Part shown: positions 1-38,294 of the stretch, in pieces
Position numbering within the stretch: position 1 is the stretch's first letter
How the letters are laid out: every line of letters begins with the position of its first letter
DNA from: a virus
Reading direction: 5' to 3' (one strand)
Virus record (IMG/VR): IMGVR_UViG_3300006805_000068
Span: 1 to 38,294 of that record
Length of the DNA: 38,294 nucleotides
Notes under the pieces: generated by a model
Told to the model about the DNA's origin: nothing
The model's input: only the letters and a program-made list of their open reading frames with translations
The model's database searches: none
Position numbers and translations under genes: made by a program

Positions 1-558
1 GTTCAAACTCTTTTGAACAGGGTGAAATATCACGTGGGTTAGTAATCTGTTTTGTTCGTTACCTGCAGGATCAGTTCCATAATCCGCAAGTAATCCAATT
101 TCATCAAATGTGAAATTAGATTCCAATTGTGTGCTATTATCAAATGCACTTTGACCTGCTGGTTCGCCGTAATCTAATAAACATTCAACTAGAATGTCTG
201 TGTATACCTTGCCCGCAGTGTGTGAAACTGTCATTTTGTTTCTAGTAGGATCAATATTTAACACGCTTGTGTCATCAACGATTTTAGAATACGTTTGATT
301 GTACAAAGCGGCGTTTTGTCCAGTGGTATTTGGAGGCAAATAAGTTATGATACCAGTACTATCTACACTTGAACCACCATTACCGAATGCCATTCTAAAT
401 ATACTTCCAAATCCTCGGCTGCTTAAAGTATCAGCAATTGCTTCTGAAATGTTCTCATAATGGATTGCATTACATTTATCTACTAATACTTCCCCTGTAT
501 TAGGGTCGTATGCTTTAAAGAATCCTTCTATCTTTAGTGTGTGCTGTATTACGGACAT
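1..558 (-). CDS. virion structural protein, C-terminus cut by window start
   Basis: The reading frame is open from an ATG at 558 down to base 1, giving 186 codons with no stop, so the C-terminus lies outside the window. A strong Shine-Dalgarno (GAGGTGA) precedes the ATG, and the start overlaps the stop of the upstream 48-residue gene by one base (TAATG), which implies translational coupling. The protein begins MSVIQHTLKIEGFF and contains KAYDPNTGEVLVDK, FGNGGSSVD, LPPNTTGQNAALYNQTY and THVIFHPVQKSLN. This combination resembles structural proteins found next to the baseplate genes of marine T4-like phages. Its place after the gp7-position gene is that of gp8 in T4, but I do not recognise gp8 itself. 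No signal peptide or membrane segment is visible. A virion component is likely; the exact role is unknown. Confidence 0.75.
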   Translation of the reverse strand, partial: MSVIQHTLKIEGFFKAYDPNTGEVLVDKCNAIHYENISEAIADTLSSRGFGSIFRMAFGNGGSSVDSTGIITYLPPNTTGQNAALYNQTYSKIVDDTSVLNIDPTRNKMTVSHTAGKVYTDILVECLLDYGEPAGQSAFDNSTQLESNFTFDEIGLLADYGTDPAGNEQNRLLTHVIFHPVQKSLN

Positions 559-704
559 TAATCGTCACCTCGTTGTTGAACTACTACTTCTTTTGAGTTT
601 GGATCAAATATCTTAATAGCGGAACTAAAAGTAAACCCACCCTGCTCATTTGGTGCAGGACTAGGTGTTTCTTTTAGTTCTTCTGACCCGTTATTTTCTA
701 TCAT
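558..704 (-). CDS. small 48-residue protein upstream of the structural gene
   Basis: This is a complete short ORF with an ATG at 704 and a TAA at 560-558 that shares one base with the next start codon (TAATG). A GATAAATA late-promoter-like box lies just upstream at 712-719. The C-terminal half, AIKIFDPNSKEVVVQQ, resembles the first part of the downstream protein (FFKAYDPNTGEVLVDK), so the two may share a short adaptor or assembly module. The N-terminal half is rich in Glu, Pro and Asn and is probably disordered. No function can be assigned. The overlap, promoter and sequence relation to its neighbour argue that it is a real gene and not a chance ORF. Confidence 0.65.
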   Translation of the reverse strand: MIENNGSEELKETPSPAPNEQGGFTFSSAIKIFDPNSKEVVVQQRGDD

Positions 705-711
705 AATGTAT

Positions 712-719
712 TATTTATC
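712..719 (-). promoter_or_regulatory. late-promoter-like box GATAAATA
   Basis: Read on the minus strand, the bases are GATAAATA, differing only in the first base from the T4 late promoter TATAAATA recognised by gp55. The box lies in the gap between the stop of the giant gene and the start of the 48-residue gene. The same octamer occurs in two other minus-strand gaps (19945-19952 and 28159-28166). Confidence 0.6.
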
Positions 720-730
720 TTTCCGATTAA

Positions 731-3700
731 TCAACTTTTTAAGAATTCAGCAGGGAAAGTATCACTAATCTGCAGCGGATCGCCGGTAATTAAGAAGTTT
801 TCGCTATTCCAAGTCTTATCGTAGTAAAACGCTGGTAGTTTGTTTATTGGGGACAAGCTAGATACTGTTAAATTAGCTAGATGAGTTCTATGAACTGCTG
901 TTCCATCTACCCCTCTGGTTAATCTGGATAAAGTATTGGTTTTGTAGTCAATATCAGCAAAGCGAATTTTCTCACCGTTAATCATAACAGTATCACCAAA
1001 ACGAATAGTTAATGCCAGTAAGTCTCCTTCAGATACATTTGAAGAAAGAACTAACAAGGTTGCACTATCTGACGTAATCAATACAGAGTCGCTTGCTGAT
1101 AATTCCGAAAGAGTACTAGTATTAAAGATACTAATTTGCTTGATTGAAGTAATAACATAAGCAATATGTACAACTATCTTGTTATTTTCCAATTGAGCAA
1201 CTGCATCAAGTTTCAATGTAGTTACCAATTTACTAGCATCCTTAACAACCATAGAATTTTGGGTTGTATACAGCGGTTTAGTTAACCAAGTTCGGGTTGT
1301 TGTATTTGCGCGATAAACATCACTAACTCCATTCTTGTCAACGATCATGCTATATGTCATTTCTTCCGGGGTAGCTGAAGGCATCATACTTGTTACAACA
1401 ATAGTTGAACCAAAAGTTACAGGAACCATTATATTTAGATAGTTGCCCGAGTTCATTCTCAAAAATGCAGTATCAACTCTTGCCCCGTTAACAGTAACAA
1501 ATAATCGGGTAGGATCAGTAATGTCCAGTTCAGGTTGAGTTAATTGAATAGTTGACTCTGCTTTCCAAACAAATCCACCAGAAACATAATTTTCAGTACT
1601 TGGCCCAATTACAGGATTTATAAGAGTTTCGTCAAGGAACAAGCTAATTGGATAGAATGTAGTACCTTCAAACTCATACGATGGTTCTAATTTAGCATAG
1701 AAGCTATTGTTTTGTAATTGCGAAGCTCCTACCAATCCATCTATAGTTAACTTATCACCTGTAATAAAGCCGGGGTCACTAGCAACAATAATAACTGCAG
1801 GGCTTCGCGAAGTATCCATATAGTATATCGGAGTTACTGAAAGAGTAGTTGACATATCAGTGACTAAAAATTGCTCTCTTGTATCATTGAACGTTGTTAC
1901 ATTAATGGTATCACCTGCAGATAATTCTATGGTTACTGTTAATGATTTAGCTGCACTATCAATAGTGTAATCTGTAGTTTCAATTAAGCGAAGTCCGTTT
2001 AATTCAACAATTGCGTGTAGACTATTGGTGCCGCCTATAAAGAATTCATTCAAATCAAACACTGTGGGGCCGGTAGAATATGTAAACACTTGTGTTTGCG
2101 GAATGCTGTACCCGTATTGTGTAATTACATCGTTTACAATTGTGCTACCCATCAATGCAAAACTTATATAAGTTGTAGCAGGATCAAACGCCTGATTAAA
2201 TGTAATGTTTGTATTACCTGTACTGTTTGGTAATAATGTATAGTCAGTTAAGTATGTTAGTAACTCACCATTTACATATACAACCGGATTACTTACTGAT
2301 GCGTTATATTTGTATAAAGTGTCAAAATAACTGAATCCAGTGCGAGCGTTAACTAACATCGGGAATGTGTCTGAACTTCCTCTAACAGTTTGATTACCGC
2401 CGCCTATCTCATATAACTCTAAGAAAATTACAGTGTTGCCTTCTAATGAAGAAAGTAAAGTAATAGTTTTACTATACCAATCAACTGAATATGCAACATT
2501 TTCCATTAATCTTGTTCCCAAATGAGTAGTTTGATCCATTGCATAAACTGCTATTGTAGTTGGAGTTGTTACAATACCATCAAAGCTAAACATGTTTGTA
2601 TAATTAGGAACAATTGTAGTTCCAATCATGTTGAATCCGCAGTGTTCGCCGTTAATAGGAGTCCACAGTGAACCCGGAGTAGATTTTATTGTCATTGATA
2701 TACAGTCATTAACTACACCGGCAACTAATTCTTCCGGACCGTAGCCAAACATAAATGCATCACCTTTAACTGCATAAGCAGTTTCTTCGGATGCAATGTA
2801 AGAATTGTCAACCCAAGTTGTTGCATTCTTGCTTTTTAAAATTGTTGCATGCTCACCAACTACAATAAATTCGTCGCCGTAATACGTAACCTTGTTGAGA
2901 TTTTCTTTTGTTATTGCAACAGTTTGATCCCACACTCTACCATCAAAACTATAAAGAATTGTACCATTGTCACCAATTAATACGTATTGACCTCTTGCAT
3001 AAATGCCATGAATTAAATTTGAAGTAATAACAGGACCATTTACAGTTGCTTCTACCCAGTTTCTTCCATTCGCTGAATAATAAATAACTCCATTGTTACC
3101 GGCAATTACATTCAAATCAGGCGATGCGAAAACTGTATTTAAATTGTCAGCTACAGTAAATGCCACTGGCAACCAAGATACTCCGTCTGAACTTAATAAC
3201 AATCTAGATACGTTTTCAATAACGGGTGAAGGGGAATCGGCCCCACTAATTACAGACTCACCGTTACCAACTGCAATATATCCAGCAAATCCGTTGTTTG
3301 CATAAGCAACTGCGCGTAATACGTTTGATAATCTGCTATCAAAATTAAATGCAACTGTCCATTCAACTGCATTGTTGCTGCTTAAAATATCAGAGCCTGC
3401 GCCAATAAATGTTTCATTTACATAAAGCATACTTTGTAAACTGCTATTTGGTGATTGCACTGAGGTTGAATCAAATCCTGCGCTACCAAAGCTGTCAACG
3501 TCAAACGGAGTAAACGCACCAACTGAAACCCAATTAATAGCGTCATAGCTTACTAACATTGGAGTATTGATATTTGTTGTTGAAACAACATAGAATGAAC
3601 CAGAATACGCAAGATCAGTAACACCTAAAACTTGACTACTTAGTTTCTTGAATGTCCAATTTACTCCATCGCCACTAGTAAGTACGACTGAATTTTCAGA

Positions 3701-6700
3701 GGAGTCACCGACTGCAACATACTTGTATCCATCAAAAATGATACCAGTTAAATTTATATCTTTTGGATAGAATCCGTTGTCTTTCAACACAGTGTCAATC
3801 GGAAGTTCTAACTCTGGATTGAAACTATTACCCAAATATGTTGCATTTGGATATTCAAGACCATCCATTAACATCGGTAAGTTTTTACCCGGCATGTTTA
3901 CATTTGGTTGATAGTAAGAAAATACTCTATCTAATGCATTTATTTGCGGATCATCACTGAAAATCTCAATCCATTTTGCATAATCAAAAACAGTGTCGCT
4001 ATTTGCTATAGTACAACGATAGATTTTATTATTATAGAGAGTAAATGAATCAGTTGAGAATCTATATGTAGGTCCACTTCCAATAGGCTCTGGCAAGAAT
4101 GCATAGTCACCTCTTTCAAACACAAACGGATTATTTACCGTGTCAGTTACAGGTAGCTTTAACGCCGGATCTTTGTAAAGTTTGAGTCTAGTGTCGCTTA
4201 TTGGATAAACATAGTATTGTTGAAAATCGTTAACCGCAACACCTTGCAATGAATAATACAAGATGCTGCCAAATTCTGCGTAGGTTACTGTTATAATTAA
4301 ATCATTTGCAGGACTTGCGCCGCCTAAGCTGGTGCCTGGTACTATTATTTTTTGACCAATAGAATATATTGAACCACCATCAACAAGTTGGATTGTATAA
4401 TTCTTTGACATTTTCGTTCCATCAAATCTTGGAGTTTGAACGATAATAATAGCACCTCCTAAACCCAAAGTAGGAGTAAACGTAACTGGTAATTTGTAAA
4501 AATATAATTGTCTTCCTTTTACATTACCTGCAGCGATTGAACTAGGAAAATAATTAACATCTACGACTACATTGTTAGATCCAGTTTCAGTGCTAGATGT
4601 TAATATTGGTAATACTGATCCTTGCAAACTTGCCCATCGTGTTTCCCACGGAGTTCCGGAATCTGGATCAGGATATTTAACTTTAAGAATTCCACCAAAA
4701 GAATCAACTTGAGTAACTGTTGCAGTACAATCAGCTACAGTGAATCTTACTACTCCTGTTTGAGTAAATGCATTAGTAAACAATAAGCTGTCAACTGGAA
4801 TACTATAATCGCTGATTGAATATAAGGTAAACGTATCACCTGTTTCGCGTTTAATATAAAAATTACTAGTCCCTAGAACACCAGCAGTTGCTAATTGCGG
4901 CATTCCAACTACGCCGCTGATATTTACCATAGTTCCGGTTACTAATTCATTTTCTAACTTAGTTGTTACTCTCGCAGGGACTGAATTAGTTACAGTTTGA
5001 ATTTCATATTCAAGTGTAAAGTCTGTGATTTTATCACCTTCTGCGTATTGAGTACCGGTACCGATGCCTGTAGTTTTAATTACTGGCTCAATAAACCAGT
5101 TACCATCCAATAGTAGATTATTTACATTAAAACTTGCACCGGTTCCTATCGCAGGAGAGATTGCAGTTCCTGAGATGTTTGAAAATTCAATAGCTTCCAT
5201 TAATTTTTCACCTGAACTTGCATCATTGTGCAGTGTGTTTAACACGCTTGAATAGTATTCACCAGAAACCCACTCAGTTACTTTTGGGTAATAGCTAGTT
5301 CTGTCAAATTTTAATTTTGTATTAATCTGTCTGACTGCAGCATTTGATGCAATAGGCAACAGTCTTGCAGTTACATTTAATGAATTACCTGTACTCACTG
5401 CACCCTGTATCATCACAATTGCATGTGATTTTGCAAGTGCGTCTGTTTTACTTACGTGTAGTGAGATATAATCTTTTTTCAGTGCAGATGAAGAACCTTT
5501 AACTGCAGCATAATAATATTTACCGCTAACTAGTCCAAGAATACCAGATCCGTTTGCAGTAAATTTAACTAAATCACCAGTTTTGATTTTACCAAGTTCA
5601 GCAGTTATAGTATATTCAATGTAGTTTATGTCAGTATCTGCAAATTCTACTGCAACCGAAGGAGCAACGATTAGCTCAGGTGTAATCGCGTAACCACTAC
5701 CCGGATTAATTACTGTTACCCCAATTACTTGTCCGGCTAGCATGATTGGTCGCAATTTTGCAACTGTTCTTGGTGCTGGATAGATGGCAGTATCTATATA
5801 AGCTGTAATAACAGGTGGGTCAATGTAATCTCTACCTGAGTTAAGTACGATTGCTCCTGGTAGATCCATATAAATTATTGAATTTTCTGCGTGATCTGAT
5901 ACAGGTGAGTCTTGTAATCCTCTTGATAATCCAAACAATATTCCGTTATCACGATCTACGTTTGAATAACCGATTATTTCTTGATCTATTCTAATTGTAC
6001 CCGATATTGGAAATCCAAATGCATTATTAACTTCAATTTGATTTGAAGTTAAGTACACATAACTCTTGACTCTAGTTATTTCAGAGGCAATGCTACCGGT
6101 TAAAGCAAGTCCGTAATTTTCAAACCAAGTTGCGTAATTTATATTAGTGGACCAAATATCATCCAAAGGTAAGAATTGGTCGTCACCTGCTGTACTAACA
6201 AATGTTAATTCAGGTGTCGTAAATCTTTCTAGCTTAGCGTTAAACATTGCAGGTAAATCAAAGTCAGTAACATTACTGTTATAAACTTCAGTGCGTGTAT
6301 ATCTTAGGCTGAACTCTTTAATGATAACGTGATATGGTTTAACTTCATTCAAGTAACCTTCTAAGAAAACTTCATCGTCACTTTGATATAAAGTAGTATC
6401 AGTTAGTTCACGCATAGTATGTTGAACATTCATGAAACTTGTTTTATTCAGCCAAGGCAAATAGTTTTGTGATTCAGTGCTTTCACCGGTAATGTATTCA
6501 AATAACAAAATTAAACTCTTGTTGCGATGTACTAACAAATCGCCGGTAAATACTTCTTCATTCAAGCCACGTATAATGTACATGGTTTCAGTTGAAGGAT
6601 AATTATCAAACATCATAGTATCAAAGAACTCGCTGCCAAATCCGCGATTAACCAAACTATAATCCCATAGTGAACTCTTGATTTGAATAGTACCTTGTTG

Positions 6701-9700
6701 AAGGCCAACTCTAATCCATTCACCCGAAGTGTACTTATAGATTTCACGCTTCCCGTCACTGTTGCTGAGTACACCAACAACCATATTCTCAACAGCATTA
6801 AGTTTTACTAAGTCATAATATTTTGGAACTTCTAGATCAGTTCTAGTGTTATTACTAAATCCAGCAGCGTACCAATAAACATATTCCCAGTAATCATTAG
6901 TATCAAAGTACTCACCCGATGTAGTAAACATGATTGGGGCGCCAGCTCCGGCAGTTGCAGTAACTCCCAAATTCAAGAAGCTTGGATTTTTGATTTCAGT
7001 AATTGGATACTGTAACAATACTCTATTTGCATAGTTACAGTAATTTTCTAACGCAGATAATCTATCAATAAAGAAACTTTGATTTGGTCTTTTTAATACA
7101 CCAGTTCTTAACTGACTTGGCAAATATGGATTAGGTAAAACTTGTCCTTGATTGTCAACTCCTGATAAGCTTTCTAGCATCTTTAGATACAAGTCTTGCG
7201 GATCAGTAATTGTGTTAACAGATGTAGGGAATCCAGTTAAGAAATCACCTGCAAAACCATCTCTGATAAGTTGGAATTGATTATGTACTGTATCGTCATT
7301 GTTACCTGATTTAAATCCAACGTGAACACTAGTTGTAGTTGAATTGATAAATTCGTTACAGTTATATAAACCAAACACATTCGGACTGAACGGTGCAAAG
7401 AAACTTATTCCCGAACCTTGAGGATTAGAAATATAAGACGCGATAACTGAATCAGTAAGAGTCTTTTCTTTTTTGTCAACGATAGTGTCAGTATTTCTTA
7501 CCCAATAATAATAACGGGTAACAACAGCTCCGGTATTATCTAAATCAAATGCAGTTGTGTAAGCATCCAAGTCGTATGGAGTGCCGGTACCTGCATAGTT
7601 CATTGGCATTACATCACTTTCAATCCATGTATAGATTGCAACAGTGCTGCCAGGGAATACGTTTGCCCAATATTCACTATTATAAACTACGTCATTTTGA
7701 TGATAATCAACAAATCGTGTATAGGTTGTGTCAAACCATAGTTTGCCAACGAAATTCTCAGCCCATACAATCTTGTTATTTCTTATTTCAGTGTTATATC
7801 CTGCTGGATCAATATTTGAGATAAAGTCTAAGTTCTCTCTGACTACACCAAACAATTTACCTTGTAGCGGATCAATATAATCTAACGAATCTAATTTTTC
7901 GTTAGTTGTGTTATCAAATAGCTGAATTGACTGTAGTTTATTAATATCAACTACTTGTTCAGAGGTACGATATATTGACCAGTTGGGTTGATTTTCAGCA
8001 TTTTGATATGCCGTTACACTACCATTAACTGTACCTGAATAGTAAGTTGGTGAGCCAACTACAACGGTGTAATCACTGAACGCCAATGTCTCACCGTAAT
8101 ATGGTCTTGGTCCAATTTGTGATATAGTATCATTAATTGTTTGAGCTAGTACAAACTTTCCAGTATTTGTTAAGCTTTCATTATATGCTGGTAAATAGTC
8201 AAACATATAAACTGCGCCAGCGTTGTCAAAATTGTCAACCCAAACAGTAAAATTATTATCAAATATAGTATCATTGGTATATACTTCGTCGTCAGTAAAA
8301 TCAAATGAAGTTGAAGTATATCTGATTCCAACTGGGGCGCTAACTACAAAAGAGTTATGCTCGTTATATTTTACAGTGTAACCAAATTGAGTAGCATTTT
8401 GTTGATTTATATCATGTAAAATCTGTGTCAATTTATATTCAACAATACCCAAATCTACTAAAACAGTTTTATCAAATACATTGATACTTAACTTATCATT
8501 AATGGGACTTAAATCTAAGTTAATCAATTGAATTATTAGTTTTGAATCAGTTGTTGCGCTAGCTTTTACATTAGTTACGTTTGCATTGTTAATTGCAGTT
8601 ACAGCACCATTGACAGTACCTGCAGGTAAAGTTACTGCATATCCGTTAATCAAGATGGTTGCTGCAGCAGTTAAGTTTACTGCAGTTTCACCAATAATGA
8701 TTCCGTATTTTTTACCACCATTGGTATAACGATACACACTTCCTTCAATATTAGATTCGCTAATATCAAAAGGTGCACCTACAATAAATTCGTTTGCGCT
8801 TGTGTTATTATCTATTGAGTTACCAAACTTAATTCCTACTCTTGGAGTAGCAGATTCAGTATAACCGCTTAATGTTTGAGTATTAATAAAGTCACTTGAG
8901 CTAACTTTGACAATATCCCCTGCATTAACCTGAACTTTTATACTAAGTTTTACAATATCAGTTAATGTAAACTGTGAACTTTGTAGTTCAACTCCGTTTA
9001 GTGTAACTGTTAACGTTGTTGCTGGTTGCCATGCTAATGTAAACACGGTTGATTGCCCCACCAAAGTGTTATAGCTATGCTCAAATATTTGGCAAGTTCT
9101 ATCAAACATATAAACAAAACCAGTGTTGGTGTAAGTTGAACTAAAGTCTTTTTCTGGTGTACCGACAAATAGTTTGCTACCATCATAATTAGTTGACAAT
9201 GAATAACCAAACTTATCATTTGATGCAAGATTTGAAACTGTTAACGTTTTGGTGAGCACAAATTCAAAAGTTGCAGTATAAACAGCAGTACCGGAGGTTA
9301 CATCAGTCGCGATTGCACTGTCCAAATATATCGTAGTACGATCAGTTGAACTTTCATATTTTGAAGTAACAACCAAATATGTTTTACCAGTGAGCATATT
9401 GCTGAAACTTACATTTGTGCCCGGGGTAAATGTTGCTGCATTCTCTCCTGCGATAACAAAACTATTATCGCCTGCTGCTATATTAACATCAGTATAAAGT
9501 TCTGTTGCAACAAGTGTAGGGTTATAATTACGTGAATAAACTAACACTTCATTACTTGCAGTTGCTGAAACAAACATCCATTTTGAATCACCGGACAATG
9601 TGATAGCGTTACCTACGAGCTTGGACGCAAATGTAATCTCTTGCTGAAGCGCAACTGTTTGTATTTTACTAGTTGATACAAGCGAGTATACACGAATGAT

Positions 9701-12700
9701 ACTTGCAACCGCAATATTGTTACTGTCTCTACCATTCTGAGGTTGAGTAATAACTAATGTGCTATTTGATTTTGCCATTGCTGCGCCGAAGCCTGCTGAC
9801 TTAACAAATGTATTGTCTAATGCAAATCTATTATTAAAGTGCGAGTATTGATAAACAACTCCTGCTTCGGCATCACCGACAAAATACCCTTGTCTTTTAT
9901 CGTAAACCATTGAGCTACCAAATGTCAATGTGCTTTCAGGTTTAGTTAATCCATCTAAATGTTTGTAGTTTATACTCTTTCTATAAACTGCCCAATCTCC
10001 GTTAACTCCATTATCAACCCATACTTTATTCTTGACAAATTCGCTGTCTAATAAAGCCAATGACTCAATATCTTTTGGTGTTGCAACACGTTGACTTTCA
10101 AACTTTGCTACAATTCCAGTTCCATTTGTTGTTTGAATACTAGCTGGCAGCGATAGACTGATTACAACGGAATTATTTCCGTTAACATTCAATACCTCGT
10201 ATAATCCATCAACTGTTGACCCAAAGTTTAAAATCATAATCAAGTCATCACTGACTAATCCATGCGGATTATCAAATAGCACAGTAACAGTACTATTAAG
10301 ATTATTGTTTACCCGCACAGCTTGAACTGGACTCTTTGAGAAAGTTACCGGAACCGGAGTATAAACATTCCAAGTACCTTTATGATCTGCTACCCAAACA
10401 TATTCATTCTTATATAGTTCTGATATTGGAGCAGAAGTATCATTCAATCCCATGAATGTAAATGCATTCATTGCTACATCATTGAAATTCACATAGCCTG
10501 CTGTTGGCAATTGAATCAATTCGCTGTTACTGCGTACTGGTAGAATATCAGTATTTGCAATCGGTTGATTATAATTTGTTAATGAGTATAACGGAACAAC
10601 TTGCATTAAGCCTGCAGGTGTTGAATCATCAACAATTCCAACGATGTTTGGATTTCCGCGCAATTGTTTTTCGTCTAGTTTGAATTCAATAAAGTTTTGA
10701 TTTAACACACCACCATACTGACCTGTTCTAATTGCCCAATTTTCGTATGCAGTAAATTGTAGTGCTCCGGTAGATAGAGTAATTCCTTCAACTGAAGTTA
10801 AACTATTCTTGCTTCCCTTTTCTGCAATAAATGATTTGTAAAAACCAACTTGCGAGATTTCACTTATATTAGCGGATGCTAAATAATTTCTTGGTCTGTA
10901 ACCAATTAAAGAGAAACTTAAAATATCAGAATCTGAATCTAAATTAGATAAAGTTGAGTCATAAAATAATGAAGCTTCGTATGCTCTGCTACTTGCATTT
11001 GGTAGTAGCCCCTTTTGTATTTTTTCATAAGGGGTCTTAACCCAATACTGTTGTTGGAAAGAGTCACTAGGTTGAATAATTGAATTAGCTAACCAATAGT
11101 CATTCTTGAACTTTACGATAATTCCTTTAGTGTACTTTGTGTTAACCGCCCACTCTTGTATGTTATCTTGATTTAGTATAAAGCCCTGTGTGTCAAGGGT
11201 ACCAGTCCATTCGGCGGTTTTTCTGCCCTTTACCATCATTCTATTTTGACGTAATCCGGTGCTTGGATCAAATAACAGATCATTGAATATTGTAGTGTTA
11301 TCAAAAACAATCGCATGCTCTATGTTACTTAAGTTAACAGTAAAATAAGAAATCGCGTCACCGTCATTTAATGGTGCAGCAGTAAAGATTGTACCATCAC
11401 GATTGATAGCCATGTCTTTTAACTGAATCGGGATTAGATCCTGATTTAGTATATAGTTTTGATTTTGAATTGTAAGTGGTTGAACAATGCTACTTTCTTT
11501 GTCAATAACTAATTGTTTAGCAATCGGGTTTACATTTATAACTGCGCCGACTTCCCATCCAGATTGAATCCAGTAAAGTACTTCAGAAATAATCTGATTC
11601 CAATCAATTACAATATTGTTTTCTATGTTCTCAAACTTTATACCTTGTTCGGTCAAATATCTTCCGTAGTTTGCAATAAACTCAGCTAATGCTTGCGCAG
11701 AATTAAACTCAGTTCCATAAGGAACAATGATTTCAGTTTTAGTAAAGTTCTTGCTTACAAATACTGTTAGATCGGATACGGTTATGTTTCTATAGTTTCC
11801 GTTTATCAGTGGACTAAATGTTGTAAAATATATTTTGTTTTGGCTATTACCATAAACTTTAAATCCATTTTCAGTTTTTTGTACAATTACTCCACTATAC
11901 TGAATATTGCTGAACGGTTGATTCTCGTGCAATAATACTGAATAGCTTTCGTTTGGAACCATTAATGATTTTGTATTATTAGTAGAGGTTGATGTTCTAT
12001 CTGAATATGAACGTTCCACATAAAAGTTTAATAAATCTTTGTCACTAAAGCCAGCTAATCGGTATGTTAATCTAACATCCAAATTGCTTAATAAAGAGTT
12101 TAACTTGTCTGTCCCAGTTGCACCGGTGCTTTGAACATAATCAACGATCCAATTTAAATAACTGTGTTGGGCTTTGCCACTACCATAGTCAACACTGCTC
12201 ACAGTTGACAATCTATATCGGTCATTAACCAAATACTGGTTGAACTCAGCATTGAATTTATATGTGTCTAAGTTTTGACCAAGAGCAAAGAATTTTGCAG
12301 GTTTGCATAACGCAAGTATCTTTACTAAATCAAATGCCCATGTACTACTTTTTAGATAGCTATACTCTGCTGGTCCACAGTCTCCCACTTTCCAATCTCT
12401 ACTAAAGCTTACTGAATCATAGCTACCGACTACTGCATTCATTGGTCCAGCAAGTTTACCTTCACTGTCAACTGGTAATACATTTAATAATCCAGGTCTT
12501 GCTTTATGCGGTAATATTCTTGAATCACCACCGTTGTAGTCAAAGCCAAGTTCCATATCATTCCACAGCAACAAGTTGTCGCTTGTATACGGAGCTTCAC
12601 CGTATCTAGTTTCCCACCAAAGTGGCTTGCTTACATATCCTATCATTTCCCAAGGGGTTGAATCAGGTGTAACAGTGTCATAGTACCATCTGTAAATACC

Positions 12701-15700
12701 TTTCCAGTTACCTTGTTTAAAATTAGTAGTATCTAATTTGCTTGCTGTTTGATTGTAATTCCATGTGTACTGATTATCTGTCAAATAATATTGCGGTTTG
12801 TATTCTACTCTGTTTTTTCCTACCCAGTTCAAAAAGAATATTGAGTAAAGACCCATAATATCAGAGTACGAATATGAAGTTGTTCTAAACTGTCCAGGGA
12901 ATACATCATCAGCAAGAACAGGGAGTGCAGCATCTACTTTTATATTGTTATAGATTCTTAATTCAAATTCAAACAACGCACGATCTCTAAAATCTTCCAA
13001 GAAGCCTTCGTTATAGCTACCGTATAGTTTAGTAAGAGAACCGTCATGGCCTTTAATAAAGTAAGTAGGTGACAGATAATTAGTTTCAAGTACAATTTCA
13101 GGAACTGCTGCTGGCAAGAAACCTAACTTTGTAGGTGTATTTGGAACAAAGCTTCCGTAAGTTTGATTATATTCATTGATTACAATATGATCACCTAACT
13201 GCAAACTTGCAAATATAGTTACTTTTGGATCAGTACTGCTAACAATATAATCCTTACCTCTTACAAGTTGAATTGTACGTGTAACACCCTGAACTGTGCG
13301 AATCAAATAAACTAAGACGCTATCATAGTTTGCTGAAGTAAAGTCATAAATCTTACTCAACGAATAAAAAACATTGCTTGCTGCTGAATTATATCTATAG
13401 GTGTTGCTTGTTTGAGCACTTCTATTTGGTAGCATATCTGACCAAAAGAATGAATTACTTTCGCTCTTATACGCAGCAATTTGATTCAATGCATCATCTA
13501 AGATGCTTGCGTTTGATTGCAACACATCATAGCTAGTTTTGTTAATGGTATCTAGCAACAAAGTTTTAAACTTAACATACTCGTCACCGCTATAGGTAAG
13601 TGAATCAATTAAGTTATAATTTTTATTACGCAAGAAGGCACCCATCAATGGCAGTGGTGCGCTACTTTGAATAATTTTATTACCAAACGGAACAAGATTA
13701 CCCAAGTCTCTAAAATTATTAGGGCCGAAAATTGTTCCTTGAATTTGGTTACTATTAACACAAATACTTTGATAGTGACCTCTTACATCACCTAAATTCA
13801 AAGTGCTAATCTGTGTATTGAACGGATTGTTTGCTAAGTTACTAGGTATAGTATAATAAGCACCACTTGTGCTTGCAACATCACTGTAAATCAATATTTG
13901 AATTTGAGTATCTGTTGTGGGATTGGTGTTCAACGTTATAGTAGTTGCAGAATCAGTAACCACAGCGATATACTGTGACTGAGCAAGTACAGTTGAATTT
14001 ACGATGACTCTAATTGGTTGCCAATTAGTTGAGCCGCTTGCCTTTGCAGGAACATCGCACAAGAATTCAGCATTGTTTAATGACGCTGGATTGTACGAAA
14101 AGTCAAATGCTTGATACTGAAAGCTTTCTCCTGCAGCAGTTTGCCAACCTAATTGTCTAGAGAAGTCTGTTCTGTTATTGAAAAGATGCGGGTATCCAAT
14201 GCTAACTTTTTCAGTAACTGACTGGTTGTTTACTACGTAATTAAATGTGTTAGCGTTAAGTGAAACAGAAAATCCAATATCACCGATATTATTTACAGTG
14301 TTATACTTTAACGGAAATCCCAATACTATATCATCGGAACCTGTTCCAATTGCATATTCAAATAGTGTACAACCAAGAAAGTCACTACTTTGATAGTAAT
14401 CAGTATCGCTTAAACTTAATCCGTTTTGATCAAAAATATCAAATAAAGGTGGCTGATTTACATTTATTTTTTGCTGTGCTTCTTTCCAATTTGACCCGTC
14501 AAAGTAAAAGCTTTTCCCTTTGTTCTGATCACCTTCAAAAATAACAACTTGATCATCAAATGTAACATCCCCGTTAACTGTTTTGGCTAACGAAATTACC
14601 GGAGCGGATGAACCTGTAATTGACACAAAATTTACTGAATATATTTTGTTACGAACCGATAGATTTTTATCGTTTGCAAAAATTATAGTGCTACCTTCAG
14701 TTAATTGAAACTGTGATCCATCAGGGAAATATGAGGTCGTGCCGGATACTTGATTAAATGCATCAGTTGATGTAGTATCAATAAATGACACTTTACCTTT
14801 GCCAACAGTGCCAGAATCAAATAATTTTATGTTTGGGTAGAATTCAATAATAGGACGTTTTGCTCTGCTTGCATCACTATTCAACACAGCAAGGACTGAT
14901 GCAGTAGAATTATGCTTGACTACTTCAGTAAGAACTCCAACGTGGAACCAACGATTGCTTCGTGACCATGCATTTTTACTGTTTGCATTTCTGCTAACGG
15001 TAATATAATCTTTAAGAACAGGAACATTTACAGTTGATCCAAAGTTTGAAGTATCGTATGGATCGATATCGTATGCACTATAAACTTGTTGTGTAAATTT
15101 TTCAGGGACTACATAATCTAAAACTGAGTGCAATGTTATACTAGAGCCAACACCTTCAACATAGTATTGTCCTGTTTGATAACTAGCAGGGAAAATGTTT
15201 CCAGAAAATGTAACTTTCAAGCCATTAGTAAATGTAACCCCATTTGGACTTACATATGTTTTCTTGCCTAGCACTTCTGAATCAAGATCAATAAAATTAT
15301 TTGTTTGACCTTCTATTAATTTAATAATACCAAACTTACTTGGATTTGTTCCATCCTGATAATACAATGTACTGATCGGTGCCGTTACTGTAGGAATTAT
15401 AGAAATAACACCATATGGATTTTTTACAAAATCAGTTGTGCTAAACAAAGTTCCATACGAAACGGTAATCTTTTCATTAGTTGGGATTGATCCTATTTCT
15501 GAAAGAATTATTACTGGATCACCTGGGTTTGTGCCGTCATTATAAACAATACGATAGAATTTAGTTGTTACATCAGTTTGATCAACCTCATCAAAACTTA
15601 CTATAGTGTTGATGTCACCGTCAAATAATTCATCATCATATAGTCTAGTTATGTTTCCAACTGTTGCCGACGGGAAACCATAAAACATCAAAGACTTATT

Positions 15701-16564
15701 GTTAAGAATTGTAATGCCATCAATGTTTTGAACTTCACTTAATCTTTTTCCGTGAATTTTATCAAACGGTACAGTTGCAACCAAGTCTACTCTATTATTG
15801 CCCGGATATACATCTGAGTTTTGCGCATCAACTGCCGGTACTTGGAATGTAATTGTTTCATTGTTTTGCGCGCCATTTGCAGTAACACCAAATATAGAAC
15901 GAGTGCTTATGTTAGGGCGGTTTGGATCAGTTCCTGTAATACCAGGAATAGTTTGAATCCAAAAATTTCCAAATTGTTTTGTGCTGAACGTATATTTGCC
16001 ACCGCGTAATAAGGTAAGAGTTGGGTTTAATCCTTCTACTACTTCATTGTCTGCAGTGAAAGTAAATGCGTTAGTAATATCTTGACTCACATTATAATCT
16101 ACAAGGTAGTCAAGAATACTAGGTCTTACTTCAACTGGATCAGGTCCGTTTGGTAACCAATAATACTGATTAAAGTTGATGAGTTTATCTAAATCAGTAA
16201 AACTGTCCCATGAATAAAATTGATTTGAGAACAGGCTAGAATTTTTAGCAACAGGACCACCCTCTAGTTTTAGAGAGTCTAGCATTTCAGGATAAGTTAT
16301 AAAATCACTTGCAGTACTAGTTTGTTCTTTAGTGAAAACAACCGCAGGCTCTAATTGATAATTTGTTCTGGCTTTTGTTGGCTCTGTGATATAACTATCA
16401 TTTGAATTAATCCCGTATTCAAATTGGCGACCAATATAACCCTGCATGCGAGTTATATTTGGTTGCTGCACTAATTGATCTAATGTAGCAGTTAAAAATT
16501 GCTGATTAGGGGTGGTTCTGAATATATCAGGAAGAAATTCAAGTGTTCTAACTTTTGTTACCAT
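731..16564 (-). CDS. giant baseplate/tail structural protein in the gp7 position (5277 aa)
   Basis: This uninterrupted reading frame begins 11 bases after the gp6 stop. It occupies the place of T4 gene 7 (wedge initiator, about 1030 aa in T4) but is about five times longer. The N-terminus (LEFLPDIFRTTPNQQFLTA, then FYSWDSFTDLDKLINFNQYY) matches my recollection of very large virion proteins in T4-like cyanophages. Visible modules are: FG-GAP-like repeats at about 2210-2860 (FGxS blocks followed by GxVYxF or GxVYxY); seven S-x-[DN]-[GA]-x-x-W Asp-box-like motifs at about 4285-4585; several copies of a roughly 40-residue unit of the form VxxNGxxL...DYT...GDxIxV near 2515, 4761 and 4851; and two related modules near 3500 and the C-terminus (IDQEIIGY / INGEKIRF, then LSRG or LTRG, then a His). 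The protein probably combines wedge scaffold with surface-exposed binding domains. Identity with gp7 rests on gene order only. Confidence 0.85.
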   Translation of the reverse strand: MVTKVRTLEFLPDIFRTTPNQQFLTATLDQLVQQPNITRMQGYIGRQFEYGINSNDSYITEPTKARTNYQLEPAVVFTKEQTSTASDFITYPEMLDSLKLEGGPVAKNSSLFSNQFYSWDSFTDLDKLINFNQYYWLPNGPDPVEVRPSILDYLVDYNVSQDITNAFTFTADNEVVEGLNPTLTLLRGGKYTFSTKQFGNFWIQTIPGITGTDPNRPNISTRSIFGVTANGAQNNETITFQVPAVDAQNSDVYPGNNRVDLVATVPFDKIHGKRLSEVQNIDGITILNNKSLMFYGFPSATVGNITRLYDDELFDGDINTIVSFDEVDQTDVTTKFYRIVYNDGTNPGDPVIILSEIGSIPTNEKITVSYGTLFSTTDFVKNPYGVISIIPTVTAPISTLYYQDGTNPSKFGIIKLIEGQTNNFIDLDSEVLGKKTYVSPNGVTFTNGLKVTFSGNIFPASYQTGQYYVEGVGSSITLHSVLDYVVPEKFTQQVYSAYDIDPYDTSNFGSTVNVPVLKDYITVSRNANSKNAWSRSNRWFHVGVLTEVVKHNSTASVLAVLNSDASRAKRPIIEFYPNIKLFDSGTVGKGKVSFIDTTSTDAFNQVSGTTSYFPDGSQFQLTEGSTIIFANDKNLSVRNKIYSVNFVSITGSSAPVISLAKTVNGDVTFDDQVVIFEGDQNKGKSFYFDGSNWKEAQQKINVNQPPLFDIFDQNGLSLSDTDYYQSSDFLGCTLFEYAIGTGSDDIVLGFPLKYNTVNNIGDIGFSVSLNANTFNYVVNNQSVTEKVSIGYPHLFNNRTDFSRQLGWQTAAGESFQYQAFDFSYNPASLNNAEFLCDVPAKASGSTNWQPIRVIVNSTVLAQSQYIAVVTDSATTITLNTNPTTDTQIQILIYSDVASTSGAYYTIPSNLANNPFNTQISTLNLGDVRGHYQSICVNSNQIQGTIFGPNNFRDLGNLVPFGNKIIQSSAPLPLMGAFLRNKNYNLIDSLTYSGDEYVKFKTLLLDTINKTSYDVLQSNASILDDALNQIAAYKSESNSFFWSDMLPNRSAQTSNTYRYNSAASNVFYSLSKIYDFTSANYDSVLVYLIRTVQGVTRTIQLVRGKDYIVSSTDPKVTIFASLQLGDHIVINEYNQTYGSFVPNTPTKLGFLPAAVPEIVLETNYLSPTYFIKGHDGSLTKLYGSYNEGFLEDFRDRALFEFELRIYNNIKVDAALPVLADDVFPGQFRTTSYSYSDIMGLYSIFFLNWVGKNRVEYKPQYYLTDNQYTWNYNQTASKLDTTNFKQGNWKGIYRWYYDTVTPDSTPWEMIGYVSKPLWWETRYGEAPYTSDNLLLWNDMELGFDYNGGDSRILPHKARPGLLNVLPVDSEGKLAGPMNAVVGSYDSVSFSRDWKVGDCGPAEYSYLKSSTWAFDLVKILALCKPAKFFALGQNLDTYKFNAEFNQYLVNDRYRLSTVSSVDYGSGKAQHSYLNWIVDYVQSTGATGTDKLNSLLSNLDVRLTYRLAGFSDKDLLNFYVERSYSDRTSTSTNNTKSLMVPNESYSVLLHENQPFSNIQYSGVIVQKTENGFKVYGNSQNKIYFTTFSPLINGNYRNITVSDLTVFVSKNFTKTEIIVPYGTEFNSAQALAEFIANYGRYLTEQGIKFENIENNIVIDWNQIISEVLYWIQSGWEVGAVINVNPIAKQLVIDKESSIVQPLTIQNQNYILNQDLIPIQLKDMAINRDGTIFTAAPLNDGDAISYFTVNLSNIEHAIVFDNTTIFNDLLFDPSTGLRQNRMMVKGRKTAEWTGTLDTQGFILNQDNIQEWAVNTKYTKGIIVKFKNDYWLANSIIQPSDSFQQQYWVKTPYEKIQKGLLPNASSRAYEASLFYDSTLSNLDSDSDILSFSLIGYRPRNYLASANISEISQVGFYKSFIAEKGSKNSLTSVEGITLSTGALQFTAYENWAIRTGQYGGVLNQNFIEFKLDEKQLRGNPNIVGIVDDSTPAGLMQVVPLYSLTNYNQPIANTDILPVRSNSELIQLPTAGYVNFNDVAMNAFTFMGLNDTSAPISELYKNEYVWVADHKGTWNVYTPVPVTFSKSPVQAVRVNNNLNSTVTVLFDNPHGLVSDDLIMILNFGSTVDGLYEVLNVNGNNSVVISLSLPASIQTTNGTGIVAKFESQRVATPKDIESLALLDSEFVKNKVWVDNGVNGDWAVYRKSINYKHLDGLTKPESTLTFGSSMVYDKRQGYFVGDAEAGVVYQYSHFNNRFALDNTFVKSAGFGAAMAKSNSTLVITQPQNGRDSNNIAVASIIRVYSLVSTSKIQTVALQQEITFASKLVGNAITLSGDSKWMFVSATASNEVLVYSRNYNPTLVATELYTDVNIAAGDNSFVIAGENAATFTPGTNVSFSNMLTGKTYLVVTSKYESSTDRTTIYLDSAIATDVTSGTAVYTATFEFVLTKTLTVSNLASNDKFGYSLSTNYDGSKLFVGTPEKDFSSTYTNTGFVYMFDRTCQIFEHSYNTLVGQSTVFTLAWQPATTLTVTLNGVELQSSQFTLTDIVKLSIKVQVNAGDIVKVSSSDFINTQTLSGYTESATPRVGIKFGNSIDNNTSANEFIVGAPFDISESNIEGSVYRYTNGGKKYGIIIGETAVNLTAAATILINGYAVTLPAGTVNGAVTAINNANVTNVKASATTDSKLIIQLINLDLSPINDKLSINVFDKTVLVDLGIVEYKLTQILHDINQQNATQFGYTVKYNEHNSFVVSAPVGIRYTSTSFDFTDDEVYTNDTIFDNNFTVWVDNFDNAGAVYMFDYLPAYNESLTNTGKFVLAQTINDTISQIGPRPYYGETLAFSDYTVVVGSPTYYSGTVNGSVTAYQNAENQPNWSIYRTSEQVVDINKLQSIQLFDNTTNEKLDSLDYIDPLQGKLFGVVRENLDFISNIDPAGYNTEIRNNKIVWAENFVGKLWFDTTYTRFVDYHQNDVVYNSEYWANVFPGSTVAIYTWIESDVMPMNYAGTGTPYDLDAYTTAFDLDNTGAVVTRYYYWVRNTDTIVDKKEKTLTDSVIASYISNPQGSGISFFAPFSPNVFGLYNCNEFINSTTTSVHVGFKSGNNDDTVHNQFQLIRDGFAGDFLTGFPTSVNTITDPQDLYLKMLESLSGVDNQGQVLPNPYLPSQLRTGVLKRPNQSFFIDRLSALENYCNYANRVLLQYPITEIKNPSFLNLGVTATAGAGAPIMFTTSGEYFDTNDYWEYVYWYAAGFSNNTRTDLEVPKYYDLVKLNAVENMVVGVLSNSDGKREIYKYTSGEWIRVGLQQGTIQIKSSLWDYSLVNRGFGSEFFDTMMFDNYPSTETMYIIRGLNEEVFTGDLLVHRNKSLILLFEYITGESTESQNYLPWLNKTSFMNVQHTMRELTDTTLYQSDDEVFLEGYLNEVKPYHVIIKEFSLRYTRTEVYNSNVTDFDLPAMFNAKLERFTTPELTFVSTAGDDQFLPLDDIWSTNINYATWFENYGLALTGSIASEITRVKSYVYLTSNQIEVNNAFGFPISGTIRIDQEIIGYSNVDRDNGILFGLSRGLQDSPVSDHAENSIIYMDLPGAIVLNSGRDYIDPPVITAYIDTAIYPAPRTVAKLRPIMLAGQVIGVTVINPGSGYAITPELIVAPSVAVEFADTDINYIEYTITAELGKIKTGDLVKFTANGSGILGLVSGKYYYAAVKGSSSALKKDYISLHVSKTDALAKSHAIVMIQGAVSTGNSLNVTARLLPIASNAAVRQINTKLKFDRTSYYPKVTEWVSGEYYSSVLNTLHNDASSGEKLMEAIEFSNISGTAISPAIGTGASFNVNNLLLDGNWFIEPVIKTTGIGTGTQYAEGDKITDFTLEYEIQTVTNSVPARVTTKLENELVTGTMVNISGVVGMPQLATAGVLGTSNFYIKRETGDTFTLYSISDYSIPVDSLLFTNAFTQTGVVRFTVADCTATVTQVDSFGGILKVKYPDPDSGTPWETRWASLQGSVLPILTSSTETGSNNVVVDVNYFPSSIAAGNVKGRQLYFYKLPVTFTPTLGLGGAIIIVQTPRFDGTKMSKNYTIQLVDGGSIYSIGQKIIVPGTSLGGASPANDLIITVTYAEFGSILYYSLQGVAVNDFQQYYVYPISDTRLKLYKDPALKLPVTDTVNNPFVFERGDYAFLPEPIGSGPTYRFSTDSFTLYNNKIYRCTIANSDTVFDYAKWIEIFSDDPQINALDRVFSYYQPNVNMPGKNLPMLMDGLEYPNATYLGNSFNPELELPIDTVLKDNGFYPKDINLTGIIFDGYKYVAVGDSSENSVVLTSGDGVNWTFKKLSSQVLGVTDLAYSGSFYVVSTTNINTPMLVSYDAINWVSVGAFTPFDVDSFGSAGFDSTSVQSPNSSLQSMLYVNETFIGAGSDILSSNNAVEWTVAFNFDSRLSNVLRAVAYANNGFAGYIAVGNGESVISGADSPSPVIENVSRLLLSSDGVSWLPVAFTVADNLNTVFASPDLNVIAGNNGVIYYSANGRNWVEATVNGPVITSNLIHGIYARGQYVLIGDNGTILYSFDGRVWDQTVAITKENLNKVTYYGDEFIVVGEHATILKSKNATTWVDNSYIASEETAYAVKGDAFMFGYGPEELVAGVVNDCISMTIKSTPGSLWTPINGEHCGFNMIGTTIVPNYTNMFSFDGIVTTPTTIAVYAMDQTTHLGTRLMENVAYSVDWYSKTITLLSSLEGNTVIFLELYEIGGGNQTVRGSSDTFPMLVNARTGFSYFDTLYKYNASVSNPVVYVNGELLTYLTDYTLLPNSTGNTNITFNQAFDPATTYISFALMGSTIVNDVITQYGYSIPQTQVFTYSTGPTVFDLNEFFIGGTNSLHAIVELNGLRLIETTDYTIDSAAKSLTVTIELSAGDTINVTTFNDTREQFLVTDMSTTLSVTPIYYMDTSRSPAVIIVASDPGFITGDKLTIDGLVGASQLQNNSFYAKLEPSYEFEGTTFYPISLFLDETLINPVIGPSTENYVSGGFVWKAESTIQLTQPELDITDPTRLFVTVNGARVDTAFLRMNSGNYLNIMVPVTFGSTIVVTSMMPSATPEEMTYSMIVDKNGVSDVYRANTTTRTWLTKPLYTTQNSMVVKDASKLVTTLKLDAVAQLENNKIVVHIAYVITSIKQISIFNTSTLSELSASDSVLITSDSATLLVLSSNVSEGDLLALTIRFGDTVMINGEKIRFADIDYKTNTLSRLTRGVDGTAVHRTHLANLTVSSLSPINKLPAFYYDKTWNSENFLITGDPLQISDTFPAEFLKS

Positions 16565-16575
16565 TATTTGTCCAA

Positions 16576-19500
16576 TTATGATTGTAATTCATTTGCGGTT
16601 AGCGCAGAGATAACCACGATATCTGTTGCTTGTGCACCATTTACAAAAATTTCAAAAGGCGCGCATCTTATTTCATATAGATCACCAAACGTCAGTGAAG
16701 GGTCATTTGGTACTAAAACTACCGAATTAATTATATCACCTATTTTACTGTGTAAGTAAGCACTTAACTCACTAAAGTAAAAGGTATCACCAAAGTCCCA
16801 ATTACGAATACTAAAGTATATATTCATATTGGAAAGTACAGCAGAACGAATTTCACTATCACTAGCTGTTGTGACCGATGATTTAATAACTTTTAACGTA
16901 GCTCTTAACTTTGGTTCAGCTTTGTTACCAAATAAAGGTTTAAATTTCACACTATTAAAAATTACACTATCACTTAACATTTTATAGTCGTTGATTTTAC
17001 TGTACGACTGACTTAACTCATCCATTGTTGGCATGTTAGGTTCAGACAATGCACTAGTTGTGTCATTCAACCAATTTTGATATTGCGTATAATATGCTTG
17101 GGTGACCAAATATAAATCAATAATATTTGTTGTTGCTGGATCTATTCTAGAAGTATTGTTGCTGTTGTGCTTGTATTGAAAGAACAATCCCTGACGACCA
17201 GTAAGAGCAACATAATTAGTACGCTCAATTAAATTCAAAATATTTTGTGCAGTTGAGTCAATAACCGTTTGGTAAAATTTATTTTCCATAAATGCATAAA
17301 ATACTTGGCCAATTGGGTATTCGTATTTTACAACCTCAACTTGATTTTGAGTTTCATATGCACCTACAATAGTAGATGAAGTAACTAATTCATTCTTCAT
17401 TAACTTGTTAGCGTCGGTTACCTTTTTCAAAAATACAAAATGTGTTGTATTAGTTGACCCTTGCGAGAATCCGGTGATTTCAGTAAAGAAATCAGGGTTA
17501 CCAATAAGAAGATTATTCTTTGGATCAATGCTACTGATTTCTATTGAGTAATCATCGGGGTAGCCATCAGCTTCAACAGTTTTGCCCACAACTGATAGTA
17601 CAGCATTTGCTCCCAAACTTGCGCTGCTGTTAGGCGACGAGTTAGTTTTCAGCACAGTAACTGAATCGTATGCAGTTGTTCCGCTAGCAGGATCAAATAT
17701 TATTTTGTCATTATCAAATATAAATCTTGTGTCTTTAACACTTCCAAAGTAATATGTAATAGCTTTATTAGTTATCAAATATCTACCATTACCTAAACTT
17801 TGAAAGTTAATTAAGTAGTTGGATTCAGAATACTCTCCAACGAACCAACGCTGTGCATTAACTGGCACACTGTTTACATAATTTAATGTGAAACTTTGAT
17901 CTAAATTAAAACGATCAATCATATTCTGAACAACTACTCTTGGTAGTACATTATCAAATGCAGGAATAATAGTATCAACTATTGCACCAGTTGGGATAAA
18001 TTTACTTAAACTTACTGGACCTAATCCATTTGCCAAGTTTCCTAATCCACCGTTATATCCATCTTCAACTACATTAATTACATTAGTCCATAAGTAAGTA
18101 ACGTCATTTGGTGTTGGTGACCCCGAAACTAATCTGTTATCTTTAAAATAGAATCCGCTTGGTGCAATAAACTTAATAAGTGCACCTGCAGTTACATACT
18201 TCATAGTACTTGAATTAAAAATACCAATTGGAATAGAAACTGATTGACTTTCAAAGAAACCGGTTACATTAGTTGCATCGTAAGAAGTTTGTTTCCAACT
18301 AGTTGAATTATTATTTTGTAAAGGAAAATATCTAGGAAAAGTTGCAGTATAATGTTGCAATAAGTTTCTACTTGATGCAATAGATAAAATCTGATTAGTA
18401 AATAACTTTATCGCTGTACCTGTACCAGCGATTCCACTGAACGAATAAAACTGATCCTCAGTTGAAAGATATAATGCACCGTCTTCTGCAAAACTGTTAG
18501 TACTTGAATATTTTCCAGTAGGGTCTAATAAGTCAAAATTTCTTGAGACTCCAATAGAACTACGGTTAACAGATTTACTTTTTATAATAGAACTATAAAG
18601 TGTATACGGGAAGTTATTATAATCTTCACCATTTACCATACGATTCTGTGAGTAATACTTAACTGGTGCTTTTAGTTTGATATCTGCAATTGACTCACGT
18701 GTTTGAGCATTATTAACCGGCTGCATTAGCTCAACGGTAATAGTTAATGTCTCAGGTCTGTTTACTCTGCTGATATAAGTGAATGTTAAGGTTGTTCCTT
18801 GAATCTCAACAGGGTCAATTGAATACTGTAGTGCATTGCTTGATCTGACTAAACTTCTAAACGAACCTAATGGAATTTCACTGAATATACCGTCACCAAA
18901 CATATAACTTACTTGATCGTTAAATTTAGATTTAACAGTAAAAATTGTTTTGTTTGAATCTTCTGTTCTCAACTCTGCATTGGAAAATAGATTATCAACT
19001 TGCTTCCATTCAGTTAATTCTTGTGTGATTGGGTTTATTTTATATAACCAAGTATCAGTTTCATTGATTCCTTGAATGTCGCCAATATCAATTATTTGAT
19101 TTGAAATCTGTTGGGTCAATGAGAAATCATATGTTAATAACGACCCTTGTTTAAAGTACATAAAGAATCCGTTATTTGCACTGCCAAATCCAAGTTTGTC
19201 ATTTCTATATAATATATTGAATTTGCCGGTTGCTTTAGGTGGTACTTCGTAGATATAATCTTGATTTAAACTGGTTGCACTAATACCCTCAAAGTTCATT
19301 GAAACCCCACCAATCGTTGCACTGAATGGAATGGTAGGAGTTACTGTTGACGGAATCTGCATTGAATACTCATCAGTTTTGATATTTAAAATAGTATTAG
19401 AATTACCGGGTCTACCAATACGCTGTGAGTTCACCAAAGTTGCATTCATTATTGCATTAAATTGCTCTTGCCAATTAGTGTTTGCAGGATCATTCCAAAT

Positions 19501-19926
19501 AATAGGAATACCTGATAAATTTAACCCATTGATATCAGCTACGTTTTCAGTAGTTGATATACTGGTTATTTTAAGAAAGCCCTGAGCAGTACTATTACGT
19601 TTTGGATTATAGTTTACTAGGTTCGCAAGCTTAATAACACTGTCGCGTCTTTCGGCGGTGTCAATAAAGTTTTCACGAGTGTTTAAGTCATCACGGAATG
19701 CGACGGCTTGTCCCATGAATGCGATTACGTCTAAAAGCGCAACATATTCCGAACTTTCAATGTAGTCATTAAATGTTTCCGGATAGAATGTGCGTAAGTA
19801 GTCTATGAAACTTTTACGTAATGTTTCATAGTCATAGCTTTGGAAATCGGCTTGACTGAACGTTTTGTATATCGTTTTCCAGTCGTTAACACCGAAGATT
19901 GTTGATTGTCTTGAACTTGTGGCCAT
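16576..19926 (-). CDS. gp6: baseplate wedge protein gp6
   Basis: gp6 dimers form the inner ring that ties the six baseplate wedges together in T4. The N-terminal 105 residues carry the family signature: NDWKTIYKTFSQADFQSYDY, then DYLRTFYPETFNDYIESSEY, AFMGQAVAFRDDLNTRENF and DTAERRDSVIKLANLVNYNP. At 1116 residues it is much longer than T4 gp6 (660), with extra sequence in the middle and C-terminal parts; the C-terminal region (FKPLFGNKAEPKLRATLKVI, then SIRNWDFGDTFYFSELSAYL) looks like the conserved gp6/J-type end. It lies directly after gp25 and before the giant gene, the same 25-6-7 order as T4. A late-promoter-like box lies 19 bases upstream of the ATG. The Shine-Dalgarno is weak. Confidence 0.93.
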   Translation of the reverse strand: MATSSRQSTIFGVNDWKTIYKTFSQADFQSYDYETLRKSFIDYLRTFYPETFNDYIESSEYVALLDVIAFMGQAVAFRDDLNTRENFIDTAERRDSVIKLANLVNYNPKRNSTAQGFLKITSISTTENVADINGLNLSGIPIIWNDPANTNWQEQFNAIMNATLVNSQRIGRPGNSNTILNIKTDEYSMQIPSTVTPTIPFSATIGGVSMNFEGISATSLNQDYIYEVPPKATGKFNILYRNDKLGFGSANNGFFMYFKQGSLLTYDFSLTQQISNQIIDIGDIQGINETDTWLYKINPITQELTEWKQVDNLFSNAELRTEDSNKTIFTVKSKFNDQVSYMFGDGIFSEIPLGSFRSLVRSSNALQYSIDPVEIQGTTLTFTYISRVNRPETLTITVELMQPVNNAQTRESIADIKLKAPVKYYSQNRMVNGEDYNNFPYTLYSSIIKSKSVNRSSIGVSRNFDLLDPTGKYSSTNSFAEDGALYLSTEDQFYSFSGIAGTGTAIKLFTNQILSIASSRNLLQHYTATFPRYFPLQNNNSTSWKQTSYDATNVTGFFESQSVSIPIGIFNSSTMKYVTAGALIKFIAPSGFYFKDNRLVSGSPTPNDVTYLWTNVINVVEDGYNGGLGNLANGLGPVSLSKFIPTGAIVDTIIPAFDNVLPRVVVQNMIDRFNLDQSFTLNYVNSVPVNAQRWFVGEYSESNYLINFQSLGNGRYLITNKAITYYFGSVKDTRFIFDNDKIIFDPASGTTAYDSVTVLKTNSSPNSSASLGANAVLSVVGKTVEADGYPDDYSIEISSIDPKNNLLIGNPDFFTEITGFSQGSTNTTHFVFLKKVTDANKLMKNELVTSSTIVGAYETQNQVEVVKYEYPIGQVFYAFMENKFYQTVIDSTAQNILNLIERTNYVALTGRQGLFFQYKHNSNNTSRIDPATTNIIDLYLVTQAYYTQYQNWLNDTTSALSEPNMPTMDELSQSYSKINDYKMLSDSVIFNSVKFKPLFGNKAEPKLRATLKVIKSSVTTASDSEIRSAVLSNMNIYFSIRNWDFGDTFYFSELSAYLHSKIGDIINSVVLVPNDPSLTFGDLYEIRCAPFEIFVNGAQATDIVVISALTANELQS

Positions 19927-19944
19927 AAGTTTTTCTCTTTATTA

Positions 19945-19952
19945 TATTTATC
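19945..19952 (-). promoter_or_regulatory. late-promoter-like box GATAAATA before gp6
   Basis: On the minus strand the gap between the gp25 stop and the gp6 start reads GATAAATATAATA, containing the same octamer found upstream of the 48-residue gene and of the tube-cap-like gene. The match to the T4-type late promoter and its presence in one of the few intergenic gaps of the block support a role in late transcription of gp6 and the giant gene. Confidence 0.6.
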
Positions 19953-19982
19953 AATTGCCAAAAGCATGGTTTTAAAGAACGA

Positions 19983-20432
19983 TTATTGTGCGGATGCTGT
20001 TCCCGTAGCACGATCAAAGTTAATCTTAAGCTGCTGGACTTGATTTTGCGGGGAAATTGCTATCTCCATTTCAATTAGAATTCCATTGTCACTAGGATAA
20101 GTTGTAACGGTGTTGATAATAATCCTAGGATCAGCATGAGCTACACGCTTTAACTCATTTTCAATTTGGATCTGAATTTCAGGGATATTTGGTTCAAATA
20201 TAAAAGACCAAATTGTTGAACCATAGCTAGGATTTCCAACTTTTTGGCCTTGCGGAATATTGATCGCGTTTAAGAAATCAATGATCACTAACTGATTATC
20301 GTACAATGAGAATTTCTTTGAGGGCACAATTGGTTTGTTTATTGACCCAACACCGCCGTCAATCCCTGCAGGTAAATTTAAAGTTCTAGCTTGATTTGCG
20401 TTAAGTGTACTAAATCCGGTATATGTTGGCAT
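19983..20432 (-). CDS. gp25: baseplate wedge protein gp25
   Basis: gp25 is a small conserved wedge protein, related to the sheath initiator of contractile systems including type VI secretion. The 149-residue product (T4 gp25 is 132) has the expected layout: an N-terminal region with FSLYDNQLVIIDFLNAINIP, a GxxxGNPSYGSTIW segment, then SFIFEPNIPEIQIQI and DPRIIINTV. The family usually has a Glu-Pro-Arg motif at the FEPN position; here the third residue is Asn. A clear AGGAAA ribosome site precedes the ATG. It is the third member of a 5-25-6-type order with short gaps on both sides. Confidence 0.9.
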   Translation of the reverse strand: MPTYTGFSTLNANQARTLNLPAGIDGGVGSINKPIVPSKKFSLYDNQLVIIDFLNAINIPQGQKVGNPSYGSTIWSFIFEPNIPEIQIQIENELKRVAHADPRIIINTVTTYPSDNGILIEMEIAISPQNQVQQLKINFDRATGTASAQ

Positions 20433-20449
20433 TTTTATTTCCTATGTAA

Positions 20450-23400
20450 TTAAAGTGATGCAAGTATTTGATTTGAAACTGCAGTTTTTTCTGCTTGTAG
20501 TTCTGCTATACGTTGTACACATTCTTTATACTGCACGTCGGCTGATTCAACTTGGTAGCTATCAAGACCATACTTACGTTTAGCATCGCTCAAGTCTTTA
20601 GATAGTGTCCATCTTGCATCTTGTTTTGCTTCCAGTTCTGCTTTGATTGCGTCATACTTTTGTTGCAATTCAGGTGAAGGTGGTTTAAAGTTAAAATTAC
20701 CAGTAGTTGGCATTGGGATTCTTGAATCCCCGAACAATGATTTGGTTTGACTATTAATATCAGACCTGTCAATTGTATTTGTAGCTACTGTTGGCATTTT
20801 TATAGTCTGTGGTCCACCTGAACCTATTGATTGAATCGCGCTACTCAATCCTGCAATTTGAGACTTATTAAGTCCAGGCAAAGCAGTTGCACTTAATCCG
20901 TTACCTAATTCTCCCAATGAAGCAGGTGATGCAGAGACAAGCGAACCACTAATATTACTCACTGTAGATTTTATTGATGAGCCGATACTTGTTCCGCCGG
21001 CAGAATCAGCAGCAGAAGCCGCAGAAGGAGCACTAGAGTTGGTGACAAGTTTACTGATCGCACCAATTCCTCCGGCCAAGGCTGCTATAGTAAATGCATC
21101 TTCAACTCCGGCTGCACCCGCAATCAGAGACGCTGTTCCTACAGCCGTAGCTATATCAGCAACACTAAAATTAGTTTTAACTTCAGCTTTTGCTTCTGTT
21201 TTTGTACTGTCTGCATCTAGCTTAGCTTGATTCTGTGCATTTAATGTTGTTAGATTTTGTGGAACATTTGATTTTAATTTTGTAAATCCGTTCTTAATTG
21301 CACTAAAAGCTGAAGAAGCAGCACCTTTAACCGAATCGGCAACAGATGAAGCCGTATTTTTTATTGACGCTGCAATTGAACCTGCAGGGTTTGTTGTTTT
21401 GTCTGCCATATTTGCAGCAAAATTACCTGAACTAATTGCGTCGCCTATTTTACTACCTGCCATAGAAGCGGCGATGCCTGCATTGCTAGCAAGTTGTGCA
21501 GATGGTGATGAACTATTCTTAATAAATGATGAAACTTCACTGACCCCCACAACTGCGGTTGCAGTTACCAGCCCACCGATCTGTGTTGGACTTTCGTTTC
21601 CTGATATCAAGCCGCTTGATTTAAGAGCGAGCAAGCCTTGCTGCATAAGCCCAACTTGATTATTAGTTTGAGCATTTACATTTTTTGTATAGTCAGCAAC
21701 ACTGCTAACTCCATCTTTTCCAGTAAACAAATTTGAAGGTAATGCTTGGTCAATTGTTTTTCCTTGCGAAATCATTGCCGCAACCAAAGTAGCAGAACCG
21801 GGTTTAATTGTTCCTGCTGCTTCCATTTGTTCAGGGGTATGAGCAAGCTTTCCTAATATTGCCTTCTTTGTACCCGCTAAATCAGTAACAACTCCCGATC
21901 CAGCAGCAACTGCAGAACTAGTTACGGGGTCACTTGCTGCATTAGTAGCAGTTTGAGCAACCAACGTTGCAGTTGTATTTTTATCTATAGTGTTACTAAC
22001 TGCACTGTTTACCGGAACAGACGCAGCAACATTGGTTTGTACTGGGTTTTTTGGAGCTGATGCTACTGCAGCGTTTGCTTGTTGTACAGAAGAAGAAGCA
22101 TCCGAAGGAAAAGCCGCAGTTGCACTTTCATTGATTTTAACGTCAACCCCTAAATTTGCATAAACCCAGGGAGAGTGTGCCGGAGCACGTGAAGTTATGC
22201 TTGTCAACATAGCCGGAGCAGGTATCCATCCCTTTGCTTTATCAAGTAAAGTATCAGTATGTGCAGTTATAGGAATAGGGGCGATATCTTTTGGAATCAA
22301 CGATGATGCCCCTGTGTTTAGCTTTATGTTAGGGCCACCGTTAATATAAGTAGTTGCTTTGCTTAAGAATGATGAGTCTCCCGTTGAAGCCAAACTCATT
22401 CCTTTGTCAACTTTAACCTTATAATTTGATTTAGTATGCTGACTAAAATTTTCACCTGTTCTTAAGTTAGTGTCTTTGTCACTGTTAATATTAATTTGTT
22501 CCGCAAATACATTTAACGATTTTTTAGCATTTAAGTTTATATTGTTGTCGGCGTGAAAATTAATATCACCTTTTGTTCTTACATTAAAACTGTTAGTCGC
22601 ATAGATATCAACTGTTCCTTCTTTACCTAACTCAACATAACTTTGACCGTTTGCGTGTGTTATGAATAACGTACCGCCGTCATCACTCATTGTAATTTGA
22701 TGACCACCACTAGTTCGCAATCTAATTAATTGATCTGCCCCATACTTGTCACCGTCATCCATAACAAAGCTATGTCCGCCGCGTCTTGAAATAATTTTGG
22801 CTTGTTGATTAGTAGCCTGATCAATTTTGACCGTAAATTCTGCTTCATTTTCACCTGTTACACCGCTGTAAATTGGTCTTCCCGGAGTTGAGAGACCAAA
22901 CACATTTGAAGGTGACTCACGTGATGCTGAACTTGTTATTGGACCTCTGATAGAATCTCTAAGTAAACCCTGTTGCCAAAACTGTGTTGCGATAATTTTA
23001 TGCACTGGTCTAGCTGAATCATTGAACTTTGGATCGTCATAAAGTTTGGCATTTTTGTCATTCATTTCTACCGTAGGCAATCTAGTTGCACCACCAAAAC
23101 TATCACTCTCCGTATCGGATCCAGTAAGAATGTTAGTGGATGCTCCAATAGCAGGAACCATGTGAGTTAAGCCTGGTGTTGGTATGCATCCAATATAGTA
23201 TCCAAAGTCTTTTTTGCCATACAAGAAAACACAAATAACTTCTGTTCCAATATCAGGACTGCTGGCCCAAAAGCCATACGAGTGTGGGTTGTTAATATAT
23301 GTTCCGTATCCAGTCATTGGATCCGATGACAAGTTCCCTGCGGTACCGTAAAAAGGAGACAGGTAAGACACTGTGACCCAAGATTCACTATCGTTAGGAT

Positions 23401-23566
23401 CATGTGATCCAAAATCGTCAATGTAAACTCGTAATCTGCCTGTGCGTATTGTGTCTACGTTATCTTTTACTACTCCCCTAGCTGCATACGGAAAGGAAAT
23501 TGCGCCGCCGGGATTAGGCTTAAACTGTTCTGTAGTGCCCGTAGTTTTAATTATATTATCGCTCAT
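20450..23566 (-). CDS. gp5-like central spike / VgrG-type baseplate hub protein without visible lysozyme
   Basis: Residues about 25-140 look like the gp5/VgrG OB-fold: GRLRVYIDDFGSHDPNDSES, then SPFYGTAGN, SSPDIGTEVICVFLYG and FGYYIGCIPTPG. Residues about 255-415 form short repetitive strands typical of the spike beta-helix (GHSFVMDDGD, GGHQITMSDDGG, SYVELGKEGTVDIYA, INFHADNNINLNAKKSLNVF). The following 500 residues are Ala/Ser-rich with hydrophobic stretches, and the last 90 (from about 945) are predicted by eye to be coiled coil (KYDAIKAELEAKQDA and onward). I see no T4-lysozyme domain between the OB-fold and the helix, unlike T4 gp5. It sits after the hub-like gene and before gp25. The spike assignment is firm; the C-terminal role is unknown. 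Confidence 0.8.
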   Translation of the reverse strand: MSDNIIKTTGTTEQFKPNPGGAISFPYAARGVVKDNVDTIRTGRLRVYIDDFGSHDPNDSESWVTVSYLSPFYGTAGNLSSDPMTGYGTYINNPHSYGFWASSPDIGTEVICVFLYGKKDFGYYIGCIPTPGLTHMVPAIGASTNILTGSDTESDSFGGATRLPTVEMNDKNAKLYDDPKFNDSARPVHKIIATQFWQQGLLRDSIRGPITSSASRESPSNVFGLSTPGRPIYSGVTGENEAEFTVKIDQATNQQAKIISRRGGHSFVMDDGDKYGADQLIRLRTSGGHQITMSDDGGTLFITHANGQSYVELGKEGTVDIYATNSFNVRTKGDINFHADNNINLNAKKSLNVFAEQININSDKDTNLRTGENFSQHTKSNYKVKVDKGMSLASTGDSSFLSKATTYINGGPNIKLNTGASSLIPKDIAPIPITAHTDTLLDKAKGWIPAPAMLTSITSRAPAHSPWVYANLGVDVKINESATAAFPSDASSSVQQANAAVASAPKNPVQTNVAASVPVNSAVSNTIDKNTTATLVAQTATNAASDPVTSSAVAAGSGVVTDLAGTKKAILGKLAHTPEQMEAAGTIKPGSATLVAAMISQGKTIDQALPSNLFTGKDGVSSVADYTKNVNAQTNNQVGLMQQGLLALKSSGLISGNESPTQIGGLVTATAVVGVSEVSSFIKNSSSPSAQLASNAGIAASMAGSKIGDAISSGNFAANMADKTTNPAGSIAASIKNTASSVADSVKGAASSAFSAIKNGFTKLKSNVPQNLTTLNAQNQAKLDADSTKTEAKAEVKTNFSVADIATAVGTASLIAGAAGVEDAFTIAALAGGIGAISKLVTNSSAPSAASAADSAGGTSIGSSIKSTVSNISGSLVSASPASLGELGNGLSATALPGLNKSQIAGLSSAIQSIGSGGPQTIKMPTVATNTIDRSDINSQTKSLFGDSRIPMPTTGNFNFKPPSPELQQKYDAIKAELEAKQDARWTLSKDLSDAKRKYGLDSYQVESADVQYKECVQRIAELQAEKTAVSNQILASL

Positions 23567-23575
23567 TGATTAACC

Positions 23576-26137
23576 TTATACTGTTTGGGGTGGTTCTCTC
23601 CCGCCCTCATTTTGAACTCTATTGATTGCAGCGAGTACGCTACGATTAGCTTGATCCATTGGAGTGGGAGCAATTGTTTTCAAGATATCAGAATTCGTTG
23701 TTGCAACTGCGTCTGTTGCAAAGTTACTGATAGGAGTAACTGCACTAAATCCAACTGTTTGTGCTTTTGGTACCCCTGCCAAAAATGCGTTATTTGCAAC
23801 TCCGGTAGAAACTACTCTTTGTTTTGATTGATCATTCTCAGAAAATTCTCGTCCGGTAACGGTATTAGTTACCTCATCCGGCGGTGCTGGCCAAAGAGCT
23901 AAATCTAGTTCTTGTGTAAACTTACCTTTACTAAAAGTACTCACTACGCTCAACACCATGTAAACAATTCCGCTAATTTTATCTTTAATAGTTTTTGGAT
24001 ATTGATAAAACTCAATATTTTTATTAATCTTTAATAAGCCAGTCTGCGTGTCGTAGTCAACCCCTTCGTAAAAATTAATCTCTATGAAAATCTGACCAAT
24101 TAATGGGTTGATTGAATAATCTGGTCCATATACTGCTTCTTTTGGCGCAGTTACATTCCCTGCAACACCAATTCGGGTCATCAAGTAATCAGGATCACCC
24201 ATTATTAACAGTTTGTTCTTAACACTGTCTGCTAAACTATACAAACTTGTTTTTACGCTACCAACAGGGTCGCCTGCTTTACCTAATTGGGATTCATTAC
24301 CTGTAATTTTGCTGCCTGGTACGACAGGCACATCAGTTCCCGATCTACTTGGCATTGCCGATCCATCACTACCGCCCGGAATAAAATATAAATTGTTATA
24401 AGTTGTTTCAAAGCTTAACACCTCAGTGTTTTGCCCTGTAAAATAATATTCATATTTTTTATACGCACCGCTATATTTTGTTTTCTTGTCCACATTCACA
24501 AAAGTTGATCTAACAAATGGAATTTGATAGGGCTTTATTTCGTATATAAGTCTATATGAATAATCATTCCTAATCGTGTCATATCCCAATGGGATAGCAA
24601 CTGGGTTAATCATAAACCATTGCAGATATTTTTCTGTTTGCGGTTTAGATTTAGTAACCAATTCTTCATTATAAATATATTCCATAGCACCCAAAATATA
24701 TTCACTTTGACAAATTATATTGTCAATTAGTTTGATTAATGATTGTCCTGAATTTACAGTGACGGATCTTGTATTAGGATCATATTTTGTATTATTGAGG
24801 CTTTCCTTTGCGCTTGTACCGTCGCTACCATTAACTCCATACATTGCAGATTTGTTCTTGTTTTTAAGTTCAGCCGTAACTAATTTTTTGTTTCCTATTT
24901 CAGGATCAATATAAATTTCATAAACGTTTGCAACACCTGCTTGTTTTGAGTTAACTAAATCTTGTTCTTTTTTGTTTAGAATATCTAGAATACCAGTGAT
25001 TGAATTATTGCTTGACCCTTGGGACTGACCAAGCAACACATCGGCAACTGTAGTACCAATTAATTGATATGTACTTTGAAATTGTGAACGCTTAACTCCA
25101 AACGCTTCTTGGATCGCAACCGGTTGCATCTTGATACTGTAAACTGTTGTCTTACCATCAAGTTTAAAACTAAAGTCAGTGATATTCAATGGAAAATATC
25201 TTGGAAAATTTCCACCAGCTGCTGCGGTATGATTTCCTGTTAGCGGTCTACCAAGTTCTTCTGAAACAGTATCGTATAACAGATATTCCCCCTCATCATC
25301 GTATCCAAAGAATTTAAATCCCAAAACGAAAAAATGCTTAAGCGGATTAAAGTTTTTGTCAGCGTTTGGCAGTTTACTAGCAGCATCAATTTTTGCTGCT
25401 GCAGCTTTTAACTGGCTAGTAAAACTAAAACCATATGGCTCGTATATTTTAAATTCAAATCCCATACTGTTAACCGGACCGTCAGTTGCCTTTGTATTTG
25501 AAGAAGTTTTAAAGACAAGATCATCAATAAAATAATCACGATCAGGAAATAACCTAGGGGTCACAGCATTTGGGGAAGTTCCACCTGATTCAGCAACTAC
25601 ATAAAATCCCTCGTTTGCAATTTGAGTTGCTCCGTCATTTACAAATTTAATATATGCTTCAGGTGAAACCATAAACAAAGTTAGATGATATGTATAGCTA
25701 CTAAAACTTGATAAGGGGTTATTTGGTCTGAATCCAATCGCAGACACAAAGCTTGTTTTGGTTTTAGGTGCAGTGGGTGCTACCGTTGATGAAGTTTCTA
25801 CAGATTTTCTATCATCATTACTTGCATTTTCACCTGTGTTTGATACTTTTGTATTTGCGTTGGGGGCAGTTGGGTCGGCGTTAATCGGGGCTGCAACCAC
25901 AGGAGCTACAGGTGCTGCCGTTTCTGATATTCCACCGGCAGCAGCCTTAATTACAGCATTTTTTGCATCATCAACTTGAAGGTTCAGTTGTTTTTTTTCT
26001 TCTATTAAGGTAAGGACAGTTACGTCATCCACCCCTGATCCAATGGCATTGTCAATGGCAAGCTGTTTAGCTGCAGCTTGGCCGTTTAAACTGTCTCGTT
26101 GTTGTTGTAATGCTGTAAATTCTGCTCGTGAAATCAT
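23576..26137 (-). CDS. large baseplate hub-like structural protein (possible gp27 analogue)
   Basis: This encodes 853 residues from the ATG at 26137. A TTG five codons upstream at 26152 is also in frame but has no ribosome site. The N-terminal 65 residues are heptad-like (EFTALQQQRDSLNGQAAAKQ and EEKKQLNLQVDDAKNAV), followed by an Ala/Pro/Thr-rich linker. The folded part begins near residue 125 (SFVSAIGFRPNNPLSSFSSY, then YHLTLFMVSPEAYIKF) and continues through long beta-rich sequence (FPRYFPLNITDFSFKLDG, EFYQYPKTIKDKISGIVYMV). The position immediately before the gp5-like spike is where a gp27-type hub is expected, and long strands fit, but I see no diagnostic motif. The alternative is a marine-phage-specific tail protein. 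It ends 9 bases before the spike gene start. Confidence 0.65.
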   Translation of the reverse strand: MISRAEFTALQQQRDSLNGQAAAKQLAIDNAIGSGVDDVTVLTLIEEKKQLNLQVDDAKNAVIKAAAGGISETAAPVAPVVAAPINADPTAPNANTKVSNTGENASNDDRKSVETSSTVAPTAPKTKTSFVSAIGFRPNNPLSSFSSYTYHLTLFMVSPEAYIKFVNDGATQIANEGFYVVAESGGTSPNAVTPRLFPDRDYFIDDLVFKTSSNTKATDGPVNSMGFEFKIYEPYGFSFTSQLKAAAAKIDAASKLPNADKNFNPLKHFFVLGFKFFGYDDEGEYLLYDTVSEELGRPLTGNHTAAAGGNFPRYFPLNITDFSFKLDGKTTVYSIKMQPVAIQEAFGVKRSQFQSTYQLIGTTVADVLLGQSQGSSNNSITGILDILNKKEQDLVNSKQAGVANVYEIYIDPEIGNKKLVTAELKNKNKSAMYGVNGSDGTSAKESLNNTKYDPNTRSVTVNSGQSLIKLIDNIICQSEYILGAMEYIYNEELVTKSKPQTEKYLQWFMINPVAIPLGYDTIRNDYSYRLIYEIKPYQIPFVRSTFVNVDKKTKYSGAYKKYEYYFTGQNTEVLSFETTYNNLYFIPGGSDGSAMPSRSGTDVPVVPGSKITGNESQLGKAGDPVGSVKTSLYSLADSVKNKLLIMGDPDYLMTRIGVAGNVTAPKEAVYGPDYSINPLIGQIFIEINFYEGVDYDTQTGLLKINKNIEFYQYPKTIKDKISGIVYMVLSVVSTFSKGKFTQELDLALWPAPPDEVTNTVTGREFSENDQSKQRVVSTGVANNAFLAGVPKAQTVGFSAVTPISNFATDAVATTNSDILKTIAPTPMDQANRSVLAAINRVQNEGGREPPQTV

Positions 26138-26173
26138 TAATAGTCGTGCCAATCAAATGTAATATATGCGGAA

Positions 26174-26473
26174 TTAGATACCGTATGTTTGTGTTAAGGT
26201 TGAACTTGTTGGTAGGTAAATTTCAGTACCCACTACAAAATCAAACATTGGATCTTTAAGTGTGTTGGGATTGCGCTGAGCAAATACCCACCATAACTTG
26301 CTATCGTTGTACAAGTCAAATGCCAGCATATCAGGTCTTAAATGATAAGTGGGGGTGATTGCCCAATATATGTCATCTGGATTTTTCTCCAAAGGACGAT
26401 TTATCATTATATCTAAAAATTGATTACTTACTATTCCTGTAGTATAGTAAGGACTACTAGTTCCATATGACAT
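26174..26473 (-). CDS. gp53: baseplate wedge protein gp53
   Basis: gp53 clamps neighbouring wedges in T4. The 99-residue product has the family core: TPTYHLRPDMLAFDLYNDSK, then LWWVFAQRNPNTLKDPMFDF and VGTEIYLP. It is about half the length of T4 gp53 (196), keeping only the N-terminal part, as in many marine phages. I chose the ATG at 26473 because it overlaps the upstream stop by one base (TAATG) and has GGAGG at a good distance; a TTG six bases further upstream has no such support. It is translationally coupled to the tube-cap-like gene. Confidence 0.85.
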   Translation of the reverse strand: MSYGTSSPYYTTGIVSNQFLDIMINRPLEKNPDDIYWAITPTYHLRPDMLAFDLYNDSKLWWVFAQRNPNTLKDPMFDFVVGTEIYLPTSSTLTQTYGI

Positions 26474-28140
26474 TACCAAATACCTCCGCTTCTGCGTGTT
26501 GAGCCACGGCTGAGTGCACCAGTGGCATATTGTTTAAGACCAAATTCAGTTGCTGCTGCCAGTCGTGAAATCATTGGCAAGCATGTAATAGTGATTGTTA
26601 ATTTTGTAGGCACATAAGTTGCTTCGTCAACTCCGGATGGAGTAAATTGCGGAAGACCATGCTGAGCACCCGGTTTTAACCCAGACCCGCCTAAACGAAG
26701 CAATGAAGAAAACCAGTTTGGTGATGCAGCCTTTGGATTCTTGTCCTCATCTGATCGGGCATTTTGCCCACTCATTCTTACAGAAGAACCGGCACGAATG
26801 TAATCTACATCATTTGGTAGAGTATAATTAAAAGACTGAATTACTAAAGGATGACTATCAAACTGATACTGCCCGTAGCCGCTCAAGTAGCACAGCGGTG
26901 GCGGTAATCCTCTTGGTGGATTCTCATCAAGTCCATAAAACATTTTAGTTGCTGTTTTAAAAAAATGTATCACCGCTAGTAGATAATTTGCTTCAGCCGT
27001 ATCTTGCGCAGTAAAATCAGCAGTTATTGTAATCTCGCCTACATTACTATTTCTATACTGATACATTTTATAGTTAGTATGAGTTAGATCAGTACCCTCG
27101 TAGTTTGCATTATATGACGTTGCAATGATTGGTGTATACGGGAAAACAATTCCACCTGTTGCTGCTAACGGGGCAAGAATGTCACCGGGTTTAAGATCAG
27201 GATCTTTGTAAAAATAGTTAGCACCCGGTGCTAAACTTAATTTTAAGCGCCAATCTTTTTGTGCTTTGAACTGTGAATCTTGTCTTTTTGGACCCTGAGT
27301 TTGTGCTCCTAAAACGTCCGGTGCAGAGTTTTCTGTTCCTTCAGGCATAGTAACTTCAACTCGCATTCCCGGATATACTTGACTATCGGCTCCGGTTCCA
27401 TCCGGCAAAAATTCTATATATTCTGGAATCCTATAGCCCGTGTCTCCTGCTGCAACATATGGTTCTGTTGTTTCAGGTTGCTCACTTACTACACCGGGAG
27501 CAGGATTTTCAAGATTAGATTCCGCTAATGTTTGTTGATTATAAGCAACTTGGAATGGTTGCTCTACTGGGGCCCCGGTAGTGTCAGACACCATTGGTGT
27601 TCCGGCTGTGCTTGTGCCGCCATCAGACCCGCCCTGTGATACTTCAACTGCTTGTGCAGGTGGCAAACTTGCCGGTGTGTTGATTACAGTGCTAGTTGTT
27701 TGTGTAGCTTCTGCATACGAAGGGGAACCTTTAGGTGAGATTGCACTAAGTGTTTCCGGAGGTAATCCTGCAGCAGTTATCTTTGCTTGCGCTTCATCTT
27801 TGCTTATTTGTTGTCTGGTGTTAAGATCAGTAAAGGTTCCGTCTGCATTTCCGATTACTCTGGCTTTGTATTTACCGTCAGAAAGTAAATCCTGCTGAGT
27901 TTTAACTTGGTCCTGCGCTGCAACCATAGCAGGTGGGTTAAACTCAACTTGCTTAGTTACTCCATCTGCATTGGTTTTCTCAACTGTCACCGGTTTTCCG
28001 GTTGCAACGCTGCTTGCCATTTTATTAAGTTGATCCTGCGAGTCTGCTCCAAATCTAACCGTTTTTCCATTGGCATTGGTGGCAACATAAAGCCCGGTTG
28101 ACTCTTGGTATGTTACATTTGACGGTAAATTAAGTGGCAT
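26473..28140 (-). CDS. tail-tube-cap-like baseplate protein (gp48-type, tentative)
   Basis: The 555-residue product has a long, low-complexity N-terminal half rich in Pro, Thr, Gln and Ala, then a folded C-terminal region from about residue 290: DWRLKLSLAPGANYFYKDPD, then FPYTPIIATSYNANYEGTDL, TADFTAQDTAEANYLLAVIH, FFKTATKMFYG and LPNDVDYIRAG. This domain looks like the conserved part of proteins usually called base plate tail tube cap (gp48/gp54) in T4-like marine phages. It is the first gene of the minus-strand block, with a late-promoter-like box and an AAGGA ribosome site in front. The family identification is by resemblance and position; structural nature is likely, the exact gp number is less certain. 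Confidence 0.65.
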   Translation of the reverse strand: MPLNLPSNVTYQESTGLYVATNANGKTVRFGADSQDQLNKMASSVATGKPVTVEKTNADGVTKQVEFNPPAMVAAQDQVKTQQDLLSDGKYKARVIGNADGTFTDLNTRQQISKDEAQAKITAAGLPPETLSAISPKGSPSYAEATQTTSTVINTPASLPPAQAVEVSQGGSDGGTSTAGTPMVSDTTGAPVEQPFQVAYNQQTLAESNLENPAPGVVSEQPETTEPYVAAGDTGYRIPEYIEFLPDGTGADSQVYPGMRVEVTMPEGTENSAPDVLGAQTQGPKRQDSQFKAQKDWRLKLSLAPGANYFYKDPDLKPGDILAPLAATGGIVFPYTPIIATSYNANYEGTDLTHTNYKMYQYRNSNVGEITITADFTAQDTAEANYLLAVIHFFKTATKMFYGLDENPPRGLPPPLCYLSGYGQYQFDSHPLVIQSFNYTLPNDVDYIRAGSSVRMSGQNARSDEDKNPKAASPNWFSSLLRLGGSGLKPGAQHGLPQFTPSGVDEATYVPTKLTITITCLPMISRLAAATEFGLKQYATGALSRGSTRRSGGIW

Positions 28141-28158
28141 TGTGAGTATTCCTTTTAG

Positions 28159-28166
28159 TATTTATC
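28159..28166 (-). promoter_or_regulatory. late-promoter-like box GATAAATA at head of baseplate block
   Basis: On the minus strand the sequence reads GATAAATACT, followed by AAGGA and the ATG at 28140. It is the same octamer as at 712-719 and 19945-19952. It would start the baseplate operon divergently from the gp55 gene. Confidence 0.6.
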
Positions 28167-28198
28167 GTATAAAAAATACCCTTTTTTTACCAGTAAGG

Positions 28199-28228
28199 TT
28201 GCTTTTGTTGAAACGAACCTGTTATACT
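28199..28228 (+). promoter_or_regulatory. sigma70-like promoter for gp55 gene
   Basis: A TTGCTT -35 (28199-28204) is followed after 18 bases by TATACT (28223-28228) with an upstream TG, an extended -10. A late-type box ACTAAATA also occurs at 28236-28243, just before the ATG at 28253, so the sigma gene may have both a host-type and a late promoter. No Shine-Dalgarno is apparent. Confidence 0.5.
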
Positions 28229-28252
28229 TTGTACAACTAAATAGAAATAACT

Positions 28253-29149
28253 ATGACACCTACCCCATACAAAAAACCAATAAATTACTTAAACAACAAA
28301 GATATTCTCAAAGAGATTCATTCAAGCAAAAATACATTTTGCTCATTTTTAGACCCAGCTGACCATAGATACGATTTTATCGTTGATATGCCACAAGCTA
28401 GCATTCCTGAAAGTCTAGATCATGCATTACTTGAGGAAACTGTACAAACTGCAAAAGAAACTAGAGCAACTAGACTATCAATTGAAACCGGTTCTCCCGT
28501 TACAGCAGACCAAATTTCAACAACTGATTTAGTTTTTAGAGTAATGACGTGGGATCATATCCCTGTTGCGCCAAAACAGCCCCGTAAGATTGATAAGAAA
28601 AAGACTGCAAAAGATATTTTTGACTTTGACAATCCAGCAGATGAATTGTTCAGCGACTTAGAAGATCCTACTACTAAAGCAGAAGTTGACGACATGGTTC
28701 ACGTTAAAGTAAACTTTCCACCGTTCCAACACTATAGACTAGATGACACTAACACATTCCGTTGCATAGGAAAAAGTCATTGGTTAGGCGATATTGAAAC
28801 CGGCGAGTTTAATAAAGATCAAGGCAATATCACTAACAAGTTAGCCAAAATGTACATCATGCTATGTGAAAAATACGCAATGAAGTTCAACTGGCGCGGT
28901 TACACCTACAACGATGAAATGCGTAATAGTGCGATTCTACAATTAACTTACGTTGGACTACGATTCAACGAAGCCAAAAGTGCTAACCCATTTGCTTATT
29001 ATACTGCGGCTATCACTAACTCATTCTGTAGAGTACTCAATACCGAAAAACGAAATCAAAATATTCGCGATGATATTCTTGAGATAAACGGATTAAACCC
29101 AAGTTGGAGTCGTCAAGGTTCACGTGGGTCAACAAGCTACGAAGAATAG
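28253..29149 (+). CDS. gp55: late-transcription sigma factor gp55
   Basis: gp55 is a minimal sigma-family protein that directs host RNA polymerase to phage late promoters, with the sliding clamp in T4. The C-terminal third (about 190-298) carries the signature of marine T4-like gp55: KFNWRGYTYNDEM, LTYVGLRFNEAKSANPFAYY, TAAITNSFCRVLNTEKR and QNIRDDILEINGLNPSWSRQ. At 298 residues it is longer than T4 gp55 (185); the extra N-terminal 180 residues include an acidic, Lys-rich stretch near 120-150 and no domain I recognise. It heads the plus-strand recombination cluster and is divergent from the baseplate block it would switch on. The late boxes in this window (GATAAATA, CTAAATA) are the expected targets. 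Confidence 0.88.
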   Translation: MTPTPYKKPINYLNNKDILKEIHSSKNTFCSFLDPADHRYDFIVDMPQASIPESLDHALLEETVQTAKETRATRLSIETGSPVTADQISTTDLVFRVMTWDHIPVAPKQPRKIDKKKTAKDIFDFDNPADELFSDLEDPTTKAEVDDMVHVKVNFPPFQHYRLDDTNTFRCIGKSHWLGDIETGEFNKDQGNITNKLAKMYIMLCEKYAMKFNWRGYTYNDEMRNSAILQLTYVGLRFNEAKSANPFAYYTAAITNSFCRVLNTEKRNQNIRDDILEINGLNPSWSRQGSRGSTSYEE

Positions 29150-29160
29150 TACCAAACCTC

Positions 29161-29190
29161 TTGAATTCGTCTTGCTAGATGTGTTAAACT
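29161..29190 (+). promoter_or_regulatory. sigma70-like promoter for gp47-gp46 operon, transcript possibly leaderless
   Basis: TTGAAT (29161-29166) and TAAACT (29185-29190) are separated by 18 bases, with a TG one base before the -10. The element resembles the one before gp55 (TGTTATACTT versus TGTTAAACTT). The expected transcription start falls at or next to the ATG at 29197, and no ribosome site is visible, so a leaderless or near-leaderless message is possible. Confidence 0.45.
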
Positions 29191-29196
29191 TAGCAT

Positions 29197-30213
29197 ATGG
29201 CAAATCTATTTAAAAAAGCAGCAACTTTTACGGACATTCATTTTGGTCTTAAGTCAAACAGTTTACAGCACAATCAAGATTGTGAAAACTTTGTAGATTG
29301 GTTCATCAGTCAAGCTAAGGAACAAGGGTGTGAGACTTGTTTCTTTCTTGGCGACTATAATCACCATCGTGCAAGTATCAATATCCAAACAATGCAGTTT
29401 GGGCTTCGTGCATTGGAGAAACTTAGTGCAAACTTTGATCAAGTATATTTTATTCCGGGCAATCACGATTTATATTATCGTGATCGCAGGGATATCCATT
29501 CCGTTGAGTGGGCTAAACATATTCCCAACGTAACAATCGTAAATGACTGGTTCAATCAAGGAGATGTTGTTATCGCACCGTGGCTAGTTGGTGATGATTA
29601 CAAACGACTTGAAAAGCTTGGCGGCAAGTATATGTTTGGGCATTTTGAATTGCCAAACTTCTATATGAATGCAATGGTTCAAATGCCTGATCACGGTGAA
29701 ATACAAGAAAAACATTTACTTGGCTTTGAAAAAGTATTCAGCGGGCACTTTCATAAGCGTCAAGCCCGCGGTAACGTTTGGTACACCGGCAATGCATTTC
29801 CTCACAACTATGCTGATGCAGGCGATGATGCTAGAGGCATGATGGTACTGACTTGGGGCGAAGAGCCGCAGTTTATTAGCTGGCCCGATCAACCTAAATT
29901 TCGTGTGTACAAGTTGAGTAATATTCTAGAGAATCCAGCCAAATTACTATTACCTGACAGTCATATTCGTGTACACTTAGACATTGACATATCTTACGAA
30001 GAAGCAAACTTCATTCGTGAAAAATTCATTCCAGAACATAAACTCAGAGAAATGGCTCTAATACCAATGAAGCTAGATCAAGTTTCACAAGACTTGTCGC
30101 CCGGCGAACTAAAATTTGAAAGTGTAGATCAGATCATTATGGATCAGATTGGTGCAATTGAAAGCGAATTTTACGATCAAAAGATATTGTTAGATATTTA
30201 CAGGAATCTATGA
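29197..30213 (+). CDS. gp47: recombination nuclease gp47 (Mre11/SbcD-type metallophosphoesterase)
   Basis: This is the nuclease subunit of the gp46/gp47 complex, which resects DNA ends for recombination-dependent replication. The length of 338 is almost identical to T4 gp47 (339). The metal-binding motifs of the calcineurin-like family are all visible: D13-x-H15, G52-D53, G88-N-H-D91, G148-H149 and G183-H-F-H186. The stop overlaps the next start by four bases (ATGA), giving translational coupling to the dioxygenase-like gene and on to gp46. Its own promoter lies directly upstream. All catalytic residues appear intact. Confidence 0.95.
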   Translation: MANLFKKAATFTDIHFGLKSNSLQHNQDCENFVDWFISQAKEQGCETCFFLGDYNHHRASINIQTMQFGLRALEKLSANFDQVYFIPGNHDLYYRDRRDIHSVEWAKHIPNVTIVNDWFNQGDVVIAPWLVGDDYKRLEKLGGKYMFGHFELPNFYMNAMVQMPDHGEIQEKHLLGFEKVFSGHFHKRQARGNVWYTGNAFPHNYADAGDDARGMMVLTWGEEPQFISWPDQPKFRVYKLSNILENPAKLLLPDSHIRVHLDIDISYEEANFIREKFIPEHKLREMALIPMKLDQVSQDLSPGELKFESVDQIIMDQIGAIESEFYDQKILLDIYRNL

Positions 30214-30794
30214 TAGGAGATTTTCAAACTTCACCTAAGTGGACACATAAGCCAGTACAAATAGATAATCTAACTAATATTCAAGATGAACTAAAACTAG
30301 CTTTGTACACAATAGTTCCCGCATTTGATTCAATGCCTCCGGCATTTACATTTGTATGGCGAAAAGATATAGAACCGCTAGTTCCTATTTATTGTGAGTT
30401 CTTGAAATCAATAGACCTATTTGACAAATGGAATTATTCTGCATTTATATCTACTAATGCTAACATATCGTTTCCTATTCATGTAGATAGTACTGAATGG
30501 GAAACTAGGTGTTATGGTTTAAATATTCCAGTACTCAATTGTGAAGGTACTTACACTATTTTCTATGATGCAGAAATTAAAGATTCGTTGATTGCAGATG
30601 AAGCTGACCCAACTAATTCGTACAGAATAATTAAAGAAAATACTATTCCAACTATAATAGGAAAACTTGAATCTTCACAGCCCGCTTGGGTAAATATCAG
30701 TGTACCGCATGCGCCGTTCAGTACACACAGCAAACCCAGAGCAATTTTTTCATCTAGATTTACCCCAGAACTTCACGAATTACTGTACAAATGA
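30210..30794 (+). CDS. 2OG-Fe(II)-dioxygenase-like / double-stranded beta-helix protein
   Basis: The 194-residue product lies between gp47 and gp46 with ATGA overlaps on both sides. It has the layout of a small jelly-roll oxygenase: H91-x-D93 in ISFPIHVDS, then RCYGLNIPVLNCEGTYTIFY, and a distal His and Arg in SVPHAPFSTHSKPRAIFSSR (H167 or H173, R177 or R183). This resembles aspartyl-hydroxylase-type phage proteins, where HxD...H binds iron and the Arg binds 2-oxoglutarate. The fold assignment is inference from these motifs; activity and substrate are unknown, and it could be a catalytically silent family member. The tight overlaps suggest it is made in step with the recombination nuclease. 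Confidence 0.6.
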   Translation: MIGDFQTSPKWTHKPVQIDNLTNIQDELKLALYTIVPAFDSMPPAFTFVWRKDIEPLVPIYCEFLKSIDLFDKWNYSAFISTNANISFPIHVDSTEWETRCYGLNIPVLNCEGTYTIFYDAEIKDSLIADEADPTNSYRIIKENTIPTIIGKLESSQPAWVNISVPHAPFSTHSKPRAIFSSRFTPELHELLYK

Positions 30795-32554
30795 TTATAC
30801 TAAAAAATATTACCCTGAAAAATTTCCTTTCAATTGGCGCAGTAACCCAAGCAGTTGATTTTGACAGAAAAGACCTCACACTAATTTTAGGAGAGAATTT
30901 AGACTTAGGTGGTGACGGTGCCCGCAATGGTACAGGCAAGACCAGTTTGATTCAAGGGCTTAGTTATGTTTTGTTTGGTGTCCCAATCAATAGTATCCGC
31001 AAAGATAATCTAGTCAATCGTACAAATGGTAAAGCCATGCTGGTTACGCTTGATTTCAGCGTTAACGGAATTGAATACAAGATCGTGCGCGGTCGTAAAC
31101 CTAACGTACTTAAGTTTTATATTGATAATACTGAACAGATTATCAAAGATGATGCTCAGGGTGATAGCAGAGAAACACAGATGGCTATTGAACGTGTGTT
31201 AAACATGAGCAGCGATATGTTTAAGCACATAATCGCATTGAATACGTATAGCGAACCGTTTCTTGCACTTAGAGCCAATGACCAGCGTAATATCATTGAG
31301 CAATTGCTTGGTATCACTTTGTTAAGTGAGAAAGCTGACGGTATCAAAGAGTTAATCCGCACTACCAAAGAGCAAGTACAGCAAGAAGAATACAGAGTAA
31401 AAGCAGTTGAAGAAGCCAACAAACGTATCACTGAACAGATTGATAGTTTAAAGCGCAGACAAAAACTGTGGGTTCAAAAGAAACAAGAAGATGATACCAA
31501 GCTGTTAAATCAATGGTATGAGTTACGTCAGCTTGATATTGCTATTGAATTGCAAACGCACAAAGACTTAACTTCATACAATCAGTTAGTCAGAGACAGA
31601 GCCGACGTTAAAAAAATGTTAACTCGTGCTGAAACAGATTATGAAAAAGAAAGTAAGGTTGTTACCAAGCTTGAAAAAGAAATTGAACTGCTTAAGAAAC
31701 ATGAATGTTATGCCTGCGGTCAATCAATTCATGACACTAGGCACGAAGAAGTTTTAGATTCAAAAGTAAAATCACTGCAAGAAGCAGCTTTGCAGTGTGT
31801 AACTACTAGTGGCGAAATACAAACTCTAACACAAGCATTGAATGAACTAGGTATTCCGGGTCCTATCCCAAGTTGTTTTTATGATACTGAACAACAAGCA
31901 TTTGACCATGCCAGTAAGATGGCTAGTTTAGAACAACAAATTAAAAATAGAGCGGATGATGTTGATCCATACTCAGAACAAATTACTGAAATGGAAAGTC
32001 ATGCCCTTCAAGAAACTAACTTTGAAGTAATCAATCAACTTACTAGAACAATGGATCATCAAAAGTTCTTGTTGGATTTGCTGACTAGCAAAGATAGTTT
32101 TGTTCGTAAGAAAATCATTGATCAAAATCTGTCATACTTGAATGCACGATTGACTCATTATCTTGACAAGATTGGGTTACCTCATCAAGTTATATTCTTA
32201 AATGACTTGTCAGTACAAATTACTGAACTTGGCAGAGACTTAGACTTTGATAATCTATCAAGAGGTGAGCGCAATCGGTTGATTTTAGGCTTGAGTTTTG
32301 CGTTCCGTGATGTTTGGGAAAGCTTATACACACCTATCAATACTCTATTCATTGACGAGTTAATTGACTCAGGACTTGATTCAATGGGGGTTGAAAATAG
32401 TATTGCAATCCTAAAAGATATGAGCCGCCGTAGAGAAAAATCTATTTGGCTTGTTAGTCATAGAGAAGAACTTGCAGGACGAGTACCTAGCGTACTTAAA
32501 GTAGTAAAAGAAAACGGTTTCACATCGTACAACACAGCAGTAGATATAGAATAA
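30791..32554 (+). CDS. gp46: recombination ATPase gp46 (Rad50/SbcC-type)
   Basis: This is the ATPase partner of gp47 in DNA-end processing. Visible features are Walker A (GARNGTGKTS, residues 43-52), a long coiled-coil middle (about 190-300 and 320-440), a zinc hook C306-Y-A-C309, the ABC signature LSRGERNRLILG near 487, Walker B LFIDELIDSGLD near 519, and the His-switch SH near 555. The 587-residue length is close to T4 gp46 (560). The start overlaps the preceding stop (ATGA). All ATPase motifs are intact, so an active SMC-like enzyme is expected. Confidence 0.95.
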   Translation: MIILKNITLKNFLSIGAVTQAVDFDRKDLTLILGENLDLGGDGARNGTGKTSLIQGLSYVLFGVPINSIRKDNLVNRTNGKAMLVTLDFSVNGIEYKIVRGRKPNVLKFYIDNTEQIIKDDAQGDSRETQMAIERVLNMSSDMFKHIIALNTYSEPFLALRANDQRNIIEQLLGITLLSEKADGIKELIRTTKEQVQQEEYRVKAVEEANKRITEQIDSLKRRQKLWVQKKQEDDTKLLNQWYELRQLDIAIELQTHKDLTSYNQLVRDRADVKKMLTRAETDYEKESKVVTKLEKEIELLKKHECYACGQSIHDTRHEEVLDSKVKSLQEAALQCVTTSGEIQTLTQALNELGIPGPIPSCFYDTEQQAFDHASKMASLEQQIKNRADDVDPYSEQITEMESHALQETNFEVINQLTRTMDHQKFLLDLLTSKDSFVRKKIIDQNLSYLNARLTHYLDKIGLPHQVIFLNDLSVQITELGRDLDFDNLSRGERNRLILGLSFAFRDVWESLYTPINTLFIDELIDSGLDSMGVENSIAILKDMSRRREKSIWLVSHREELAGRVPSVLKVVKENGFTSYNTAVDIE

Positions 32555-32572
32555 ATTTAAAGTAGTTTTACA

Positions 32573-33142
32573 ATGATAAGTAGAAACATGTCATCTCCAA
32601 GCAAGAACAAAGGATCAGGGTTTGAAAGAGAAATTGCAAAATTTCTCAGCGAAACCTATAACGAAAGCTTTATTAGAGCACCCGGATCAGGTGCTTATGT
32701 GGGCGGTAAAAATCAAAGTCGCACACAGTTCTTGCATGAGGGACAAATCCGAAGCTTTAAAGGGGATATCGTCCCCGGACAAAGTTTTTCAAAAATGAAC
32801 ATAGAATGCAAGTTCTATGCAGATTTCCCGTTTCACTTGTTATTGTCAGGCGAAAGTAAGATAATAGATGCTTGGATTGAGCAACTATTAGATGTAGCTG
32901 AAACAGACGACCTAAACTTATTATTCATGAAGTTTAATAGAAAAGGTCGTTATGTTGCAGTGCAATGCAAATTGACCTGGATCACTGATAATTTTTTCTT
33001 CTATGGAAGTAAAAAGCACGGTGACTGGTACATCATGGAATTTGATTCATTTTTTAAGAACAACCAACACCTAGTTAAAACATATTCAGGCTCCCCAGAC
33101 ACCACGTCAAATAATATTATCACTATTAATACAAACACTTAA
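32573..33142 (+). CDS. PDDEXK nuclease, Holliday-junction-resolvase-like
   Basis: The 189-residue product (or 184 from the second ATG at 32588; neither start has a clear ribosome site) has the PDDEXK core in order: FEREIAKFL with E18 or E20, RAPGSGAYVGG, GDIV with D65, and IECK with E78 and K80. This resembles archaeal Hjc-type and other small resolvases or restriction-like nucleases. It follows gp46 by 18 bases and is last in the plus-strand recombination cluster, which fits a role in resolving or trimming recombination intermediates, although T4 uses the unrelated gp49 for that. The C-terminal 20 residues are Ser/Thr/Asn-rich and probably disordered. The exact substrate is unknown. Confidence 0.75.
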   Translation: MISRNMSSPSKNKGSGFEREIAKFLSETYNESFIRAPGSGAYVGGKNQSRTQFLHEGQIRSFKGDIVPGQSFSKMNIECKFYADFPFHLLLSGESKIIDAWIEQLLDVAETDDLNLLFMKFNRKGRYVAVQCKLTWITDNFFFYGSKKHGDWYIMEFDSFFKNNQHLVKTYSGSPDTTSNNIITINTNT

Positions 33143-33159
33143 ACAACCAGCAGTAGAAA

Positions 33160-33665
33160 CACACAATTAGTTTGGTCGGGGATGCTCGACCCTCCTTGAG
33201 TCAGCCGAGGTAAGGCTCGTTGCCGACGGATTCTGGAGAAAGCCTGAGCGATACTTTATTGTATCGGCGTTAATAACTCAGGGAATACCGACAGGGCAAT
33301 CGAGCAATGAGCGAACCCTGAATGAGTCTATATAATACTTTGTCTTGAAAAATATAGAACATGCGTTGCTGAAAGAGTAGGAACATTCCAATTCTGCCTT
33401 TCAACTACAGTCCCAGCAAACTTTACAGAGCAACCGGTAGCAGATAATAGGAACACACTAGCGTGTATAATACCTAATTATTTGGGGAACAGACAACAAA
33501 GGCGGACGGGCAGGGCAAGTCTAAATTTTGGTAGTGCTAATTTAGCACTACCATGGCTTCTAAGCGGCAATGTAGTTAAACTTCAACAACATATAATTAA
33601 ATAAAGTCCTTAGAAGTATGAGCAATGCGAATACTTCTTAAGGAAGATGACTGAAGGTCATCTAG
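33160..33665. ncRNA. candidate large structured RNA between convergent genes
   Basis: The 566 bases between the PDDEXK gene stop and the gp51-like stop carry no convincing ORF on either strand. Inverted repeats include CCTGAG/CTCAGG (33243-33248, 33277-33282) enclosing CGATAC/GTATCG; long-range GCTCGA/TCGAGC (33184-33189, 33300-33305), an alternative to the local GGTCG/CGACC hairpin; GAAAG/CTTTC (33371-33402); an 11-bp hairpin at 33529-33553; a 12-bp hairpin at 33608-33643; and a 7-bp hairpin at 33645-33663. AACTACA (33405-33411) can pair with TGTAGTT (33571-33577). GAGCAATGAGCGA (33302-33314) is nearly repeated as GAGCAATGCGA in a hairpin loop (33620-33630). Bases 33171-33320 contain 80 G/C of 150, high for this AT-rich genome. 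Size and setting recall GOLLD and ROOL phage RNAs, but no consensus was compared. The strand cannot be decided. Confidence 0.45.
33608..33643 (-). terminator. 12-bp hairpin, possible terminator of the gp26/gp51 transcript
   Basis: The arms CCTTAGAAGTAT and ATACTTCTTAAGG pair with one bulged base around an 11-base loop. On the minus strand the hairpin is followed by ACTTTATTTAATT, a loose U-rich tract. It lies about 65 bases beyond the gp51-like stop. It may instead be one helix of the structured RNA; the long loop and broken U-tract make termination uncertain. Confidence 0.3.
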
Positions 33666-33708
33666 TAATGATAAGCTTACCCGTTGAATATTATTGAGAT
33701 ATTAAAGA

Positions 33709-33885
33709 TTAGAAGAATGGCATTTGTGTTTTCTTAGTAGTTTCTAAGTTCTCTTCGATGATCTCATTTGCTGACGTTATCTCGTCCGGGCTCATGTTTA
33801 ATACATCTACGTAACTTATACCACCGCGCATATACCAAGCTATTCTTTGTGCGTTCTTTTTGATAGCTTTGGTGTCTCTCTCCAT
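33709..33885 (-). CDS. small gp51-like tail/baseplate assembly protein, likely also made as a gp26 frameshift extension
   Basis: From the ATG at 33885 the frame encodes 58 residues: MERDTKAIKKNAQRIAWYMR, then GGISYVDVLNMSPDEI and a C-terminus ETTKKTQMPFF. Small proteins of this form (WYMRGG or WHMRG early, PFF or PLL at the end) follow gp26 in many T4-like phages and are usually named gp51, a hub assembly factor. T4 gp51 itself is far longer (249), so the name is by position and recollection. The same frame is open 18 codons further upstream (RLRLLYLDSPGITKLVEG) to a slippery heptamer at the end of gp26, so an extended version fused to gp26 is expected. Ribosome-site support for the internal ATG is weak. 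A late tail-assembly role is inferred. Confidence 0.6.
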   Translation of the reverse strand: MERDTKAIKKNAQRIAWYMRGGISYVDVLNMSPDEITSANEIIEENLETTKKTQMPFF

Positions 33886-33932
33886 GCCTTCAACCAGCTT
33901 CGTTATACCCGGAGAGTCCAGGTATAGAAGCC

Positions 33933-34763
33933 TTAGCCGAAAAAATCGCTTACATTCAATGTAAACACTTGATCGTATTCATGAGTGCAGCTTGCACATG
34001 TGATATGCAATGGCTTTGTTTGAGTTGATTCTCTTAGTGAGACACTGCGATTTTTGATTGTTTCAAACACCCGCTTGTCTGTATTTTGTAAGAAATCAAG
34101 AATGTATTCTTTTTCAGTTACACGAGTTTCCGGAGTCTCAATATATTCTACGGTGCTTGCTAACACTTGAATAGTTGAGATTGAAATGACTTTTAGAACT
34201 TCAGAAATTTTAGCATCTTTTTCAGTTCCGTTTTCCATTGCGTTTAAGTTCATCATTAGCTTTTGAATTTCAAACTGTTTGATTGAATTGTCAGTGACTT
34301 CTTTGTAGTTTAATGCTCTGAATTTGATCTTTAAGTCATTTAATTCAGTTACATTTACATAGTCACCAGGTACGAAATTGTTCAGTATGATACTAAGATT
34401 GACACCATATTTACCTTCTTCTTCGCACTTTGGGCATGTGGTTTCAATCTCCATTTCACCACCGTTAGTTGCCATTCTGATTGCAACTAAGATTGCATCT
34501 AAGTCAGTACTGCTTATTGCCCATGGGTTCTTGATTGCAGGAATACAGCTTTTGATAATATCAGCAACTGCGCTGCCGTTGTACAAGCTATCTGGTGTTT
34601 TGCTAGTAATCTCATCAATTGCTGTCATTGGAAAAACAGGAAGCTCACCGGTTTCTGGCATTACCAGTACGGATTGATCGTATCCCACACCTTTGCTAGG
34701 TAATTTTAGATAGACGCCGGGTCTGCGAAAATATTGTTTTAATGGGTTATGTTCAATGGTCAT
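33933..34763 (-). CDS. gp26: baseplate hub assembly protein gp26
   Basis: The 276-residue product shows the T4 gp26 family pattern: YLKLPSKGVGYD near the start, then ELPVFPMTAIDEITSKTPDS, LYNGSAVADIIKSCIPAIKN, PW, and a DLDAILVAIRMATNGGEMEI block. It has two Cys pairs, CPKC near 110 and CASC near 256, which together could bind zinc. It is longer than T4 gp26 (208). The ATG has a good AGGAG site. The C-terminus FFG is encoded by the slippery sequence that leads into the gp51-like frame. The gene is divergent from the tape-measure genes, with a shared promoter region of 70 bases. A tail-assembly chaperone role is plausible from this setting; in T4 it is described as a hub component or assembly factor. 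Confidence 0.88.
   Translation of the reverse strand: MTIEHNPLKQYFRRPGVYLKLPSKGVGYDQSVLVMPETGELPVFPMTAIDEITSKTPDSLYNGSAVADIIKSCIPAIKNPWAISSTDLDAILVAIRMATNGGEMEIETTCPKCEEEGKYGVNLSIILNNFVPGDYVNVTELNDLKIKFRALNYKEVTDNSIKQFEIQKLMMNLNAMENGTEKDAKISEVLKVISISTIQVLASTVEYIETPETRVTEKEYILDFLQNTDKRVFETIKNRSVSLRESTQTKPLHITCASCTHEYDQVFTLNVSDFFG
33939..33945 (-). promoter_or_regulatory. -1 programmed frameshift site T TTT TTC
   Basis: Near the end of gp26 the codons are GAT TTT TTC GGC TAA, so the heptamer T TTT TTC is in the correct phase (X XXY YYZ) for a -1 slip, two codons before the stop. Slipping continues with CGG CTA AGG in the frame of the gp51-like gene and adds 76 residues, giving a fusion of about 351 residues. 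The arrangement parallels G/GT tail chaperones of other phages. I cannot confirm a downstream stimulatory structure by eye. Confidence 0.6.
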
Positions 34764-34795
34764 GCAAATTTCTCCTAATTATGGGTTTTAAAAAC

Positions 34796-34803
34796 GCTAA
34801 ATA
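34796..34803 (+). promoter_or_regulatory. late-promoter-like box GCTAAATA for tape-measure genes
   Basis: GCTAAATATATT lies 30 bases before the ATG at 34834. CTAAATA is close to the T4 TATAAATA box and to the variant boxes reported upstream of late genes in T4-like cyanophages. No Shine-Dalgarno is visible before the gene. It is one half of a near-palindrome with the minus-strand box at 34814-34821. Confidence 0.5.
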
Positions 34804-34813
34804 TATTACAACA

Positions 34814-34821
34814 TATTTAGT
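34814..34821 (-). promoter_or_regulatory. late-promoter-like box ACTAAATA for gp26
   Basis: On the minus strand the bases read ACTAAATATG, about 50 bases before the gp26 ATG. With the plus-strand box it makes an inverted repeat centred near 34808, so the two polymerases would face one another and start almost at the same place. Confidence 0.5.
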
Positions 34822-34833
34822 TGCCAAAAACAC

Positions 34834-37032
34834 ATGCCTACAAATTCATCATTTGATGCTAATGAAATGACCGAACAGCAAATCCGTGATCTTGCCGAAA
34901 GACTTACGGAATCAGCTGGCGCCATACGCGGTGGCAGTTCAAGATTGGGCGGGGCATTAGGAGATTTAGCAAACAGTCAAACTGACTCTGCGAACAGATT
35001 ATATGAAGTCAGTCGTGGCCTTGTTGGGATGGGTCAAGGCTCTATCCAGTTTATCAAAGCAGCAGCGGACGGTAGTTCCAAACTAGACAAGTATGGCGCT
35101 GGTATTGAAACTGCATTTGATGGATTAGGCGATGTGGTTTCTGCGTTCGGCCCAGTTGGAATGGTTATTGGTGCCTTAATTAAAGCTGTTGGTACGGTAG
35201 CTAAAACTGTAGCTGAACGTGATCAAATTTATCTTGATGCATATGATTCATTAGCTGAATTTAACGGTGCAACTGGGTTTACTGCGGATGAGTTTAGAAC
35301 CCGCGCACTTAGCTTGTTACTAGGTGATAAATCACTTGATAAATTGATCAAGCCAATGACAGGGCTTGGTACAGATATTATGGCTTTGGGTGCTACTGCA
35401 GGTGATGCCCAAAAGAAATTTATAGATATTGCTGATATATCAGTAGAGACTAGAGCGCAATATAGCCGATTGGGTATTAATCAAGAACAATTAGCTGAAA
35501 TGCAAGCTGATTATGTTAAAACAATGGCAAGATCAGGGGCATTGCGTTCAGTAGGTGACAAGAACTTACAAAAAGAATCATTAAAATATGCTGACAGTTT
35601 GATTGCGCAAGCTGCTCTGTCTGGTATGTCAATTGCTCAGCAAAAAGATGCTAACGAAGCAGCTCTTAATGATTATAGATTTCAAGCTACACTAAGAGAA
35701 GCTTACAATAACAAGCAAGATGACGTTGCAAAACGTATGGTTTCTGTTGAAAAGCGGTTTGCTGGACTATTTGGAGATCCAAAATTAAGTGAAGGTATCA
35801 GAGAATTTCTTTCTGATGGCGTTGGCAATGTAACTGAAGGCGGCAGGGCATTACGTGCGATATCCGGTGATGCTATAGGTGAATGGACTCGGCAGTACAA
35901 AGCTGGACAACTTGGTGAAGATGAATACCTATCACTTATAAGAGATCAGTATAAAAAATTCATTGATCTAAATGGCGGTACACTTAAAGCTAATGAAGAA
36001 CTTCAACGCACCTACGGAATAAGCGCACAAACACTCGCTGCATTAGGAAAAGCATTAGGTGAAGGTACCAAAGATCAAACTAAACAAGATATTGAAGATA
36101 GAAAAAACTTAAAAACTGATAAACTTCTTGAAGCTCGTAATGCTAATTTAGATGCGTCCTCTGCAACACAAAAAGCATTTGACGCCTTCATTAATTTAAT
36201 AAGCGGACCTATCAACACTGTATTTGTTGCTGTGCTGCATGGATTACAAGCATTAGCTGAGGGTTTTGTTAGTGTATTGGCTAGACTAGGAATAATTCCA
36301 GAAGAAATGGAATTTGCATTTAAGTCAAGAGATGAACTAGATAAACTTACAAAAAATTATACAGAAAAAATAGCTACCCTGTCAAAAGAACTTTCAGCTA
36401 ATCCAATGGCTGGGTATATGATTACTGAAGGACCAGATGCAGGGACTACTTATGGTGCTGCTGATGAAAAACGAATAGATGATTTAAAACGTCGGCTAGA
36501 AATGGTTGAACGCCTATCAAAATTAAAAGCTGGTATGAGTGGAGGAACGGCACCGGTGGCACCTACAGCAGCACCACCAGCTGCAACTTCGGGGACTAGA
36601 CAAGCAGCACCTAGTACCGCTTCAACTTTTGGAAAACCTACAAACACACCTGCTCCTAATGCTCAACAGTATGCAAAAGGCGGAATCACCGGCGGATCAA
36701 CTTCAGGTCACGTTGGTTTGATGCATGGGATGGAAGCAGTTGTTCCCCTACCAGACGGCAAATCTATTCCAGTTAATATTAACATTCCTCAATTAACTGA
36801 AAAGTTGATTAATCCTTTATTGGATACCGGTAATTTAGCTAGCCTAATTGAACGATACACTAATGCTCTTACTCAAGCAAAACCAACAGTTACACAAGCT
36901 GCTATCATGCAAGAAGCAACAACTAACTTTAGTTTTACTAAATCAATTTCTGACAGTTTAGACACTCTTTTAGATGGAATGAAAAAGAATACTGATTTAC
37001 AAAGTGAATTATTACACTATGTTAAGAGATAA
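34834..37032 (+). CDS. tape-measure-type tail protein (first of two)
   Basis: The 732-residue product is mainly helical. It has a hydrophobic stretch near 97-125 (FGPVGMVIGALIKAVGTVAK), a second near 455-485 (INTVFVAVLHGLQALAEGF), and a Pro/Ala/Thr-rich linker near 570-610. A C-terminal block GGITGGSTSGHVGLMHGMEA, then VVPLPDGKSIPV, is typical of tape-measure proteins. Tape measures fix tail length and are handled by chaperones such as gp26/gp51, which lie divergently next door. The gene starts 30 bases after a late box, and 2 bases separate its stop from the next start. Part of it resembles the next gene. In T4 the counterpart would be gp29 (590 aa); equivalence is inferred, not seen as a clear match. 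Confidence 0.7.
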   Translation: MPTNSSFDANEMTEQQIRDLAERLTESAGAIRGGSSRLGGALGDLANSQTDSANRLYEVSRGLVGMGQGSIQFIKAAADGSSKLDKYGAGIETAFDGLGDVVSAFGPVGMVIGALIKAVGTVAKTVAERDQIYLDAYDSLAEFNGATGFTADEFRTRALSLLLGDKSLDKLIKPMTGLGTDIMALGATAGDAQKKFIDIADISVETRAQYSRLGINQEQLAEMQADYVKTMARSGALRSVGDKNLQKESLKYADSLIAQAALSGMSIAQQKDANEAALNDYRFQATLREAYNNKQDDVAKRMVSVEKRFAGLFGDPKLSEGIREFLSDGVGNVTEGGRALRAISGDAIGEWTRQYKAGQLGEDEYLSLIRDQYKKFIDLNGGTLKANEELQRTYGISAQTLAALGKALGEGTKDQTKQDIEDRKNLKTDKLLEARNANLDASSATQKAFDAFINLISGPINTVFVAVLHGLQALAEGFVSVLARLGIIPEEMEFAFKSRDELDKLTKNYTEKIATLSKELSANPMAGYMITEGPDAGTTYGAADEKRIDDLKRRLEMVERLSKLKAGMSGGTAPVAPTAAPPAATSGTRQAAPSTASTFGKPTNTPAPNAQQYAKGGITGGSTSGHVGLMHGMEAVVPLPDGKSIPVNINIPQLTEKLINPLLDTGNLASLIERYTNALTQAKPTVTQAAIMQEATTNFSFTKSISDSLDTLLDGMKKNTDLQSELLHYVKR

Positions 37033-37034
37033 CT

Positions 37035-38294
37035 ATGGCAACTAACGACGACATATCAAATTCGGGTGAAAACATAGGTAATGCCCTTAATGATGCAGCA
37101 GCGGCTGCATCAAGATCAAAAGCTAATTCCAAAGCGTTGCAAGATGCACTGCGCGACTTAAAAGGTGTAGTAAAATCTACTGGTTCAGCATTTTTAGATT
37201 CAAGTGAAGATTTTAAAAAGTTTAATCAATCAGTTGATAGTGCAAACAGGTTTATTTCAAGGGGTTCTTCTAAACTATTTGGTAAGGGCGGCGCTAGTGC
37301 AGGGATTAGTGCAGTTTCAAGTGGGATATCTTCTCTAATAAAATCTCTATTAAATTACAATGATTCTCAGCTTTCATTGTACGATAGGGTTTCAAAATTA
37401 GGAATTTCTACAGGTTCATCAGCCGATCAGATTCATAGTCTTATTCAATCTTCCGGGTACTGGGATACTAGATTTGAGGGTTTTGTAGGATCAGTAGAGC
37501 GACTTGGAACTGGATTAATTAATTTAGGACCGACTACAAGTGCAGGCGCAGCACAACTTGCCAAAATTCTAAATGTTACTGAGTTTGAAGATTCTTTTAT
37601 TAAACTGGGTTATAGCATTGAAGGATTATCAAAAGTCCAAACAGACTATATAAAAATGCAAGAGTCTACTGGAATTGTTTTAAACAAAAATGCTGATGTT
37701 GTTAAGCGTGACAGTTTAGCATATGCTGAGTCATTGAAAGTTTTATCAGGAATAACAGGTGAAAGTGTAGATAAATTATCACAGACTATGGCTGCACAAC
37801 TTGCGGATGTTAAATTTGCTCTCAGAATACGAGAGTTAGAAATGTCCGGAGATAAAGAAGGTGCAGCAAGATTAAAAGAAACTGCAGCAATTGTTGATAC
37901 ATTATATGGTCCGGCAGAGGCGAGTGCAGTAAGAGACTTGCTAGCAAATGGATTTGCCACCACAAAAGAAGGTGAAGGCTTACTAGTAAAATCTCGCAGT
38001 GAAGCTTTGATGTGGGCCCAGCAAGTAAATCAAGGAACAATGACACCAACTGAATTTGCTCAGCGAATTGCTAAAGCAAATATCTCAATGGATCAGCAAT
38101 TTGGTAAAAGTTTAAATCAGTCAAATGAGTTTCAAAATCAATTGAATATGACTGCTAGAGGAATGGGATCGTCTAACCAAATAGTAAATGCTTCATCGGA
38201 GAAAGCAGTAAAAGATATCATTGTTGCCCAACGTGATAGTCAAAAAGAAAATAACGCCTTAAAAAATATTCAAATTGCACAGATCAAAGCAGAA
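37035..38294 (+). CDS. second tape-measure-like protein, C-terminus cut by window end
   Basis: The ATG at 37035 opens a frame of 420 codons with no stop before the window end. The start is 2 bases after the preceding stop. The N-terminus is Ala/Ser/Asn-rich and probably helical. Between about 185 and 350 it aligns by eye with residues about 205-370 of the first protein: LGYSIEGLSKVQTDYIK against LGINQEQLAEMQADYVK, SLAYAESL against SLKYADSL, and shared spacing of later Gly, Trp and Gln residues. This indicates an old tandem duplication. It probably shares the tape-measure or inner-tail role; whether it has the GGI...VVPLPDG end block cannot be seen. Confidence 0.7.
   Translation, partial: MATNDDISNSGENIGNALNDAAAAASRSKANSKALQDALRDLKGVVKSTGSAFLDSSEDFKKFNQSVDSANRFISRGSSKLFGKGGASAGISAVSSGISSLIKSLLNYNDSQLSLYDRVSKLGISTGSSADQIHSLIQSSGYWDTRFEGFVGSVERLGTGLINLGPTTSAGAAQLAKILNVTEFEDSFIKLGYSIEGLSKVQTDYIKMQESTGIVLNKNADVVKRDSLAYAESLKVLSGITGESVDKLSQTMAAQLADVKFALRIRELEMSGDKEGAARLKETAAIVDTLYGPAEASAVRDLLANGFATTKEGEGLLVKSRSEALMWAQQVNQGTMTPTEFAQRIAKANISMDQQFGKSLNQSNEFQNQLNMTARGMGSSNQIVNASSEKAVKDIIVAQRDSQKENNALKNIQIAQIKAE

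Follow-up and report, generated by a model that had tools for sequence, protein, structure and literature searches.

The window analysed here is a virus record of 38,294 bases, and the genes around the locus described below are of T4-type phage content. The T4 gene numbers used for them are our reading of Pfam and PHROG names. The features at and beside the locus are the following:

28253-29149, plus strand: gp55-like late sigma factor gene (Pfam/PHROG names)
29197-30213, plus strand: gp47-like gene (Pfam/PHROG names)
listed between the gp47-like and gp46-like genes, plus strand: open reading frame of 194 amino acids without assignment
30791-32554, plus strand: gp46-like gene (Pfam/PHROG names)
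32573-33142, plus strand: PDDEXK/RusA-like Holliday junction resolvase gene, the left neighbour (PF24608, 6.9e-25; phrog_244)
33098-33108, plus strand: H0, a 3-bp hairpin (GAC-ACCAC-GTC) inside the resolvase reading frame and upstream of the RNA
33174-33665 (approximate), plus strand: conserved structured RNA (nhmmer matches in at least 283 loci; covariation)
33709-33885, minus strand: open reading frame of 58 amino acids beside gp26, the right neighbour, with an ORF of the same length in many homologues
33933-34763, minus strand: gp26-like T4 baseplate hub gene (PF12322, 1.8e-19)

Elsewhere in the window, an ORF of 5,277 amino acids (731-16564, minus strand) adjoins baseplate genes.

The sequence-only reading of this DNA described 33143-33708 as a non-coding stretch between convergent genes and as a candidate large phage RNA. 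The stretch indeed holds no ORF of 60 amino acids or more, and only 7 of 732 sequence-frames are open over 33284-33572 in 122 homologues, leaving no conserved protein frame. Its neighbours converge as claimed, with the resolvase on the plus strand at left and the 58-amino-acid ORF and gp26-like gene on the minus strand at right, and the RNA sits between these complete genes and interrupts none. The proposed range holds in that the conserved RNA lies inside it on the plus strand, but misses H0, which lies outside it where the 3' end of the resolvase gene overlaps the hairpin. The GC content of the first 150 bases was overstated (75 bases counted, 80 claimed). A sigma-70-like promoter was not found on the plus strand in 32900-33950, which is consistent with read-through from the operon, and no classic terminator was seen at the 3' end of the RNA. 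The T4 late promoter word TATAAATA was considered and rejected; its single exact match in the window lies elsewhere than the RNA locus, and upstream of the RNA it has no fixed position in most loci (12 of 116 have it at one spot with at most one mismatch).

On the plus strand, folding of the region alone beats 100 of 100 dinucleotide shuffles (z -4.46). The minus strand also beats 100 of 100 (z -3.96), which counts against a plus-strand RNA, though the G-U count given below opposes the minus strand. Stronger evidence for the fold comes from homologues. At least 283 loci have an nhmmer match, a lower bound on family size; once 39 partial copies are dropped, there are 159 distinct sequences, 122 of them at less than 95% identity, and core alignment A1 comprises 62 of these 122 non-redundant copies. 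The named structure has 48 pairs in nine helices, pseudoknots included, and 96.7% of 2,957 cells in the 62 sequences are paired, against 81.5% in shuffled and 31.5-40.1% in slid controls. Two-sided changes occur at 41 of the 48 pairs, with 495 double-change cells compared to 138 in shuffles. A phylogeny-aware covariation test on the 122 copies, with E-values from a home-made script modelled on R-scape, gave 11 pairs with E<0.05, ten of which are standard pairs within helices. Across 15 helix segments in the 122 copies, 9,121 cells are Watson-Crick, 361 G-U, 45 A-C and 217 other, and 1,505 cells changed on both sides; the excess of G-U over A-C (361:45) identifies the plus strand as the RNA. 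The suggestion of a large phage RNA is thus upheld by covariation beyond shuffled and slid controls and by the lack of a conserved protein frame. That the fold is conserved is, from these comparisons, close to certain, and the best reading of the alignments is that the plus strand of the locus very probably encodes a structured non-coding RNA, large at about 0.5 kb and of a family not described before.

The helices and related sites, all on the plus strand, are as follows:

33174-33191: H1, hairpin
33192-33195 with 33235-33238: H2, CTCC/GGAG, nearly invariant (488 of 488 cells Watson-Crick)
33204-33206 with 33221-33223: H3, enclosed by H2
33243-33282: H4, hairpin of variable length, with an extra apical hairpin in the window copy
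33286-33290 with 33435-33439: H5, long-range helix, all pairs in 114 of 122 copies
33292-33296 with 33316-33320 and 33300-33302 with 33312-33314: H6
33322-33324 with 33360-33362: H7
33327-33334 with 33351-33358: H8
33340-33345 (loop of H8) with 33491-33496: H9, pseudoknot of 6 bp, all pairs in 116 of 122
33365-33369 with 33430-33434: H10, adjoining H5, all pairs in 122 of 122
33372-33408: H11, variable stem, from sequence inspection only
33411-33414 with 33485-33488: H12, pseudoknot crossing H5 and H10, all pairs in 87 of 122
33441-33451 with 33473-33484: H13, with an apical insertion in the window copy
33510 and 33564: same-base covarying pair (GG, TT, CC) flanking H14
33529-33553: H14, GGTAGTGC..GCACTACC hairpin with hardly any sequence variation
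33611-33637: H15, hairpin whose GAA-type loop is flanked by a tandem G-A motif, from sequence inspection
33645-33663: H16, 3'-terminal hairpin

Nine core helices covary in the 122 non-redundant copies, and two of these, H9 and H12, are pseudoknots. A four-way core junction is formed by H5, H6, H7/H8 and H10, and the unbroken 3' strand GCAACCGGTA is common to H5 and H10. The extra apical hairpins that H4 and H13 carry in the window copy are missing from most homologues and explain some of the stems first noticed. Three long-range pairings had been proposed as well. TGTCT at 33341 and AGACA at 33491 belong to the real six-base-pair pseudoknot H9, while GCTCGA at 33184 with TCGAGC at 33300 and AACTACA at 33403 with TGTAGTT at 33571, both present in the sequence, are fully paired in just 3 and 1 of the 122 homologues, respectively, and are therefore put down to chance. 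The proposed crossing is real in that two pseudoknots exist, but the crossing partners are helices which had not been named. The repeat GAGCAATG does occur twice; sequence inspection places the copy at 33302 in a loop that is variable in the homologous copies and the copy at 33620 within a conserved hairpin of the GA-NN-GAA-NN-GA type.

The strongest covariation at 33510 and 33564 links these two sites to each other and is non-Watson-Crick, comprising 69 G-G, 26 T-T, 10 C-C and 17 combinations involving A (n=122). The sites read alike (xCATGGCAA and xCGGCAA) and so form a direct repeat around H14. A Watson-Crick third partner for the pair was searched for and none was found. Same-base exchange is known from the comparison of rRNA.

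The RNA occupies one position in the genomes that carry it. Searches with the resolvase and gp26 proteins gave at least 160 IMG/VR loci (80 matches listed for each protein), and both genes stand in convergent order in 117 of the loci listed. The intergenic stretch in these is mostly 0.63-0.88 kb and in some 1.2-1.3 kb owing to extra DNA, and nhmmer finds the RNA in 115 of these 117 loci, the window itself not counted. A different element takes its place in L132 and L133, which were excluded from the alignments. Four loci (L012, L020, L026 and L029) have about 580 extra bases with a minus-strand ORF of 165-185 amino acids between the RNA and gp26. A possible second RNA in L158 and L159 was considered and set aside, since by eye it reads as coding on the opposite strand.

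Two pattern scans blind to the genes, the second pattern being looser, added at least 163 new loci. The RNA is present in 145 of them; the 18 that lack it were all first given by the looser pattern. Both flanking genes accompany the RNA in 107 of the 145 loci, the resolvase only in 18 and gp26 only in 20, and among these context-blind loci listed there is no copy away from both genes. In the 18 loci with resolvase only, the sequence retrieved stops no more than 703 bases downstream, and in 19 of the 20 with gp26 only it stops no more than 192 bases upstream, the twentieth being L317. Seven of eight large records (259-525 kb) hold one strong core-model copy, and the eighth, that of L303, is a chance pattern match. 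Sixteen loci with a distant gp26 (37-45% identity) and without a resolvase relative have no such RNA, and in these an ORF of at least 80 amino acids begins within about 260 bases of gp26. Divergence of the RNA correlates with that of the resolvase (Spearman 0.53) and of gp26 (0.38) across 102 loci, with permutation maxima of 0.15 and 0.18. The single slot, the synteny and the tracking of both proteins point to a vertically inherited core element which is not mobile. Judged by these comparisons, the RNA looks like a component that one lineage of large T4-like phages carries in single copy and passes on vertically.

The upstream hairpin H0 is tied to the RNA. The motif GACACMANGTCA, present near the end of the resolvase gene in most copies, occurs 230 times in the at least 283 RNA loci (2.77 Mb), always on the same strand and within 220 nt upstream of the RNA, and has no occurrence elsewhere in those loci. 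A GAC/GTC stem is found in 106 of 114 loci examined. Of the other eight, L094, L137 and L176 have GAG/CTC, L096 and L272 have GGC/GCC, L292 has GTC/GAC, and L290 and L326 have none. Some GAG/CTC stem occurs in 12 loci in total, in nine of them alongside GAC. In control windows (n=306), GAC and GAG stems occur 0 times, GGC twice and GTC once. The number of H0 copies ranges from one to four, with four in the scanned stretch of L137. A general promoter was ruled out as an explanation, since H0 stands only before this RNA. A conserved peptide was rejected as well; in frame H0 spells D-T-T/K-S, with M at the third place in some tails, so that the third residue changes while the codon letters stay constant. 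In L317, which lacks the resolvase, a SegE-type GIY-YIG endonuclease gene takes its place (6718-7161; PF19835, 9.3e-36), and the non-coding DNA ahead of the RNA has two copies of the H0 motif (7193-7246), a further point against a peptide. Location specificity and compensatory stem versions mark H0 as a hairpin, selected as RNA, of three base pairs and an A/C-rich loop of five bases. Although it overlaps the resolvase frame, comparison shows it to be selected as nucleic acid.

Searches for known families were negative. At the gathering score, Rfam gave no match in the window or in 12 loci homologous to it; at E<=10, a search of the window region and of three further homologous loci gave no credible match. 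The weak matches at that level (four in the window region, three in homologues) are scattered over unrelated families and places and are taken as chance. GOLLD, ROOL, OLE, introns, ribozymes, RNase P and tmRNA had no Rfam match, and ARAGORN found no tRNA or tmRNA gene in the window and no tRNA in any of the 57 loci scanned. Against 50,697 phage records, blastn with three members gave, among the matches listed, either nothing or fragments of 4-7% with E of 0.8-9. The R1 model reached 7.7-17 bits in six named or deposited giant-phage records and in gp26 loci of named phages, at model positions 78-143 only. These matches were set aside as chance, falling in an A-rich part that also matched weakly in other searches; the match in SCTP-2 lies in a coding gene and that in Atu_ph07 between short ORFs. 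In genome_contigs the H14 pattern occurs 0 times and none of 41 pattern matches is a resolvase relative, which gives no clue to the host. Among the open-access papers listed on large non-coding RNAs of phages and jumbo phages, which include work on GOLLD, ROOL, OLE and phage K, there is no description of this RNA.

Few large ornate RNAs are known, and the phage examples, GOLLD and ROOL, often lie near tRNA islands. The RNA described here is likewise a large phage RNA with pseudoknots, but the hint of kinship with these two families is not supported, with no Rfam match in the window or the homologous loci searched and no tRNA genes nearby. ROOL is phage-borne, with an example of 659 nt, several pseudoknots, loop-junction pairing and a function that is unknown (PMC12286853). 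The present RNA resembles it in size, phage carriage, pseudoknots and loop-junction pairing as given there, and differs in having no Rfam match, in not being near tRNA genes and in being tied to the resolvase-gp26 slot. GOLLD is described as a large ornate phage RNA, often over 800 nt and near tRNA islands (PMC12286853). Ornate fold and loop-junction pairing are shared with it, whereas GOLLD is larger and lies near tRNA islands and the present RNA has no Rfam match. OLE is about 600 nt, with an intricate fold and conserved unpaired bases, and occurs in Gram-positive extremophilic or anaerobic bacteria (PMC12286853); its size range, fold and unpaired bases are similar, but Rfam gave no match to it here. 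The lncRNAs of phage K, a large lytic phage, are abundant and long, and the authors describing them liken them to GOLLD and ROOL on the basis of proximity to tRNA genes and abundance (PMC9241854). Our comparison with them is by description and not by sequence.

Other elements can occupy this position. In six loci (L338-L343), whose resolvase (48-52%) and gp26 are more distant, a different conserved non-coding sequence of similar size, here called type B, lies between the two genes. It shares flanking genes and approximate size with the present RNA, but the core model does not match it. By eye, type B also has a small upstream hairpin, AGTC-AAACAAA-GACT. L132 and L133 are of type B too, and L133 has a plus-strand ORF of 92 amino acids between the resolvase and the element which is not seen in L132. 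Sinorhizobium phage Phosso has a stretch of about 1 kb without annotated gene next to its resolvase (L164, 8224-9237; about 229.8-230.7 kb of the record), and folding of the gap gave z of -6.0 and -5.4 for the two strands (20 shuffles each). A search of viral_contigs for the Phosso resolvase gave 0 of 21. In the PA5oct record, the gap beside the resolvase (L169, 3668-5180; about 75.7-77.2 kb of the record) carries no ORFs other than some of 117-153 bases. PA5oct-like gaps have at least 99.3% identity in 11 records, four of which have no annotated feature under the gap, and the PAC2 copy folds with z of -2.8. The Phosso and PA5oct gaps, gene-poor and about 1-1.5 kb long, are candidate RNAs.

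The reading we prefer, with modest confidence, is a new family of large phage RNA that would be made from the operon and work in trans, either as the folded RNA itself or as an RNP. The RNA would be co-transcribed with the gp55-gp47-gp46-resolvase operon. A phage protein would bind H0, in its one to four copies with A/C-rich loops, and mark the transcript, anti-terminate it or process it; H0 would also link the RNA to the operon transcript. The released RNA may then act in trans as a folded scaffold, either an RNP or an RNA oligomer, in infection or virion assembly. Its stage and partner of action are a guess; the tie to the recombination operon and a baseplate gene would suggest timing late in replication or at assembly. 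Two observations sit less well with a trans-acting RNA, namely a 3' end without a classic terminator and the locking of the slot between convergent operons, which fits a cis role too.

The main competing explanation, possible if rather doubtful, is such a cis role at the end of the operon. The RNA would be the 3' UTR of the recombination operon, protecting its mRNA from decay and shielding the convergent operons from read-through. This would suit its fixed position between convergent genes in copies with both flanks, the location of H0 in the mRNA of the upstream gene, and the terminal hairpins H15 and H16. However, two pseudoknots, a multi-way core and long conserved unpaired stretches exceed the needs of stability or termination, no terminator-like site is present, and L317 retains both the RNA and H0 with a GIY-YIG gene in place of the resolvase.

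An RNA-only homo-oligomer of the GOLLD/ROOL sort, in which loop-junction pairing would join copies into a cage or ring, is unlikely. The present RNA is similar to those described in PMC12286853 in its size, its pseudoknots, the pairing of loop with junction and the conserved unpaired bases, and covariation does not distinguish intramolecular from intermolecular pairing in H9, which could join molecules; against this stand the lack of any GOLLD or ROOL match in sequence or model and the distance from tRNA genes. Less probable again is an unrecognised ribozyme. The core is pseudoknotted with many invariant unpaired bases, and the order H5/H10-H12-H13 is reminiscent of P3-P7-P8 in group I introns, but the core helix order differs from P4-P6, a linker of 15 nt stands where group I introns have almost none, Rfam gave no intron or ribozyme match, and no gene is interrupted. 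A DNA-level element (an origin, packaging or recombination site) that is RNA-like only through inverted repeats, such as the almost invariant H14, is highly improbable, as the strong excess of G-U over A-C, the pseudoknots and the non-palindromic conserved loops favour RNA.

The RNA itself behaves like a core gene, with one copy, one address and co-inheritance with its neighbours, at gp26 identities down to 37%. More than a hundred divergent copies, together with a model, are ready for structure work, and H0 offers a handle toward the candidate protein partner of the RNA. A more far-reaching version, which we regard as tentative and on the whole unlikely, is an RNA machine in the core genome, made from the operon, recruited at H0 by a phage protein, and structural or catalytic in replication, packaging or hub assembly, with type B, and perhaps the Phosso and PA5oct gaps, as its unrelated-looking counterparts at this position in other giant phages. 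If other giant phages do fill this slot with other RNAs, a required phage RNA function awaits finding.

Follow-up and report, generated by a model that had tools for sequence, protein, structure and literature searches.

The window, by which we mean the whole 38,294-nucleotide stretch of viral DNA analysed here, carries on its minus strand what we regard, with a probability of roughly 0.9, as the tail-chaperone (TAC) gene of a T4-type jumbo phage, whose short and long products are made by programmed -1 frameshifting. Most ribosomes would terminate at the TAA closing the gp26-like frame and release a short form of 276 aa (gp26, TAC-N), while a fraction of them, aided by a hairpin 6 nt downstream, would slip back by one base on the heptamer T TTT TTC and go on to complete a long form of 351 aa (TAC-NC), which has at its C-terminus an additional helical domain corresponding to the C-terminal part of T4 gp51. 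If G and GT of lambda are taken as the model, the two forms together may coat the tape-measure protein and deliver it during assembly of the tail tube. The occurrence of slippage, its rate and the chaperone role of the products are what we infer from the following features of the window.

33933-34763, minus strand: gp26-like ORF encoding the predicted short form, TAC-N (PF12322 and phrog_150 profile matches; AlphaFold model with pLDDT 87.6)
33945-33939, minus strand: slippery heptamer T TTT TTC in the phase X XXY YYZ (direct reading, and relatives)
33935-33933, minus strand: 0-frame stop codon TAA, end of the short form (direct reading)
33709-33939, minus strand: -1 extension, the predicted C-terminal domain of the long form TAC-NC (76 sense codons at 33939-33712, then TAA at 33711-33709)
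33932-33896, minus strand: bulged hairpin (7 bp + 7 bp) that begins 6 nt past the heptamer, probable pausing element
34834-37032, plus strand: candidate tape-measure protein of 732 aa (weak match to the tape-measure family phrog_1272, E 0.006; RaK2 ORF088, E 2e-5)
37035 to beyond 38294, plus strand: second candidate tape-measure gene, paralogous to the preceding one and running off the window (BLASTP between the two, E 2e-17)

A preceding sequence-only reading of this DNA had pointed to an in-phase T TTT TTC near the gp26 stop, to a -1 frame open from there for 76 codons and ending in PFF, and to products of 276 and 351 residues, all of which is borne out by direct reading of both frames. The 0-frame ORF (34763 down to 33933) encodes 276 aa with the C-terminus ...NVSDFFG, a single Gly codon separates the heptamer from the TAA, and the -1 frame continues as RLRLLYLDSPG...TQMPFF up to its own TAA; termination without a slip is thus predicted to yield the 276-aa protein and a -1 slip the 351-aa fusion. 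As expected of a frameshift site, an in-phase slippery heptamer lies upstream of the 0-frame stop.

How widely is this arrangement conserved? A tblastn search with the gp26-like protein returned 63 phage records, of which the 60 listed have 26-34% identity, mostly from giant phages; the same search with the -1 peptide alone matched only the two nearest phages, Phosso and Atu_ph07. The heptamer followed by an overlapping open -1 frame was found in 18/18 loci, i.e. in the window and in 17 reference phages, in which the distance from the heptamer to the 0-frame stop is 10-40 nt and the -1 peptides mostly start with FFR. It is likewise common to the window protein's relatives in IMG/VR, all 76 of those that could be scored, and to 85/85 further IMG/VR loci retrieved with the proteins of S-PM2 (a cyanophage), RaK2 and KVP40, and it is present in all four of the genomes read directly (S-PM2, P-SSM2, HTVC008M and KVP40). 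After deduplication, the set comprises 128 distinct loci from jumbo phages, cyanophages, a pelagiphage and vibriophage KVP40, and every one of these complete relatives has a heptamer in the same phase and then an open -1 frame; across relatives the spacing to the stop ranges from 7 to 40 nt and the heptamer itself stays constant, save that T TTT TTT replaces T TTT TTC in three loci (XacN1, CM1 and HTVC008M). The suggestion that the site might be conserved across T4-like phages thus proved correct for all marine T4-like and jumbo phages examined.

Conservation of this kind is hard to ascribe to codon usage. Phe-Phe pairs in the window's own genes are mostly encoded by TTC TTT, and the probability of meeting T TTT TTC given Phe-Phe is only ~0.074 in these genes; because this is the expectation per Phe-Phe, an invariant T TTT TTC is not a product of chance. 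The window's genes contain three more T TTT TTY sites in phase (two T TTT TTC and one T TTT TTT), and the -1 frames that follow them stay open for just 2-6 codons. A run of 76 open codons arose in dinucleotide-shuffled versions of the 3' segment with P = 0.003.

The -1 frame downstream of the heptamer, besides being open, is under purifying selection and evolves as a protein, with a dN/dS of 0.22 in the window's clade as against 1.22 and 2.51 for the other two frames. Its relatives share the motif FFR..LL...WYMRGG.SYEDxLNMS..ER...TTKK..PFF, and the extension is predicted to fold into a small, helical domain (pLDDT 82). Family searches restricted to the -1 peptide were uninformative; the unnamed family phrog_18291 matched 8 of 25 members.

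If the extension is translated, where would ribosomes enter it? Most database records treat gp51 as a separate small gene, a separate ORF being annotated in P-SSM2, S-PM2, KVP40, Munch, CBB, 121Q and others, which would imply that it has a start of its own, reached by reinitiation or at an internal ATG, and that the T run is incidental; in many cyanophages codon 5 of the -1 frame is indeed an ATG. However, the first possible start falls at codon 3, 5, 8, 10, 13, 14, 20, 38 and so on, or is absent, and hence is not conserved, and the -1 frames of Paride and PA5oct are devoid of ATG, GTG and TTG altogether. Moreover, the part of the -1 frame ahead of the window's first ATG, which translation from that codon would leave out, is itself under purifying selection in the window's clade (dN/dS 0.38), and the heptamer is invariant where 0.074 per Phe-Phe would be expected. 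There is also little room for a start further upstream: a -1-frame stop directly precedes the heptamer in 39/128 loci and lies no more than three codons 5' of it in 60, and a single locus has an ATG, GTG or TTG able to include the conserved FFR. A separate gene with its own start is therefore very improbable as an account of the family. It is also conceivable that two routes operate together, with frameshifting producing the long form and an internal start releasing a free C-terminal domain in some cyanophages; the first start indeed lies five codons past the beginning of the heptamer in 29/128 loci, mainly cyanophages, but a start at that position is absent from the window and from most jumbo phages, and this combination is most unlikely. 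Finally, an indel introduced during sequencing or assembly, plausible at first sight given an error-prone six-T homopolymer in a metagenomic virus record, would have split one ORF without any recoding, a notion with next to no probability that is refuted by isolates whose genomes come from many laboratories (RaK2, GAP32, 121Q, KVP40, P-SSM2 and S-PM2), which share the layout and have their 0-frame stops at differing distances. It is conservation, then, that leads us to reject both the own-start and the assembly-error readings and to retain programmed -1 frameshifting.

Slippage of this type would be expected to rely on a stimulator, for which either a hairpin 5-9 nt downstream of the heptamer or a Shine-Dalgarno (SD)-like element upstream of it was accepted. 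In the window's clade, a covarying hairpin begins 6 nt downstream, its stem joining alignment columns 14-27 with 35-50 and being paired in 81.5% of cells; double changes number 33 cells against 11.4 in shuffles, and the covariation score of 0.277 compares with 0.212 +/- 0.011 in shuffles and with at most 0.147 in slid controls. Over the hairpin region the fold z averages -1.9 (-0.5 in a control window), and synonymous change is reduced (pS 0.31 versus 0.54). RNAalifold run on the same window-clade alignment predicted no consensus hairpin, for which reason the hairpin rests on the count made for this named helix, the fold z and the lowered pS. An upstream SD stimulator was also considered for the window's clade and was rejected, with a mean dG of -0.04 versus -1.44 in controls. 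The IMG/VR cyanophage loci, by contrast, have an SD-like GAGGG, an anti-SD match, 5' of the heptamer (-6.8 versus -2.0 kcal/mol in controls). The two lineages thus seem to lean on different stimulators for one and the same slip, the window's clade on a hairpin and the cyanophages on GAGGG.

To which family does the gene belong? The gp26-like ORF matches PF12322 (T4_baseplate) with E 1.8e-19 and 70.7 bits, well above the gathering cut-off of 24.5, and phrog_150 (baseplate hub) with E 4e-21; judged by these profiles, it is a member of the T4-type gp26/gp51 (PF12322) family. Both T4 gp26 (208 aa) and T4 gp51 (249 aa) match PF12322 and phrog_150 as well, and gp51 runs on into phrog_634, a baseplate hub assembly catalyst family that also matches the -1 ORF following gp26 in cyanophages, HTVC008M and KVP40. 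On this profile evidence, gp26 and gp51 of T4 are paralogues of one family, gp51 being the in-frame long form. The cyanophage -1 peptide aligns with the C-terminus of T4 gp51 at an hhalign probability of 94.9 (E 4.7e-8), and the jumbo-clade peptide aligns weakly with the cyanophage one (E 3.6e-4, probability 37). Since direct profile comparison of the jumbo-clade peptide with T4 gp51 was not significant, homology of the jumbo-clade extension to gp51 is claimed only by way of the cyanophages; in its location and its motif, the extension agrees with a gp51-type C-terminal domain. The proposal that gp26 and gp51 form the T4-like counterpart of G and GT, expressed by -1 frameshifting, is supported by the heptamer and the open frame, which are found throughout; the link to gp51 is indirect, and chaperoning of the tape measure is a probable rather than an observed role.

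T4 and its near relatives encode the Phe-Phe of gp26 as TTC TTT and have no heptamer, so that the simplest reading of the sequences would be that T4 encodes the short form and the long form in two genes that have diverged, and that a single gene with a frameshift serves the remaining groups examined. The likeness of the small KVP40 ORF to the gp51 C-terminus is already noted in records of that phage, and in the PA5oct record the upstream neighbours of gp26 carry an MS note and gp26 does not. Cyanophage and vibriophage gp51 have been described as short of ~200 N-terminal residues in a paper whose main text does not bring up frameshifting (Sullivan et al. 2010; PMC3037559), and T4 gp26 and gp51 have been listed as hub assembly chaperones, with gp51 absent from the virion (PMC3004832). 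Structural comparison of the gp26 model with the PDB by Foldseek gave nothing significant, the TAC of HK97 (2ob9) appearing at E 4.1 only, and the matches in BFVD were to gp26-like and uncharacterised phage proteins. Gp26-like folds, mostly in longer proteins, were seen there in Erwinia phages Special G and phiEaH2 and in Ralstonia phages RSF1, RP12 and phiRSL1; going by these models, the Erwinia and Ralstonia giant-phage proteins may possibly be chaperone candidates too.

The chaperone gene is transcribed divergently from the tandem paralogues at 34834-37032 and 37035 to beyond 38294. That it diverges from two genes of tape-measure type had been proposed from the letters alone, and both the divergence and the paralogy (E 2e-17) stand; their identity as tape-measure genes is only weakly supported, the phrog_1272 match having an E of 0.006. 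The first of the two occupies the position of the 'virion structural protein' that adjoins the portal gene in RaK2-like phages. Because this neighbour only weakly resembles tape-measure families and RaK2 ORF088, we infer, and do not claim as observed, that the TAC forms act on a tape-measure protein. In KVP40, the gene order is tail tube duplicate, 26, 51 and a 656-aa ORF, which resembles the lambda-like order V-G-GT-H.

Two further features of the window were observed. The non-coding stretch at 33150-33560, between a RusA-like gene and the point where the -1 ORF ends, is strongly structured (fold z -3.5) and has homologous DNA in 54 related loci, at ~70% identity in the best matches. An alignment of 33 sequences folds on the plus strand at -60.1 kcal/mol, against a mean of -0.9 after column shuffling, with double changes in 35 of 62 pairs, and on the minus strand at -45.5; no Rfam match was found for this stretch, which seems to be a conserved phage RNA of ~400 nt, so far undescribed. 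Elsewhere, a single minus-strand ORF of 5277 aa (731-16564) lies upstream of a series of further large ORFs in the same orientation.

We lean, with some reserve, towards a broader scenario in which -1 frameshifting would be the ancestral TAC route of the whole T4-like supergroup, giant phages included, and coliphage T4 would be the exception, in which a duplication gave rise to 26 (short) and 51 (long). In the same scenario, the giant-phage chaperone gene would have been uncoupled from the tape-measure gene by divergent transcription, leaving the ratio of short to long form to be set by frameshift efficiency alone.

Reportedly, the abstract by Vladimirov and colleagues describes several T4-like groups as having retained frameshifting, with genes 26 and 51 serving in T4. 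The likeness to lambda G/GT, drawn by analogy, lies in a short and a long form that would arise by a -1 slip shortly before the short frame ends, within the tail gene region. Lambda slips at G GGA AAG, as opposed to T TTT TTC in the window, and the gene order in the window's clade is not G-GT-H. As for T4, its gp51 likewise consists of a gp26-type domain plus a C-terminal extension, the latter homologous to the cyanophage -1 ORFs; T4 differs in having two separate, divergent genes and a gp26 devoid of the heptamer.

Closest to the present case are other T4-like phages. Vladimirov, Gautam & Davidson 2022 (Virology 566:9-15, doi 10.1016/j.virol.2021.11.003) identified T4-like TAC genes; a later paper (PMC12846349) cites this work for -1 frameshift signals of the poly-T kind in the TAC-N genes of T4-like phages, and the PRFect paper (PMC10885494) cites it for the statement that some T4-like phages have a short gene and a longer fusion gene. 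Because T4-like chaperones were reported there, the mechanism is already known for T4-like phages, and what is gained here is scope and annotation. The window adds a jumbo-phage clade to known TAC frameshifting: no annotated jumbo-phage record examined joins both frames, the extension being either missing or given as a hypothetical ORF that begins further downstream, and corrected annotation would provide phages of the RaK2, 121Q, PA5oct, Atu_ph07 and SCTP-2 types with a full tail-chaperone pair. It would also give substance to the need of T4 for gp26 as well as gp51, which have long figured among the hub assembly proteins with an ill-defined function. The window gene belongs to the same family as the T4-like TACs of Vladimirov et al. 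(PF12322/phrog_150), but diverges from its candidate tape-measure genes and has a downstream hairpin as its stimulator, without an upstream SD-like element. The TACs of Pakpunavirus and Vandenendeviridae (PMC12846349) are similar in their unannotated -1 extension, which is open in all genomes, and in their conserved poly-T motif, although that motif is GTTTTT and the phage families are different ones.
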